A stretch of 57,592 bases of DNA, taken from NCBI GenBank assembly GCA_036559195.1, contig DATBTN010000046.1, forward strand, positions 1 to 57,592. Direction: 5' to 3'. The DNA comes from Candidatus Baltobacteraceae bacterium. GTDB lineage: Bacteria > Vulcanimicrobiota > Vulcanimicrobiia > Vulcanimicrobiales > Vulcanimicrobiaceae. The position numbers were made by a program, and so were the translations under genes. The notes below the pieces were generated by a model that made no database searches, was not told where the DNA came from, and saw only the letters and a list, made by a program, of their open reading frames with translations. Each line of letters opens with the position of its first letter. Within the stretch, counting starts at the first letter, position 1. This document shows, piece after piece, positions 1-57,592 of this stretch.

Positions 1-3
1 TCG

Positions 4-1377
4 CTATGCGATGACGAGTTGTTCGTCGCCGACGCCGGCGTTGCGGACGGCTTCGTGGATCATCGCTTCGGCGATCTCCGGTACGGCCCAACGCGCCTGT
101 ACGTCGGCGGGCAGCTTGTCGATGGGATCGAAGTAGAGAAACGCCTTGCCGGGTTTGACGCTCGGCGCGGCGTAGACGGCGATTCCGTTGTGGCGATCGT
201 AGTACTCGAACGAATGGACGTCGCGCTTTCCGCCACCGCCGGGAGCGTCGCAGACGAAGGTCGGCGTGTTGAATCCGGCGGTGCTGCCGCGCACGAACTT
301 CTCGATATCGATCGCGCTCTGAACCGTGGTGCGCAGCTCCTCGACGCCCTTCACCATGTCGTGCATGTAAACGTAGTACGGATGCACGTTGACGTAGCCG
401 AGGCGCTTGACGAGCAGCGCCATGCGTTCTTTGGTATCGTTGACGCCGCGGATGAGCACGGACTGGTTGCGCGTGAAGATGCCGCGCGAAAAAAGTTCGT
501 GCATGGCCTTCTGCGTGATCCACGTGATCTCGTTGGCGCTATTGAAATGCGTGTGCAGCACGACTTCTTTGCCGAGCTTGCGCCCGCGATCGACGACGGC
601 GGTCAACGCGTCGAGCCATTCGGGATGGGTGAGGATCTTCATCGGCATTACCGCGGGCCCCTTAGTCGCGAAGCGCATGCGGCGCACGTGCGGAATGTCG
701 AGCAGCGCGTTGCCGATCAACTCGACATTTTTTGGCGGCAGCTGATACGTGTCGCCGCCGGAGATCACGATATCTTCGAGTTCGGGACGCTCGGCGATGT
801 ATTGGAACGCCTGCTGCCATTGCGCCGGCGTCTTCGCGAGCGAGATCTTGCTCACGTCTTCGGTGTCCGGGCCGATGGCGTAGCTGCGCGTGCAGAAGCG
901 GCAATACACCGGACAGACGTTGAGCGGCAGGAAGAGTGCCTTGTCGACGTAGCGGTGGACGAGCCCCGGAACCGGCGAGTCGTCTTGTTCGTGAAGCGAG
1001 TCGAGTACCAGCCGCGGGTGGTCGGGCAGCATGCGCGACTTGACCGGAATGAACTGCGTGCGGATCGGATCGTTGTACGGGTCCGTCCAATCGATCAGCG
1101 AGATTGCGTACGGTGAAACGCGCACGGCCATCGGCGCGTGTTTGAACCCGGCTTCGGCATCTTTGATAAACGCGGGGTCGGCCGCTCCCTCGATCGCGGC
1201 CAGCAGTTCTTCGGGCGTTTTCACCGAGTGTTTCTGTTGCCAGAGGTGATCGAGGAACGTTTTCTCGTCGACGTCTTTATACGCCGGCAGCGCGCGCCAG
1301 AACTCGCCTTGTTCGAGGTGCTTGTAGTCGAGCGACTCGGCGTCGACGGGCGGTTTGATGTGAACGATCTCGCTCAT
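4..1377 (-). CDS. kamA: L-lysine 2,3-aminomutase (radical SAM, PLP)
   Basis: Converts L-lysine to L-beta-lysine using S-adenosylmethionine, a [4Fe-4S] cluster and PLP; cytosolic. The 457-residue protein carries the radical SAM cluster motif CPVYCRFC (Cys155, Cys159, Cys162). Near the C terminus it has YMHDMVKG and VCDAPGGGGK; the two Asp residues occupy the positions that in clostridial enzymes bind the lysine side-chain amine, which favours lysine over glutamate as substrate. Length is typical of the family. It is the last gene of a three-gene operon (Lrp-type regulator, kdd, kamA), 20 bases after kdd, which supports lysine catabolism through 3,5-diaminohexanoate rather than only osmolyte synthesis. 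The mutase steps to 3,5-diaminohexanoate (kamD/E) and kce/kal are not in the window. Confidence 0.93.
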   Translation of the reverse strand: MSEIVHIKPPVDAESLDYKHLEQGEFWRALPAYKDVDEKTFLDHLWQQKHSVKTPEELLAAIEGAADPAFIKDAEAGFKHAPMAVRVSPYAISLIDWTDPYNDPIRTQFIPVKSRMLPDHPRLVLDSLHEQDDSPVPGLVHRYVDKALFLPLNVCPVYCRFCTRSYAIGPDTEDVSKISLAKTPAQWQQAFQYIAERPELEDIVISGGDTYQLPPKNVELIGNALLDIPHVRRMRFATKGPAVMPMKILTHPEWLDALTAVVDRGRKLGKEVVLHTHFNSANEITWITQKAMHELFSRGIFTRNQSVLIRGVNDTKERMALLVKRLGYVNVHPYYVYMHDMVKGVEELRTTVQSAIDIEKFVRGSTAGFNTPTFVCDAPGGGGKRDVHSFEYYDRHNGIAVYAAPSVKPGKAFLYFDPIDKLPADVQARWAVPEIAEAMIHEAVRNAGVGDEQLVIA

Positions 1378-1397
1378 GGTGTCCTTATCCTCGGGCG

Positions 1398-2465
1398 TTA
1401 TAAAAGTGTGGTCGCGTACTTCTTGTTGAAATACGCCAAGATGGCTGGGTGATCGCGCAGGGTTTGCAGCGCCGTATCGGCGTGGCCGCGCGCATAACCG
1501 TTGCCGACGATCATCGCCACGTCCTTACCGACGCCTTCGGCGCCGAGCGCCGCGGCCGTGAACGACGTCGACATCGAAAAGAAGTAGACGGTGCCGTCTT
1601 CTTTCGTACAGAGAATCGAACTCAACTCGGTTCCCGGCACGTTGACGCAGTTGACCACCAAGTCCGCGAGGCCGGGCGCGATCTGCGCGACGCGTTCGCT
1701 CAACGCGATGGCGTCGCGCGCGTCGATCTCGACGAACGCATCGACGAGATCCGATGCTTGAAGCATGCGGGCGGAGTCGGTCTGGGCGCTCGGCGCGACG
1801 CCGATGACTTTTCCGGTTTTTCCTACAATGCTCTTGGCCTGCGCGCAGGAGAGCATGCCCGATTTTCCGTCGGCGCCGATAATCACGACGGTCATTCCGG
1901 GCTTACACATGCGGCGAACTTGGGCGGGCGCGCCCGCAACGTCGAGCACGGCCAGGGCGACATCTTGGTCGATGTCGGCGGGCAGTTTCGCCCACAGACC
2001 GCTTTCGAAAAGAATCGCCTTGCCGCGAATCCAGATCCGGCCCGTCGCCGCATCGACGCGGCAAACCGATTCGATGTAGAGCGGCGTAAGCGTCAGCGAG
2101 ACGAGCGACGCGATACGGTCGCCCGGCTTGAGATCGATTTTCGCGCGCAGACGTTCGCCGATCTTGAGCACGCGCCCGATAAACATGCCGCCGCTCCCGG
2201 TGACGGGATTGTGCTGCTTGCCGCGATCTTTGACGTTCGCCACGACGTGCGAGCCGATGCGATCGGGGTCTCCCGCGCAAACGTCGCTGATCTGTTTGAA
2301 CGAGGCCGAGTCGATATTGAGCGTCTCGACGTCGCAGAGAATCTCGTTCTCGAACGCGATCGGCGTGTTATCGATCCGCCAAGCGTTCTGCGGCATCGCC
2401 CCTGCCGGCTCGATCACGCGATGGGTGCCTAGTGCGTGCACCTCTTTGCCGAATGCAACGCTCAT
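1398..2465 (-). CDS. kdd: L-erythro-3,5-diaminohexanoate dehydrogenase
   Basis: Oxidative deamination of 3,5-diaminohexanoate to 5-amino-3-oxohexanoate with NAD(P), a middle step of lysine fermentation. The 355-residue protein shows the characteristic N terminus (GTHRVIEPAGAMPQNAW) and a Rossmann-type segment around residues 190-215 (VVIIGADGKSGML). The start overlaps the stop of the upstream regulator gene by four bases, implying translational coupling, and kamA follows 20 bases downstream. Identification rests on family resemblance plus the adjacent kamA. A generic zinc-free dehydrogenase of the same superfamily is the only realistic alternative. Confidence 0.88.
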   Translation of the reverse strand: MSVAFGKEVHALGTHRVIEPAGAMPQNAWRIDNTPIAFENEILCDVETLNIDSASFKQISDVCAGDPDRIGSHVVANVKDRGKQHNPVTGSGGMFIGRVLKIGERLRAKIDLKPGDRIASLVSLTLTPLYIESVCRVDAATGRIWIRGKAILFESGLWAKLPADIDQDVALAVLDVAGAPAQVRRMCKPGMTVVIIGADGKSGMLSCAQAKSIVGKTGKVIGVAPSAQTDSARMLQASDLVDAFVEIDARDAIALSERVAQIAPGLADLVVNCVNVPGTELSSILCTKEDGTVYFFSMSTSFTAAALGAEGVGKDVAMIVGNGYARGHADTALQTLRDHPAILAYFNKKYATTLL

Positions 2466-2929
2466 TTAACGCTGACGCCTCCGCGCTCGAAGGGTGTGGA
2501 GAGCACGATCGTGGTTTTGGTGCGCGCCATCCCCGGCACGAGTTTGAGTTTCGAGAGCAGCAAATCCAAATGAGCGGTATCGCGGGTCGCCACTTTGAGC
2601 ACGAAGGACTCCTCGCCGGCGACGCTGTGCACTTCGCAGACTTCGGGAAGGCCGCCGAGTGCGGCGACGAAGGCATCGTACGCGCAGTCCGGCGAGGTGT
2701 AACAACTCACGAGCGCCGTCAATTCGAGCCCGAGCAGCTTGTTGTCGAGTTGCGCGGCGTAACCGCGAACGAATCCGCGGCCCTCGAGGCGTTTGACGCG
2801 GTCGTGGACGGCCGGCGGTTTGAGCCCGACGACGGCGCCGAGTTCGGCAAAGGTGGAGCGCGCGTTGCGCTGCAGCGCATCGAGTAATTGGATGTCCAGC
2901 TCGTCGAGCTCGACGCTCGCTCCTACCAT
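2462..2929 (-). CDS. Lrp/AsnC-family transcriptional regulator
   Basis: A 155-residue feast/famine regulator: N-terminal helix-turn-helix beginning at LDELDIQLLDALQRNAR, with recognition helix around KPPAVHDRVKRLEGRGFVRG, then the ligand-binding RAM domain. I chose the ATG that follows GAGGCAGCCGAAC; a TTG 30 bases upstream would add ten unconserved residues. It is the first gene of the kdd-kamA operon and probably senses lysine or a related amino acid to control it, and perhaps the divergent solute-binding-protein gene. The ligand is inferred only from context. Confidence 0.9.
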   Translation of the reverse strand: MVGASVELDELDIQLLDALQRNARSTFAELGAVVGLKPPAVHDRVKRLEGRGFVRGYAAQLDNKLLGLELTALVSCYTSPDCAYDAFVAALGGLPEVCEVHSVAGEESFVLKVATRDTAHLDLLLSKLKLVPGMARTKTTIVLSTPFERGGVSVK

Positions 2930-2965
2930 GTTCGGCTGCCTCGAGGATTTGCCGAACAAATCATC

Positions 2966-2987
2966 GGCATACTTAGTCTAACATGCC
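2966..2987. promoter_or_regulatory. near-palindrome in divergent lysine-operon promoter region
   Basis: The region between the Lrp-type gene and the divergent lipoprotein gene holds GGCAT-N2-TTAG-N-CTAA-N-ATGCC, two nested inverted arms within 22 bases and more AT-rich than its surroundings. Such a site upstream of an Lrp-type gene is a plausible autoregulatory operator. No footprint or second copy supports this. Confidence 0.35.
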
Positions 2988-3050
2988 TAATTTATTCGGC
3001 GCAACCCCTCGAGACGAAGAACGCACCGGCTTGCGGGCGAAGCGGCCGGT

Positions 3051-4661
3051 ATGAGACGTCTTGCGGCCCTGCTCGCTTCGCTCGCGCTCTTGGGCGGCTG
3101 CACGCACTCCGGGCAGAGCCTGGCTCCTCGGGCGCCCGGGTCGGTGCGTTTCGATCTGGCTGCGGACCCCTCGAACCTCAATCCGCTCTTCCTCCACCAG
3201 GATGCCAGCTCGGTCGAGCAGCAGGTCGCTCGCCTGTCGTTCGAACCCTTTATCGATCTCGACGCTCGCGGGAAACCCATTCCGGCGCTGCTGGCGGCGA
3301 TCCCGACCGCGGCCAACGGCGGAATCTCGGCCGACGGCCGAACGATCACCTATCACCTGCGCTCGACGGTGCGCTGGAGCGACGGCGTTCCGGTCACCGC
3401 CGCCGACGTGCTTTTCACGCTGCACGCGATCCTCGATCCCCACAATCCGGTACGCTCGCACGAGGGGTACGATCTGATCGATCGAGCCTTCGCGAAGAAC
3501 GCGCACACGGTCGTCTTCCATCTTAAACGCGCGTGGGCGCCGGCCGTGCAGACGTATTTTTCCTACGGCTTCTCGCCGCAATTCGTCCTGCCGTCGCACG
3601 TGTTAGCAAAGGAAGCCCCGCTCGCGCAAGCGCCGTTTAACGCGGCGCCGACCGTCGGCGACGGGCCCTTCGTTTTCGTGAGCTGGCATCGCGGCGAGTC
3701 GCTGCTCTACCGCGCGAATCCGGCGTATTGGCGCGGCGAGCCGCGCGTGAAACGGCTGGACATACGAATCATTCCCGATCCGCAGACCAATCTCGTCATG
3801 CTCGGGTCGGGAGCGCTGGATTGGAATCTGATCGCGCCCGTGCAGCGCGCGAACCTTGCGGGCAAACCCGGGCTCGCGTTTCGCACCGTGCCGACGGCCG
3901 TGGTGGCTGGGCTGGCGCTCAACACGACGCATCCGCCGCTAAACGACGTGCGCGTGCGCCGCGCGATTGCGATGTCGATCGATCGCGCCGGGATCAGCAA
4001 GAAGATCACGCTCGGCCGTTACCCGGTGACGAACATGTTAGCGCCGCAGTTCTCGTGGGCATACGATCCGAATGTCAAGGAGCCCGGTTACGACCCGCAC
4101 GCCGCCGACGCGCTCTTCGATGCGGCCGGCTGGCGGCGCGGACCCGACGGCGTGCGGCAACGCAACGGCAAGCGTTTTGCGCTCGTTTACGTGCAGTTTC
4201 CCGAATCGACGACGGGCGTGCGCGTTGCCACGACCGTTCAGCAAGAGCTGCGCGAACGCGGCGTGGATGTCGCGATCAAATCGGTCAGTAACGCGCAACT
4301 CTTTCTGCCCGAAGCGCGCGGCGGGACGCTCGCGAGCGGAAATTTCGATCTCGCCTACGTTCCGTGGACGATGGGCGCCGATCCGGACGACTCGTCGATC
4401 TTGACGTGCCGCGCACCCTCGAACTACATGCACTATTGCAACGCGACGGTCGATCGGCTCGAATCCCGCGCGCTCGCATCGACGTCGCAGCGCGAGCGCA
4501 AGCGCCTCTACGCGCAGATCGGCGCGCTTGTGGCTCGCGACGTGCCGATCGTCTATCTATTTAACGCCGATTACATCTACGCATATCGAACGGCGCTCGG
4601 CGGGTTCTCGCCGAACGCGTTTCTCCCGACGTGGAATGCGGCCGCGTGGACGATTCACTAA
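3051..4661 (+). CDS. peptide/oligopeptide ABC transporter solute-binding lipoprotein
   Basis: A 536-residue family-5 extracellular solute-binding protein (DppA/OppA type). It has a lipoprotein signal ending LLGGC (lipidated Cys17), then typical segments: LAADPSNLNPLF at the start of the mature domain, an LRSTVRWSDGVPVTAADV motif around residue 105 and a C-terminal YLFNADYIYAY stretch. It should bind peptides or a similar cationic solute in the periplasm. No permease or ATPase genes adjoin it, so it may serve a transporter encoded elsewhere. It is divergent from the lysine operon. There is no clear Shine-Dalgarno at the ATG. Confidence 0.92.
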   Translation: MRRLAALLASLALLGGCTHSGQSLAPRAPGSVRFDLAADPSNLNPLFLHQDASSVEQQVARLSFEPFIDLDARGKPIPALLAAIPTAANGGISADGRTITYHLRSTVRWSDGVPVTAADVLFTLHAILDPHNPVRSHEGYDLIDRAFAKNAHTVVFHLKRAWAPAVQTYFSYGFSPQFVLPSHVLAKEAPLAQAPFNAAPTVGDGPFVFVSWHRGESLLYRANPAYWRGEPRVKRLDIRIIPDPQTNLVMLGSGALDWNLIAPVQRANLAGKPGLAFRTVPTAVVAGLALNTTHPPLNDVRVRRAIAMSIDRAGISKKITLGRYPVTNMLAPQFSWAYDPNVKEPGYDPHAADALFDAAGWRRGPDGVRQRNGKRFALVYVQFPESTTGVRVATTVQQELRERGVDVAIKSVSNAQLFLPEARGGTLASGNFDLAYVPWTMGADPDDSSILTCRAPSNYMHYCNATVDRLESRALASTSQRERKRLYAQIGALVARDVPIVYLFNADYIYAYRTALGGFSPNAFLPTWNAAAWTIH

Positions 4662-4683
4662 ACGCTAGCGTGGGGACTCGATC

Positions 4684-5154
4684 ATGATTGCAACCGCCGG
4701 CGGCGCGATGCTGGGAAACTTGGGCCCGATACTGTTTGCAGTTGCGATCGTGGTCGCGCTGCTCAAATTGCGCCGCGCGCGCGTAGGGCGCCGGGTTGCG
4801 AGCTGGCCCTACGTGCTCTGGGGCGAGATCGTGTTTTACGCAGTCGGTCTGTATGACGTTTACGCCGGCATCTCGCACGCATTTCTCGGGATCCCGGTCG
4901 CGTTCGCGGAGCTCGGCATCGCGCTCGTGGCGCTGCTCTCGTTGTGGCGGGGGTTCGAGATGCGGCTCGCGGCGACGCTCGTCTTTGCGGTCTTCTCGCT
5001 CGGTACCGTGCTCGGCCATCCGAACCAGATCCACAATCACGCGGCCGGCGCTGCCGGTCCCGCTTGGTGGTTCGGCGACGTCGTCGTACCGCTGGTCGTG
5101 CTCGCGCTCGCGTTTCTCTCTCGCGACGCGTACGAACGCCGCGCGCCCTGGTAG
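4684..5154 (+). CDS. small integral membrane protein, DUF6790-like
   Basis: A 156-residue protein with about four hydrophobic segments (near residues 9-26, 45-65, 70-90 and 128-147) and a short His/Asn-rich loop HPNQIHNHAAG before the last one. It begins 22 bases after the solute-binding-protein gene, with a GGGGA ribosome site, so the two are probably cotranscribed. It resembles DUF6790-type membrane proteins of unknown function. No catalytic motif is apparent. It ends three bases from the convergent pntB. Confidence 0.7.
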   Translation: MIATAGGAMLGNLGPILFAVAIVVALLKLRRARVGRRVASWPYVLWGEIVFYAVGLYDVYAGISHAFLGIPVAFAELGIALVALLSLWRGFEMRLAATLVFAVFSLGTVLGHPNQIHNHAAGAAGPAWWFGDVVVPLVVLALAFLSRDAYERRAPW

Positions 5155-5157
5155 CGC

Positions 5158-6585
5158 CTAGAGCGCTTTGACCGCGGCGACGAGCCCGTCGACCGAAGCT
5201 TTTGCATCGCCGAAGAGCATCGTGCAGTTGGGCGCTTCGTACAGCGGATTTTCGATTCCCGCGAAACCCGACCGCATCGAGCGTTTGAGCACGACGACGT
5301 TCGACGCCTTGTCGACATCGAGAATCGGCATGCCGTAGATCGGCGAACTCGCGACGCTGCGCGCGGCGGGGTTGGTCACGTCGTTGGCTCCGATAACGAG
5401 CGCTACGTCGCTGCGCGGAAACTCCGGGTTAATATCGTCCATATCGTAAAGTGCGTTGTACGGCACGTTCGCCTCGGCAAGCAGGACGTTCATATGTCCC
5501 GGCATGCGCCCCGCAACGGGGTGGATCGCGTACTTCACGGCGACGCCGCGTTTTTCCAATTGATCCGCAAGCTCGCGCACGCTATGCTGCGCCTGCGCAA
5601 CGGCCATGCCGTATCCGGGCACGATCACGACTTGGTGCGCGTACGCGAGCATGACGGCGACGTCGTCGGTCGTGGTCGCGCGAACGTTCTGCACGGCTCC
5701 CGATGACGAGGCAACCTCCATGCCGCCGCCCGCTCCGAACGCGCCGAAGAGCACGTTGGTGAGCGGCCGATTCATCGCCTTGCCCATAAGCAGCGTGAGC
5801 AGCGTGCCGCTCGCGCCAACCAGCGCGCCCGCGATGATGAGCATGTTGTAGCCGAGTTCGAAGCCCGTAATCGCAACGGCGAGGCCGGTAAACGAATTGA
5901 GCAGCGAAATTACGACCGGCATGTCGGCGCCGCCGATGGGTAAGACAAAGAGCACGCCGAGTGCGAGCGCCGCGATCAACATGGCCACATAAGCGCCCGG
6001 CGGCAATAGGCCTTGCGTCGCGACGATCCAAATCCCGAGCGCGACGATCGCGAGTGCGACGAGAGCGTTGACGACTTGTTGCCCGACGTAGGTGATCGGC
6101 CGCCCCGTCATCAGCTCTTGCAGCTTGAGAAACGCGACGATCGATCCGGCCGCCGAGACCGCTCCGATAATCGCACTCAAGACGAGCGAGACGGAGATGA
6201 CCGCACCCATCGCGACCGGAACGCCGTAGGCTTGGCCGCCGCTTTGAAAGACGAAGAACTCGATGGTCGAGATCAGCGCGGCCGCGCCGCCGCCCGCGCC
6301 GTTGAAGAGGGCGACCATCTGCGGCATGGCGGTCATCTTCACGCGCAGAGCCGCGAATCCGCCGATGACGCCGCCGACGACGATACCGATCGCGATCGCC
6401 CACCAGCCGAGCGTGCCGTTGGCGATGAAGACGGCGACGAGCGCCAGCAGCATGCCGACCGCGGCGATCCGATTGCCGAAACGTGCCGTCGCGGGCGAAC
6501 TCAGATAGCGCAAACCGAGGATGAAGAGGACGATCGCCGCGAGTTCGGCGATGCGCTCGAGCGCGGTAGCTGCAGTCGCGCTCAT
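5158..6585 (-). CDS. pntB: NAD(P) transhydrogenase, beta subunit
   Basis: Membrane and NADP(H)-binding subunit of the proton-translocating transhydrogenase, which makes NADPH from NADH at the expense of the proton gradient. The 475-residue protein has about eight to nine transmembrane helices, then the soluble domain III with VIVPGYGMAVAQAQ, HPVAGRMPGHMNVLLAEA and the NADP-site stretch DDINPEFPRSDVALVIGAND. Its start overlaps the upstream pntAB stop by four bases. It is the last gene of a pntAA-pntAB-pntB set, the split arrangement known from alphaproteobacteria. Confidence 0.96.
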   Translation of the reverse strand: MSATAATALERIAELAAIVLFILGLRYLSSPATARFGNRIAAVGMLLALVAVFIANGTLGWWAIAIGIVVGGVIGGFAALRVKMTAMPQMVALFNGAGGGAAALISTIEFFVFQSGGQAYGVPVAMGAVISVSLVLSAIIGAVSAAGSIVAFLKLQELMTGRPITYVGQQVVNALVALAIVALGIWIVATQGLLPPGAYVAMLIAALALGVLFVLPIGGADMPVVISLLNSFTGLAVAITGFELGYNMLIIAGALVGASGTLLTLLMGKAMNRPLTNVLFGAFGAGGGMEVASSSGAVQNVRATTTDDVAVMLAYAHQVVIVPGYGMAVAQAQHSVRELADQLEKRGVAVKYAIHPVAGRMPGHMNVLLAEANVPYNALYDMDDINPEFPRSDVALVIGANDVTNPAARSVASSPIYGMPILDVDKASNVVVLKRSMRSGFAGIENPLYEAPNCTMLFGDAKASVDGLVAAVKAL

Positions 6586-6890
6586 TTCTTGGCCGGTTCC
6601 CGTTTGCGGAACATTTGCAGCATTCGTTCGGTCACCGCGAAGCCGCCGACGACGTTGATCGTGCCGAGTGCGACCGCAACGATTCCGAGCAGCGTGAGCG
6701 TCGCGCCGTTCAATCGGCCGGCGAAGACGTTCCCCATCGCGACGATCGCGCCCACGAGCACCACGCCGTGAATCGCATTAGTCGCCGACATCAGCGGCGT
6801 ATGCAGCGTGGTCGGAACCTTCGATATCACTTCGAAGCCGACGAAAATTGCGAGTATGAAGACCGTCAGCAGGACGAATAACTCGTTCAC
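6582..6890 (-). CDS. pntAB: NAD(P) transhydrogenase, alpha subunit part 2 (membrane)
   Basis: A 102-residue protein with three hydrophobic helices, corresponding to the membrane tail of the E. coli PntA chain. It carries the conserved segment VPTTLHTPLMSATNAIHG. In this organism it is a separate gene, 16 bases after the NAD-binding part and overlapping pntB by four bases, so the complex should be assembled from three polypeptides. Confidence 0.94.
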   Translation of the reverse strand: MNELFVLLTVFILAIFVGFEVISKVPTTLHTPLMSATNAIHGVVLVGAIVAMGNVFAGRLNGATLTLLGIVAVALGTINVVGGFAVTERMLQMFRKREPAKK

Positions 6891-6906
6891 TTCACATCCC
6901 TTATCG

Positions 6907-8040
6907 TTATGGCGCCGCGAGCGCTTCGAGAGTGGGTTGATGCACGATCGTTCCGTCGTGCACGATCGTGGTACCGCGAACGATCTCGTCGTTCATGTCG
7001 AGCGCGAGCGCGCCGTCTTTGACGAGCACGCCGAGTAGCGCGTTAACGTTGCGCGAGTAGAGCTGGCTCGCGTGATTGGGCATCGTGGCCGCGAGGTTCG
7101 TCTCGCCGATAATCGTCACTCCATTGGGCGTAACGACGGTTTGACCGGCTTGCGTGAGCGCGCAGTTTCCGCCCGCTTCGGCCGCGAGATCCACGATGAC
7201 CGAGCCCGGACTCATTGCCGCTACCGCCTCTTGCGAGATCAGAACGGGCGCGCGCCGTCCGGGGACGAGCGCCGTCGTGATCGCTACGTCGCTCGCGCCG
7301 ATCGCTTCGATCATGAAGCGCCGCTGCCGGTCTATCTGCTCGGGCGTTAGCTCTTTGGCATATCCGCCCGCACCTTCGGCGTCGGCGCCGAGATCGAACT
7401 CCAAAAACGTCGCGCCTAAACTCTGCACTTGCTCTTTGACCGCGGAGCGCACGTCGTAGCCGCTCACGACCGCGCCGAGCCGGCGCGCCGTGGCGATCGC
7501 CTGCAATCCGGCGACGCCCGCGCCGAGCACCAAAACCTTGGCGGGCCGAACGGTGCCGGCCGCCGTCGTGAGCATTGGAAAGAACTTGGGCAGGGTGGAG
7601 GCCGCGAGCAGCACGGCTTTGTACCCGGCGATGTTGCTCTGCGAGCTGAGTGCGTCCATCGCTTGCGCGCGCGTGATGCGCGGAATCGCGTCCATCGAGA
7701 GCGCGGTTACGCCGGCATCGGCGAGCTTCCGCACGTAGGGCGCGTCGCCGAGCGGGGCGAGCAAACCGAGAACGGTCGCGCCCTTGCGTAATGCGCCGAG
7801 CGCTCGATCCGACGGGCGGCCGACGGTTACGAGCAGATCGGCGTTTGAAAGCACCGCGGCCGGATCGTCTGCGATCGACGCTCCGGCTGCGGTGTAGAGG
7901 TTGTCGGGAAAGGCGGCTCGCGTGCCGGCGTCGCGTTCGAGCGCGACGGACACGCCCGATTGGACCAGTTTTGCGACGGTCTCCGGAACGAGCGCGACGC
8001 GCGCTTCATCGGCGGCCTCGCGAGCAACGACGACGTTCAT
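6907..8040 (-). CDS. pntAA: NAD(P) transhydrogenase, alpha subunit part 1 (NAD-binding)
   Basis: The 377-residue soluble domain I binds NAD(H). It shows the alanine-dehydrogenase/PntA fold: N-terminal VVAREAADEARVALVPETV, nucleotide-binding VLVLGAGVAGLQAIATARRL and the following YDVRSAVKEQVQSLGA. I used the ATG that begins MNVVVARE; the open frame extends much further upstream but that extension is Arg-rich and looks like antisense of neighbouring genes. The length matches split PntAA proteins. Confidence 0.94.
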   Translation of the reverse strand: MNVVVAREAADEARVALVPETVAKLVQSGVSVALERDAGTRAAFPDNLYTAAGASIADDPAAVLSNADLLVTVGRPSDRALGALRKGATVLGLLAPLGDAPYVRKLADAGVTALSMDAIPRITRAQAMDALSSQSNIAGYKAVLLAASTLPKFFPMLTTAAGTVRPAKVLVLGAGVAGLQAIATARRLGAVVSGYDVRSAVKEQVQSLGATFLEFDLGADAEGAGGYAKELTPEQIDRQRRFMIEAIGASDVAITTALVPGRRAPVLISQEAVAAMSPGSVIVDLAAEAGGNCALTQAGQTVVTPNGVTIIGETNLAATMPNHASQLYSRNVNALLGVLVKDGALALDMNDEIVRGTTIVHDGTIVHQPTLEALAAP

Positions 8041-8078
8041 GCGTCGAGCGTTCAGCGCGATTTGCGCGAACCCTGCGA

Positions 8079-8462
8079 CTATCGTCTGAGCGTTGCGAGC
8101 AAGAGTGCGAGTATGACGGCGAACGCGATCGCACCGCCGATATGCGTGACGTGCGCTCGATGGATGCCGCCGCCGCCGACGAACGCGATGGTAAAATCGG
8201 CGAGCGAAAGCGCCAGTCCCGCCGCGATAACCACCGCGAGCGCGAGCGGGTCGTGAAGGTATGCGACGGCGATGAGGATCGCACCCAAGACCACATCGCG
8301 CGCGCCCGTCGCTCGCACGAAGTTCAAGCCGTTCGGCTCTTCGACCGGCAGCCCGTAGCTCTGTGCGAGCCCGTGCGGTCGCGCGAGCGCTCCGGCGCCG
8401 ACTGCGAGCAACGCGATACCCGCAAGATAGGCGAGCAAGATCGGCAGCGAGCCCGTCAACAC
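8079..8462 (-). CDS. small membrane protein, DUF4267-like
   Basis: About 127 residues, four hydrophobic segments, with the pattern ARPHGLAQSYGLP then FVRATGARDVVLG that recalls DUF4267 membrane proteins. No ATG is available near the N terminus. The start is taken as GTG, with a TTG one codon later as the alternative, nine bases after the upstream hydrolase gene ends. It lies inside the operon leading into pntAA. Function unknown. Confidence 0.65.
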   Translation of the reverse strand: MLTGSLPILLAYLAGIALLAVGAGALARPHGLAQSYGLPVEEPNGLNFVRATGARDVVLGAILIAVAYLHDPLALAVVIAAGLALSLADFTIAFVGGGGIHRAHVTHIGGAIAFAVILALLLATLRR

Positions 8463-8470
8463 GTATGCGC

Positions 8471-9313
8471 CTAGACGATTCGTATCGCGTTGCGCAAGAT
8501 GCCGATCTTCTCGATCTCGATTTCGACGACGTCGCCATCGTTGAAAAATTCGGGCGGCGTGCGGGCGAACCCGACGCCGTCGGGCGTGCCGGTCGCGATG
8601 ACGTCGCCCGGTTCGAGCGTCATGCCGCGGCTCAATTCGGCGATCAAACGCGGAAGCTTGAAAATCATCTGATCGGTATTCGCAGACTGTTTTCGAACGC
8701 CGTTGATTCGCAGGGCGATATCGAGGTGCTGCGGATCGCCGAGCTCGTCGGGCGTGACGATCCACGGCCCGATCGGACAGCTCGAATCGATGCTTTTTCC
8801 CTTGAGCCACTGCACGTGTGCGCGCTGCAGATCGCGCGCCGAGATATCGTTAAGCGCGGTGTAACCGAAGACCGCATCGAGCGCGCGATCCTCGGTCGCG
8901 TCTTTGATGCGCGTTCCGATCACGACGGCGAGTTCCGCTTCCCAATCGAAGCTCGGCGAAACGCGCCGCGAGAATTCCAGCGTCGCCGCGGGATCGGCAA
9001 TCGCCGTCGGCGCTTTGCTGAAGAACGTCGGGACGTCGGGAAGCTTCAGCTCGCGGCCCAGCGCGCGCGCGCCCTCCTTCGCGTGCTCCAGATAGTTGCG
9101 TCCCACGCAAAAAACGTTCTTGTGCGGACGTACGGGCGCCGCCAGCGCGATCTGCGCGAGATCGAAGGATTCGTCCGTATGCGTCCGCGTGCGTTGCTCC
9201 GGCGAGAGACCGATGTACTCGAACAACGACGAGCAGGCGATCGCTTTAACGCGATCGCCTTCAATAAACCCCGGCCGAACCTGCCCGTCGTGATGGAAGC
9301 TCAGATACCGCAC
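8471..9313 (-). CDS. fumarylacetoacetate hydrolase family protein
   Basis: A 280-residue enzyme of the FAH / 2-hydroxyhepta-2,4-diene-1,7-dioate isomerase superfamily. Visible features are FCVGRNYLEHAKE, the metal-ligand stretch FDWEAELAVVIG, YTALNDISARDLQ and the C-terminal GDVIATGTPDGVG. These enzymes cleave or isomerise C-C bonds of beta-diketo acids, or decarboxylate oxaloacetate-like compounds, with a divalent metal. The exact substrate cannot be read from sequence. It heads the operon running into the transhydrogenase genes. Cytosolic. Confidence 0.9.
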   Translation of the reverse strand: MRYLSFHHDGQVRPGFIEGDRVKAIACSSLFEYIGLSPEQRTRTHTDESFDLAQIALAAPVRPHKNVFCVGRNYLEHAKEGARALGRELKLPDVPTFFSKAPTAIADPAATLEFSRRVSPSFDWEAELAVVIGTRIKDATEDRALDAVFGYTALNDISARDLQRAHVQWLKGKSIDSSCPIGPWIVTPDELGDPQHLDIALRINGVRKQSANTDQMIFKLPRLIAELSRGMTLEPGDVIATGTPDGVGFARTPPEFFNDGDVVEIEIEKIGILRNAIRIV

Positions 9314-9318
9314 GGCCG

Positions 9319-9867
9319 TTACGGTTTAGGCGTCGGTTTGACCACGGATTTTTTAACGATGGCCTTGATGTCCGGCAGATTCTTGACGGCGTCGTTCTGC
9401 TTTTTCGCCTGCGCCGCGGCCTCGGCCGCCGCTTTGGCGTTGCCGCGTTTCGCGATGTCGACCATGTTGTTGGCCGCGCCCTGTTCGTTGCCCCAATTGC
9501 CGCCGGCCTTGACCAGCGAGATGTGCCGTACGAGGTTGTGGTTCTTGGGATTGTAGTCGTACGTAACGTGATACATGCCGACGAGCGCCGTACCGTTGGG
9601 ACGGCGGATCCACATCTGCAAGACGTTTCCGTAGGTCTTCGCGTTAAAGTTGAGATCTTTGCACGATTTACCGGATTTTACGCGCACGACCTGACCTTGC
9701 TTGTTCACTTCGACGTTGAAGTCGGTGTGCAGGGCTTGCGTGGGCATCCGCGGCGTGGGCAGCGCGCGGGGCGTTGCCGTTTTGGCGGCGTTCGCCGCGC
9801 CGGCGAAGGCCGGTGCGAGCGCAAAGAGAGCTGCGAGGGCAATCGCCCGCGTTGTGATCAGTTTCAT
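9319..9867 (-). CDS. secreted protein of unknown function
   Basis: A 182-residue protein with a signal peptide (MKLITTRAIALAALFALAPA, cleavage near AGAANA). The mature part has SGKSCKDLNFNAKTYG, a YHVTYDYNPKNHNLVRHISL strand-rich region and an Ala/Lys-rich C terminus (AKAAAEAAAQAKKQND). The open frame extends upstream, but the signal peptide fixes this ATG. It follows the zinc-ribbon gene by seven bases and ends five bases before the FAH-family gene, so it belongs to the same transcription unit. Not recognised. Confidence 0.72.
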   Translation of the reverse strand: MKLITTRAIALAALFALAPAFAGAANAAKTATPRALPTPRMPTQALHTDFNVEVNKQGQVVRVKSGKSCKDLNFNAKTYGNVLQMWIRRPNGTALVGMYHVTYDYNPKNHNLVRHISLVKAGGNWGNEQGAANNMVDIAKRGNAKAAAEAAAQAKKQNDAVKNLPDIKAIVKKSVVKPTPKP

Positions 9868-9874
9868 TCCGTTC

Positions 9875-10060
9875 TTAATTCCGCGAGAGCGCTGCGAAGG
9901 CGTGGCCGCACGAGGCGCACGCGACCACCACCTGGTAGTGCGCGCCCGTTCGTTCGGCGAGCGAGTCGTCTTGTTGCTCGTCACTTCCACAATAACGGCA
10001 GTGAGTCGCGGCGAAGTTCCCCAGTCCCTGCCGGGACACGTCGCCGGCGATTCCAGGCAT
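9875..10060 (-). CDS. small zinc-ribbon protein
   Basis: A 61-residue protein with two knuckles, CRYCGSDEQQDD and CASCGHAF, about 27 residues apart, as in rubredoxin-like zinc ribbons. The ATG chosen gives MPGIAGDVSRQG; a longer frame exists but overlaps the divergent neighbour. It is the first gene of the minus-strand run toward the FAH-family gene, 33 bases from the divergent large surface-protein gene. The four Cys spacing makes it more likely a real gene than a chance frame. Role unknown. Confidence 0.6.
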   Translation of the reverse strand: MPGIAGDVSRQGLGNFAATHCRYCGSDEQQDDSLAERTGAHYQVVVACASCGHAFAALSRN

Positions 10061-10093
10061 GTCGTCATCAGCGCGTCGAATGACGGGCTCTCC

Positions 10094-12469
10094 ATGCCCC
10101 GCTGGTCTCGTCTTTTTGCTCTCGGGCTGCTCTTGCCGTTCGTCGCTAGCCTCGTGCCAGCGCGAGCCGCCCGCCCCATCGTCGATCTTCATAAGTTGGA
10201 CGCGTACTTTGCCCTTTTCGCTCGGGACTCAAACGTTCCGTGGGAGCCGAGCACGGTTCGGTTGGACACGTACTCAAGCGCGCCCGTCGAGTTTGCGGCC
10301 TACGCGGTAGACCCGTCCGACGTCCTCGTTGCCGGTTCAAATACGCGTCCCCGGGCGATCGACACGCACGCTCGCAGGCCCGTCGCTCGCTGGGAGTTCC
10401 GGCCCCCGGGCGGCTATCAATTCCAATCCAGCGAGGTGAACGTCCCGCTGGGGAGTCGCGAGGGCTTTTTCGTGATCGAGGCGCGCCGCGGCAACGTGGG
10501 CGAACAAGTTTGGATCAATCGGACCCGAATCGGCCTGCTTACAAAGGAAACGCCCGCCGGTATTCTGCTCTACGGTGCGGACCTGGGTACGGGGCGGGCG
10601 GACGCGCGGATGGAGGTTTCGCTGTTGATAAACGGGCGCTTCGATCAACGGCGGACCGACGCGCGCGGATTACTGCGCTGGAGCGGCGGCTCGCGCCCGA
10701 TCTTCGCACTCGCACGATCCGGTGCGAGCATCGCGTTCGTTTCCTTCTTACCGCAGGCGCCGCTGCCGTCGACGGTGGTCGGCCTGCGAGTGGGTTCGGC
10801 GGTCGTTCACGCCGGCGATGACTTGCGCGCGGTCGGATACGTACGGCGGCGAGCCGGGGCGATCTTGCGCGCGGCGCGCGGACGGGTTGCGATCGGCCTG
10901 CGCCTGCGCGGCGTTGCCGTTGCGACGACGGACGTCGAACTCGACGCCGCGGGCGCGTTTTCGGCGACGCTGCACGTGCCGCGCAACGCGCGCGCCGGAG
11001 AGTATGCCGTACTCGCGACCTCCGGCGCCGGGACCGCCGGCACGTCCGTGCACGTCGACGCCGACGCCGCGGGGCTCGCACTTTCACTCGCCGCGCAGTG
11101 CGACGGGCGCTGTTCGTCCGGCGCCGACGTGCCGATCGTCGTCCGGGCGGCGCGCGACGGAGTTCCCGCCGCCGGCGTGGCCGTGCACGTCGCCGTCGTG
11201 CGCTCGCCGCATGCCGGCAACGATGCCGCAAGCGCGGCGCCGTGGGGCATCACCACTTGGCTAAACGCGACCGCGTACACGGGCGCACAAGGCACGGCGC
11301 TCGTGCAGATTCCGCATCCCACCGACGGACTCGCCTCCACGTACGGCGTGCGCGCGGAAGCCGGCGGCGCGACCGCCGCAACGCGCGTCGTGGTACCGAC
11401 GGCCCCCATCGTGTTGAGACTGCGGCTCGATCGCAACGAACAAAGCGTCGGATCGCCGGTGGCCTTCGATCTTTTTGCCACCGACGCGTCGACCGGCGAG
11501 CCGGTCGCCGGCGTACGCGCGAGCGTTCGGCTCGAGCACGGAGCGTCGGTGCAAGAACAAACGCTGGCGCTCGACGAGCGCGGTCACGCCCGCGGCAGTT
11601 TTTCATCGCCGGCCGTGGGATCGAATTTGGTGGTGGCGAGTGCCGAGGCGGGCGGCAGCGTCGCGATGGACGCGCAAGCGGTCGCGGTCGTGCCGCAAGC
11701 GCTCGACGAAGCGCAGCAGACCAACACCGGCGACGTTGCGATCCAACTGGATCGAGAGCGTTACGCGCTTGGCGAGACCGTGCGTGCGAACGCGCGGCTT
11801 GCCGGCGCGCGCGGCGACGCGCTTTTAACGTACGAAAGTGCGCTCGGAACGCAAGCGGCGGTCGTGCCCGCAGGTGAGGGCCGCGCGAGCGCGGCGTTCG
11901 GCGCGGCCGACGCGCCCGGCGGTTTGTCGCTCGGCGCGGCATTCGTTCGCGACGGATCGCTGCGGTGGAGCACGATCCCGCTCGCGCTCGATGCGCCGGG
12001 TCGTCCGGTACTGCCGGTGCTGCAGCTCGACAAATCCGCCTACGCGCCGGATGCGACGGCGACGGCCGATCTCAGTGCGATGCGCCCGGGCGAGGGTACG
12101 CTCGTCGTGCGTCTGACGGCCGGCGCGCCGAGCGGCTCCGCGCTCTTCGATACCGCGCCCGATCTGCTCGGCGTCACGACGACGACATCGCAGGATACGG
12201 CGCCGGCGGAGCCGGCCTATCACCCGTGGGTCGATTCGACCGGCAAGCACGCGCAGATCATCACCTTCGAACGCCGGGGGACGCCGCCGCAAGATCTTAC
12301 CGTCGCCGATGCGGACGCGCGCGACGTCTACTGGAAGGTGGATCGCAGCGCGGGCGATCGCATCGTGATTCCCGTTCCCGCCGCGCGCGGGCGTTACACG
12401 CTTTCGATTTTGAAGATCGGCGACGACGGTCGCGTGAGCGCGGCATCGGCCGATTTGGTGGTACAGTAA
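10094..12469 (+). CDS. large secreted multi-domain protein, macroglobulin/Ig-like
   Basis: A 791-residue exported protein; I start at the ATG giving the signal peptide MPRWSRLFALGLLLPFVASL, because the upstream extension is antisense to other genes. The mature part is a chain of beta-sandwich-like domains, with phrases typical of macroglobulin MG2-type or bacterial Ig domains: GADVPIVVRAARDGVPAAGV, QSVGSPVAFDLFATDASTGE, YALGETVRANARLAGA and KSAYAPDATATADLSAMRPG. No thioester motif (CxEQ) is present, so it is not a complete alpha-2-macroglobulin. It ends five bases before polA. It probably acts at the cell surface; partner unknown. Confidence 0.72.
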   Translation: MPRWSRLFALGLLLPFVASLVPARAARPIVDLHKLDAYFALFARDSNVPWEPSTVRLDTYSSAPVEFAAYAVDPSDVLVAGSNTRPRAIDTHARRPVARWEFRPPGGYQFQSSEVNVPLGSREGFFVIEARRGNVGEQVWINRTRIGLLTKETPAGILLYGADLGTGRADARMEVSLLINGRFDQRRTDARGLLRWSGGSRPIFALARSGASIAFVSFLPQAPLPSTVVGLRVGSAVVHAGDDLRAVGYVRRRAGAILRAARGRVAIGLRLRGVAVATTDVELDAAGAFSATLHVPRNARAGEYAVLATSGAGTAGTSVHVDADAAGLALSLAAQCDGRCSSGADVPIVVRAARDGVPAAGVAVHVAVVRSPHAGNDAASAAPWGITTWLNATAYTGAQGTALVQIPHPTDGLASTYGVRAEAGGATAATRVVVPTAPIVLRLRLDRNEQSVGSPVAFDLFATDASTGEPVAGVRASVRLEHGASVQEQTLALDERGHARGSFSSPAVGSNLVVASAEAGGSVAMDAQAVAVVPQALDEAQQTNTGDVAIQLDRERYALGETVRANARLAGARGDALLTYESALGTQAAVVPAGEGRASAAFGAADAPGGLSLGAAFVRDGSLRWSTIPLALDAPGRPVLPVLQLDKSAYAPDATATADLSAMRPGEGTLVVRLTAGAPSGSALFDTAPDLLGVTTTTSQDTAPAEPAYHPWVDSTGKHAQIITFERRGTPPQDLTVADADARDVYWKVDRSAGDRIVIPVPAARGRYTLSILKIGDDGRVSAASADLVVQ

Positions 12470-12473
12470 AGCG

Positions 12474-15122
12474 ATGAGCGAATCGACGCCCGCGACCACG
12501 ACGGTCATGCTGCTCGACACCTACGGTTTGGTGTACCGCGCGTTCTTCGCGCTTCCGCCGTTGACGACCGTGCGGGGTATGCCGATCAACGCCGCCTACG
12601 GCTTCACGATGATGCTCAACAAACTGATCGCGGATGAGAAACCGACGCACGTTATCGCCGCGTTCGATAAGGGGCTGCCGGCGCAGCGCGTTGCGATGTA
12701 TCGCGAATACAAAGCGCACCGCGAGAAAATGCCCGACGATCTGCGTCCGCAGTTCGCCCTCGTACGCAAGGTCCTCGACGTCTACGGCATTCCGATCGTC
12801 GAAGTCGAAGGCGAAGAGGCCGACGACGTTATCGCGACGCTCGCGCGACAGGCCGCCGCGATCGGCGAGCGGGCCGTCGTCATCACGGGCGACCTCGATC
12901 TGCTGCAGATCGTTACCGATACGACGACGGTGCTCACGACGCGGCGCGGCATCACGGACCTCGGCCGTTACGATCCAGCGGCCGTACGCGAACGGTTCGA
13001 ACTCGATCCGTCGCAATTGCCCGATTACCGCGGCCTCAAAGGCGATCCATCCGACAACCTCCCGGGCGTTCCCGGCGTGGGTGAAAAGACGGCCATCAAA
13101 CTCATCAAAGCGGCCGGCACGCTCGATGCGCTCGTCGCGGATCCGTCGCTCGCGGGTACGCCTAAGCTGTGCAAGCTCCTCGAGGAGTACGGCGCGGCGG
13201 CGCAGCTCTATCGCGACGTGTCGACGATCAAAAACGATCTCGATCTCACGCTCGACTGGGACGCCGCGCGCTACGCGCCGCCCGCGAACGAGCAACTCTA
13301 TCGGCTCTACAGCGAACTCGAGTTCAAGACGCTGCTCAACAAACTCGACATGCCGGCCGAGATGCCGCTCTTCACCACCGAGCGTACGCTCGAAGGACGG
13401 TATCGCACCTACGTTGCGGCGACCGATCCGCCGGAGTTCGCCGACCTCGCACGCGAGATCGAGCGGCTCGCCGATAGCCCACGTTTGGCGATTGCCGTGC
13501 GCCCGGGCGGCGAGATCGGTCTCGCCGCCGAGCGCGCAACGGGTCTGGCCTTTTCGGCCGGCGCCCTCGCGCACGATGCGATTCGCCAAGCATTTTCGGC
13601 GCTGTGGCTTGGTTCGGCACGATTCGCCGCGTACGACGGCAAGAGCGTGTTCGCGCTGCTGCACGCGCACGGCTACGAACCGCGCGCGCTCGATGACGAC
13701 GCGATGATCGCCGCGCATCTGCTCAATCCGTCGCGAACCTTCGCGCATGCGGGCGATGCGGCGCTCGAGTTGCTCGAGTCCAACGTCGCCGACGATGCGG
13801 CCGCGCACGCCGACGCCACCCTCCAAGTAGTCGAGGTCGCGCGCGCGGAATTGGCGGCGCGCGAGCAGCTCGCGCTCTACGAAGAGATCGAGGTCCCGCT
13901 GGCGGCGATTCTCGCGAAGATGGAATGGACGGGCATCGCGATCGACCCGACCGAGCTGCACGTGCTGGCCGGCGAGATCGACGCCTCGATCGCGCGCCTC
14001 CAGAAACAGATCTACGATTTTGCAGGCGAAGAATTCAACATCGGCTCGCCGCAGCAACTCGGCAACGTGCTCTTCGGCAAGCTGCAGATTCGCGGCGGCA
14101 AGAAGAATAAGACCGGCTGGGCGACCGGCGTCGAAGTGCTGCAGGGACTCGCCCGCGAGTATCCGATCTGCGGCTTGGTGCTGGAGTACCGCGAAGTCAC
14201 CAAGCTCAAAAATACCTACGTCGACGTTATTCCGCAGTTGATGGACAAACGCGATCGGCGGTTGCGTACGGTCTTCAATCAAACGGCAACGGCCACCGGC
14301 CGTTTGAGTTCGACCAATCCGAATTTGCAGAACATCCCCGTGCGCGGCGATCTCGGCCGGCGAATCCGCAAGGCCTTCGTCGCACCGAGCGACGACTACG
14401 TGCTGCTCGCCGCCGATTACAGCCAGATCGAGCTACGGCTCATGGCTCACCTTTCGGGCGACGAGTCGATGCGCCAAGCGTTTCACGAGGGCCGCGACAT
14501 TCACGATTTTACCGCCCGCCAAATCTTCGCGCTCGGATCCGAGGCGGTGGTGGACGGCAATCAGCGGCGCATGGCTAAATCCGTGAATTTCGGATTGCTG
14601 TACGGAATGTCCGATTTCGGGCTCGCGCAGCGTTTGGAAATCGGCCGCACCGAAGCGCGCGAGATCACGACGGCCTATTTTGCGCGCTTCCCGCGCGTTC
14701 GCGACTATATCGAGAGCGTCGTCGCGGCGGGCCGGCGCGACGGCTTCGTGACCACGCTGCTCGGGCGGCGGCGGTACATGCCCGCGCTCGCTTCGTCCAA
14801 CTACATGCTCCGAGCGGCGGCGGAACGCGAAGCGACCAACGCACCGTTACAAGGAAGCGCGGCCGACCTTATGAAGCTCGCGATGGTCCGGATCGACAAG
14901 CGTTTGGGCAACGGTCACGCCGCCCGCATGCTCTTGCAGATTCACGACGAGCTGATCTTCGAAGTCGAACGCGCGCAGCTCAAGACCGTCGCGCGGCTCA
15001 TTCGCGAGGAGATGGAAGGGGCGATCGAGTTGAGCGTCCCGCTCGAAGTGACCGTAAAAACGGCCGGCAATTGGTACGATGTAGAAGCGTACGGTGAGGA
15101 TCGGATCGTCGAGAATGTTTAG
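12474..15122 (+). CDS. polA: DNA polymerase I
   Basis: Repair and Okazaki-fragment processing polymerase, 882 residues. The N-terminal 5'-nuclease domain (about 1-290) carries the acidic residues EGEEADDVIATLAR and TGDLDLLQ plus the helix-hairpin-helix GVPGVGEKTA. The polymerase domain has motif A LLAADYSQIELRLMAHLSG, motif B RRMAKSVNFGLLYGMSDFG and motif C LLQIHDELIFEV. The central 3'-5' exonuclease-like region (about 310-480) lacks the usual DxE acidic motif, so proofreading is probably lost, as in Thermus polymerases. TACAGT lies six bases before the ATG and there is no Shine-Dalgarno. Confidence 0.97.
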   Translation: MSESTPATTTVMLLDTYGLVYRAFFALPPLTTVRGMPINAAYGFTMMLNKLIADEKPTHVIAAFDKGLPAQRVAMYREYKAHREKMPDDLRPQFALVRKVLDVYGIPIVEVEGEEADDVIATLARQAAAIGERAVVITGDLDLLQIVTDTTTVLTTRRGITDLGRYDPAAVRERFELDPSQLPDYRGLKGDPSDNLPGVPGVGEKTAIKLIKAAGTLDALVADPSLAGTPKLCKLLEEYGAAAQLYRDVSTIKNDLDLTLDWDAARYAPPANEQLYRLYSELEFKTLLNKLDMPAEMPLFTTERTLEGRYRTYVAATDPPEFADLAREIERLADSPRLAIAVRPGGEIGLAAERATGLAFSAGALAHDAIRQAFSALWLGSARFAAYDGKSVFALLHAHGYEPRALDDDAMIAAHLLNPSRTFAHAGDAALELLESNVADDAAAHADATLQVVEVARAELAAREQLALYEEIEVPLAAILAKMEWTGIAIDPTELHVLAGEIDASIARLQKQIYDFAGEEFNIGSPQQLGNVLFGKLQIRGGKKNKTGWATGVEVLQGLAREYPICGLVLEYREVTKLKNTYVDVIPQLMDKRDRRLRTVFNQTATATGRLSSTNPNLQNIPVRGDLGRRIRKAFVAPSDDYVLLAADYSQIELRLMAHLSGDESMRQAFHEGRDIHDFTARQIFALGSEAVVDGNQRRMAKSVNFGLLYGMSDFGLAQRLEIGRTEAREITTAYFARFPRVRDYIESVVAAGRRDGFVTTLLGRRRYMPALASSNYMLRAAAEREATNAPLQGSAADLMKLAMVRIDKRLGNGHAARMLLQIHDELIFEVERAQLKTVARLIREEMEGAIELSVPLEVTVKTAGNWYDVEAYGEDRIVENV

Positions 15123-15552
15123 TCTATTGGCCTTCGCGCTCGCGCTGCAGACCGCGACGCCCGCACCCGCTGCGCCGATCGTGCTGCGCGCTCCGGCAGC
15201 GGCGTTGCGTCTCGAGGTAGCCGATACGGAACCGGCGCGCGAACGCGGGTTGATGAATCGGACGTTCCTGGCCGCACACACCGGCATGCTCTTCGTGTTC
15301 GATCGGGATCGCCCGGTGGAGTTCTGGATGAAAAACACGCTCGTTCCGCTCGATATGGTTTTCGTTGGAAGCGACGGCGTCGTGCGATCGGTTGCGGCGC
15401 GGGTCCCGGCGACGAGCCTCTCGACGCCCGACGCTCGGATCCCCCGCCGCGACGGCAGCGGAAAGTACGTCATCGAGTTACCGGCCGGCGAAGCGATGCT
15501 CGATGGAATTCGTCCCGGCGCGATCATCCACGGCATAACGGCGATCGAATGA
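15115..15552 (+). CDS. DUF192 family exported protein
   Basis: A 145-residue protein with a signal-like N terminus (MFSLLAFALALQTATPAPA) and the DUF192 core: ARERGLMNRTFLAAHTGMLF, then VEFWMKNTLVPLDMVFVGSDG and a C-terminal YVIELPAGEA stretch. These small beta-barrel proteins are usually periplasmic and uncharacterised. The ATG overlaps the polA stop by eight bases, and the next gene starts within its stop, so it is part of the polA-coaE run. Confidence 0.88.
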   Translation: MFSLLAFALALQTATPAPAAPIVLRAPAAALRLEVADTEPARERGLMNRTFLAAHTGMLFVFDRDRPVEFWMKNTLVPLDMVFVGSDGVVRSVAARVPATSLSTPDARIPRRDGSGKYVIELPAGEAMLDGIRPGAIIHGITAIE

Positions 15553-15920
15553 AGGTGTCGTCCAACGTGCGCGCCGCGCAGTTCGTCTTTATTGCTAACG
15601 TGGTGCTGCTCTTCGTCGCGAGCGAAATCTCGCTGCACGTGCAGCGAGCGCACGCGAGTTCGCTGGTGGTGTTTTTCGCGCTCATCGCCGCCGCCGCGGC
15701 TTTCGCCGGAAGCCTCTATATTCGCCGGATCGGGACGGGCGACGCGATCGCCTTACGCCGCTATTGGGTGCCTTTCGCGATCGTCGCGATCGCCTTTTTC
15801 GGGGCGCTGTCGCTCGCGCTGGCGGTCGTATTCGTATTCCTCGCCCACCGGCTGCTTGACGTACCGGCCGTGCGGGAGGCCTGCTGCGATAGCGCCCCCG
15901 TTCCCTGGCTCGGCTGGTAA
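15549..15920 (+). CDS. small membrane protein, unrecognised
   Basis: A 123-residue protein with about three hydrophobic helices (near residues 11-26, 39-57 and 73-98) and a short C-terminal tail containing CCDSAPVPWLGW. The start overlaps the DUF192 gene by four bases (ATGA) and its stop abuts mutM directly, so it is translationally coupled on both sides. No family recognised. Confidence 0.7.
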   Translation: MKVSSNVRAAQFVFIANVVLLFVASEISLHVQRAHASSLVVFFALIAAAAAFAGSLYIRRIGTGDAIALRRYWVPFAIVAIAFFGALSLALAVVFVFLAHRLLDVPAVREACCDSAPVPWLGW

Positions 15921-16733
15921 ATGCCCGAACTCCCCGAGGTTGAGACGATCGTCCGAGGTCTCGGACGCAAGATCGCCGGGATGACGATTTCGAGCGTGAA
16001 GGTCGCGATGCCAAAAATCGCGGTCGCTCCGCCTGGCGTGGATTTCGCCGCCGCCATCACCGGACAGCGCGTAACCGGGGTAACCCGACGAGGAAAATAC
16101 GCCGTTATCGAGCTCGCCACGGGGTTTGCGCTCGTGACCAGCTTGCGAATGACCGGGCGCCTGGTGGTGGGGGACGCCGGCGATCCGCCCTACCCCTATA
16201 GCCACGTGACGATCGGTTTCGGCGGCGGCTCGCGTCTGAGCTTTGCCGACGTGCGTCAGTTCGGGCGAATGCGCCTGGTGGGACCCGGCGAGCCCTGGGC
16301 GCAAGCCCTCGGCGTCGAGCCGCTCTCCGGGGACTTTACTCTTGAGCGCTTTATCGGTATGCTGTCGGGGCGGATAACGCCGGTCAAGGCTTTCCTCCTT
16401 GATCAGCGGCGCATCGCGGGCATCGGCAACATCTACGCCTGCGAAGCGCTCTGGGAAGCCGGGATCCGTCCCGGCAAGCCCGCGAAGGCGCTGACCAAAC
16501 CAGCGATTCGCCGACTGCACCACAGCATCGTGGACGTACTCGCACGCGCGATCGATATGCGCGGGACGAGCGTTGACGACTACGTGGATGCCGATGGACT
16601 ACGGGGCGGGTTTCAAAACGTGCTCTCGGTCTACGGTAGAAAAGGCGAGTTGTGTTCGCGTTGCGGCCACTCAATCGTTCGAACGGTCTTAGGACAACGT
16701 GGAACGTGGTGGTGCCGCGGTTGCCAAAAATAA
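15921..16733 (+). CDS. mutM: formamidopyrimidine-DNA glycosylase
   Basis: Base-excision repair enzyme removing 8-oxoguanine and formamidopyrimidines, with AP-lyase activity. The 270-residue protein begins MPELPEVETIVRGL, with the catalytic Pro and Glu at positions 2-3 of the precursor. It has the helix-two-turn-helix segment RIAGIGNIYACEALWEAGI and a C-terminal zinc finger, CSRCGH and CRGC. Its 3' end overlaps the start of the S1-domain gene by 35 bases, and it lies in the polA run, a DNA repair pairing. Confidence 0.96.
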   Translation: MPELPEVETIVRGLGRKIAGMTISSVKVAMPKIAVAPPGVDFAAAITGQRVTGVTRRGKYAVIELATGFALVTSLRMTGRLVVGDAGDPPYPYSHVTIGFGGGSRLSFADVRQFGRMRLVGPGEPWAQALGVEPLSGDFTLERFIGMLSGRITPVKAFLLDQRRIAGIGNIYACEALWEAGIRPGKPAKALTKPAIRRLHHSIVDVLARAIDMRGTSVDDYVDADGLRGGFQNVLSVYGRKGELCSRCGHSIVRTVLGQRGTWWCRGCQK

Positions 16734-18000
16734 AAAATATAACGAAGGTAGGAAACTCAACATCTCTACGACTGAAATCGCGCCAGCTCATCACGAAGAA
16801 GAGGATCAACTCGCGCTCGAACAGCGCCTCTACGAAGAATCGCTAAAGGTTCTGGACGAAGGCCAAGTACTAACCGGCCTCATCGTTCAGAAAGACAAGG
16901 ACGAACTGCTCGTCGACATCGGCGGCAAGTCCGAAGGCATTCTACCCTTCCGCGAGCTCTCGCTCGCGATCGAACCCAAGGATCTCAAAGTCGGCGATAC
17001 CCTCGAGGTCATGATTCATCGAATCGACGACCAGGACGGTTCGCTGTTTCTTTCCGAGCGGCGCGCGCGCGCGCTCAAGACCTGGGAGAAGGTCATCGAG
17101 GCGCACGATCACGACGAAGTGATCGAAGCCACCGTCACGCAAGTCGTTAAAGGCGGCGTGCTCGTGGATCTCGGTATGCGCGGATTCGTTCCGGCGTCGC
17201 AGATTCGCCGTCAACCCGTCGGCAATCTCGACGAACTCGTCGGTAAGAAGCTGCGTCTCAAAGTGATCGATCTCGATCACAAACGTCATCGCGTGGTGCT
17301 CTCGCAGCGCCTCGTGCTCGAAGAAGAGCTTAACGCCAAGAAGCAAGAGCTTCTCGGCACGCTCGAAGTCGGGCAGATTCGCGAAGGCGTCGTCGTGCGT
17401 TTGGCGGAGTTCGGCGCGTTCGTCGACCTCGGCGGCATCGACGGTCTCATCCACAACAGCGAATTGAGCTACGCTCGCATCAAGCATCCGTCGGAAGTCG
17501 TAAAGATCGGCGACGTCGTCAACGTCGAGATCATGAAGTTCGATCCGGAAGCGAAGAAAGTCAGCCTCTCGCTCAAACACGCGTTGCCCGATCCGTGGGA
17601 CGAACACGCGGACAAACTCTCAGAAGCCAACAAACTGACGGCGCAAGTCGTCAAGGTCACGCCGAACTATCTCTTGGTAGAGATCGTGCCGGGCGTGCTC
17701 GCGATGGTTCCGAAGGGCGAGTTCGACGCGAGCGTCCAGTACAGCCCGGGTCAGGAAGTTGAAGTGACGCTGCTCACGATCAACCACGCGACGCGCCGCA
17801 TCACCGCATCGATCCAGCACGTGGCGGACGTTCCGCCCGAAGAGATCGAGAAACTCGCCATCGACGAGGAACCGCAAGGCCTCGGCACGATCGGCGACGC
17901 GCTCGGAGCCTCGGAGGCGCCGGCCGCTCCCGATGCACCCGGCGAAGCCGCGGTGACCGAGAACGTCGAAACCGCGCCGGAACTTCCGGTAGCGGAGTAA
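16699..18000 (+). CDS. rpsA: S1 RNA-binding domain protein, ribosomal protein S1-like
   Basis: A 433-residue protein with four S1 repeats (roughly residues 55-125, 140-210, 225-300 and 310-385). Each shows an OB-fold signature, for example GLIVQKDKDELLVDIGGKSE and GVVVRLAEFGAFVDLGGIDG. The tail is acidic and Ala/Pro-rich. It binds mRNA on the 30S subunit to help initiation. The start is a GTG with AGGA five bases upstream, inside the end of mutM; no other ATG/GTG precedes the first S1 domain. With four repeats rather than six it resembles the short S1 forms of Gram-positive bacteria. Confidence 0.9.
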   Translation: MERGGAAVAKNKKYNEGRKLNISTTEIAPAHHEEEDQLALEQRLYEESLKVLDEGQVLTGLIVQKDKDELLVDIGGKSEGILPFRELSLAIEPKDLKVGDTLEVMIHRIDDQDGSLFLSERRARALKTWEKVIEAHDHDEVIEATVTQVVKGGVLVDLGMRGFVPASQIRRQPVGNLDELVGKKLRLKVIDLDHKRHRVVLSQRLVLEEELNAKKQELLGTLEVGQIREGVVVRLAEFGAFVDLGGIDGLIHNSELSYARIKHPSEVVKIGDVVNVEIMKFDPEAKKVSLSLKHALPDPWDEHADKLSEANKLTAQVVKVTPNYLLVEIVPGVLAMVPKGEFDASVQYSPGQEVEVTLLTINHATRRITASIQHVADVPPEEIEKLAIDEEPQGLGTIGDALGASEAPAAPDAPGEAAVTENVETAPELPVAE

Positions 18001-18013
18001 AACCACTACCCTA

Positions 18014-18589
18014 ATGCGGGTAGGATTAACTGGCGGAATCGGATCGGGGAAGAGCGAGGTATCGCGCTTCCTCGATTCATTTGGCGCCTACGTTATCGAT
18101 ACGGATCTTCTGGCACGCGAGGCCGTGGCTCCCGAGAGCGACGGCCTGCGTGCTATCGGGCGGAAATGGCCGCAAGTCGTACGGCGCGGCGCGCTCGACC
18201 GCGCGGCGCTGGCCGAAATCGTCTTCACCGATCCGTCGGCGCGCGCGGCGCTCAACGCCATCGTGCACCCTCACGTTCGGCGGCTCGCAATCGAGCGCGA
18301 ACGGTTTGCCAAACCGGGACAGGCGATCGTTCACATGGTCCCGCTGCTCTTCGAAACCACCTACGCCGATCGCATGGATCGTACGATCCTCGTGGTCGCC
18401 CCCGACGATCAGCGCATCGCACGCGTCGTCACCCGCGATCGCATCGGCGAAACACAGGTGCGCGCGCGCATGGCGGCCCAGATCGCGCCCGACGAGGCGC
18501 GCGCGCGCGCGACCTACGTTATCGAGAACGACGGCGACCTCTCACACTTGCGCGAGCGAACCCGCGCCGTCTTCGATCGTCTGGTGTAG
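18014..18589 (+). CDS. coaE: dephospho-CoA kinase
   Basis: Last step of coenzyme A synthesis: phosphorylates dephospho-CoA at the ribose 3'-OH. The 191-residue protein opens with the P-loop MRVGLTGGIGSGKSEVS and then has GAYVIDTDLLAREAV, with the conserved substrate-site DxD-like acidic pair, and LNAIVHPHVRRL. The length is typical. It lies 13 bases after the S1 gene; the mutM-coaE proximity is common in bacteria. No Shine-Dalgarno is evident. Confidence 0.95.
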   Translation: MRVGLTGGIGSGKSEVSRFLDSFGAYVIDTDLLAREAVAPESDGLRAIGRKWPQVVRRGALDRAALAEIVFTDPSARAALNAIVHPHVRRLAIERERFAKPGQAIVHMVPLLFETTYADRMDRTILVVAPDDQRIARVVTRDRIGETQVRARMAAQIAPDEARARATYVIENDGDLSHLRERTRAVFDRLV

Positions 18590-18596
18590 AGAAGCT

Positions 18597-19052
18597 TTAC
18601 GCCGTCGCGACCTTGAGACGATAGAGTTCGAAAATGTCGTCTTTCGCGAAACCGAACGAGCTATAGAATCGCTGGAGATGCGGTTCCGAGAATGGAAGCT
18701 CGACCATGACGCTGCTGGCTTCGGTTTCTTCGGCGTACTCGACGACGCGCCGTACGAGCGCGCGGCCGATCGAGCGTTTGCGGGCTTCTTCCGCAACGTA
18801 CAGATCGCTCAGAAACCAGATGCGCCGCGCGTACCATGAGGAAAACAGCGGATAAAGCTGGATGAACCCGACCGCCTCGCCGTCTTCGAACGCAAGAAAG
18901 ATGACGGAGTCGCCGACGGCCAGACGCGCGCCGATAAACGATTCCGAGACGGCCGTATCGTCCTTGTGCGTGAAGAATCGGCGGTACGCATCGAAGAGCG
19001 GCGTAACCGCATCGAGATGTTCGCTCGTCGCCCGATCGATCGTAATGCCCAT
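18597..19052 (-). CDS. GNAT family N-acetyltransferase
   Basis: A 151-residue acetyl-CoA-dependent acyltransferase. The core motif is FLSDLYVAEEARKRSIGRAL (acetyl-CoA pyrophosphate loop), followed by SVMVELPFSEPHLQRFYSSF, giving the usual C-terminal GNAT strands. I use the ATG beginning MGITIDRAT, preceded by an AAGAAGAG ribosome site; a longer frame would begin inside a terminator hairpin. Substrate unknown. It is convergent with coaE, seven bases apart. Confidence 0.88.
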   Translation of the reverse strand: MGITIDRATSEHLDAVTPLFDAYRRFFTHKDDTAVSESFIGARLAVGDSVIFLAFEDGEAVGFIQLYPLFSSWYARRIWFLSDLYVAEEARKRSIGRALVRRVVEYAEETEASSVMVELPFSEPHLQRFYSSFGFAKDDIFELYRLKVATA

Positions 19053-19071
19053 ACCGCGCTCTTCTTCAAAC

Positions 19072-19103
19072 AAAAATGGCCGCCCCTTTCGGGACGGCCA
19101 TTT
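19072..19103 (-). terminator. rho-independent terminator after lipoprotein gene
   Basis: Reading the minus strand, a 13-base-pair stem with one mismatch and a four-base loop (AAATGGCCGTCCC / GGGGCGGCCATTT) runs into a T-rich tail (TTTTTGTTTG). It would end the transcript of the upstream lipoprotein gene just before the acetyltransferase start. Confidence 0.75.
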
Positions 19104-19120
19104 CAATCACACCATGCGGC

Positions 19121-19165
19121 TTGGCCCCGCAGGGCCAAACGCCACAGATTCGGCGAAGCCGAATC
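19121..19165. repeat. two further compact hairpins
   Basis: Between the lipoprotein stop and the terminator lie two perfect inverted repeats: TTGGCCC-CGCA-GGGCCAA and GATTCGGC-GAA-GCCGAATC. Neither has a T tract. They may stabilise the 3' end of the mRNA or be remnants of small palindromic elements. Confidence 0.55.
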
Positions 19166-19168
19166 CCG

Positions 19169-19876
19169 TTAGTGGAACGACGCGAGCTTCACGCTGGTGT
19201 CGCCGAGAGCTTGACCTAAGTCGTAGAACGCTTGATTCGAAATCTTGTGGTAATCGGCATCGGCTTTGGCACCGTACTTCTTATCGATGTCGTCCATCAC
19301 TTGATTGTGAATCTTATTCGAGACCGCGTGATCGAGCAGCCAGCCGGTCCAGAACGTTCCGTCGGTCGTGGTGCCGGTCTTCACTAGTGCCGCCGCGAGA
19401 GCTTTCCCTTTGAGCGGCGCCGGTGCGGGGATCTTTACGCCGGCCGCAGTTGCAATTTTGAGCGAATCGCCCACGGCAAAGTCGAACGTCTTCAAAAATT
19501 GCGCGACTTCGGCTTTGCTATACTGCTTGTCGAGTTTGCCGACTTCTTTGGTGACGAGGGCGGAGCCGACCATCGACGTCAGCGCCGTCGCGGTCGAGAA
19601 GTTTGCCGCGCCGCCGCCCGCCTGCACGAGCGCTGCAGTAGCGGCTAGATTCGGAGCGCCTTTATACGATGGACCGCCGAAGCGATCGCCGCCGCTCATG
19701 CCGCCCTTCATCGAGCCGGCCATGCCGGCGGAGGTCGCCATAGCGCTTGGGCTCGACCCGTCGGTCGTGGTGGTCGATGAGGTCGATGAAGTGCTGCCGC
19801 CGCCGCAGGCCGCAAGCGAGGCAACGAGAGCCGCTGCAGCGCCGAGGGTCAAGAGCGTTCGGGTCGGATTGGTCAT
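19169..19876 (-). CDS. lipoprotein of unknown function
   Basis: A 235-residue protein with a lipoprotein signal ending SLAAC, then a Gly/Ser/Thr-rich linker (GGGSTSSTSSTTTTDGS) and a Met/Gly-rich stretch. The globular region includes ALTSMVGSALVTKEVGKLDK and GWLLDHAVSNKIHNQVMDDI, which looks helical. A good ribosome site (AAGGAG, seven bases from the ATG) precedes it. Possibly a DUF4142-like helical domain, but I could not establish this. Single-gene unit with its own terminator. Confidence 0.7.
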   Translation of the reverse strand: MTNPTRTLLTLGAAAALVASLAACGGGSTSSTSSTTTTDGSSPSAMATSAGMAGSMKGGMSGGDRFGGPSYKGAPNLAATAALVQAGGGAANFSTATALTSMVGSALVTKEVGKLDKQYSKAEVAQFLKTFDFAVGDSLKIATAAGVKIPAPAPLKGKALAAALVKTGTTTDGTFWTGWLLDHAVSNKIHNQVMDDIDKKYGAKADADYHKISNQAFYDLGQALGDTSVKLASFH

Positions 19877-19971
19877 GCGTATACTCCTTGCGCAATAGGA
19901 AACAAAATGTACTTTAGCAACGGAGCTATACCCGACTCGGATGGGTTTCTCTCACGGCAACGGGCAAACGA

Positions 19972-21549
19972 TCAACTGCTGCGTAAAATTCGTCCGGGTC
20001 GAGCGAGCGTTGGCTCGCCTGCGATCATCACGGCTTGGCCGTTGACGTAGACGCGCTCGATTCCGGCCGGCAGCCGGTACGGCCGCTCGTAGGTCGCGGT
20101 GTCGACGATTCGATTCGGATCGAAGAGGACGAGGTCGGCAAAGTTACCGGCGACGAGGCTGCCGCGCTCGGTGAGGCCGAAGATCCGGGCCGGCAGCGAG
20201 GTCATGCGGCGAACCGCGTCGATCAACTCGAGCGTACCGCGCTGACGTACGAAGCGCCCGAAGACGCGCGGAAACGTGCCGAACGTGCGCGGATGCGGTA
20301 CGCCGCGTGCGGTTGGACCGCTCAAGGCGCGCACGGACGCATCGCTTCCGATGCAACAAAATTCCGCCGAGAGAACGCTCGCAACGTCGTCTTCATCCAT
20401 GCGAAAAAAAATCGCGCCGACGTCGAGCCGCTCTTCGCTCAACAAACGGATCGCGGCGCGTGCCGGCGGGAGTTGCCACGCACGTGCGATTTCGTCGACG
20501 CGCATGCCGGCCAGCTCCGCGTTGCGTTCGGATGCGACCTCCGTGATCATGATCTCGTTCCAGCGATCGCCATGCGAGAGATTGAGGTTCAGCGCGAGCG
20601 CCGCAGCGGATCGCGGATCGGCCAATCGCGCGAGCGTTGCATCGCGGCCGCCGAAGCGGCTTTCGGCCGGCAAGATCGTTGCGAGTTCGGTCCAGCTCGC
20701 GGTATACGGGTAGACGTCGCAGTACGCATCGATACCGCGCCGGCGCGCGCGATCGATCGCGCCGAGCGTCGCATGCACCTTGCCCCAGTTGCGCCGGTCT
20801 TGCGCTTTGTGATGCGAACACTGCACCGCGACGCCGGCACCTTCGCCAACCGCGAGCGCTTCGTCGATCGCCGCAACCAGATCGTCGCTCTCGCTGCGAA
20901 CGTGCGATGCGTAGCGGGGCGCGCCGGCCTCGCGGGCCGCGCTCGCCATGGCGGTGAGCTCGGCGAGATCCGCGTAGCGCGAGGGCGGATAGATCAAGCC
21001 GCTGCTCACGCCCAGCGCGCCCTGCTCGCAGGCCTCGCGCACGACGCGGGCCTGCGCGCGCAGTTCCGCGTCATCGAGGCGTCGCTCGGAATCGCCGGCG
21101 ATCGTTTGGCGCGTCGTTCCCAAACCCACGAGCGTGGCGACGTTGAGCGCGACGCCGTTGTGCTCCACTAACGCGAAGAATTCGTCGAGCGATCGCCACT
21201 CGACCTCGAGTCCCACCGTCGCTGCGCTGCGTTCCACGCGTTCGAGCGCCGGACCGTGCAGCGGCGCGACCGACGTGCCGCAATTGCCGCCGATCTCGGT
21301 CGTAACGCCCTGCGCGATTTTACCGTCGCATCCCGGGAGTGCGAGCCACATTTCGTCGCTGTGCGAGTGCACGTCGATGAATCCCGGCGCAAGCACTTTG
21401 CCGGTGCAGTCGATGCGTTCGCGTGCGTGGCGCTCGCGCAGATCGCCGATGAGCGCGATGCGTTCGCCGACGACGCCCAAATCGGTCGTAAATGCGGGCC
21501 GCCCGGTACCATCGACGATGCGCGCGTTTTCAAAAACCGTCGAGATCAC
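19972..21549 (-). CDS. N-acyl-D-amino-acid deacylase (D-aminoacylase)
   Basis: A 525-residue amidohydrolase. The N-terminal metal-binding motif is APGFIDVHSHSDEMW, with EIGGNCGTSVAP after it, VSSGLIYPPSRYADLAEL, YASHVRSESDD and the HHKAQDRRNWGK segment carrying further metal ligands. It ends with the composite beta domain GSLVAGNFADLVLFDPNRI. It hydrolyses N-acyl-D-amino acids, or related D-amino-acid amides, in the cytosol. The start is GTG with AGGA upstream. A role in D-amino-acid recycling from peptidoglycan or environmental peptides is inferred. Confidence 0.92.
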   Translation of the reverse strand: MISTVFENARIVDGTGRPAFTTDLGVVGERIALIGDLRERHARERIDCTGKVLAPGFIDVHSHSDEMWLALPGCDGKIAQGVTTEIGGNCGTSVAPLHGPALERVERSAATVGLEVEWRSLDEFFALVEHNGVALNVATLVGLGTTRQTIAGDSERRLDDAELRAQARVVREACEQGALGVSSGLIYPPSRYADLAELTAMASAAREAGAPRYASHVRSESDDLVAAIDEALAVGEGAGVAVQCSHHKAQDRRNWGKVHATLGAIDRARRRGIDAYCDVYPYTASWTELATILPAESRFGGRDATLARLADPRSAAALALNLNLSHGDRWNEIMITEVASERNAELAGMRVDEIARAWQLPPARAAIRLLSEERLDVGAIFFRMDEDDVASVLSAEFCCIGSDASVRALSGPTARGVPHPRTFGTFPRVFGRFVRQRGTLELIDAVRRMTSLPARIFGLTERGSLVAGNFADLVLFDPNRIVDTATYERPYRLPAGIERVYVNGQAVMIAGEPTLARPGRILRSS

Positions 21550-21641
21550 AAATTGATAGTCCTGTGGGCGATATCGTTTAGGGGGCGGTCGAGTGGGTAT
21601 TTAGTGCGTGAGACATTTCTCATTCGAGGTACGAGACTATA

Positions 21642-21863
21642 ATGGCAATTGAAGATCAGTCCGAGAACCCCAATGGCGGCGGCATGACTGTCCGTGAGGC
21701 AGGCAAGCGTGGCGGCGAGCGGGTTAAAGCCAAGTACGGCACGGAGTTCTACGAGGCGATCGGCCGTAAAGGTGGCGAGGCTACCAAAGAAAAGTACGGT
21801 CCGTCCTTCTACGAGGTAATCGGCCAAAAAGGCGGCCAGAAATTGAAACGCAAGACGTCCTAG
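21642..21863 (+). CDS. KGG-repeat stress protein (short)
   Basis: A 73-residue, very hydrophilic protein built of repeats RKGGEATKEKYGPSFYEVIG, the KGG motif of GsiB/YciG-type general stress proteins, which resemble group 1 LEA (Em) proteins of plants. One RGG and two KGG units are visible after MTVREAGK. Such proteins are thought to protect against drying or osmotic stress. The ATG overlaps a TATAAT-like string. It is followed 31 bases on by a second, longer family member, suggesting tandem duplication. Confidence 0.88.
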   Translation: MAIEDQSENPNGGGMTVREAGKRGGERVKAKYGTEFYEAIGRKGGEATKEKYGPSFYEVIGQKGGQKLKRKTS

Positions 21864-21894
21864 TTCTCAACAGCTAGAGACCCGGGGACCACCA

Positions 21895-22224
21895 ATGTCA
21901 AAACCCAAGGACGAGCCCAAGAAACCACCGGGGGGCGAAATGTCCGTCCGCGAGGCCGGGAAGAAGGGTGGCAACACGGTTCGCGATCGATACGGCTCGA
22001 CGTTCTACGAAGAGATCGGCCGCAAGGGCGGCCAAGCGACCCGCGAACGGCATGGAGTTGAGTTCTACGAGGCGATCGGGCAAAAAGGCGGCCAGGTCGT
22101 AAAGGAAAAATATGGGGCCGATTTCTACGAGGAGATCGGTCACAAGGGCGGTCAGAAAGTCAAAAAGCTGATCGCCGAAGCCAAAAAAAAGTTGGCTGAG
22201 AGCGGCGAGGAGCCGCCCTCTTAA
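21895..22224 (+). CDS. KGG-repeat stress protein (long)
   Basis: A 109-residue paralogue of the preceding gene, with four KGG units spaced about 22 residues apart (EEIGRKGGQATRERHG, EAIGQKGGQVVKEKYG, EEIGHKGGQKVK) and a Lys-rich C-terminal helix. No signal peptide, so cytosolic. A GGGGA ribosome site precedes the ATG. It ends three bases from the convergent lipoprotein gene. Probably desiccation- or stress-induced, by family analogy. Confidence 0.9.
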   Translation: MSKPKDEPKKPPGGEMSVREAGKKGGNTVRDRYGSTFYEEIGRKGGQATRERHGVEFYEAIGQKGGQVVKEKYGADFYEEIGHKGGQKVKKLIAEAKKKLAESGEEPPS

Positions 22225-22227
22225 CTA

Positions 22228-22728
22228 CTAACGACACGCACCGCCTGCGATCAGGCGGCGTGCCTCCGTTGCTACGCGCTGCGGCGCGAGCTTCCCATCG
22301 GGTTGGAGCGTCATTACCACCGCTGCGCGCGTGGTCCACATCAGGCCACCGGCCATGAAGGGGACGGGCGAGCACGTAGTCCGGTTGAGGTCGGCGCCGC
22401 CGACTGCGATCGCGAAGCCTTGACGCGGCCATTGCGAAAGCAGCAACTCGGAACCGTTCGATACATACTCCATCGCGATGCCGCGATGATCGCGCGTGTC
22501 CTCACCGCCCAGCGGCGGGATAACGGCTACCGCAGCGAGCTGCGCCGCCGGAACAAACGGACGAAAAGCGATCTTGCGGACCGCGTCTTGTAACGGCATC
22601 GTCACGCCCCGGCTCTCGATGAGCAGCGGCGCGGCCGTCGCCGTTGCCGCGGGCCGTTGCTGCGCGCACGCGGCGAGCGATACGCTTGTGAGTAGGAGTG
22701 CGAGCCGGGCGATACGCATGCGGGGCAT
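22228..22728 (-). CDS. lipoprotein of unknown function
   Basis: A 166-residue protein with a lipobox at SLAAC after MPRMRIARLALLLTSV. The mature part has MPLQDAVRKIAFRPFVPA, EDTRDHRGIAMEYVSNGSEL and a Cys pair (TTCSPVPF and the C-terminal GGACR). The ATG overlaps the lptC-like stop (TGATG), so it is coupled to the lnt-lptC operon and may work in the envelope. It recalls small anti-sigma-like or outer-membrane-associated lipoproteins, but no family was recognised. Confidence 0.65.
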   Translation of the reverse strand: MPRMRIARLALLLTSVSLAACAQQRPAATATAAPLLIESRGVTMPLQDAVRKIAFRPFVPAAQLAAVAVIPPLGGEDTRDHRGIAMEYVSNGSELLLSQWPRQGFAIAVGGADLNRTTCSPVPFMAGGLMWTTRAAVVMTLQPDGKLAPQRVATEARRLIAGGACR

Positions 22729-23285
22729 CAATTCGGTACGTGAACTCCACCGGAGATCTTGCCGAGACGAATCTGTCCCTTGGCAAAGTCCACCGCGATC
22801 GTTTGCACTTTGAGGGTTTGTTCGCCCGAGCGGACGATGCTCGGATGGGGCAACGTAAGCAGTTTGGTCACGTTCGTCCATTGCACGAGATCCGTGTCGA
22901 ACGAGCGCCGGTCGCCGGCCGTCTGGCCGATCTGAACCACGTGCACGTCTCCCGTGGCCGTAAAGTCGAGGGTCGTCGTATTGATTTGAACGCGCTTGGC
23001 AGAGAGCCGCAGATACGGTTTCCCTTTCTTGAAAAGTACGCCGTCGGTGATGTTTTCGATGGTCGCGACCGAACCGTCGGGCGTCACTTCCGCGCGCGCG
23101 CACGTAAACCGCCACGATTCCGAGTTGAGATGATGGGCGATCTCCTGACAATTTTTCAAGACGATCGGCTGCGAGCCCGGCAACGGTATGTTTTCGCGCC
23201 CGGCCAACATCACTTGAACGGCAACGAAGATACCGAGCGCGAGTGCGGCTAGCCAGCCGATCGCTCTCCACGAAACCTTACGCAT
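22728..23285 (-). CDS. lptC: LptC-like LPS transport protein
   Basis: A 185-residue protein with one N-terminal membrane anchor (RAIGWLAALALGIFVAVQVM) and a periplasmic beta-jellyroll of LptC/LptA type, with alternating strands such as YLRLSAKRVQINTTTLDFTA and GDVHVVQIG. LptC links the LptB2FG ABC transporter to LptA in lipopolysaccharide export. The start overlaps the lnt stop by eight bases. The assignment rests on architecture and the nearby lptD- and lptF/G-like genes; sequence identity to proteobacterial LptC is not obvious. Confidence 0.7.
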   Translation of the reverse strand: MRKVSWRAIGWLAALALGIFVAVQVMLAGRENIPLPGSQPIVLKNCQEIAHHLNSESWRFTCARAEVTPDGSVATIENITDGVLFKKGKPYLRLSAKRVQINTTTLDFTATGDVHVVQIGQTAGDRRSFDTDLVQWTNVTKLLTLPHPSIVRSGEQTLKVQTIAVDFAKGQIRLGKISGGVHVPN

Positions 23286-24780
23286 GGCGCGCTCTCCGGC
23301 GTAGCGCGAGCGCACCGGCGAGGAGCGCGAGATAGAGCGCGAACAGCGTCGCGACCACGGGCGTAGGTCCGATATGCGCGAAGAGCGATCCGCTCGGCAC
23401 GCCGACCAATCCCATCACCACGGCCTCGCGATCGAGATCGCTGCGCTCGACGTATCGCCCGCTCGGCGAAATGATGCCGCTGATTCCGGTCGACGCGGCG
23501 CGAATCACCCACGTGCCGTTTTCGATCGCGCGCATCTGCGCGATCTGCGCGTGCTGATATGGGCCCGAGGTATCGCCGAACCACGCATCGTCGGTCGCGA
23601 CGAGAAAGAGCTGCGCGCCGTTACGCACCTGCGCGTGTGCGAGGTCGGCGAAGGCCGACTCCCAGCAAATAAGCGGCGCGAAGGCGAGCGGGCCGCTGAT
23701 GACCGCGTCTGCGTGCCCGTGCGACCAGCGGCCGATCAGCGATACGTCGGGCAGCCACGCGAGCAGACCGCGACCCGGAAACGATTCCGCAAACGGCACG
23801 AGCTGGCGCTTATCGTAGATGCCGGCGCGTTGCCCCTGCGGTCCGAAGACGTAGAGCGCGTTGTAAGCTTTCGCATCGTGCTCGTCCCACGCGCCGATGA
23901 CGAGCGTCGCGTGGAGATCGCGCGCGAGAGCTGCGAAGCGCGCGCTCGAACCCGGATCCGCAATGAGAAATTCGTTGACCACCGTTTCGGGCCAGAGCAC
24001 CAGACGCGGTGAGAAACCGCGCGCGCGGGCGGTCAGCGCGAGGTATCGCGCGATCGCCGTCTTCGTCGACCCCGGTTCCATCTTCAGCGACTGCGCGATG
24101 TTGCCTTGAATCGCCGCGACGCGCACGTTGGGCGGCGCCGCGTAACGCGCGGGCCAAGCGGCCCAAGCCGCGATCCAAGCCAGTACGATGGCGAGCACCG
24201 TCACCAACAGGGCGCGATTACGCCCCGTCGCGACGGCGCGAGCGAGATAGGCACCGAAAACACAGAGTACGAACGTGACGCCGAACGTGCCCGCGTAGGC
24301 CGCGAAGATCGCGAGCGGGCTATCGGCTTGCGAATATCCGAGCTGCTCGAACGGCACGCCGAGTTCGCCGACCGACCGTGCCCATTCGAAGACGACGAAC
24401 GCGCACGCCGCTGCCAGCGGCGCGAACGACGGGTGAACGTAACGATACGCGAGCGCCGCGGCGGACCCGGCCAGTGCGAAAAAAATCCCCTCGACGAGCG
24501 CGACGATCGCGACGACCGCGAAGGAGAGGTTTCCCAGCGCGCTCCCGATGGTATAGACGATCCACGAAAACGTGATAGCCATAAAGATCGTGCCCGCGAA
24601 CCATCCGGTCCAGAACGCACGTTTCAAGGAAACGCGTTGCCACACCCAGAACAGGCCCGCCGCTCCGAACGGCGCGAGCCACGCCTGACCGGCTTTGGGA
24701 AACGCCAACGCAAGCGCGATCGCGCTGATGGCCGCGACGCCGAACTCTAGACCGCGCGCTGAGGTTTTGATGATACGCAA
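23278..24780 (-). CDS. lnt: apolipoprotein N-acyltransferase
   Basis: Adds the third acyl chain to lipoproteins in the inner membrane. The 500-residue protein has about six N-terminal transmembrane helices, then a nitrilase-like periplasmic domain with LVLWPETVVNEFL (catalytic Glu), YDKRQLVPFAESFP (catalytic Lys region) and APLICWESAFADLAHAQV (catalytic Cys), and a final helix. The likely start is a TTG that overlaps the divergent lipoprotein start by 11 bases; no in-frame ATG precedes the first helix. The presence of Lnt supports a diderm envelope. Confidence 0.93.
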   Translation of the reverse strand: MRIIKTSARGLEFGVAAISAIALALAFPKAGQAWLAPFGAAGLFWVWQRVSLKRAFWTGWFAGTIFMAITFSWIVYTIGSALGNLSFAVVAIVALVEGIFFALAGSAAALAYRYVHPSFAPLAAACAFVVFEWARSVGELGVPFEQLGYSQADSPLAIFAAYAGTFGVTFVLCVFGAYLARAVATGRNRALLVTVLAIVLAWIAAWAAWPARYAAPPNVRVAAIQGNIAQSLKMEPGSTKTAIARYLALTARARGFSPRLVLWPETVVNEFLIADPGSSARFAALARDLHATLVIGAWDEHDAKAYNALYVFGPQGQRAGIYDKRQLVPFAESFPGRGLLAWLPDVSLIGRWSHGHADAVISGPLAFAPLICWESAFADLAHAQVRNGAQLFLVATDDAWFGDTSGPYQHAQIAQMRAIENGTWVIRAASTGISGIISPSGRYVERSDLDREAVVMGLVGVPSGSLFAHIGPTPVVATLFALYLALLAGALALRRRARHA

Positions 24781-25549
24781 ACTACTCGTACTGCTCGGTG
24801 CTGCGGCGTTCGCGCTGGCTGCTTGCGGTCGTCAAGTTACTCCCGATCGGGCGGGCACCAACGGCTCGGGCTTGGCGCCGGGGTTCATGCAAATGAAGTT
24901 CAACACGCTGCAGCCGCTCGATTTTACGAACCATCGCTACATTATCGCCTTTAATACGAGCGGAAGCGGCGCGGAACCTTATCTCAAGTACGCCAACCAG
25001 CAAGCGAACTATCGCGATCTCTCGTTCGAGATCATCGTCGGAGGCACCGGTGGGGCCGCGCAGGCGAAGATTGCCGAGATCTATCGGCAGCAATCGCCCG
25101 GCGGCGTCCAGGTTGGAACGCAATACTTCTATCCGCCGGTCGATCCGTCGCTGCTGACATTTTCCACCAACGGCAACACTCAATTCGTTATCACCCTCAA
25201 CCGGGCGCTTTTCTACGGTCTCGCCGGCGTGACGCCCGCGCCGTCGGTTGCGCCCAGCGTGGCGCCGAGCGCCTCGCCCGCGGCCTCGCCGTCGGCCTCG
25301 GCCTCACCGAACGCCCCGCCCACCACCGCGCCGCAGGCCACCTGGTTCATCAACTTCTGGACGACCGATCCCCTCGGCAATCCGCAGGATGCGCCGGGAA
25401 TCGGCGGCGCCGGCGATACGACCTTCAGTTTCAGCGCGAACACGTCGGTTGCGAACGACCAGCAATTCACGGTCCCAACCGCCGGCGTAACCCAGGCAAG
25501 CGATCCGAGCGCCCAAATCACCGGCGGCGAGGTCTCGAACAACCCGTAA
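24770..25549 (+). CDS. lipoprotein with Ala/Pro/Ser linker
   Basis: A 259-residue lipoprotein (lipobox ALAAC). The N-terminal domain (about 30-165) contains DFTNHRYIIAFNTSGSGAE and VGTQYFYPPVDPSLLTF. A low-complexity PSVAPSVAPSASPAASPSAS linker follows, then a second region beginning ATWFINFWTTDPLG. GAGG precedes the ATG. The start region overlaps the divergent lnt gene, so both promoters must lie within each other's coding ends. Function unknown; similar linkers occur in the lptD-like protein and in the exopolysaccharide-cluster hydrolase-like protein. Confidence 0.75.
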   Translation: MIRKLLVLLGAAAFALAACGRQVTPDRAGTNGSGLAPGFMQMKFNTLQPLDFTNHRYIIAFNTSGSGAEPYLKYANQQANYRDLSFEIIVGGTGGAAQAKIAEIYRQQSPGGVQVGTQYFYPPVDPSLLTFSTNGNTQFVITLNRALFYGLAGVTPAPSVAPSVAPSASPAASPSASASPNAPPTTAPQATWFINFWTTDPLGNPQDAPGIGGAGDTTFSFSANTSVANDQQFTVPTAGVTQASDPSAQITGGEVSNNP

Positions 25550-25567
25550 GACGGGTACAAGGCCCGC

Positions 25568-25726
25568 ATGTTCGAAACAATCGCCTGCGCCCACGATCTC
25601 TGCAACTGCGTGGTAACCGAAAGCATCGAAGGTGTGGCCTACTGCAGCGACGCCTGCCGCGCCGCAGCCACCGCGATCGAGTCCGATACGTGCCCTTGCG
25701 GCCACCCACCCTGCGACACGCCCTAA
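25568..25726 (+). CDS. bacterial metallothionein (SmtA/BmtA-like)
   Basis: A 52-residue Cys-rich protein. The pattern CAHDLCNCVV, GVAYCSDACRAA and CPCGHPPC gives nine Cys and two His, in the order found in cyanobacterial SmtA and Pseudomonas BmtA (CxxxxCxC, YYCSxAC, then CxCGHxxC). These proteins bind Zn, Cd or Cu(I) in the cytosol. It starts 18 bases after the lipoprotein stop and is probably cotranscribed with it. It was found by reading the interval directly. The only weakness is its small size. Confidence 0.85.
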   Translation: MFETIACAHDLCNCVVTESIEGVAYCSDACRAAATAIESDTCPCGHPPCDTP

Positions 25727-26090
25727 TCCAGCATTCGTCATGCTGAGCTCGTCGAAGCATGAGCCTGTCGCGAGGTCATGAGCTTGAGGGTGCGTGCGGT
25801 GTGTTGCCGTCGTTCAAGCTGCGTCCTTCGACAAGCTCAGGATGACAACCGGTCCTTTTTTCTTGTCATGCTGAGCTTGTCGAAGCATGAGCGTGTCGAA
25901 GTGCGAGCATGTCGGTGCGTGAGCTTGAGGATGCGTGCGGCTTGCGGAGTGTTGCCGTCGTTCAAGCTGCGTCCTTCGACAAGCTCAGGATGACAAAAAA
26001 AAGGGGTCGTCTCTCCCCTTGTCATGCTGAGCTTGTCGAAGCACGAGTTCGTCGAAGCGCGAGCCCGTCCAAGCGTGGGTGTGCTGCGAA
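25727..26090. repeat. gene-free interval with REP-like inverted repeats
   Basis: This convergent gap between the metallothionein and lptD-like genes contains no gene. It holds five copies of a 26-29-base element in alternating orientation: GTCATGCTGAGCTTGTCGAA forward at about 25737, 25864 and 26021, and its reverse complement at 25821 and 25969. The longer block ending TTGCCGTCGTTCAAGCTGCG plus the element is directly repeated, giving nearly two tandem units of about 130-150 bases. Facing copies can fold into long hairpins. The core resembles repetitive extragenic sequences seen across many proteobacteria. They may terminate converging transcripts. Confidence 0.85.
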
Positions 26091-28586
26091 TTAGAAGCTG
26101 TTGAGGCCGTTTTGGAAGATGGGGCCGCCCTGGGTTGAGATGCCGAGGTTGGCGCTGTGCGACGGGAACGCGAGGATGTTTACCGTTAGGTTGATCTGTT
26201 TGAGCGATTGGTTGTAGCTGACGGCGAGTTCGTAGCAGTCGCCGATGATGCGGCTGTAGTAGAGCTGTTTGTTCTCGATGCGCGCGCGGTTCTTCCAGTC
26301 GACGTCGCCGAGGAATTGCAGCGTACCGCCGCGGCCGAACGGCGTGGCGATTTGGAAGTTCGTCGAGTAGAAGCCGTTGCCGGATCCGGGGACGAACGAG
26401 CCGGCGATCGAGGCGTAGGAGCGCGACGATGGCCGGGTTGTCAACTGGTAGGAGACCGGCTGCGCCATGCGATCGAAGTTGGTGCCGAAGCCCAGCGAGA
26501 GATTATAGTAGTCGCTATTGAAAAAGCGCATGACGTCCTGCGCGGTGTGGTAATTGTTCAACGGCTGCTGGTCGATGTTTTGGAACGGCACGAACGCGGG
26601 GCCGTTGTAGTTGGATTCGGTGTAGGTCAGCGAGTTGACGATATGCCGGCCGGCGACGGTCGAGAGTGAGGCTTGCTGCGTGATCTTTGCTTTGAGGTCG
26701 CCGGTGCCGTACGCATATTGGTCGACGTTCACCGTAGCGGAGAAGTCGCTGTTGTAAAAGTGATAGAGCGCGGGACCGAGGTTCAGGCTGAGATCCGCGC
26801 GCGAGGTAGCAAAAGAATTTTGCGGCTCGCTGTATTTTCCGATCGTGAAGAGCGCGCCCAGCGGGAAGGCGAAGTGTTGGAAGAAGCTGTTGGGCCGAAT
26901 CTGCAGCTCGGGGAGCTTGTCCTCGATTCCGAACGGCGACTTGGCGAACGACTTATCGATGGTGAGCTGATAATCGGCGCCGCGCGAAGCCCAGTGAGCG
27001 AGATCCGTGAAGTGGCTCGACGAGTTGGAACTGAAGAATCCGCCGTACGACGATTGCGAGCTCGTCAGCGTGAAATTGACGCTGTTGCTCAGCGTCGGCG
27101 TGATCGTGTGGGTGTCGGTAAACCCGAACCCGTCACTCTTGGACTGCGAACCGATCTCGGAACGCGAAAACGAATACGTCTGCGAGTTGCGCGGCGCCGT
27201 GTGATACACGGTGCCGTTGATCCGCGTATTCGGCGGCACGTTGGTGAGCGGTCCGTAGTTGCTGTTGTAGGCAAGACCGAACTGACCGCGGAGCGTTTTC
27301 GAAAAGTTCTCGGTATCCAGCGTGTCGAGATTGTAGTTCGAGCTGCCCACGCGACGGTCGTGGATTCCATAGTAGTTAATGCTGGTCTGGCGCTTGCCGT
27401 CCTTGCGCTGCAGGAAGCCGACGTAGCCTAAACCGAGCCCGACCTTGCTGAAGAATTCGACCCGATAGTAGCCATAATAGTATTGGTCGTGCCCGAAACT
27501 CAAACGCGCCTTCACGTAATACCCTTGGTACGAATCGTAGCCGATCTCGGGAAAGAACTGCGGTTTCTGGCGCTCGTCGCTTACGCTGCGCAGCGGTATG
27601 ACGACCTTCGGTAAGTAGAAGACGGCGGCGGCGCCCAGCCAAAGCACGGCCTTGGTGATCGTGATGCGGTCGCCGGGTTTGACGTCGACGGTACGGCCGG
27701 TGATGTGATAGCCCGACCGCGGGCGCGCGCAGGTCGTGACGTACGGGCGATCGCCGTGCGAAACGCCGTCGGCTTCGGTCTTGAGGTCCGGCGAACTAAA
27801 GTAGACCAGACCTTGTTCGACGCCTTGCGAGCTTTCGCCGCGGCCGTTGATGAGTTCGGCTTTCTGATCGATCGTATCGAAAGCGATCGTATCGGCGTAG
27901 TAGATCGAGTTCTGTTCGTTGTTGATGATATAGGGATTACCGGAGACGGTAATCGTGCGCACTCCGTCGTAATGCGCGCGCTCGCCGACGAGCACGGCAT
28001 TCTGGTAAAAGATGTGCACGTTGCCGGTCGCGTCGCCGGGTTTCCCGGGTTTTCCGCTTCCGGCTACCTTGTCGGCGAGCACGGCGATGTAGCCGGGCCG
28101 CAGCGTCGGTACGCCGGTCGGCGTTGGGGAGGGCCCGGGGGTCGCGACGCCGGCCGGTGCGACGGTAGGCGGAGCGCTCGCGTTCGTGCGTTGAAGAAAA
28201 ACGGGACCGTGCGTCGCGCTCGGGTTCGGGCTCGCCGTCGGAACCGGCGGCGGTCCCACGGGCGAACTCGTGGGAAACGGGGTCGCGTAGAGCGTCTGTT
28301 GGCCCGTCGGCGCCTGCGGCAGCGGCGGCAGGCTCGGCGTCGCGGAGGGTGCGGGCGAAGCGGGTGGCGTCGCCGAGGGCGCGATCGTCGGTCCCGATGT
28401 GGGCTGCGCGAGCGCGACGGCGCACGATTGATGGTTTAAAAGCGCGAGTGCGCGCTGCGACTGCAGATCGTCGAAGCTCGGCGTCGCGAACGCGGCAAAC
28501 GCCTGTACGGGAACGATGCCGCATGCAAACGCAAGTAGGCATGCGATCGCAACGGTAGTGCGGCGATGGTGGAGATAGCGATGCAC
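26091..28586 (-). CDS. lptD: LptD-like LPS-assembly outer-membrane protein
   Basis: An 831-residue protein: signal peptide, a long Pro/Ala/Ser/Thr-rich stretch (about residues 60-170), an OstA/LptA-like jellyroll (about 170-320, with ATGNVHIFYQNAVLVGERAH and YADTIAFDTIDQKAEL), and a large aromatic-rich beta-barrel region ending FQNGLNSF. It should insert lipopolysaccharide into the outer leaflet. The start is taken as GTG four bases after the permease stop, because an earlier frame start lies inside that gene. The low-complexity insert before the jellyroll is unusual for LptD. Identity is by architecture and context. Confidence 0.78.
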   Translation of the reverse strand: MHRYLHHRRTTVAIACLLAFACGIVPVQAFAAFATPSFDDLQSQRALALLNHQSCAVALAQPTSGPTIAPSATPPASPAPSATPSLPPLPQAPTGQQTLYATPFPTSSPVGPPPVPTASPNPSATHGPVFLQRTNASAPPTVAPAGVATPGPSPTPTGVPTLRPGYIAVLADKVAGSGKPGKPGDATGNVHIFYQNAVLVGERAHYDGVRTITVSGNPYIINNEQNSIYYADTIAFDTIDQKAELINGRGESSQGVEQGLVYFSSPDLKTEADGVSHGDRPYVTTCARPRSGYHITGRTVDVKPGDRITITKAVLWLGAAAVFYLPKVVIPLRSVSDERQKPQFFPEIGYDSYQGYYVKARLSFGHDQYYYGYYRVEFFSKVGLGLGYVGFLQRKDGKRQTSINYYGIHDRRVGSSNYNLDTLDTENFSKTLRGQFGLAYNSNYGPLTNVPPNTRINGTVYHTAPRNSQTYSFSRSEIGSQSKSDGFGFTDTHTITPTLSNSVNFTLTSSQSSYGGFFSSNSSSHFTDLAHWASRGADYQLTIDKSFAKSPFGIEDKLPELQIRPNSFFQHFAFPLGALFTIGKYSEPQNSFATSRADLSLNLGPALYHFYNSDFSATVNVDQYAYGTGDLKAKITQQASLSTVAGRHIVNSLTYTESNYNGPAFVPFQNIDQQPLNNYHTAQDVMRFFNSDYYNLSLGFGTNFDRMAQPVSYQLTTRPSSRSYASIAGSFVPGSGNGFYSTNFQIATPFGRGGTLQFLGDVDWKNRARIENKQLYYSRIIGDCYELAVSYNQSLKQINLTVNILAFPSHSANLGISTQGGPIFQNGLNSF

Positions 28587-28590
28587 GTCG

Positions 28591-29745
28591 TCAGTGCTCT
28601 TCGAACCAGAGCATCCCAAGCCCCGCGAGTCCGAAAACCAGATTCGGAAACCACGAGGCGAGATAGGGGTTGACGCGCCCGGTCGTGCCGAGTACGGCGA
28701 ACGCCTGATAGCAGAGATAGTAGACGAAGAACGCGAGAATTGCGACCGCGATTCCCATCGTTCGGCCCTTCTTGCCGAAGCGGATCGCCAGCGGCAATGC
28801 GATGATTACGCCGACGAAGGAAGCGAACGGAAACGCACTCTTGCTCGCAAGGCTCACTTCGAGATTTCCGAGCGCTTCGCCGCCAGCACCCTGCGCTTTT
28901 AGAGCGTTGACCTGACGGCGCAGCGCCTTACTGTTCATCGTGTACGCGTCGCTGTTGACGCTGCTCATGAATTGCTCGGCGCTCTCGGCGAGCGGCAGCC
29001 CGATCGAGAAATTCTTGATGCGATTCTGCGAGGTCATGTACCCGTCGTTCCCGTAGCGCGTCTCGATCACGTCGGTCATGACGAGCGTGGCGCCGTCGAC
29101 GTGCGCCGTTTTGGCTTGAAACGTCTCGTTCCAATACCCGTCGCGCCCCGGTTTGAAGACTTGAACGCCCGCCATCGTCTTGCCGTCGGCGAGCACTTGG
29201 CTCACGAAAAACTCGTTGTTGGTATCGGGATCTTTGCGGAAAAATTGCGGCTCGATCGGCAGAGACGCGGTGTGATAGATGATCTGATAAAACGTTCGCG
29301 TCGAGAGATCGACCGACTTGGGGGCGATATACTCGTTTGCGAGGTAGGACAGCGCGAAGGCGGCGAGCCCGAAGAGCATCGGCGTCAGGCAGAGACGCCA
29401 GAGCGAGACGCCGGCCGTGCGGATGGCGTTGATCTCGTTGTCGGCGACCAGACGGCCCATGCCGAGCAGCGTTGCGAAGAGTGCGGCGAACGGAAAGGCG
29501 AGCGGAATCGACTGCGGGATTCGAAAGATGATGAACCGCATCACGAGGAAGAACGGCGCGTGATTCTCGATCAGATACTTCGCCGCCAAAAAGAAAATGT
29601 TGAACGCCCAGAACAGGAAGAACGCGCCGAACGCAAACACGAACGGCCCGATAAACTCGCGCAGAACGTACGAGTCGAGAATCGGGAGCCGCAAGGGTAA
29701 GCGGGAGAAGAACGAAGCGGAACGTGCTCCGGGAAGCGAAGCCAT
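28591..29745 (-). CDS. LptF/LptG-family LPS export permease
   Basis: A 384-residue YjgP/YjgQ-family inner-membrane permease. It has three N-terminal helices (FAFGAFFLFWAFNIFFLAAK, the IPLAFPFAALFATLLGMGRL motif typical of the family), a periplasmic beta-jellyroll (about 150-280) and three C-terminal helices (FPFASFVGVIIALPLAIRFG). It works with LptB ATPase and LptC to extract lipopolysaccharide from the inner membrane. It sits four bases upstream of the lptD-like gene. Only one such permease is present here; its partner and LptB must be elsewhere, or it acts as a homodimer. Confidence 0.9.
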   Translation of the reverse strand: MASLPGARSASFFSRLPLRLPILDSYVLREFIGPFVFAFGAFFLFWAFNIFFLAAKYLIENHAPFFLVMRFIIFRIPQSIPLAFPFAALFATLLGMGRLVADNEINAIRTAGVSLWRLCLTPMLFGLAAFALSYLANEYIAPKSVDLSTRTFYQIIYHTASLPIEPQFFRKDPDTNNEFFVSQVLADGKTMAGVQVFKPGRDGYWNETFQAKTAHVDGATLVMTDVIETRYGNDGYMTSQNRIKNFSIGLPLAESAEQFMSSVNSDAYTMNSKALRRQVNALKAQGAGGEALGNLEVSLASKSAFPFASFVGVIIALPLAIRFGKKGRTMGIAVAILAFFVYYLCYQAFAVLGTTGRVNPYLASWFPNLVFGLAGLGMLWFEEH

Positions 29746-29759
29746 CCGAGTCTAGTTGC

Positions 29760-30233
29760 CTAGTAGTTGTGGTAGGCTGCCAGCACGCGCGCGACGTACG
29801 TGCGCGTCTCGGCGTACGGCGGAACGCCGTGGTACTGATCCACCGCTCCCGGGCCTGCATTGTAGGCGGCGACGGCGAGCTGCACGTTGTTGCCGTAGCG
29901 CGCGAGCAGTTCGCGCAGATAGCGCGTGCCGCACTCGACGTTTGCCTGCGGTTCGAACGGATTGCCGATGCCGCAGGCCTGTGCGGTGCCGGGCATCAGC
30001 TGCATGAGGCCTTGCGCTCCGACCGGGCTGATCGCATGCGGGTCGCCCGAGGACTCGGCCATGACGATCGCGTTGACGAGGCCTTCCGGCACGTTATTGC
30101 GCGCGGCCGCATCGGCAACGAGTTGATGAATCGCCTGAGGCGTAAGCGCGTCGGGGGCATAGGGTAAATAGCCCGCGCCGCCGCAGCCGTAAAGTAAGGT
30201 CAGGAGGGCGAGAGCCCCGAGCACCTTCTTCAT
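29760..30233 (-). CDS. lytic transglycosylase, SLT domain lipoprotein
   Basis: A 157-residue Slt-type (family 1) murein lytic transglycosylase, with lipobox LLYGC. The catalytic Glu lies in IVMAESSGDPHAISPVGAQG, followed by LMQLMPGTAQACGI and the YNAGPGAVDQY motif. It cleaves peptidoglycan, making 1,6-anhydro-muropeptides, in the periplasm. It lies between the permease gene and the terminator of the amyloid operon, and could open the wall for secretion complexes, though it is probably transcribed separately. Confidence 0.92.
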   Translation of the reverse strand: MKKVLGALALLTLLYGCGGAGYLPYAPDALTPQAIHQLVADAAARNNVPEGLVNAIVMAESSGDPHAISPVGAQGLMQLMPGTAQACGIGNPFEPQANVECGTRYLRELLARYGNNVQLAVAAYNAGPGAVDQYHGVPPYAETRTYVARVLAAYHNY

Positions 30234-30299
30234 CTAAGAGGCCCCTCTTCTGCGCGGCTTCCACCCGGCCTGCGAACTCCTCCCGCCTTTAACCCAAAT

Positions 30300-30325
30300 C
30301 CGCCCTTCGAAGGACGGAAGGGCGG
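30300..30325 (-). terminator. hairpin after STAS gene
   Basis: A perfect nine-base-pair stem CCGCCCTTC / GAAGGGCGG with an eight-base loop lies five bases after the STAS stop. On the minus strand it is followed by ATTTGGGTT, a weak T tract. It probably marks the end of the amyloid operon. Confidence 0.5.
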
Positions 30326-30329
30326 GCTG

Positions 30330-30635
30330 TTATTGAATATCGAAGGCGCGCGCCAACCCGCGCAGATGCAGCAACCGTCCGATAGCCGGATTGACGTTGA
30401 CGATCTGCATGCGCGATCGCCCGCTGCGAAGCCGTTTTTGGTTGACTCGGATCAAGACGTCCACGTCCGTGGTTTCCATCGTCGTGAGTTCGGCGAGGTC
30501 GGCGATCGCCGGGTCGCCCGACTCGAGCGCTTCCATCTTGATGCGAAGTTCGTCAGCGTCGATCGAGTCGAACGTCCCGGCGAGGCGCACGACGACGGCT
30601 TTATCCAAATCGTCGTCGTGTCGAAGTTTTTGCAC
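30330..30635 (-). CDS. STAS-domain protein (anti-sigma factor antagonist type)
   Basis: A 101-residue single STAS domain, with VVVRLAGTFDSIDADELRIK (first strand and helix) and a loop TTMETTDVDVLIRVNQKRL where anti-sigma antagonists carry a phosphorylatable Ser; here the position reads Thr-Thr-Asp. Start GTG, with GAGGAG six bases before it. It follows the CARDB-like gene by six bases and is the last gene of the amyloid operon. It may be part of a partner-switching circuit, but no kinase or sigma factor is nearby. No signal peptide, so cytosolic. Confidence 0.8.
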   Translation of the reverse strand: MQKLRHDDDLDKAVVVRLAGTFDSIDADELRIKMEALESGDPAIADLAELTTMETTDVDVLIRVNQKRLRSGRSRMQIVNVNPAIGRLLHLRGLARAFDIQ

Positions 30636-30641
30636 GGCTCC

Positions 30642-31127
30642 TCACGCCGGCTTGCACTGTCCGGGCTGGACCGTGAAGTCGATCGTGCGGCTATTCGGGC
30701 CGACGATGACGAGTAGTCGATGCGCCCCGGGTACCGCGCCCAGATTCTCTTTCGTCGCTTTGATGTAGATCGGAATTGCCGTCGGCTGGTTCTTTTTCAG
30801 CGCCTTCACCGTGGTCGCGCCGACGAACTGTTTCTTGTCGTCCATCGCGTAAGCGACGCCCAACGGCTGCGGATCGGCGCCCGTCGATGTGTTCTCCACG
30901 ATAGCGCGTACCCGGAATATCGGCGCCCCGACGGTGCAGGCCTTGGCGATGCCGACGGTCGGGTCGAGGTTCTCGAGCATGAGTGGCGCCGGGACGATGA
31001 CGCCGGGTGCGGCGGGAGTCGTCGCCGCCGATTTTGCCGACGGCGGAACGGAGACTTGCGACAGGCCGGGCGCCGTCGACGCCATGACGCCGAGCAGTGC
31101 GAGGGTGCCGATGTAAAACGGTTTCAC
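30642..31127 (-). CDS. periplasmic CARDB/Ig-like protein in amyloid operon
   Basis: A 161-residue exported protein (signal MKPFYIGTLALLGVMAST) with one Ig-like domain: PIFRVRAIVENTSTGADPQP, AIPIYIKATKE, GAHRLLVIVGPNSRTIDFTV, the pattern of CARDB adhesion/carrier modules. Two Cys (KACTVG and GQCKPA) could form a disulfide. Start GTG after AAGGAGCACGATTTC. It follows the FapF-like gene by 13 bases. There is no counterpart in Pseudomonas fap; a periplasmic chaperone or holdase for fibre subunits is possible, taking the place of FapA, which I did not find. Confidence 0.7.
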   Translation of the reverse strand: MKPFYIGTLALLGVMASTAPGLSQVSVPPSAKSAATTPAAPGVIVPAPLMLENLDPTVGIAKACTVGAPIFRVRAIVENTSTGADPQPLGVAYAMDDKKQFVGATTVKALKKNQPTAIPIYIKATKENLGAVPGAHRLLVIVGPNSRTIDFTVQPGQCKPA

Positions 31128-31140
31128 GAAATCGTGCTCC

Positions 31141-32451
31141 TTACGGGAAGCTATGCGGCAGCCGCAAGCTGAATTGGAAACTGGGGGCGTCGTGGGTGAC
31201 CCCGATGCCGAGCATCGTCTGCACCGAGACTTTCTTGTTCACGGCATAGGTCGCGCCGATGTTCAGCATACCGGCGTTCACGCTGCTGCCCGGCACGCCG
31301 ATCCAGGGACCTTTTACGCGCTCGCGAGTCGACGCAACGAGCGTGTCCTGGAAAGAAAACGACGTGCTGATCCGATCGTTGAGGGCAAACGCCGTACCGA
31401 TCGATACGCTAATGGCGTTGCCGGGCGCTACGAATCCGGGCTGCAGGGTGCCGTCGGTGGGGCTGATATCGGTGAAATGTCCGGGAATGTTGTAATAGTA
31501 TCCGACACTCCCGAAAACGATCGCGGGATCGAGTTGTTTGATGATCGTCGCGCCCGCCGAAACGCTGTAGACGCCCGAACCGGTCGGTAAATTGCGCGCA
31601 TAGGAAAGGTTGTTGTTCGCGCGATCCTGCGCGATCTTGATCCCGTAAGGGTTTTGACCCGTGGGAATGGTCAGGTGCGCGTTTACGATAACGTTCGGTG
31701 CGCTTAGCGAGCGTTGACGCAGTTGATAATACGCCCCGACCGTAATATCTCCAAGGCCCGAGTTGGCAATGGTCTTTTCACTCGCTTGCGACGACGAACT
31801 ATCGGCGCCTGCCGACGTATACGTCGAACTGCGCGCGAGGTATGGAATCGTCACGTCGTATTGCAGCCGTTTAGTCGCGCCATACGTAACGTTGAGACTA
31901 GGTGAGAAGACGTTATTCTGCTGTCGGCTAACGTTGATGTTGCCGAGGAAGATCGCGCCGAGCGCGAGGAATCCGTTGAGCGTAAAGAACCGATTGTCCG
32001 CGTAGGTATACGTGAGCTGAGGCGTTATGGTGAAGCCCTTTTGAAAGAGCGCGTTTTGCTCTTGGAGCGTGGCCTTCACGCTGTTCTGCTCGGGCGCCGG
32101 CGCTCCGAACGTCGGCTTGCCGTTCGAGTCGCCCGCGGGCGGGGTCACGAGGCGTGCGCCGGTCGGCGATCCCGCGCCGCCGTCGCTCGAGGCAAAGCGC
32201 ATGGGCCCCATGACGAGCGTTTTCGGCTGCAACTGCGAATGCTTCTTCCGGTTCGCCGCCGCCAAAGCGGGCAGACGGTGCTCGAGCCGGTCGATCTTTA
32301 CTTGCTGTTCGGCGTTGCGTTTCTCAAGCTGCTGCAGTTCGCGCTGCATCGCCTGGAGTTGCTGGGCTACCGTGCTCTTCGGCGCCGCGCCGGCGGGGCC
32401 GGCGCCGAGTGAAAGAATGGAGAGAACGAGGATCCATGCTAGACACTTCAT
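31141..32451 (-). CDS. fapF: FapF-like outer-membrane amyloid secretion pore
   Basis: A 436-residue protein with a signal peptide, an N-terminal coiled coil (about 30-65, TVAQQLQAMQRELQQLEKRN then KIDRLEHRL), a Ser/Gly linker, and a beta-barrel region of alternating strands (FTITPQLTYTYADNRFFTL, YQLRQRSLSAPNVIVNAHL, ISVSIGTAFALNDRISTSFS, VSVQTMLGIGVTHDAPSFQF). Pseudomonas FapF has the same plan: a trimerising periplasmic coiled coil joined to a barrel through which FapC, B and E pass; the size also agrees. It lies directly after the FapE-like gene with AAAGGG upstream. Alternative: a generic phenol-MetA-type transporter barrel; the neighbourhood argues for FapF. Confidence 0.75.
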   Translation of the reverse strand: MKCLAWILVLSILSLGAGPAGAAPKSTVAQQLQAMQRELQQLEKRNAEQQVKIDRLEHRLPALAAANRKKHSQLQPKTLVMGPMRFASSDGGAGSPTGARLVTPPAGDSNGKPTFGAPAPEQNSVKATLQEQNALFQKGFTITPQLTYTYADNRFFTLNGFLALGAIFLGNINVSRQQNNVFSPSLNVTYGATKRLQYDVTIPYLARSSTYTSAGADSSSSQASEKTIANSGLGDITVGAYYQLRQRSLSAPNVIVNAHLTIPTGQNPYGIKIAQDRANNNLSYARNLPTGSGVYSVSAGATIIKQLDPAIVFGSVGYYYNIPGHFTDISPTDGTLQPGFVAPGNAISVSIGTAFALNDRISTSFSFQDTLVASTRERVKGPWIGVPGSSVNAGMLNIGATYAVNKKVSVQTMLGIGVTHDAPSFQFSLRLPHSFP

Positions 32452-32462
32452 GATGTTGCCCT

Positions 32463-33347
32463 TTAGTGAATGCCGATGACGTTTTGGATCGTCGGCAGGA
32501 GGCTGCCGGCGCTAAATTGCGAGGGATTTGCCAGCTGCACGTTCACGCCGAGTTGATTGCTGATTTGATTGAAATCGCTCGTCAGCGCGACGCTTTGCGT
32601 GATGCCGTTTTGGCCGACCGCTTGCGAGACGACCCCTTGAGGGGTAGCGATCGAAACGTGCAGTCCCGTGCCGTCGAACGACACGCTGCAGGCGGCCCCA
32701 CACGGGGGCGCGTTGGACGGCGGTCCGGGGCTTAGCACCGGAACGATCTGCCCGACCTGCACGGTCGCCTGATTGCTCACGCTATTGCCGTTTCCGGCCA
32801 CCTGAACGCTTTGACCCACGCCGTTCACGACGCTCGTCGCCGGCGGCGTCCCGTCGATACTGCCGCCGGTAGACGGCGTGGACGGCAGCCCGTTATTGGT
32901 CGAGGTGGTCCACGTCGAAATCGACGGCGTCCCGGTTCGCAGGTCGACGCCGATCGTCGCGCCGGCCGACACACCCGCCGGTCCGGTAGCCGTTGCAACT
33001 TGCCAGCTCGAGACGACCTGCAGGCCGAAGTACACAACCTGGCCGCCGCCGCTCGAAACGTTCGCGAGGCCCGCACCCAGCGTGCCGCGTCCGGCCGACG
33101 CAACTGCCGCGGCCGGAGACTGACTCAGCAGCGGATCGAGCCGCGCGCCGACCGTCGCAGCCGCGGCGGTCGCACCGCGAACGGGCGCAACGATGAATTC
33201 TCCGCGCATGTTTTGCAGCGTCGCATCGGAGATCGGCCGCAAGCCGGCGAGCGCATCGAAGGTGCCGGCGGCCGCCGACCCGGCGGACGCACCGCTCAGT
33301 GAAACGGCCAACGCGCCCATCAGAAGTCTGCGAGCAAAGGGTGTCAT
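32463..33347 (-). CDS. fapE: FapE-like secreted amyloid accessory protein
   Basis: A 294-residue exported protein. I chose the ATG giving MTPFARRLLMGALAVSLSG, preceded by GAGG; an ATG 24 bases upstream overlaps the peptidase stop (TAATG). After the signal comes LRPISDATLQNMRGEFIVAP, a motif shared with FapE-like and other amyloid-linked proteins. Next come GGQVVYFGLQVVSSWQ and the segment GVGQSVQVAGNGNSVSNQA, and Val/Gln/Asn-rich strands to the end. A Cys pair occurs in NAPPCGAACS. In Pseudomonas, FapE follows FapD and is secreted as a minor fibre-associated component; order and composition match. The precise role is inferred. Confidence 0.68.
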   Translation of the reverse strand: MTPFARRLLMGALAVSLSGASAGSAAAGTFDALAGLRPISDATLQNMRGEFIVAPVRGATAAAATVGARLDPLLSQSPAAAVASAGRGTLGAGLANVSSGGGQVVYFGLQVVSSWQVATATGPAGVSAGATIGVDLRTGTPSISTWTTSTNNGLPSTPSTGGSIDGTPPATSVVNGVGQSVQVAGNGNSVSNQATVQVGQIVPVLSPGPPSNAPPCGAACSVSFDGTGLHVSIATPQGVVSQAVGQNGITQSVALTSDFNQISNQLGVNVQLANPSQFSAGSLLPTIQNVIGIH

Positions 33348-33370
33348 TACAATCCTCGATTTCGCCGTCA

Positions 33371-34075
33371 TTACAGTCGGCTCGGACCCGGAATAAGAAT
33401 GGTCATAAGCAACGAGTTTGAGAGCATGTCGGAGGGCGAGAGAATATTATCGGCGAGCGCATTGGTCGAGCTTCCGCGCTCCGATTCGAGCGGGTTTCGC
33501 GGATCGTACAGCGGCGCGCGAATGACGAAAATGATGTTTCCCGTCCAGGCCGCCGAGAATTCGCTCGTAGGAATTGCGCGATTTCCCAAGGCCGGATCGG
33601 CCACATACGTATACTGCGGCGTGGCTTTTTTAAGCACGACGAAGTGTTCGTATCCGTCGACGGTCAGCAGCACGATGCTGGGGACGTTTAACGCATAGAG
33701 CTTTTCGAGGGAGATTTGATAACCGGCTCCCGACATGCCCAGGTTCTGTACGTAATTCTTGATGTCCAGCAGGGAAAAACCGCGTTCGCGCACGCTCTTG
33801 GCATCGCTGACCTGGAGCATGCCGCGCACCACGCCGTCTTCGTCCGTCTGGATAAAGTAGGCGTACCTGAGGATGGTCGCCACCGCGGCCGCGCCGCAGC
33901 TATAGTCCACCCGTTGACGCACGACGTTTGTAAAGCGCTCGTCGGAGAGCGTCTTCACGTGAACTAACGCATCGCCCGCGCCCGGCATAAACCCGATCGA
34001 GCCGTCTGCCCGAGCGGGAGTAGCGAGCCCGGTGAGCAGCGCGAGTCCCACAATCGCCGACGCTATCAATCGCAT
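33371..34075 (-). CDS. fapD: FapD-like periplasmic C39 cysteine peptidase
   Basis: A 234-residue protein with a signal peptide (MRLIASAIVGLALLTGLATP) and a C39 papain-like domain. The catalytic set is visible: Gln54 and Cys60 in QRVDYSCGAAAVAT, His144 in GYEHFVVL and Asp160 in VADPALGN. It has no ABC transporter part, unlike bacteriocin exporters. FapD of Pseudomonas is such a stand-alone C39 protein, needed for fibre subunit export, and lies between fapC and fapE as here. It may process or chaperone subunits in the periplasm. The start is fixed by AAGGATGG and the signal peptide. Confidence 0.85.
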   Translation of the reverse strand: MRLIASAIVGLALLTGLATPARADGSIGFMPGAGDALVHVKTLSDERFTNVVRQRVDYSCGAAAVATILRYAYFIQTDEDGVVRGMLQVSDAKSVRERGFSLLDIKNYVQNLGMSGAGYQISLEKLYALNVPSIVLLTVDGYEHFVVLKKATPQYTYVADPALGNRAIPTSEFSAAWTGNIIFVIRAPLYDPRNPLESERGSSTNALADNILSPSDMLSNSLLMTILIPGPSRL

Positions 34076-34105
34076 GGGTGGTAAGCCATCCTTCTGGTCG
34101 TCTGT

Positions 34106-34147
34106 AAAAAAGAGCGGCAAGCGGATCCGCATACGGATCCGCTTGCC
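34106..34147 (-). terminator. strong hairpin plus T tract between fapC-like and fapD-like genes
   Basis: A perfect 14-base-pair stem (GGCAAGCGGATCCG / CGGATCCGCTTGCC) with a four-base loop is followed on the minus strand by GCTC and six T. It sits 12 bases after the fibre-gene stop and ends 30 bases before the peptidase start. It should partially terminate transcription, so that the fibre subunit is made in excess over the export proteins, or protect the upstream mRNA. Confidence 0.75.
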
Positions 34148-34158
34148 TTTGCCGTAGG

Positions 34159-36807
34159 TTACGGTTTCGTGTTGATGATGGTCTGGTTGGCTTGCTGATT
34201 CAGATCGCCGGCAGCGTTATTCGCGCTGACGTTACCCGCGGCGTTTTGGAAGGCGTTCCCCTGGAAGAGCGCCGAGTTTCCAACGTCGCTTGAGATCGAA
34301 TTAGAGAGGTTCTGTTGTCCGATGTGGGCGCTGAGGCTCGACAACGTACCGTTGGTGATAAGAACCATCGCATTGCTTTGCTGGTTCATGTTTCCAGCGG
34401 CGTTGTTCGCGCCGATATTGCCCTTGGCATTTTGGAAAGCGTTGTCCTCAAACGTGGCCTGGTTGTTGCCTTCGGCCTCGTCGCGGAATTGGCTGATGCC
34501 ATCGTACTTGTTGTTTTCGGAGACTTGGGTGAGATCGACCATATCGCCGGTGACCTGGGGTCCGTTGCCGCAAGTCGGATCCGCGCACACGTTGGCCAGA
34601 ATAGTCGTGCTATTCTGCTGTTGATTTGCGTTGCCGCCGGCGTTATTGACACCGATGTTACCGGAAGCGTTCGAGAACACGGAGTCCTCGTAGGTCGCCT
34701 CTTGATTGCCGTTCGCATCGCCCTTGGTCATGCTCACGCCGGCCTCTTCCTGGGCATTCGTGGAACCGAGTGAGAGGCTTTCCGCAAGCTGATCGATGTA
34801 GAGCGCGTTGGACTGTTGATTGTTGGTGCCGCCGGCGTTGTTCGCACCGATGTTACCGGTGGCATGCGAGAACGCGTTTCCTTCGAATTCGCCCTCTTGA
34901 TTGCCCGCATCGACGATCGTCGTCCCGAGCTGAGCTTGGAACGAGGTGTTCGTCTGCGATGTCGTGGCGTCGGATCCTTCGTTTACTTTGGGCGTCGTCG
35001 TTTTTGCCGCAACGTTCATGACCGCGAGGTTCTGCTGCTGATTCATGTCGCCCGCGGCGTTATTCGCGCCGACGTTTCCGCTAGCATTCGCAAAGGCGTT
35101 CCCGTCGAAATTCGCTACGTTCCCGGTGTCGTGGTAGATGCTGTTCTCGACGGAGACCTGCTCCACGGCCGTGAAGGCGCCGTCAACTTCGCCGTTGGTT
35201 ATGAGAGCAAGCATGTTGGCTTGCTGGTTCATGTTACCGCTGGCGTTGTTGGCGCCGATGTTGCCGCTGGCCGCCTGGAAGGCGTTGTCGAGGTACGTGG
35301 CCGTGTTGTGGCCGTCGGCCGGTTCGCTGTTGCGATCCGCCTTGCCGGTATACGAGTTTCCGGCGGAGACCTGAACGCTGCCGATCTCCGCGTTATTGAT
35401 CTCCGGCCCGCCGCCGCACGAAGAGACGCAGGTGTTGGAGAAGATTGCCGCGCTGTTCTGCTGCTGGTTGCCGTTGCCGGCTGCATTGTTAACGCCGATG
35501 TTGCCGCTGGCGGTTCGGAAGGCGTTATCTTCAAAGGTGGCTTCGTTGTTGCCGGCCGATGCAAACGTCTTATCGCCGAACGTACCGTTGTGGTCGATTC
35601 TGAAACCGGATTGTACCTGGGTGTCGATTGCAGAGAGGCTCATATCTTCAGCGAGGACGTCGAGATAGAGCTGGTTCTGCTGCTGATTGAGGGTTCCGGC
35701 CGCGTTGTTGGCGCCGATGTTTCCGCTCGCGTTCGAGAACGCGTTGCCTTGGAACTCGGCCTCTTGGTTACCGGCGTTGGTGACGTAGCCGGTCGATGTT
35801 TGAGAGAGCGAGAGCGTGAGCGGCTCGATCGTATCGCCGCTCTCGGGGACTTGAGTGGCCGTCGGAGCGGGCTTGGCAGCCACGTTCAAGACGGCTTGAT
35901 TCGACTGCTGATTCATGTCGCCGGCGGCGTTGTTGACGCCGATGTTGCCCGACGCGCCGGAGAAGGAGCCGTCGAAGCTCGCGATGTTATTCGAATCATC
36001 GATGGCGTTGCTAGGGGCGCCGCCCTTCTTGCCTGCGTTGGCTTGCGTCCCAGCGACGTTGAGATTTTCGATCTCGCCGTTGGTGAGCAGCGCCAGCTGG
36101 TTGCCCTGCTGGTTCAAGTTCCCGGCTGCGTTGTTGGCGCCGATGTTGCCCGAGGCACCTGCGAACGCGTTGTCTGAATAGGAGGCGTTGTTGGAGCCGA
36201 AGCTGCCGGTAAAGCCGGCGTCAAACGTTCCGGTATCGCCGAATAGAAGCAGACCGCCCGCGGTTTGAGTCAGGCTGATCTGCCCCGCCTTGCCCGAGGT
36301 CGTCAGTTCGGGTCCGCTGCCGCACGTATTGTTGCAGCTGGAGAGAATGATCGCCGTGTTCTGTTGTTGGTTCGCGTTGCCGGCTGCGTTGTTGGCGCCG
36401 ATGTTGCCGGACGCTTTTTGGAATACGTTATCTTCGTACGTCGCTTCGTTGTTTCCGCTCGCGTGAAAAACGCGGTTTACATCGGAACTATTATCGATTT
36501 GAGTGTTCGAAAGATCTTGCGTATTCTTGTCGTTTAGGGCCAGCTCCGTGGCCGTCTGATTGATGTACAACTGGTTGGCTTGTTCGTTCAACGAGCCGGA
36601 CGCGTTGTTCATGCCGATGGAGCCGCTTGCATTTTGGAAGGCATTGTCTTGGAGTTCGGCTTCTTGGAAGCCGCCGTTGATTACGACTGCCGACGTGGTG
36701 GTTTGGTTGACGGCATTGTTAACGGAGCTGGCAGCCGCCGCGGGGATAACCCACGTTACGAGCATCGCCAGCGTCGTTACCGCCGAGAGAAGTTTTTTCG
36801 ATCGCAT
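34159..36807 (-). CDS. fapC: FapC-like functional amyloid fibre subunit, 12 repeats
   Basis: An 882-residue secreted protein with a signal peptide (MRSKKLLSAVTTLAMLVTWV). It carries twelve repeats with the core NAFxxASGNIGxNNAAGxxN followed by QQxN, close to the GVNxAAGxxNQQxN core of Pseudomonas FapC. Repeats come in a fixed cycle of four types, judged by what follows the core: type 1 LYIDQLAE, type 2 a Cys pair then GPEI, type 3 LALITNGE, type 4 AVxNVAAK; the cycle runs three times. Linkers are about 50 residues. FapC of Pseudomonas has three repeats in about 250-350 residues, so this is far longer. Asn/Gln/Ala/Gly-rich throughout. The Cys pairs (Cx3C, Cx3C, Cx4C) could form disulfides. AAAGGACG precedes the ATG. 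Confidence 0.85.
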   Translation of the reverse strand: MRSKKLLSAVTTLAMLVTWVIPAAAASSVNNAVNQTTTSAVVINGGFQEAELQDNAFQNASGSIGMNNASGSLNEQANQLYINQTATELALNDKNTQDLSNTQIDNSSDVNRVFHASGNNEATYEDNVFQKASGNIGANNAAGNANQQQNTAIILSSCNNTCGSGPELTTSGKAGQISLTQTAGGLLLFGDTGTFDAGFTGSFGSNNASYSDNAFAGASGNIGANNAAGNLNQQGNQLALLTNGEIENLNVAGTQANAGKKGGAPSNAIDDSNNIASFDGSFSGASGNIGVNNAAGDMNQQSNQAVLNVAAKPAPTATQVPESGDTIEPLTLSLSQTSTGYVTNAGNQEAEFQGNAFSNASGNIGANNAAGTLNQQQNQLYLDVLAEDMSLSAIDTQVQSGFRIDHNGTFGDKTFASAGNNEATFEDNAFRTASGNIGVNNAAGNGNQQQNSAAIFSNTCVSSCGGGPEINNAEIGSVQVSAGNSYTGKADRNSEPADGHNTATYLDNAFQAASGNIGANNASGNMNQQANMLALITNGEVDGAFTAVEQVSVENSIYHDTGNVANFDGNAFANASGNVGANNAAGDMNQQQNLAVMNVAAKTTTPKVNEGSDATTSQTNTSFQAQLGTTIVDAGNQEGEFEGNAFSHATGNIGANNAGGTNNQQSNALYIDQLAESLSLGSTNAQEEAGVSMTKGDANGNQEATYEDSVFSNASGNIGVNNAGGNANQQQNSTTILANVCADPTCGNGPQVTGDMVDLTQVSENNKYDGISQFRDEAEGNNQATFEDNAFQNAKGNIGANNAAGNMNQQSNAMVLITNGTLSSLSAHIGQQNLSNSISSDVGNSALFQGNAFQNAAGNVSANNAAGDLNQQANQTIINTKP

Positions 36808-36847
36808 TGTATGGTTCGTCCTTTTCAGAAGACTTGAAGTTCGGACT

Positions 36848-37447
36848 TTAAGGACCGATGGAACCCTGTTGGACTTGCAACAGGAAGCTGTTGGTCGCGG
36901 TGTTGGCCGAGCCGGCGGTCTGATTCACTTGCACGATGCCGGAGCTTCCCGCAAATGTCGTGGGGCCGACGCGAACGCGATCGCCGAGACCGGTGGAAGG
37001 CGTTGTTTTGGATATAACGTGTTGCGTGGGAACCACGCCCTGCAGCGATGTGTCCGTCATCTGGGCGGCGCTGAGGTCATACTCCAAGATCGTCACATTG
37101 GCGTGCGCGTTTCCGTTGCCGGCTGCCTGATTGATTTGCAGAATACCCGCGGTGTTTGAAAACGCGAAACCGATGATCTCAACGTCGCCCGACGCTCCGC
37201 TCGTGTCGGTCACCTGCGTGACGTTTACGTGGAGCGGTGAATGGGAGACGATCGCGAGGTTTGCCTGAACGTTGCCGGCACCGGCTGCTTGATTGACTTT
37301 GACGATGCCCAGAACGTCGGTAAAGCTCGAATCCTGAATGATGGCGGTGTCGGGTGGCACGCTTTGCGCGTACGCAATCGCCGGAGTGCCGAAAAAGCAC
37401 GCCAGCGCACCGGCCAGAAGTGGGATAAACCGGGGCCTCAAATACAT
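36848..37447 (-). CDS. fapB: FapB-like minor amyloid component with NQAAG repeats
   Basis: A 199-residue secreted protein. The ATG after AAGGAG gives MYLRPRFIPLLAGALACFFG; an earlier TTG frame would precede the signal peptide. Three imperfect repeats are visible: LGIVKVNQAAGAGNVQANLA, AGILQINQAAGNGNAHANVT and SGIVQVNQTAGSANTATNSF, each with the GI-V-NQ-AG-N-AN pattern of Fap fibre proteins. It is the first gene of the operon, 40 bases before the large fibre gene, as fapB precedes fapC. FapB is thought to nucleate fibres. It could equally be a FapA- or FapE-type member; the B label rests on order and size. Confidence 0.68.
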   Translation of the reverse strand: MYLRPRFIPLLAGALACFFGTPAIAYAQSVPPDTAIIQDSSFTDVLGIVKVNQAAGAGNVQANLAIVSHSPLHVNVTQVTDTSGASGDVEIIGFAFSNTAGILQINQAAGNGNAHANVTILEYDLSAAQMTDTSLQGVVPTQHVISKTTPSTGLGDRVRVGPTTFAGSSGIVQVNQTAGSANTATNSFLLQVQQGSIGP

Positions 37448-37487
37448 TCGAGGCTCCTTTTGCATACAGTAAGTGGATTCAGACACA

Positions 37488-37516
37488 TTGGAAACCTTCC
37501 GTGTCAGCGTTTCCAA
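37488..37516 (-). promoter_or_regulatory. inverted repeat upstream of amyloid operon
   Basis: TTGGAAAC-N13-GTTTCCAA, a perfect eight-base inverted repeat, lies 41 bases before the first amyloid gene and about 70 bases after the regulator stop. It could be a binding site for the operon regulator or an RNA hairpin in the leader. No clear -10/-35 pair was identified around it. Confidence 0.4.
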
Positions 37517-37589
37517 AGTGTAGGCGCAGCCAGGGAGCGCAACGAGTGTGGGATGGACTAGGGGCGGTAGGACCTAAGGAGCCGCCTTG

Positions 37590-40500
37590 CTAGGCGGCGC
37601 AGAAGGGCGGCCACTCTTTGCGATCGTGTGCCGCAATGAGTTGACGGTGAAACGGCAGCGCGCTATAGAGTTCGCGAGATCGATCGTCGGGCAGCGCCGT
37701 CAGCCGCGCCGCGAAGCGCTCGTGCGCGCGGGTGAGCCAGATGGCCGCCGCGTTCTCGCGCCCGAGCCGATACCATTGCGCCAACGCCCAGGCCGCTCGC
37801 GGATAATGCGGATGGTCGGGGGCGTTCGCGAGGGCCACGGCGAGAGCGGCCGCCAGCGGTTGCGCCGCTACGGGCTCCGAACGTTCGATCCGAACTAGCA
37901 GCAGCGTCGCCAGACAAAGCGTTTCGCCGTCGCGATCGGCGCATCGCCGGCTTGCATCGAGCGCGGCCAGCAGATGCTCGAGGGCGTCGTCGAGATTACC
38001 GGTGCCGCGCTCGGCGGATCCGAGTTGCTGCAGCGCGGTCGCTTCGAAGCGTGCGTGGCCGAGTCCGCGGTAGAGCTCGAGCGCCTGACGGGCGCGCGCC
38101 GCTGCCGCCGCCGCGTTCCCGCAATATTCTTCGGTCAGCCCCTCGTTGAGTTGGCAGAGGCCGAGAATATACGCATTATCCTCGCGCTGCGCGATCGATC
38201 GTGCGATTCCGATATGCGTGCGAGAGCGTTCGACGTCGCCAACGTCGACGAGCAGATAGCTGAGATTGACGTTTGCCTGCATCAACCCGTAGGCCGTCGC
38301 CGTCTCTTCAAAAATTGCGATGGCGTCGTTGAAGTAGCGCAGCGACTCGCCGACCTTCCACTCGTTGTGCGCGGCGTTGGCCAGATTGACGAGGGCGCTC
38401 GCCTCCCCTTCGCGATCGCCCATCGAGCGCGAAAGGTCGACGGCGCGCTGGCCGACGTTGCGCAACGCGACCGTATCTTCGGCAACCTGCGCGACGATGA
38501 GCGCGCCGCGAAGCGCGGCGCGCAGCATCGGCGTCTGTGCGGCGGCGGTCGCGATGGCGACGGCGCGTTCCGTTAAGGCGCCCGCGCGATCCATATCGCC
38601 CAGGTAGGAACTCGCCCAGGCGCACGTCGAGAGCGCGTCGACGCGGCCGCGATCGTCGTCGAGCGCGTCGAAGGCCAAGAACGCATCCCACGCCGCTTCG
38701 TCGGCCGCCTTATAGCGCCCCAACGCATGGAGGTGCAGCGCGCGCTGTTCGAGCGCGCGCGCCCGCCAGCGTTCGTCGCCGGTTCGGGCGGCTGCATCGG
38801 CGAGCAAATCGACGAGTTTACCTTGCGCCTCGCGGTCGCCGAGGCGACGTTTGAGCATGACGGCGCGGATTAGCGCTTCGCATCGAATCGCGGGTTCGGC
38901 GATGCCGTCGGCGAGGGAGAGCATGTCGTCGATGTGCCGCTCCTGCGCCTTCCGGTTGCCGCGCAGGTCGTCGACGCGTTCGCAGATTTTCAGCAGATCG
39001 AAGAGCAGCCCGGCGTCGTCGAGCGCTAGCTCCAAGCCTCGCTGGGCTACTTCGAAAGCGGTCTCGTTGGCGAAGACGCCGAGCGCCGCTTCGGCCGCGA
39101 TCGCATAGTAGCGCGCGGCGCGCAGCTGATCGCCGGCGCGGTCGTAGTGAAAGGCGATCTCGCGCGCCAATTCCTCCAAACGTTCGGGATAGAGCGTCTC
39201 CATGATGCGGGCGACGCGATGGTGGCGGCGCCGGCGCGCCGGCGGATCGATAACGGCATAGAGCGCGGCCTGGATTAATTGATGCGTAAAAACGTAATCG
39301 AACCGATTGAGCGACGAGCTTTCGCGCACGATCCGCGCGTCGAGCAGATCGCCCAGGGCATCGAGAACCTCCGCTTCCGTCCAACCCGAAACCTCGCGCA
39401 CCACGTCGAGATTGAACGCTTGTCCGATGGTTGCGGCGATCTCACCGAACGCGCGAGCGGCCGGCGCCAATTCGAGAACGCGCGCGTCGATAATGCCGTG
39501 CGCGCCGGCAGACGCGGTTGCGTCCGGCGCGTGACTGCGGGCGATCGCCGACTCGAGAAAGAGCGGATTGCCTTCGCTTATCGCGTAGAGTCGAGGCGCT
39601 TCGTTGGGATCGATAGCCAACCGCGTGACGAGTTCGTTCACCGCTTCGCTGCCTAGCCGCCCGAGCGAGAGCTGTTCCAAACGCGCTTCTTGCGAGAGCG
39701 TGCGGCGCAAGATTCGAACGGGCGAAGCCGGCGACGCTTCTTCGCGATACGTCACCACGAGCAGCACCGGTTTGCCGGTGACGCGGCGCGCCAGATACTC
39801 GACGGCGCGCGTCGTGGCGGAGCCCGCCCAATGCAGATCTTCAAGTACGAGCAGCACGGGGCGCGGTTGCGCCATCGCCTCGAGACATACCGCGAACGCG
39901 TCGAACAGACGCGGCTGGTCCGACGCCGAGTCGAGAGCCGCAACCGGCGGCAGTTCGCGCGCCGAACGCAGATCCGGCACGAGATGCGCGAGTATCCCGA
40001 GCCAGAGCGGATTCACGTCGATCGTCGCCAGAAATGGAACGGCGGCTCGATAGGCCTCGGCGAGTGCCTGATACGGGCGGCTCTCGGGAAACGCCGTGGT
40101 CCCTAAAAAGACGCGCGCGCCCTGCGCCAACGCGAGCGTCGCGACTTCGGAGACCAATCGCGACTTGCCGATACCGGCTTCGCCGCCGACCAGCAGCGTC
40201 GCGCCGTAACCGCGTGCGGCGCGGCTCCACAACTGCATGGCCGCCGCGAGTTCCGGCGCGCGGCCCACGAACGGAAGCGGCGCCCGTTCGCTCTGCGCGA
40301 CCGGATCGGCGGCGCCGGCCGGAGTGTCGGGCAGCGGCGCGTTGCGCAGGATCGCGTCGCGCACCGCAATCGTTTCGGGCATCACCTCGATACGCATCTC
40401 CGATTGCAGGCGCTGCGCGAAACGATCGAATATCTCGAGCGCTCCGGATCGATCGCCGCCCGCGTACCGAATCGCCATCAACGCACGCAGCGCGTCTTCG

Positions 40501-41072
40501 CGCCACGGGTCCGATTCGATCGTGCGCTGCGCGTAGAACTCGGCCCGGTCGAAATCGCGCCGGCTGCGATAACGCAGCGTAAGCTGCGCGAGCGCGTCGA
40601 GGTAGCGGGCACGATAGCGCTCGCGCCGCGTTTCGATCCAGTCGTCGTAGACGGTGTCGACGAGATCGCCGCGATAGAGCGCCGCGGCGTCTTCGAGCGT
40701 TTCGGGATTTTCGATCAGCCGCTCGAACTCGATCGCGTCGCACCAGAGCGGCGCGTCCGGGTTCCAGCGGACCGTCGGGCCTTCGGCGAGTATCCAGGGT
40801 ACGTCGGAACGCGGGAGCGCTTGCTGCAGGCGGTAGAGATGGCGGCGCAGATTGGCGCGCGCGTCTTCTTCGGAGTCGTCGGGCCAAAACGCAAACGAAA
40901 GCGCGTCGCGGCCGATCGGCTGCGATTGGTTGAGCACGAGGTAGGCCAGCAGCGGCAGCGTCTTCGGCGGAGCCGCGAACTTCAGGACCTCACCGTCACG
41001 CTCGATTCGGGGAGATCCGAAGAGTCGCAGTCCCACGCCCGGCCGCGCCGGTACCTTGAAGAGGTCGTTCAA
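37590..41072 (-). CDS. SARP/BTAD-type regulator with AAA ATPase and TPR domains
   Basis: An 1160-residue transcription factor. The N terminus is an OmpR-like winged helix (about 15-100: RLFGSPRIERDGEVLKF, then ALSFAFWPDDSEEDARANLR), followed by a bacterial transcriptional activation domain (about 110-250). A STAND/AAA ATPase follows, with Walker A LVGGEAGIGKSRLV and Walker B PVLLVLEDLHWAG, and then a long series of TPR-like helical repeats to the end. This AfsR/MalT-like layout integrates a signal through nucleotide binding. The start is TTG after GGAGGG. It is oriented into the amyloid operon, separated from the first fibre gene by 142 bases, and so is the best candidate regulator, unproven. 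Confidence 0.9.
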   Translation of the reverse strand: MNDLFKVPARPGVGLRLFGSPRIERDGEVLKFAAPPKTLPLLAYLVLNQSQPIGRDALSFAFWPDDSEEDARANLRRHLYRLQQALPRSDVPWILAEGPTVRWNPDAPLWCDAIEFERLIENPETLEDAAALYRGDLVDTVYDDWIETRRERYRARYLDALAQLTLRYRSRRDFDRAEFYAQRTIESDPWREDALRALMAIRYAGGDRSGALEIFDRFAQRLQSEMRIEVMPETIAVRDAILRNAPLPDTPAGAADPVAQSERAPLPFVGRAPELAAAMQLWSRAARGYGATLLVGGEAGIGKSRLVSEVATLALAQGARVFLGTTAFPESRPYQALAEAYRAAVPFLATIDVNPLWLGILAHLVPDLRSARELPPVAALDSASDQPRLFDAFAVCLEAMAQPRPVLLVLEDLHWAGSATTRAVEYLARRVTGKPVLLVVTYREEASPASPVRILRRTLSQEARLEQLSLGRLGSEAVNELVTRLAIDPNEAPRLYAISEGNPLFLESAIARSHAPDATASAGAHGIIDARVLELAPAARAFGEIAATIGQAFNLDVVREVSGWTEAEVLDALGDLLDARIVRESSSLNRFDYVFTHQLIQAALYAVIDPPARRRRHHRVARIMETLYPERLEELAREIAFHYDRAGDQLRAARYYAIAAEAALGVFANETAFEVAQRGLELALDDAGLLFDLLKICERVDDLRGNRKAQERHIDDMLSLADGIAEPAIRCEALIRAVMLKRRLGDREAQGKLVDLLADAAARTGDERWRARALEQRALHLHALGRYKAADEAAWDAFLAFDALDDDRGRVDALSTCAWASSYLGDMDRAGALTERAVAIATAAAQTPMLRAALRGALIVAQVAEDTVALRNVGQRAVDLSRSMGDREGEASALVNLANAAHNEWKVGESLRYFNDAIAIFEETATAYGLMQANVNLSYLLVDVGDVERSRTHIGIARSIAQREDNAYILGLCQLNEGLTEEYCGNAAAAAARARQALELYRGLGHARFEATALQQLGSAERGTGNLDDALEHLLAALDASRRCADRDGETLCLATLLLVRIERSEPVAAQPLAAALAVALANAPDHPHYPRAAWALAQWYRLGRENAAAIWLTRAHERFAARLTALPDDRSRELYSALPFHRQLIAAHDRKEWPPFCAA

Positions 41073-41122
41073 TTCCCTCCGATTCGCGAGCCGGAGCGCG
41101 AGTTGCTCCTCGTGGACGCTGG

Positions 41123-41257
41123 GTGGACGGCGCGCTGGTACGATCGTGGCAGTCCAAGAGGCTCGACTCGGAAATCGCTGCGGCGAACCCCGAGATCACT
41201 CTTGATCGGCGTAAGGCCGAGAAGACACCTTTCGTCGATCGCATTGCCGCTGGGTGA
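41123..41257 (+). CDS. possible 44-residue peptide ending in a terminator
   Basis: The 349-base gap between the divergent SARP and exopolysaccharide genes contains no large gene. On the plus strand a GTG-initiated frame reads VDGALVRSWQSKRLDSEIAA and ends KTPFVDRIAAG; its stop codon lies inside a strong terminator. No Shine-Dalgarno is convincing. It may instead be a small RNA. The composition (Lys, Asp, Ile, few Arg runs) is less like antisense shadow than most frames here. Confidence 0.22.
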   Translation: MDGALVRSWQSKRLDSEIAAANPEITLDRRKAEKTPFVDRIAAG

Positions 41258-41288
41258 GTCCGGTTCTCGGGCTCACCCAGCGGTTTTT
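41247..41288 (+). terminator. rho-independent terminator in intergenic region
   Basis: A perfect 12-base-pair stem CCGCTGGGTGAG / CTCACCCAGCGG with a 13-base loop is followed by five T on the plus strand. It terminates a plus-strand transcript that starts upstream, where no recognised gene exists, so a small RNA or short peptide gene probably lies in the preceding 170 bases. Confidence 0.8.
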
Positions 41289-41408
41289 CTACGCGCCGGT
41301 GCAGTGCGTGAAATCCTAGGGGCGATGAGTCTAAGGCGCTACCGGAGATCCTCTTGTATCCAGGCCTTCCTGGTGCGAGCGACACTACGCCGCTTCGACA
41401 GCGGCCGC

Positions 41409-41421
41409 TACAATTCTAGAT
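41409..41421 (+). promoter_or_regulatory. -10 box placing transcription start at or near the ATG
   Basis: TACAAT lies seven bases before the ATG of the priming transferase gene and no Shine-Dalgarno is present. With usual spacing, transcription would begin at or next to the A of the ATG, giving a leaderless mRNA. No clear -35 box is seen. Confidence 0.4.
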
Positions 41422-42843
41422 ATGAGCGCCCTCGTATCGGCACGGCTTTCAAAAGCCGCTCCTATGAGCTTTACCGCAACGGCCGCGCCGGTGCGGTACC
41501 CCGCGCGTTTGGTCTACCGGCTCGTCGCCACCGATTTCGTCATGTTCTTGAGCGCGTTCTTCCTCGCGAGCGGCGTCGTCCACGCGATCGGTCGCGGCGC
41601 CTCGGAGCCGCGGCTCATCGCTTCGATGGTCGTAAGCAGCTTGCTCTGGCTTGCGATCTTCGAGCGCGCCGGATCGTACCGCGAATCGCTCGACCTGCGC
41701 TGGTGGGATGAATTCTATTGGGTCGCCGCGACCGTGATTCTCGGAATCGTGCCGCAGCTCGCGCTCTTCGCGTTCCTGCCGCAGATGCCGTCGTCGCGAT
41801 TGCTGCTCGTGGTGGCGGCGCTCGTTGCGATCGTCACCGTGAGCCTGGCTCGAATCTTCGTGAAAGCCGGGTGGCAAACCGATGGCCGGTTGGATTGCCG
41901 GATCGCCGTCGTCGGCGATCCGCAACGCGTTGCGTCGACGGAGACGCTGTTGCGGCAGGCGGAGCACGTTGCCGTGCTGCCGTTGCCGCTCAAGCGTTGG
42001 AACGACGACGTTGGGAGCATCGGCTTGGCGGATTGGTTCGGCGCCGCTCGCGCCTGGCAAGCCGACCGCATTCTCTTCACCGAAGTGCCGAATCCCGCGG
42101 CCATGCCGGGTATCGCGCTGACCGCGATGGAGCATCGCATCGCCGTCTCGTTCGCCGCACCGCGTATCCTCGGCGACATCTACAAACACTTCGATTTCGA
42201 TAACGTCGGCCGGCAAGGCGTCATCGTACCGATCGTGCCGCGGGCCTGCCGTCGTCCGGGCGCAACGGCCAAACGCGTCTTCGATATCGTTTTTGCGCTG
42301 GCGGGGCTCGTGCTCTTTTGCATTCCGATGCTCGTAGCCGCGGTTGCGATCTTCGTGGAATCCGGCGCGCCCGTGCTGCTGCGGCAGCAACGCGTCGGCA
42401 AGGACGGCAAGCCGTTCGATATGTTCAAGTTCCGTTCGATGCGCCGCAACGCCGAAGAGACGACCGGCGCCGTCTGGGCGATCGCCGGCGATCGCCGGAT
42501 CACGACGGTTGGGCGGATCCTTCGGCGAACCAGTCTCGACGAGTTGCCGCAGATTTTCAACGTTTTGAACGGGCAAATGTCGATCGTGGGGCCGCGCCCC
42601 GAGCGTCCGGTATTCGCCGAGCGCTTTCGCCGCCAGCTCCCGAACTACGACGGCCGGAACGCCGTGCTCCCGGGAATCACCGGGTGGTCGCACGTCTACA
42701 TGGACCGCAATATCGATACCTCTGCGATCGAACAGCGCCTCGGACACGATCTCTTCTATATCGAACATTGGTCGGTGCTCATGGATCTCGCGATCGTCTG
42801 TAAGACGGCCTGCGAGTTCCTGTTTCATAGCGTTGCGGCATGA
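41422..42843 (+). CDS. priming sugar-phosphate transferase (polyprenyl, WcaJ/PssY family)
   Basis: Transfers a sugar-1-phosphate from a nucleotide sugar to undecaprenyl phosphate, the first step of exopolysaccharide repeat assembly. The 473-residue protein has four to five N-terminal transmembrane helices, a Rossmann-like central domain (about 150-270) and the bacterial transferase domain with RVGKDGKPFDMFKFRSMR, RRTSLDELPQIFNVLNGQMS and IVGPRPERPVF. It is the first gene of the exopolysaccharide cluster, overlapping the next gene by four bases. The sugar (Glc, Gal or other) cannot be told. Confidence 0.92.
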   Translation: MSALVSARLSKAAPMSFTATAAPVRYPARLVYRLVATDFVMFLSAFFLASGVVHAIGRGASEPRLIASMVVSSLLWLAIFERAGSYRESLDLRWWDEFYWVAATVILGIVPQLALFAFLPQMPSSRLLLVVAALVAIVTVSLARIFVKAGWQTDGRLDCRIAVVGDPQRVASTETLLRQAEHVAVLPLPLKRWNDDVGSIGLADWFGAARAWQADRILFTEVPNPAAMPGIALTAMEHRIAVSFAAPRILGDIYKHFDFDNVGRQGVIVPIVPRACRRPGATAKRVFDIVFALAGLVLFCIPMLVAAVAIFVESGAPVLLRQQRVGKDGKPFDMFKFRSMRRNAEETTGAVWAIAGDRRITTVGRILRRTSLDELPQIFNVLNGQMSIVGPRPERPVFAERFRRQLPNYDGRNAVLPGITGWSHVYMDRNIDTSAIEQRLGHDLFYIEHWSVLMDLAIVCKTACEFLFHSVAA

Positions 42844-44003
42844 CGCTCGCGATCGTTTCGTCGCGCTATCCATATAGCGGAGCCGAATCGTTTTTGGCCG
42901 CCGAAACGCGCGGGCTCCAAAAACACTTCGCTCGCGTGATCGTGATCCCGGCCCGTCACGGAATGTTTTCCATCGAAACGTTCGCGGCGGCCCTCGGCGT
43001 TTTGCGAGCGCGCCCATTGCACGTCGCGCGCGTCTTCACCTCGCTGCTCTTCGCGCCGAGCTCCCTGCGCATCAAGCTGAAGAACGTGCTGCTGTTTCCG
43101 CGCGGTCTTTGTGTCGCCGCGATCGTGCGCCGCGAAAATGTGGAGCATCTCCATGCCTATTGGCTCTCGGCGCCGGCGACGGTAGCCTTGATCGCGTCGC
43201 GGCTAACGGGCGTCGGTTGGAGCGCTAGCGCGCACGCGTGGGATATTTACGAGCGCAACCTTACCGCCGAAAAGCTCGCGAGTGCGGCCTTCGTGCGCAC
43301 GATTTCGAAACAGGGCCTAGAACATCTCGCCGTGATTGCGGGCGAGCGTTTTCGCGACAAGCTGCGCTGCGTGCGCTTGGGCGTCGATATTCCTCGCCAA
43401 ACCGCCGCGCCGGCGCATGCCGAGATCGCGCTCGTATGCGCCGCCAATCTCGTCCCGAAGAAAGGGCACTCCACCCTCTTGCGCGCGCTCAAACTCGTCG
43501 ACGACGCCGGCATTGCGTTCCGCTGCGACATCGTGGGGAAAGGGCCGCTTCAACCCCGGCTGCGTCGGCAAATCGAGGCGCTGAATCTACGAAACAAGGC
43601 GCTGCTGCTGGGATATCGAGCGCACGGCCGTTTGCTCGCCGGTCTTCGTCGCGGCGACTACGACGTCGCCATCCTCGCGAGCCGCCAGGACGGATGCCGT
43701 ATGGAAGGCATTCCGGTCGCGCTGATCGAGGCCATGGCCGCCGGACTTTCGTGTATCGGTACGAGCTCGGGTGCGGTCGGCGAATTGTTGGACGAAACGT
43801 GCGGCGTCGTGGTTCGCGTTCACGACGAACGCGCGCTCGCCGATGCGGTCGTGCGGCTCGCGACGAACGCGCGGCTGCGCCACGCTTTGGGCGCGAGCGC
43901 GAGGGCGCGGGTAACGGCCGAGTTTAACGCCGCCCTTACGACGGCCGAACTCGCCGCGCTCATTCGAGCGGCATGCGAGCATCCATTGGAGGTTAGCGCG
44001 TGA
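42840..44003 (+). CDS. glycosyltransferase family 4
   Basis: A 387-residue GT-B fold retaining glycosyltransferase. The N-terminal domain binds the acceptor (HAYWLSAPATVALIASRL). The C-terminal nucleotide-sugar domain has VCAANLVPKKGHSTLLRALK, the GYRAHGRLLAGLRRGDYDVA loop and the EX7E-type motif EGIPVALIEAMAAGLSCIGT. It overlaps both neighbours by four bases, so it is tightly coupled. It adds one sugar to the lipid-linked repeat. Specificity unknown. Confidence 0.92.
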   Translation: MTLAIVSSRYPYSGAESFLAAETRGLQKHFARVIVIPARHGMFSIETFAAALGVLRARPLHVARVFTSLLFAPSSLRIKLKNVLLFPRGLCVAAIVRRENVEHLHAYWLSAPATVALIASRLTGVGWSASAHAWDIYERNLTAEKLASAAFVRTISKQGLEHLAVIAGERFRDKLRCVRLGVDIPRQTAAPAHAEIALVCAANLVPKKGHSTLLRALKLVDDAGIAFRCDIVGKGPLQPRLRRQIEALNLRNKALLLGYRAHGRLLAGLRRGDYDVAILASRQDGCRMEGIPVALIEAMAAGLSCIGTSSGAVGELLDETCGVVVRVHDERALADAVVRLATNARLRHALGASARARVTAEFNAALTTAELAALIRAACEHPLEVSA

Positions 44004-45295
44004 ACGTCTGCGTGATCGGCCTCGGATACGTCGGCCTTCCCACGGCCGCCCTGGCGGCCGCAGCCGGACACGCCGTCGCCGGCTACGACGCACAGGAGCG
44101 TCTGCGCGCGGATTTAACTCGCCGAATCGTTCGCGGCGTCGAGCGCGAGGTGCGCGACTTGGCAACGCACGAGATCGCCGCCGGTCGTCTGCGGATCTGC
44201 GACGAGGTCGAGCCGGCGGATGCCTATATCGTTTGCGTGCCTACGCCGGCGCTCGGCGACCGGCCCGATCTGCGGCATTTCGAAGATGCGGCCGAGCGCG
44301 TGTGCCGCGTGATCGGCCGCGGTGAGTTGCTGATCGTGGAATCGACCGTTCCGCCCGGCACGACCGAACGAGTCGTGTCGCGCGCGCTGCACCGGCATGG
44401 AAAAAGCTTGAAGGACATCCGGCTCGCGCACGCTCCGGAGCGCGTCTTGCCGGGTTCGATCGTGCGCGAGCTTCGCGAGAACGAACGCATCATCGGCGGC
44501 CGCGTTGCGGCCGATGCGGCCGCGGCCAAAGCGCTCTATGCCTCGTTCGTCAACGCCGCCATACACACGACGGATCTGCGGACTGCGGAATTCGTAAAAG
44601 TTATCGAGAACGCGTATCGCGACGTCAACATCGCCTTCGCTAACGAGCTGGCGCTATTCTGCGAGGGGTTAGGCATCGATGTCTGGGAGGCGATCGGACT
44701 TGCCAACAATCACCCGCGCGTCAACATCCTGCAGCCGGGACCGGGTGTCGGGGGGCACTGCATTCCGATCGATCCGCGGTTTTTAGCCGATGCCAATCCG
44801 TTTGCGACCGAACTCATCCAAGCGTCGCGACGCGTAAACGACCGGATGCCGTTTCTCATCGCGCGGCGCATCCTCAGGTACGTCGACGTGTGCGGCCCGC
44901 AGCGTCGAATCGCCCTTTTCGGTGCGACGTACAAAGCAAACGTCAACGACGTTCGCGGAAGCCCGGCTCGAAAAATCTGCGAGTTCCTGAACGAGCAGGG
45001 ATGCGAAACCACTATTTTCGATCCGCACGCTCGGCTCGCCGATCTGTGCGCGAGCGCTCGCGAGGCCCTGGCCGGCGCCGACGCACTCGTGCTGGTCGTC
45101 GATCACGACGCCTTTCGAGCGATAACGCCGGCGCTCGCTCGAGAAGTCATGCGAACGCCGATCCTCATCGACTGCCGGAATTATTTCAAGACGCCGGAGT
45201 GGCAGGCGGCGGGCTTTACCGTCTACACGCTGGGCAAATCCAGCGATCTCCCGCGCACGGCTGCCCTCGGAATCTCCGGCCGGCTCGGCGCGTAA
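44000..45295 (+). CDS. nucleotide-sugar dehydrogenase (UDP-ManNAcA/UDP-Glc type)
   Basis: Two-step NAD-dependent oxidation of a UDP-hexose to the uronic acid. The 431-residue protein has the N-terminal Rossmann motif VIGLGYVGLPTAALAAAAGH, STVPPGTTERV, AFVKVIENAYRDVNIAFANE in slightly altered form (EFVKV), and the catalytic Cys in GPGVGGHCIPIDPRFLA. The pattern and length fit WecC/TuaD relatives, WecC-like by the GPGVGGHCI motif. It supplies an acidic sugar for the polymer. GTG start with GGAGG seven bases upstream. Confidence 0.92.
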   Translation: MNVCVIGLGYVGLPTAALAAAAGHAVAGYDAQERLRADLTRRIVRGVEREVRDLATHEIAAGRLRICDEVEPADAYIVCVPTPALGDRPDLRHFEDAAERVCRVIGRGELLIVESTVPPGTTERVVSRALHRHGKSLKDIRLAHAPERVLPGSIVRELRENERIIGGRVAADAAAAKALYASFVNAAIHTTDLRTAEFVKVIENAYRDVNIAFANELALFCEGLGIDVWEAIGLANNHPRVNILQPGPGVGGHCIPIDPRFLADANPFATELIQASRRVNDRMPFLIARRILRYVDVCGPQRRIALFGATYKANVNDVRGSPARKICEFLNEQGCETTIFDPHARLADLCASAREALAGADALVLVVDHDAFRAITPALAREVMRTPILIDCRNYFKTPEWQAAGFTVYTLGKSSDLPRTAALGISGRLGA

Positions 45296-45298
45296 ACG

Positions 45299-46822
45299 AT
45301 GCGGTGCGTCGTGCTGGTCGATCGAGCGCTCGTTCCGAGCTGGCAGCACCGGTGCGTCGACCTCCTGCGAACCGAACACGACGTCGCGGTGCTCGAGCGT
45401 CCCGCCGTTGCCGCGCGCGAGGGCGTTCTCGCGCGAGTGCTGCGCGCGCTCGGAGGCTCCGCACTGCGAACGGCGCCGATCGTTTGCGGCGGTACCGTTT
45501 CGCCCGGGGTCGACGTGGTCGTCGATCTGCGCGAATCGGCAGGTCCCCGCGAACCGGCGCTCGCGAGTCGTTTCGGTGAGTGGTATTTTTCCGATCAATT
45601 CGGACGCCCGTTGACGCAATTTCCCGCGGCCGCGGATATCGCGCGCGGCTCGGCCACGTTCACCATACTGCTTTGCCGCCGGCAGGGCGGCGGCAAGGCG
45701 GCGGTCATCCGGCGCGGCCGATTCAAAACGCTCTACACCTACGCGCGCACGTTGGAGATCGCGCTCGGTGAATGCGCGCGTTGGCCGCTGGAGCGTTTGA
45801 AAGGCGGCGCAGCCGCCGGCGCGGCGGCGCCGCTGCTGCGCGAGACGAGCGCGCGGCGCGTTACGTTTTCGATCCTCGGATTTGCTTACCAGCAATGCAA
45901 GACGCTCGCCATCCACGTCTTCAACTATTTTCTTACCGACGCCGTTTGGCGAGTCGGCGTGGTGCACGCGCCCCCGGCCGCGTTCCTCAATCCCGATTTT
46001 GCGCCGCCGATCCGGTGGATCGAACGCGAGGCGGCGGAGTTTCTCGCCGACCCGTTCGTACTCGCGGCGGGCGGCCATGCGTGGCTTCTAACGGAATCGC
46101 TCGACCGTAAGTCCAGGAACGGCTACATCAGCTGTACGGAGATCCTTCCGGATTGGCAAACGCGCGAGCGCACGACGGTCTTGCGCTCGGCGACGCATCT
46201 CTCGTATCCGTATGCGTTTGCGCATCGCGGGGAGTGGTACGTCGTACCGGAGAGCGCGGCCGAGAATCGCGTCTCGCTCTACAAAATCGTCGACATGCCG
46301 CACGGCTGGGAGCGAGTCGCAACGCTGCTCGACGGCGTCCCGGCCTGCGATAGCACGATTTTCCAGTACGGCGGCCGGTGGTGGCTGTTCTGCACGCTAC
46401 GTTCGCGGGATGCGAATCTCAATCTCTTCGCGTATCACGCGGAGCACTTGTTCGGTCCGTGGTGCGAACACGCGGCGAATCCGATCAAGACGGATATCGG
46501 CTCGGCGCGGCCGGCCGGAGCCCCGTTTACATTCAAGGGGCAGCTCTATCGGCCGGCCCAGGATAGCTCGATTGCCTACGGCGACCGGATCGTGATTTGC
46601 CGCATCGTGACGCTCTCGCCGACCGAGTTTGCCGAAGAAACGGTGGCGTCGTATGGCGGCAGCCGCGGCCGCATTTTCCGCACCGGCAATCACACGCTTT
46701 CTCACACCGGAAGCACGAGCGTCATCGACGCGAAGCAGACGGTCTTCGCTTCTCCGCGCGTAGTGATGGATCGGGCCGTGCAATCGTACCGGCGTTTGAG
46801 GCTCCGATTCCATGGTGGCTAG
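45299..46822 (+). CDS. GIPC-transferase-like sugar transferase with beta-propeller domain
   Basis: A 507-residue protein. The first 170 residues hold a formyltransferase-like segment (VVLVDRALVPSWQH, FGEWYFSDQFGRPLTQFP). The remainder is propeller-like, with repeats such as FLADPFVLAAGGHAWLLTES, LSYPYAFAHRGEWYVVPESA, DSTIFQYGGRWWLFCTLRSR and GAPFTFKGQLYRPAQDSS. The second half resembles the domain of plant glucosamine inositolphosphorylceramide transferases, found in bacterial polysaccharide clusters. Probably a sugar-modifying or glycosyl-transfer enzyme; the reaction is unproven. Its end overlaps the next gene by 11 bases. Confidence 0.7.
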   Translation: MRCVVLVDRALVPSWQHRCVDLLRTEHDVAVLERPAVAAREGVLARVLRALGGSALRTAPIVCGGTVSPGVDVVVDLRESAGPREPALASRFGEWYFSDQFGRPLTQFPAAADIARGSATFTILLCRRQGGGKAAVIRRGRFKTLYTYARTLEIALGECARWPLERLKGGAAAGAAAPLLRETSARRVTFSILGFAYQQCKTLAIHVFNYFLTDAVWRVGVVHAPPAAFLNPDFAPPIRWIEREAAEFLADPFVLAAGGHAWLLTESLDRKSRNGYISCTEILPDWQTRERTTVLRSATHLSYPYAFAHRGEWYVVPESAAENRVSLYKIVDMPHGWERVATLLDGVPACDSTIFQYGGRWWLFCTLRSRDANLNLFAYHAEHLFGPWCEHAANPIKTDIGSARPAGAPFTFKGQLYRPAQDSSIAYGDRIVICRIVTLSPTEFAEETVASYGGSRGRIFRTGNHTLSHTGSTSVIDAKQTVFASPRVVMDRAVQSYRRLRLRFHGG

Positions 46823-48203
46823 AGCGTGGTTGGGGACGCACCGGGAGCGCTTCGCGCCGATCGCGCTCGCGTGTCTCTTTGCGGGGCTCTTCTTGCTTGC
46901 GCTGCGCCAGAGTCTCGGTTCGAATGCGGCGGCGCCGCTGCTGGCGATTCTCATCGCGGCGCTTCCGGCGCTGGCCATCGCCGCGTGGCGCAATCCGTTC
47001 GTTTTCCCCTACGGAGCGTACGCGATTTTCGTGCCGCTCAATCTCTTGCTCGTGGTGCCGGCGTTCGGTACGGTCGCCCGGCTGCTCGGCATCTTCGCCG
47101 GCGCCGCGTTTCTTGTATGGTCGTTGCGCGCGCGGAGGATCGTGACGCCGTCGCCGGCGCTTTTCGGCTGGGGACTCTTCGTTGCGTTGATGGGCGCGTC
47201 GTTGATTTGGACGATGAACCCGGAGAACGGCTGGCGCGAGCTGGGCGTGCTCGCGCAAGTGTTCCTGCTCTACGCGATCGTGTCGATCGCTCCCGTCCGG
47301 GCCCCAGATCTGCGGTTGGTCTTCGCGCTGATCGTTGCGGGCGGCATTGCGGCCGCGCTGCTGGGCATTCACCAGTTCCAACATCCGAGTTCCGCGCAAC
47401 TCTTGCTCGCCCAAAAGACCGACCGAGTGCCGCTCTTCTTAGCGGATCAGACGTTGGATATCAACGAGTTTGCAGCCGCATTCCTGTTGCCCGTCGCGCT
47501 GCTGGCCGTAACCGCACTGCGAGCGCGGAACTGGCTCTTGAAAGGTCTGGCTGGTTGCGGAATCGCCGTCATGCTTGCTGCGATGGCGTTTGCCGCTTCG
47601 CGCGGCGCGTTTTTGGCCCTCGGCGTGATGCTCGCGTACTTGATCGTTGCGATGCCGCGCGAACGGATTCAGGTCTTTGCGATGCTCGGCTTCACGGGCG
47701 CTCTCGTCGCAGCCGATCCCACGCTCGTGCACCGGTTTCTATCCGCCGCCGCGAGCGGCGGATCGGGGCGGCTCTCGATTTGGTCGGTCGGCTTCAACGC
47801 GTTTAAGGAGCACTGGATTTTTGGCGCCGGCAGCGGCGCATTTGCCAACGCGTACGACGAGAGTTTTTTGCGCGTCTATCAAGCCTACGATATGGGATGG
47901 TCGCGCGCCGCCCACAATCTGCTCCTGCAGAACGCCGTCGAACTGGGCGCGATCGGGGCGGCAGTATTGCTCGTCGCACTCGTGCTGCAAGTACGGATTT
48001 TGCCGAAGGTTGCCGATGGCGACGCCCTGTTCGGCATGCGTACCGCGTTGATGGCTGCAACCGTGGCGTTGCTTGCTGCCTCGGTGTTTATCGACCTGAC
48101 AACCGCTAAGATGCTTTGGCTGACATTCGGCTTGGCGGCCCAGGTGCGCGGGGTGATTTTGCAAAAGAAAGCGGCGAAAACCATCAACAAACCAATGGTT
48201 TAA
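46812..48203 (+). CDS. O-antigen ligase/polymerase family membrane protein
   Basis: A 463-residue protein with about ten to twelve transmembrane helices and a large periplasmic loop (about 330-390) holding GSGRLSIWSVGFNAFKEHWI, GAGSGAFANAYDE and the SRAAHNLLLQNAVELG motif, where the conserved His of Wzy_C/WaaL proteins sits. It either polymerises repeat units (Wzy) or ligates polymer to a carrier. In an exopolysaccharide cluster the Wzy role is more likely. It is followed by 155 bases of leader sequence. Confidence 0.9.
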   Translation: MVARAWLGTHRERFAPIALACLFAGLFLLALRQSLGSNAAAPLLAILIAALPALAIAAWRNPFVFPYGAYAIFVPLNLLLVVPAFGTVARLLGIFAGAAFLVWSLRARRIVTPSPALFGWGLFVALMGASLIWTMNPENGWRELGVLAQVFLLYAIVSIAPVRAPDLRLVFALIVAGGIAAALLGIHQFQHPSSAQLLLAQKTDRVPLFLADQTLDINEFAAAFLLPVALLAVTALRARNWLLKGLAGCGIAVMLAAMAFAASRGAFLALGVMLAYLIVAMPRERIQVFAMLGFTGALVAADPTLVHRFLSAAASGGSGRLSIWSVGFNAFKEHWIFGAGSGAFANAYDESFLRVYQAYDMGWSRAAHNLLLQNAVELGAIGAAVLLVALVLQVRILPKVADGDALFGMRTALMAATVALLAASVFIDLTTAKMLWLTFGLAAQVRGVILQKKAAKTINKPMV

Positions 48204-48276
48204 CCGATAACGGTATAGAGCGCCCGGCTCCCTCGCGGAGCTCATTGATCACCTCTGAGCGCCAAACTCAAAACAG

Positions 48277-48348
48277 GGAGGCCGAAACGTTGACGCGTTT
48301 CGACCTCCGATCCTAACGAGGCTCTCTTTCGGGTTGCAGCCCGGAAAG
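48277..48348 (+). promoter_or_regulatory. structured leader before secreted hydrolase-like gene
   Basis: Two hairpins: GGAGGCCGAAACG / CGTTTCGACCTCC (12 pairs, one mismatch, six-base loop) and CTTTCGGG / CCCGGAAAG (bulged). The second contains the GGAAAG that would serve as ribosome site ten bases before the ATG, so folding could block translation. It matches no riboswitch class that I can recognise. Confidence 0.4.
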
Positions 48349-48358
48349 ATACACGACG

Positions 48359-49909
48359 ATGTCCCTTGATAGTGCGCAGCCTCGCGGTGCTGTATTATAC
48401 CCTGCCGCAGCACGCCCGTACCACCTCAATTTCGGGGGTTATTTGTACCTCGCTACCTTCATGGCACTGCTCGGCCTCTGCAATTGCGGCGGCGGCGCGG
48501 GGGGAGGCGGAGCGATTCCCAGCGGCCGGGTCAACGTGCCGGCCGGGAATGGCCCCGGCGCCCCGGGCGTTGCCGGTGCGCCGAGCCCGAGTCCGGGCGC
48601 CCCTGCTAGCCCCGCACCGGGCGCACCGCCGGGCGCACCGCCGGGCTCTTCGCCGAGCGCCTCACCGAGTGCCACCCCCGCTCCCTTCGTTCCACTCCAC
48701 GTTCTGACGTTTCTGTACTACGGTCAAACGTTTGCGGGCGTCCAAATCAACGCGAATCTCTCCGCATCGTACATGGCTGCCAACGCCGACTTCGCGGAGA
48801 CGAGCGGGTACGATAACGCGAGAACGAATAGCTTCAAAGCGGCCGGCGGTAAATACGCCGTGACGTATATCGATCCGACGTTCGTTCCATACTGCGTCCC
48901 GCCGTTTACCGAACCGGCGGGCGCGTGTGCCGGGCAGGTTGGAAAGCTCAACCCGCCCGCCGGCGCGTGGTTCCACGATAGTTCCGGCGCGCGCGTGAAT
49001 CGCGCCGACGCCACGACCGGGCAGTACCAGGAAGCGCTCAATCCGGGATCGGCGGCCGCGCGGAACGCGGTGGTCGCGACGATGTCGCAGTTCACCAACG
49101 CCTCGCCGGGTCTCGATCTGTTCTTTTCCGACGATTCCGGCTCGACGTTTATCGGTCCTAACGGCACCGTCGCAAGCGGAATGTTTTACGGCTTCAACGC
49201 GAGCGGCGTTGAAATCACCACCGACTCGCAATGGATAAGCGCCGAGAGCGCGCTGCTTGGTGCGGCCGTGCGTCCGGTCATTCTCAACGGCGGCGACCCA
49301 TCGACGTTGGGACCGGCTTACAACGGCGCGTTTCTGGATTTGGCCAACGTTCGCGGGGCGAATCACGAAGGCTGCTTCACGCGCGGCAGCGGTGCGGTAA
49401 CCGATCAGAACCAGCATTGGCAACACCAAGCCGACGGCCTTTTAGCCGATCTCGGGCATCATAAATATTCGTTCTGCATGATGACCGGAACGTCGTCGCC
49501 GCAAACTCGGCTCTACGGGCTGGCTTCGTGGTGGCTGACCTACGATCCGCAGTGGTCGGTCGCCGCGCCGATCGCTCCGGCTGCCGACGGAAACGCCGTC
49601 TATCCAGAGTTCGCGATCGTTCCGCGCTCGCCGCGCACGACGGCATCGGCTGACGTCAACGCGTTAGCGAAGGGCGGAGTCTACGTTCGCGAGTTCGCGC
49701 AATGCTACCAAGCGGCGGTGCCGATCGGCGCGTGTGCGGCCGTCGTCAATCCGTCGGCATCGGGTGCGGCGATGCCGGCGTTGAGTATCGCCTATACGTC
49801 CGCGTTAACGCTCGACAATCTGAGTTTACCGGCGGGCGGCAGCGCGCGTTGGTCGACCGGCGTGCCGGGGACTTTAGGCCCGGGTCAAGCGATTATTTTG
49901 CGCCAGTAA
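48359..49909 (+). CDS. secreted protein, possible glycoside-hydrolase fold
   Basis: A 516-residue protein with a hydrophobic segment (YLYLATFMALLGLC) followed by NCGGGAGGGG and a long Pro/Ala/Gly/Ser linker (about 50-115). The globular region begins VLTFLYYGQTFAGVQINANL and includes GKYAVTYIDPTFVPYCVPPF, PGLDLFFSDDSGSTF, VRPVILNGGDPSTL and YSFCMMTGTSSPQTRLYGLA. The order of strands with acidic residues suggests a TIM-barrel hydrolase, but no family was identified. Located in the exopolysaccharide cluster, it may trim or cleave the polymer outside the cell. It has no clear ribosome site apart from one within a hairpin. Confidence 0.65.
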   Translation: MSLDSAQPRGAVLYPAAARPYHLNFGGYLYLATFMALLGLCNCGGGAGGGGAIPSGRVNVPAGNGPGAPGVAGAPSPSPGAPASPAPGAPPGAPPGSSPSASPSATPAPFVPLHVLTFLYYGQTFAGVQINANLSASYMAANADFAETSGYDNARTNSFKAAGGKYAVTYIDPTFVPYCVPPFTEPAGACAGQVGKLNPPAGAWFHDSSGARVNRADATTGQYQEALNPGSAAARNAVVATMSQFTNASPGLDLFFSDDSGSTFIGPNGTVASGMFYGFNASGVEITTDSQWISAESALLGAAVRPVILNGGDPSTLGPAYNGAFLDLANVRGANHEGCFTRGSGAVTDQNQHWQHQADGLLADLGHHKYSFCMMTGTSSPQTRLYGLASWWLTYDPQWSVAAPIAPAADGNAVYPEFAIVPRSPRTTASADVNALAKGGVYVREFAQCYQAAVPIGACAAVVNPSASGAAMPALSIAYTSALTLDNLSLPAGGSARWSTGVPGTLGPGQAIILRQ

Positions 49910-49974
49910 TTTAGTCGCCCCGTATCAGGGAATTGGGTTCTGCTCCGCGACCGTGGCCCGTGCAATAATGGGCC

Positions 49975-51060
49975 ATGGTCGTCGAGCGCATTACCACCAT
50001 GCGAAGTTTTCTCGCGTTGCGCGAACGGTGGGACGAGATTTACGACGCGGACGGTCGCGCCAACGTGTTCTTGTCGTGGGCGTGGATCGACGCGTGCATG
50101 CAAACCTCGGGCCGGCCGTGGACGGTCCTCGCGGCGCGGCTTTCGCCGGCCGATCCGTATCTCGCATTTCTTCCGCTCGCCTGCGAGCGCTTTCCGCTTG
50201 CCGGTCCGGCGTTAGCGCAAGACCTCTGTTTGGCCGGCATTCCGCGGGCCGACTACACCGGTCTCATCGCCGCGCCGTCGGCCCCCGAAGACGCCGTGCT
50301 TGCGGCCTTTGCCGCCGAACTCGAAGCGATGCGATGGGACAACTTTCGCCTGAACGACGCGCTGGACGAACGCGTCGGAAAGTTGGCGCGCTACTTCGCG
50401 CCCGAGCGATTCGAAGCGCGGCTCGGCGGCCAAACGCTCTGCCCGTTTATCACCTTGCCCGACCGTTGGGAAACCTACCTCGAGTCCGTAAGCGAGAAGA
50501 CGCGCGCGAAACTCGTCAAAAAAACGCGACAGCTTGCGGCCCTGCCCGGATATCGCTTCGAGCGGGCCGACGAACGCGGCATCGACGACGCGATCGAAAC
50601 GCTCCTGCGGCTCAATCGGCGGCGCTGGAGAAAGAATCTCGGTAAAGGCCGCCGGACGTTTGCCGGACTTTTCCGGCACTGCTTCGAGAGCGGAGTCTAC
50701 GCCGTGTTCAGCATCTTCGACGGAACGGTTCCCGTTGCGTCGCAGGGATTTTTCATCGATCACAAGCGGCGCGCGTTTTGCGCGTATATGGTCGGCTTTA
50801 ACGGCGACTACGCGTCCTTCTCGCCCGGCACGGTGCTGCACGGGTTGACGATTCGGTACGCGATCGAACACGGGTTTGCGGAATACGATCTGCTGCGCGG
50901 CAACGAGCCGTTCAAATCGAGATTTGCCTCGCGCGTTCGTACGACGAACCACCTCACGCTGACGCGGCGCGGAATGCGCTCCAACGTGGTAAACGCCGGC
51001 CGCTCCGGCGTTTACGCGGCGAAGGCGCTCGCGCGCCGGATCATCGGTCGCACGGCATGA
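49975..51060 (+). CDS. FemAB/CelD-type GNAT acyltransferase
   Basis: A 361-residue protein of the BioF2-like/CelD acetyltransferase family: FLSWAWIDACMQTSGRPWTV near the N terminus, a paired GNAT fold, and YAVFSIFDGTVPVASQGFFI, FSPGTVLHGLTIRYAIEHGF and EYDLLRGNEPFKSRFASR near the end, which are typical. Members occur in cellulose and exopolysaccharide clusters and are thought to acylate sugars or lipid-linked intermediates. It overlaps the next gene by four bases. Confidence 0.85.
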   Translation: MVVERITTMRSFLALRERWDEIYDADGRANVFLSWAWIDACMQTSGRPWTVLAARLSPADPYLAFLPLACERFPLAGPALAQDLCLAGIPRADYTGLIAAPSAPEDAVLAAFAAELEAMRWDNFRLNDALDERVGKLARYFAPERFEARLGGQTLCPFITLPDRWETYLESVSEKTRAKLVKKTRQLAALPGYRFERADERGIDDAIETLLRLNRRRWRKNLGKGRRTFAGLFRHCFESGVYAVFSIFDGTVPVASQGFFIDHKRRAFCAYMVGFNGDYASFSPGTVLHGLTIRYAIEHGFAEYDLLRGNEPFKSRFASRVRTTNHLTLTRRGMRSNVVNAGRSGVYAAKALARRIIGRTA

Positions 51061-52274
51061 CGATCGAACGTTTCGTTCGCAAGCGGGTCGTGGTAATAAC
51101 GCAGTTTTATCCGCCCGAACCGTGCGCCGCGAGCAATCGGGTGAGCGCGCTCGTGCGATATCTGGCCGCCACGGGCCACAGCGTGACGGTGCTCACCGGA
51201 ATGCCGAGTTTTCCCGCCGGCGTCGTTTCGGAACGGTATCGCGGCATGCGATCGCATGCCGAACGCGATGGCGACGCTCGAATCGAACGGTTCCGTGCCT
51301 ACGTAGCGAGCGGGCGCGGCGCGCGCCTGTTTTCGTGGATAACGCTTGCGATCGCGCTCGCCTGGCGACTACTGACGATGCGCGCGCGGATCGACGCGAT
51401 CGTCGTGTCGTACCCGCCGATCACCTTGGCGCTGCCCGCACTGGTGGGCGCGCTGCGCCATCGTGCGCGACTCTTTGTAGACGTTCGCGACGTCTTCCCC
51501 GATATGGGCGTGAAACTGGGTGTTTGGAAGCCGGCCGGCATCGCGGCCCGTGCGGTGGGCCTCGTGGTGGACGCGCTCTACGCCCGAGCCGAACTCGTCG
51601 TCGCCTGCACGCCGAGTGCGCGCGACGAAATCGCGGCCCGCGGTGTCGCGCTCGCGAAGATCGCGCTCGCGCCCAACGGGTTTGAATTTCCTAAAACCGT
51701 TCGCACGGCGATCGCGCGCGTTCCGCATGCCGGCTTCGTGACCGTCTATGCCGGAAACATGGGACTCGCGGCGTCGCTCGACGTCGTTTTGGATGCGGCG
51801 AAGCTGCTTGCGAACGATTCTGAGTTTCGCTTCGTCTTAGCCGGCGGCGGAGCCGATGCCGCGCGGCTGCTCAAAAGAATCGAAACCGAGGGAATCGATA
51901 ATCTCACCTACGCCGGGATATTGACGCGCGACGAGAGCTTGGAGTTGTTGCGCGAGGCCGATGCCAGTATCGTTGCGCTGCATCCCGGAATCACCGATGC
52001 GGTTCCGTCGAAGCTCTTCGACGCATTGGCCGTGGGGTGTCCGGTCATCGTCAGCGCGAGCGGCGAGTCGGCGAAACTCGTGAGCGAATGCGGCGCCGGA
52101 CTGCAGGTCTTGCCGCACGATGCGGGCGCGCTCGCTGCGGCGATTCGGCAAGCCCGAGCCGACGCGGACCGGCTGCGTCTGCAGGCCCAGGCCGCGCAAA
52201 CCTACGTTCGCGAGCACTACGATCGTAATCGCATCATGGAGCGTTTAGCAGAGGCGGTGGTTGCCGGTGTCTAG
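51057..52274 (+). CDS. glycosyltransferase family 4 (WbuB-like)
   Basis: A 405-residue GT4 enzyme with the WbuB/FnlC-type N terminus VVVITQFYPPEPCAASNRVS and TVLTGMPSFPAG, VSYPPITLALPALVGAL and FVDVRDVFPDMGVKLG. The donor domain has TVYAGNMGLAASLDVVLDAA, VLAGGGADAARLLKRIE and the acceptor-proximal DAVPSKLFDALAVGCPVIVS. WbuB transfers N-acetyl-L-fucosamine in E. coli O26; the sugar here is unknown. Start overlaps the acyltransferase stop by four bases. Confidence 0.92.
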   Translation: MTIERFVRKRVVVITQFYPPEPCAASNRVSALVRYLAATGHSVTVLTGMPSFPAGVVSERYRGMRSHAERDGDARIERFRAYVASGRGARLFSWITLAIALAWRLLTMRARIDAIVVSYPPITLALPALVGALRHRARLFVDVRDVFPDMGVKLGVWKPAGIAARAVGLVVDALYARAELVVACTPSARDEIAARGVALAKIALAPNGFEFPKTVRTAIARVPHAGFVTVYAGNMGLAASLDVVLDAAKLLANDSEFRFVLAGGGADAARLLKRIETEGIDNLTYAGILTRDESLELLREADASIVALHPGITDAVPSKLFDALAVGCPVIVSASGESAKLVSECGAGLQVLPHDAGALAAAIRQARADADRLRLQAQAAQTYVREHYDRNRIMERLAEAVVAGV

Positions 52275-53322
52275 CACGGCGCAGCGCATCGCCCACGTTG
52301 CGAGTTACGGAAACCCGTTGCCGGGCAGTTTCATTCCGGCGCTCGCGGCGCTCGCGCGCGCGCTCCGGGAGCGCGGCGATACGACCGCGTTGGTCGCTGC
52401 GGATACGCCGCGGGCGAGCTGGCACGGCCAGGCGGCGCAGGCATTCGCGTCGTTTACGCTCGCGCGTTCGCACGCCGACGTTTATCGAGCGCTGCGGCGT
52501 TTCTCGCCGGACATCGTGCACGTTCACTTCGTCGACTACACCCTCGAGGCCAGCGTTGCGGCGTACGTTGGGCGCGCGCGCCTCTACTGGCACGTTCATA
52601 GCGCCATGCCCGAAGCGTTCACGCCCTACCGGCGGCTGCGCCAGAAGGTCAAGTACGCCGTGGTGGGTGGGGGCGTGCGCGGCTTCGTAGCAGTTTCGGA
52701 GGCGATGCGCGCGGAGCTTCAGCGCTGGGGCGCACCCGGGGAAAAGATCGCCGTCGTCGTCAACGCCGTCGATACCGAGCGGTTCCGCGCACCGTCGCCG
52801 TCGGAGCGGGCAATGGCCCGCGAGGCGTTGGGTATCGCGCGGCAGGAGCGCGTTGCGCTCTTCTTCGGACGCGACGCATATCTCAAGGGCGGCGACGTTC
52901 TTTGGCGGGCGCTCGATTTCAATCTTCCCATCGTCGTGTTGGCGATCGGCGCAACTGTCGCGACGATCCGGGAGCTTTCCAAACGCGTCCGGGTCATCGA
53001 CGTTCCGGCCAGCGCCGATACGGTTGCGCTCTATTGGGCCGCCGACGTGCTCGTGGCACCGAGCCGTCGCGAGGGCACGCCGCTCGTCGTGTTGGAAGCC
53101 TTGTGCTGCGGGCTTCCCGTGGTCGCGAGCGATATTCCGGCGATGGCGGAGATTGCGAAGGGAACCGACGCGATGCGGCTCGTGCCCAACGTGCCGGAGC
53201 AGCTCGCGCGAGCGCTGCGCGAAGAACGCGCCGGCGATCGCGCCGCCATTGCGCGTTCGGCGCGGCGCCGCTACGATTTGGGGCGCTGGGTTGAAGAAAT
53301 GATGGCCGTCTATGCACGGTGA
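52267..53322 (+). CDS. glycosyltransferase family 4
   Basis: A GT-B glycosyltransferase of about 351 residues. Visible: IAHVASYGNPLPGSFIPALA, the RFSPDIVHVHFVDYTLEASV acceptor-side strand, VAVSEAMRAELQRWGAPGEK, VNAVDTERFRAP and the donor-site SRREGTPLVVLEALCCGLPV. I use the GTG that overlaps the previous stop by eight bases (GTGTCTAG); a TTG two codons earlier is possible. Cytosolic, acting on the lipid-linked glycan. Sugar unknown. Confidence 0.9.
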   Translation: MSSTAQRIAHVASYGNPLPGSFIPALAALARALRERGDTTALVAADTPRASWHGQAAQAFASFTLARSHADVYRALRRFSPDIVHVHFVDYTLEASVAAYVGRARLYWHVHSAMPEAFTPYRRLRQKVKYAVVGGGVRGFVAVSEAMRAELQRWGAPGEKIAVVVNAVDTERFRAPSPSERAMAREALGIARQERVALFFGRDAYLKGGDVLWRALDFNLPIVVLAIGATVATIRELSKRVRVIDVPASADTVALYWAADVLVAPSRREGTPLVVLEALCCGLPVVASDIPAMAEIAKGTDAMRLVPNVPEQLARALREERAGDRAAIARSARRRYDLGRWVEEMMAVYAR

Positions 53323-54466
53323 GGCGCGCGGCTCGGGTCTCGTAATGCAGATCGTTCATCAATTTCCGTGTTACGGCGCCGAGAATTTCGTCACGTCGCT
53401 GAGCGCCGAGTTGGCACGCCTTGGCATTCCCGTCGTGGTTCTCACCGTGCGCGAGGGCGCACAGCCGGCCATTGACGGCGTTGCGGTGGTCTCCGCGCGT
53501 CGTGGCTCGAGCGCGGATCTCGGATTTTTTTGGCGGATGGTCGCACTGATCCGAGCGCACCGTCCGGCGATCGTTCACACGCACGGGTATCACGGAAAGT
53601 TGTGGGGGCGTTGGGCCGCGGCGTTGGCCGGCGTGCCGGCGATCGTTCACACCGAGCACAACAGCGATCTGCGCGCGAACCCGCTCGTACGAACGCTCAA
53701 CGCCGTCGCCAATTCGCGGACCGCGCAGTTCATTACGTTTTCGGAGCGGCTCGCCGAGCTGTTGGTCGAGTACGATCACGTGTCGCGCGAGCGCATCGCC
53801 ATCGTTCCCAATGGCGTTCCCGCGCCCCGCGCGGGCGCGCAAACCTCCGCGCGGATCCGGCTCGAATTCGGCGTTCCCACGGGCGCGCGTTTGCTCTTAC
53901 ATGTGGGGCGGCTGACGGCGCTGAAAAATCAGGAACTTGCGATTCGCGCGCTCGAACGTCTGCGCGAGTCCGATGCCGGCGCCGGCTACCGCTTGCTCTT
54001 CGCCGGGCTGGGCGAGGACGAAGAGCGGCTTCGCCGCTTGTGCGAGCAATTGCACGTCGCCGCGGCCGTGCAGTTTTTGGGGTATCGCACCGATATCGAC
54101 GAACTCATGCGCGCATCGCACGCGCTCGTCGTAACCTCAAAACACGAAGCGATGCCGCTGGCCATCATGCAGGCGATGTACGCGAACGTTCCCGTGATCT
54201 CCACTCCGTGGAACGGCGTTGGGGAACTGCTCGACGACGGCACGTACGGGTTCGTCGCCGGCGATTTCGGCGTCGATGCATTCGCGCGAGCCATCGTGGA
54301 GTGCTTCACCGATCCGCTGGCAACGCGCCGCGTCGCCGCTCGGGCGTTCGCATGCGCACGCGAGCGCTTCGATATCGAGCTTTCGGCGCGGCGGCATGCG
54401 GCGCTGTACGGCGCCTTGCTCGCCCATCCGGGATCCTACTCGCGAGGCTGGCGCCGTGCAAGCTGA
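53312..54466 (+). CDS. glycosyltransferase family 4
   Basis: A 384-residue GT4 enzyme: GSGLVMQIVHQFPCYGAENF, PAIVHTHGYHGKLWGRW, PAIVHTEHNSDLRA, LLLHVGRLTALKNQELAIRA, and HEAMPLAIMQAMYANVPVIS for the donor site. The 5' end overlaps the preceding gene by 11 bases; an internal ATG (MQIVHQF) is an alternative start. It is the last of the four glycosyltransferases before the exporter genes. Confidence 0.91.
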   Translation: MHGEARGSGLVMQIVHQFPCYGAENFVTSLSAELARLGIPVVVLTVREGAQPAIDGVAVVSARRGSSADLGFFWRMVALIRAHRPAIVHTHGYHGKLWGRWAAALAGVPAIVHTEHNSDLRANPLVRTLNAVANSRTAQFITFSERLAELLVEYDHVSRERIAIVPNGVPAPRAGAQTSARIRLEFGVPTGARLLLHVGRLTALKNQELAIRALERLRESDAGAGYRLLFAGLGEDEERLRRLCEQLHVAAAVQFLGYRTDIDELMRASHALVVTSKHEAMPLAIMQAMYANVPVISTPWNGVGELLDDGTYGFVAGDFGVDAFARAIVECFTDPLATRRVAARAFACARERFDIELSARRHAALYGALLAHPGSYSRGWRRAS

Positions 54467-54473
54467 GGAACCG

Positions 54474-55463
54474 ATGATCGTGGTTCGAGGCGTGGAGAAG
54501 CGCTTTGCCGCGTTCCACGGCTTCGGACGGCTTATGCGGCGTCGCGGAACGCCGGCCACGCGGCCGATCCTGCGCGATGTGAATCTCACCATCGGCCGCG
54601 GCGAACTCTTCGGCTTACTCGGCCCCAACGGTGCGGGGAAAACCACGCTTCTCAAGACGATGGCGACGCTCTGCATTCCCGACAGCGGGTCGATCCGGAT
54701 ATGCGGCATCGACGTCGCGCGCGATCCGCTCGCGGCCAAACGGAAGATCGGGCTGTGTACGAGCGACGAGCGCAGCTTTTACTACCGGCTCACAGCCCGG
54801 CAGAACCTCCGGTTCTTCGGCGCGCTCGGCGGACTGCGCGGCGCCCTGCTCAAGCGAAGAATCGAGGAGGCCGCGATCCAGGTGAACTTAGAACGGTTTT
54901 TGGAGTTGCGGTTTGCCGAGTTCTCCTCGGGTATGCGACAGCGATTGACGGTGGCGCGCGCGTTGCTCTGCGATCCGCCCATACTCTTTTTCGACGAACC
55001 GACGCGCGCCGTCGATCCCATTCATGCCGACGAATTGCGCAAGCTGATCCGTCACGAGTTGGTGGATCGCGCCGGCAAGTGCGTGATCGTCGCGACCAAT
55101 TTACTCGAAGAAGCGTGGGCGATCTGCGATCGGGTGGCGGTGATCAATCACGGTGCGGTGCTGGCCTGCGGGCCGCCGCGCAGTCTCGACGCGCAACTCC
55201 ACCGAACCGCGCAATACCGTCTGCACTTCGCGGGAGAAGAAGCGGCCATCGTCGCCCGCATCCGGGAGCTATCGGGCTGCACGGTTGCATCGAGCTCGAA
55301 CGGAGACGGAACGGTCCTGCTCGTCGATTGCGATGCGGCCAACGGCGCGCTCGGCGAACTCATGAGCATAGCGGCAACCGCTCGAACGGCTTTGCGCGGC
55401 TTCGCGCTGCTCGAGCCGCATCCCATCGACGTCTTCCGGCAGATCACGAACGATGGCCGCTAA
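54474..55463 (+). CDS. ABC-2 exporter ATP-binding protein
   Basis: A 329-residue ATPase: Walker A LLGPNGAGKTTLLKTMAT, signature FAEFSSGMRQRLTVARAL, Walker B PPILFFDEPTRAVDP, and a C-terminal extension of about 90 residues after the nucleotide-binding domain. The ATG was chosen because GAGGAACCG precedes it; the longer frame is a shadow of the glycosyltransferase gene. In the switch (H-loop) position, where the family usually has His (THxxxEA), it reads ATNLLEEA, so the histidine appears to be replaced by Asn. It pairs with the next gene as a polysaccharide or lipid exporter. Confidence 0.9.
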   Translation: MIVVRGVEKRFAAFHGFGRLMRRRGTPATRPILRDVNLTIGRGELFGLLGPNGAGKTTLLKTMATLCIPDSGSIRICGIDVARDPLAAKRKIGLCTSDERSFYYRLTARQNLRFFGALGGLRGALLKRRIEEAAIQVNLERFLELRFAEFSSGMRQRLTVARALLCDPPILFFDEPTRAVDPIHADELRKLIRHELVDRAGKCVIVATNLLEEAWAICDRVAVINHGAVLACGPPRSLDAQLHRTAQYRLHFAGEEAAIVARIRELSGCTVASSSNGDGTVLLVDCDAANGALGELMSIAATARTALRGFALLEPHPIDVFRQITNDGR

Positions 55464-56301
55464 GCCCGCGCGCCGGAGTCCGTTCGAGGCGGCCGTTACG
55501 GCGGCAACGAGCGTTGCCGCGATTTTCGAACGCGACGCGCGCAACGCGCTCTCGTACAGCGCCTACTTTTACTCGCAGTGGTTCGCCATCGGCGTGGAAG
55601 TAACGATCGCCTTTTATCTGTCGCTGCTGATCCTGCCATCGACGAAGTTCGGATTTCACGGACACGTCGGCAGCTATTTTGCGTACCTTGTGGTGAGCTT
55701 CGCCTTCGTAACGTTTCAAAATAACGCCATGCTCAGCTTCGCCGAATCCGTCCGCGAAGGTCAAACGACCGGAACGCTCGAGGCGGTGCTGGCCACGCCA
55801 ACCGCCCTACCGCTCATCATCCTATCGACGGGCGTCTGGTCGTTCGGCCTGACAACGCTGAAGGTCGTGTTTTACTTCGCGCTCGCGATGTGTTTCGGGC
55901 TGGATCTGCACCACGTCAACCCCCTTACGGCGATCGTGTTCCTGGTACTGACGGTGGCGGCGGTCTCGCCGATCGGCGTGTTTGCGGCCGGTGCGACGAT
56001 GCTTTTTAAGAAGACGGGTCCCATCGCGTTCTCGGTCAACAGTGCGACCAATCTTTTCGGCGGCGTCTACATACCGCTTGCCAAGCTGCCGCTGGCGCTG
56101 CAATGGATCGGGTGGATGCTGCCGATCACGCACGCGCTCAACGGGTTTCGCGGCGCGCTCTACGGGGCGTCGCTTCGCGACATGCAAACCGAGATTTGGT
56201 GGCTCGTGGGTCTGACCGCCGTTCTTATGCCGGCGTCGCTCTATCTCTTTGGCCGCGCGGTGCACCGTGCAAAGGTCGATGGCTCGCTAGGGCTTTATTG
56301 A
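55453..56301 (+). CDS. ABC-2 type transporter permease
   Basis: A 282-residue permease with six transmembrane helices, for example FAIGVEVTIAFYLSLLILP, SYFAYLVVSFAFVTFQNNAM and TAIVFLVLTVAAVSPIGVFA. Family features are VREGQTTGTLEAVLATPTAL and the NSATNLFGGVYIPLAKLPLA segment. It overlaps the ATPase gene by 11 bases. Together they would move a completed glycan, lipid or other matrix component across the inner membrane. Confidence 0.9.
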   Translation: MAAKPARRSPFEAAVTAATSVAAIFERDARNALSYSAYFYSQWFAIGVEVTIAFYLSLLILPSTKFGFHGHVGSYFAYLVVSFAFVTFQNNAMLSFAESVREGQTTGTLEAVLATPTALPLIILSTGVWSFGLTTLKVVFYFALAMCFGLDLHHVNPLTAIVFLVLTVAAVSPIGVFAAGATMLFKKTGPIAFSVNSATNLFGGVYIPLAKLPLALQWIGWMLPITHALNGFRGALYGASLRDMQTEIWWLVGLTAVLMPASLYLFGRAVHRAKVDGSLGLY

Positions 56302-56438
56302 GGAGGTCCCGGTGTCTTTTCACCTACTCGCTCGCGGGTCACTAGCACAAAAGCCTCACCTTTGCAGAGTCGGCTGCACGTGTTCGCGCGCGGCCCGTTG
56401 ATTTACGATTTCGTTAGAGAGGAAGTCGACTATTTATT

Positions 56439-57131
56439 ATGATCGCGAAGGCGCTCTGCGTCGTAAGTTTCTTACTCGCAGCGACTTTTATGAATGGAGC
56501 GGCGGCGACGCGCGTCGTGGCGAACCTGCACGTCGATCGACTGCTGGGGCAGAGTAGCTCGACCGCGCAGATGCGCGCTCGCATGCTCCATCTCGCCTGG
56601 CGCACCTCCAGCGCGGCGCGGCAGATGGGCCTCACTCCTCAAGAATTGGCCGAATTTACCGGCGCCGTCGCCGACGGAAGGCTGAGTTACGGGCCGGTAC
56701 CGCAACGGCTCGACGCCATGAGCGGCTATCGCCGCGGGCGCGTGTACGTTTTACGCAACGTCTCGATTCCCAAGGGCACCATGGGCTGGTCGCTCGCGAT
56801 TGCCGAAGATCGCCGCGTCGTCGCACTCTACGTACCGGCTTCATGCGGCAATCTTTCGATGGTGGTGAAACCGCGAGTTTTGATCGCTCGCGTGCCGCCA
56901 CACCGCGCGATGCGGCAGCCGCTCGCAGCGCAAATGGCGCCGACGCCCGCACCCGTCGAGACTGCGGCTCCGCAGCAAGTCGCCGCGGTCAACGAGTTTC
57001 CGCCGGTCATCACGCACACCCATCCACTGGGTTGGCTCGCCGGATTCATTCCCTTCCTCTTCGGCGGCGGCGGCGGTGGCGGCGGCAGCACGCCCGCGGC
57101 GGGTCCGAAGCCCGTACCGTGCCTCCCGTAA
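56439..57131 (+). CDS. secreted protein of unknown function
   Basis: A 230-residue exported protein (signal MIAKALCVVSFLLAATFMNG). The mature part has LHLAWRTSSAARQMGLTPQE and GYRRGRVYVLRNVSIPKGTM, then a Pro/Ala linker and a short hydrophobic segment (GWLAGFIPFLFG) followed by a run of eight glycines and a Pro-rich end. No family recognised. AGAGAGGAAG lies 13 bases before the ATG, a wide spacing. It sits directly before the export gene, so it may assist polymer export. Confidence 0.68.
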   Translation: MIAKALCVVSFLLAATFMNGAAATRVVANLHVDRLLGQSSSTAQMRARMLHLAWRTSSAARQMGLTPQELAEFTGAVADGRLSYGPVPQRLDAMSGYRRGRVYVLRNVSIPKGTMGWSLAIAEDRRVVALYVPASCGNLSMVVKPRVLIARVPPHRAMRQPLAAQMAPTPAPVETAAPQQVAAVNEFPPVITHTHPLGWLAGFIPFLFGGGGGGGGSTPAAGPKPVPCLP

Positions 57132-57133
57132 CC

Positions 57134-57592
57134 ATGCAACGGTGGATCGCGGCCGCGTTTTGCGCGCTCGCTCTCGCCTTGGGCACGACGGCCGCGAGCG
57201 CGACCGACGATCGGAGCTATAAGATTGCGCCGGGCGACCAGCTCGCCGTCGCCGTGTTCGGCGACGCGACGCTGACGCAAACGGTAACGGTCCTGCCCGA
57301 CGGACGCATCGCTTTGCCGCTCATCGGCGACGTAAGCGTGGGCGGCAGTTCCACGAAGGCGGCAGGCGCGACGATCGCGCGCGCTCTCGCGCGCTACGTG
57401 CGCCATCCGATCGTAACCGTCGCGCTGGCGGCGCAGGGCACGATGAACGTGCTCGTGCTGGGCGACGTGAAAACGCCCGGCAAATACGCCGTGAGATCGA
57501 ACGCGCGCCTCTCCGATGCGATCGCGGCGGCGGGCGGTTTGGGCGATACCAACGGCGATCTTCCGATCGCGCGCATCGCGAGTTCGGCCGGC
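57134..57592 (+). CDS. polysaccharide export protein, Wza-like (cut by window end)
   Basis: The first 153 codons of an open gene that runs off the window. It has a signal peptide (MQRWIAAAFCALALALGTTA) and a Poly_export domain, YKIAPGDQLAVAVFGDATLT, VLPDGRIALPLIGDVSVGG, then the start of an SLBB domain (VLVLGDVKTPGKYAVRSNAR, DAIAAAGGLGDTNG). Wza-type proteins form the outer-membrane channel for capsule or exopolysaccharide. The start is two bases after the preceding stop. Confidence 0.92.
   Translation, partial: MQRWIAAAFCALALALGTTAASATDDRSYKIAPGDQLAVAVFGDATLTQTVTVLPDGRIALPLIGDVSVGGSSTKAAGATIARALARYVRHPIVTVALAAQGTMNVLVLGDVKTPGKYAVRSNARLSDAIAAAGGLGDTNGDLPIARIASSAG

What the first reader, a model, noticed from the sequence alone, without database searches (positions are those of the whole stretch)
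30330..37447. A Fap-type functional-amyloid operon with extra genes in an apparently non-proteobacterial genome
Five consecutive genes match the Pseudomonas fap operon in order and kind: small NQAAG-repeat secreted protein (B-like), large NNAAGxxNQQxN repeat protein (C), stand-alone periplasmic C39 peptidase with Cys60/His144/Asp160 (D), a FapE-like protein, and a coiled-coil plus barrel outer-membrane protein (F). From established knowledge, fap systems are described mainly in Proteobacteria; the host here looks like a different diderm phylum (inference). No FapA was found, and a CARDB-like protein and a STAS protein are added.
Basis: partly seen in the sequence, partly recalled or inferred. 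Interest (0 to 1): 0.92.

Follow-up and report, generated by a model that had tools for sequence, protein, structure and literature searches.

The report
Fap amyloid operon in Eremiobacterota
This stretch is a real operon for making and exporting Fap amyloid fibres, the biofilm glue known from Pseudomonas, in an uncultured bacterium of a different phylum, and its main fibre protein carries twelve building-block repeats instead of the usual three.

Summary
FapF matches the solved FapF barrel at about 1e-66 and FapC matches solved FapC fibrils at about 1e-10. The host is an Eremiobacterota (Vulcanimicrobiota) MAG; the contig is genuine. Eight of 149 genomes of the phylum, in five genera of one family, carry the operon; their FapF proteins form one clade (99/97) next to acidophilic Proteobacteria and Acidithiobacillus. 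FapA is absent, as is common. The STAS gene is real; the 'CARDB-like' protein is a secreted beta-rich orphan I could not assign. Neither was seen beside fap in relatives. New detail: FapC has 12 repeats, an internal triplication of a four-repeat block with a cysteine pair per block, against 3 in 69 of 83 FapC compared. A strong hairpin follows fapC here and, in differing sequence, in nearly all 82 fap operons examined; I found no description of it. Published GTDB screens already report fap outside Proteobacteria and longer FapC repeat arrays, so this is a new member with variant features, not a new kind. All evidence is from sequence.

The parts
36848..37447 (-). fapB: minor/nucleator amyloid subunit, 199 aa, signal peptide, three NQAAG-type repeats
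   Evidence: NCBIfam NF058557 FapB 3.9e-19; translation
34159..36807 (-). fapC: major amyloid subunit, 882 aa, 12 imperfect repeats as three blocks of four; Cys pairs in linkers 2, 6 and 10
   Evidence: NF058558 FapC 7.5e-63, over its cut-off; repeat analysis; FapC fibril structures 9nqd/9u4u 1e-10
34116..34147 (-). 14-bp hairpin followed by GCTCTTTTTT between fapC and the likely fapD start: putative internal attenuator
33371..34132 (-). fapD: periplasmic C39 cysteine peptidase; likely real start Met20 (about 34075), since the first ATG lies in the hairpin loop
   Evidence: NF058616 FapD 2.9e-53; PF03412 3.6e-22; Cys/His/Asp invariant
32463..33371 (-). fapE: minor fibre-associated subunit, 302 aa
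   Evidence: NF058559 FapE 1.1e-13; alignment with relatives
31141..32451 (-). fapF: coiled coil plus 12-stranded-barrel outer-membrane amyloid exporter with both PTG motifs
   Evidence: NF058560 FapF 3.2e-94; PDB 5o68 9.5e-67; A1
30642..31127 (-). secreted 161-aa orphan, probably an Ig-like beta-sandwich; not found in 59 other Eremiobacterota genomes
30330..30635 (-). STAS-domain protein (anti-sigma-antagonist-like), last gene of the apparent transcription unit
   Evidence: PF01740 2.7e-06; TIGR02886 4.2e-09
37590..41072 (-). BTAD/AAA/TPR regulator upstream on the same strand; member of a large family in this phylum, so not fap-specific
41422..56301 (+). neighbouring exopolysaccharide cluster (sugar transferase, glycosyltransferases, UDP-sugar dehydrogenase, Wzy-like, ABC-2 exporter)

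Best explanation
It is a fap operon of the fapBCDEF type. FapB, FapC and FapE cross the inner membrane by Sec. FapD, a periplasmic cysteine peptidase, performs a cleavage needed for export (FapE is the suspected substrate in Pseudomonas). FapF, a gated outer-membrane barrel with a periplasmic coiled coil, lets the unfolded subunits out. FapB then nucleates FapC into cross-beta fibres in the matrix. Here each FapC monomer would contribute 12 stacked repeat layers instead of 3, which should make a longer covalently linked fibre segment that depends less on nucleation by FapB. A hairpin after fapC probably lets less transcription through to fapDEF, so that subunits are made in excess of the export machinery. 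Shown here: gene identity, order, intact reading frames, conserved catalytic and PTG residues, repeat architecture, hairpin. Inferred from Pseudomonas work (PMC5557850, PMC6173800): the steps of export and fibre growth. Inferred only: the effect of 12 repeats, attenuation, and the roles of the STAS and orphan proteins.
For: Each protein matches its own Fap model, and order is canonical. FapF matches crystal structures 5o65/5o67/5o68 at about 1e-66 over 312 residues. FapC matches solved fibrils 9nqd/9u4u at 1e-10, and a low-confidence model of one block has 9u4u as its only significant fold match. The same gene order is present in other genera of the family. The FapF tree places all eight Eremiobacterota in one clade. 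FapD catalytic residues and both PTG motifs are invariant in relatives. An exopolysaccharide cluster adjoins.
Against: Except for FapC, the proteins score below NCBI's curated cut-offs, which are set for close relatives. FapE is weak (51 bits). No expression, secretion or fibre data exist. FapA, a proposed chaperone, is missing and nothing clearly replaces it. The AlphaFold model of the FapC block is of low confidence (mean pLDDT 50).
Confidence: 0.92

Rival explanations
1. It is a Fil-type pilus/adhesin system (FilB peptidase and FilC barrel), not Fap.
For: FapD and FapF also match NF050078 FilB (2.4e-35) and NF050079 FilC (2.1e-17).
Against: Both score far higher against Fap models (180 v 122 bits; 316 v 64 bits). 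FapB, FapC and FapE match Fap models and FapC has the GNxGxNxxAGxxNQQxN repeat.
Confidence: 0.03
2. The operon was acquired by transfer from acidophilic Proteobacteria that live in the same acid-mine habitats, rather than inherited from the ancestor of the phylum.
For: Nearest FapF relatives outside the phylum are Proteobacteria MAGs (90/82) and Acidithiobacillus (100/98). Distribution is patchy, 8 of 149 genomes, and the operon sits at different chromosomal places in different genera.
Against: The eight Eremiobacterota FapF are one clade separated by long branches, and FapF identity roughly follows host LptG identity, so any transfer is old. FapD leaves one member unplaced but does not reject one clade (p 0.44). 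G+C content is not aberrant. The direction of transfer cannot be rooted here.
Confidence: 0.35
3. The extra STAS and secreted orphan genes are functional parts of this Fap system: a regulator and a periplasmic chaperone replacing FapA.
For: Gaps of 13 and 6 bases after fapF, same strand; the orphan has a signal-peptide-like N-terminus.
Against: The orphan was not found in 59 other Eremiobacterota genomes, and other Eremiobacterota fap loci read lack both genes. Relatives without FapA manage without them.
Confidence: 0.2
4. The hairpin after fapC is an ordinary terminator, and fapDEF have their own promoter.
For: Terminator-like with a T tract.
Against: No sigma-70-like site was found on this strand between fapC and fapD, though the host's promoter type is unknown.
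Confidence: 0.25

Closest known systems
Fap system of Pseudomonas (fapABCDEF; UK4, PAO1)
   Same: Order B-C-D-E-F, repeat motif, C39 FapD with Cys/His/Asp, FapF barrel with coiled coil and two PTG motifs
   Different: No fapA; FapC 12 repeats instead of 3; two extra downstream genes; host in another phylum
Fap of Acidithiobacillus and unnamed acid-mine Proteobacteria
   Same: No FapA detected in those tested; expanded FapC, 5-8 repeats; nearest FapF clade
   Different: In Acidithiobacillus fapF lies on the opposite strand to fapCDE; no three-by-four block structure described; no Cys pairs in the two sequences read
Fap loci of other Eremiobacterota (G006, G017, G020, G099, G100, G115, G117)
   Same: fapBCDEF-type order, no FapA, FapF about 42-53% identical
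   Different: FapC has 3 or 4 repeats; flanking genes differ; no STAS or orphan gene beside them where read
Curli (csg)
   Same: Works alike: secreted repeat amyloid, outer-membrane exporter, nucleator
   Different: Unrelated proteins

Membership tests
Fap functional amyloid system | FapB/FapC with GNxGxNxxAGxxNQQxN-type imperfect repeats | tested here: met
   NF058557/NF058558; 12 repeats
Fap functional amyloid system | Stand-alone periplasmic C39 peptidase FapD with catalytic Cys/His | tested here: met
   NF058616 2.9e-53, PF03412; residues invariant
Fap functional amyloid system | FapE in the operon | tested here: met
   NF058559 1.1e-13, in place between D and F; weak
Fap functional amyloid system | FapF barrel with coiled coil and two PTG motifs | tested here: met
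   NF058560 3.2e-94; PDB 5o68; PTG 263-265 and 289-291 invariant
Fap functional amyloid system | fapBCDEF gene order | tested here: met
Fap functional amyloid system | FapA present (often missing, not required) | tested here: not met
   NF058556 gives no match in the genome; rings in a Pseudomonas genome at 1.9e-32; loss of fapA is among the commonest variants (PMC3792158)
Fap functional amyloid system | Three repeats in FapC (about 94% of known FapC, not absolute) | tested here: not met
   12 repeats; PMC12392863 gives 94.2% with three; PMC3792158 reports 4-8 and 16 in Acidithiobacillus and Vibrio
Fap functional amyloid system | Secreted cross-beta fibres on the cell surface | not testable with these tools
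   needs expression, dye binding and microscopy
FilBC pilus system | Best match to FilB/FilC models | tested here: not met
   Fap models score far higher
CARDB domain (for 30642-31127) | Match to the CARDB model or fold | tested here: inconclusive
   No Pfam hit at E<=1; low-confidence beta-sandwich, no significant fold match

The most novel reading that the evidence does not exclude
Fap operons across phyla share a positionally conserved hairpin after fapC that acts as an internal attenuator setting the subunit-to-exporter ratio; and in this lineage a four-repeat FapC was triplicated into a 12-layer, cysteine-bearing monomer that nucleates itself, making a Fap fibre of a different mechanical kind.
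Probability: 0.4. Interest if true: 0.62.

Novelty: new member of a known kind. Interest (0 to 1): 0.5.

Why it matters
It places a complete Fap system in Eremiobacterota, a little-cultured phylum, next to exopolysaccharide genes, which suggests how these bacteria build a biofilm matrix. Within one bacterial family FapC ranges from 3 to 4 to 12 repeats. That gives a natural series for asking how repeat number sets fibre nucleation, stability and export, in a system described as almost fixed at three repeats. The hairpin after fapC, seen in nearly every fap operon examined, is a simple testable idea for how subunit supply is balanced against export.

Tried and rejected
Contamination by a proteobacterial contig: rejected, since the adjacent LptG is 74% identical to that of another genome of the family and about 47-74% across it. 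A special link to the upstream BTAD regulator: not supported; it has many paralogues in the phylum and two other Eremiobacterota fap loci have LuxR-type regulators instead. An 'empty site' comparison: MltE-LptG are kept together in several fap-free relatives, but what lies upstream varies, so no clean insertion boundary was found. Rfam and tRNA scans of the window: nothing. Structure of the orphan protein: too poor to use. My first regular-expression repeat counts were too low for Acidithiobacillus and were replaced by HMM counts.

Full report
Identity. Seven genes lie head to tail on the minus strand, 37447 to 30330. NCBIfam, which now has separate models for the Fap proteins, gives FapB 3.9e-19, FapC 7.5e-63 (over its cut-off), FapD 2.9e-53, FapE 1.1e-13 and FapF 3.2e-94, in canonical order. 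FapF aligns over residues 124-435 with the crystallised FapF of Pseudomonas at about 1e-66, including both PTG motifs described in PMC5557850. FapD belongs to the C39 family with Cys79, His163 and Asp179 invariant in relatives. Its real start is probably Met20, because the first ATG lies in a hairpin loop and Met20 opens a signal-peptide-like stretch. One FapC block matches the two solved FapC fibrils at 1e-10.

Host. The window is contig 46 of a 2.48 Mb, 97% complete MAG. A gene close to the operon, lptG, is 74% identical to that of one of them. So the contig is Eremiobacterota (NCBI: Vulcanimicrobiota), not a proteobacterial contaminant.

Distribution. FapF was found in 8 of 149 genomes of the phylum (this one included), in five genera of one family. 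The B-C-D-E-F order was seen in the loci read. In the FapF tree the eight are one clade (99/97), sister to Proteobacteria MAGs from acid-mine samples (90/82; the habitat is inferred from isolate names) and, with Acidithiobacillus, separate from Pseudomonas and others (100/98). FapD agrees for seven of eight and does not reject the eighth. The operon occupies different sites in different genera. An old entry into the family, from or shared with acidophiles, followed by losses and rearrangement, fits best; direction is not shown. The tree holds only the 80 best matches of a larger set, so phyla with more distant Fap are not sampled.

FapC. An HMM of the repeat finds 12 copies, against 3 in 69 of 83 FapC compared; all but one of the other departures from three (4 to 8) are in the Eremiobacterota/acid-mine/Acidithiobacillus group. 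Repeats at the same position modulo four are 65% identical against 54% for others; none of 20,000 permutations reached this. The linkers repeat with the same period, and linkers 2, 6 and 10 each carry a Cys pair (CNNTC, CVSSC, CADPTC). Relatives G006, G115 and G117 have four repeats, so the simplest history is triplication of a four-repeat FapC (inference). Published work gives three repeats in 94.2% of FapC (PMC12392863) and 4-8 or 16 in Acidithiobacillus and Vibrio, for which self-nucleation was proposed (PMC3792158). The number is therefore unusual, not unprecedented. AlphaFold gives three strands per repeat, in register across four repeats, at low confidence; its only fold match under E 0.001 is FapC 9u4u, with a low TM-score.

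Hairpin. Just after the fapC stop is a 14-bp stem followed by GCTCTTTTTT. In 82 fap operons the stem after fapC averages 10.1 pairs, and 68% beat all 40 dinucleotide shuffles; after fapD and fapE the figures are 5.8 pairs and 5-8%. By lineage, 18 of 19 have a longer hairpin after fapC than after fapD (lineages are not fully independent, and some have strong hairpins after fapE too). Within Pseudomonas six of ten pairs show a compensatory change, mostly from single divergent sequences. The held literature gave no description. Internal terminators that set subunit ratios are known elsewhere (PMC9045158, abstract). Attenuation here is inference.

Extras. FapA is absent from all eight Eremiobacterota genomes by its own model, which rings in a Pseudomonas genome at 1.9e-32. 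The STAS protein is supported. The 'CARDB-like' protein has no family match and a poor model, and was not found in 59 other genomes. Tight spacing suggests co-transcription; a role is unproven. An exopolysaccharide cluster begins 350 bases beyond the upstream regulator, consistent with a matrix role.

Verdict. A genuine Fap operon in a phylum not named in the screens I could read, with a strongly expanded FapC. The largest screen (PMC12822426, GTDB v226, 1602 clusters) may already contain it in supplementary data that I could not open. Nothing here shows that fibres are made.

Noticed in passing
window 34116-34147 (-); fapC-fapD junction in 82 operons, e.g. L006, L007, L015, L017, L052: A strong GC-rich hairpin, often with a T tract, follows fapC in nearly all fap operons; sequence differs between genera, position is kept.
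   Followed up: partly
window 41422-56301: Exopolysaccharide biosynthesis and ABC-2 export cluster divergently placed next to the fap operon and its upstream regulator.
   Followed up: partly
L008 5274-6959: FapC of genome G017 has a very long Ser/Asn-rich low-complexity linker between its first and later repeats.
   Followed up: no
L006 12124-14642; L007 4041-5943: In two other Eremiobacterota genera the fap operon is flanked by LuxR/NarL-type regulator genes in place of the BTAD regulator.
   Followed up: no
L016: A fap operon in a Bryobacterales (Acidobacteriota) MAG, grouping with a betaproteobacterial MAG in the FapF tree.
   Followed up: partly
window 37590-41072: BTAD/AAA/TPR regulators of this type are strongly multiplied in Eremiobacterota, with up to six close paralogues per genome.
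   Followed up: no
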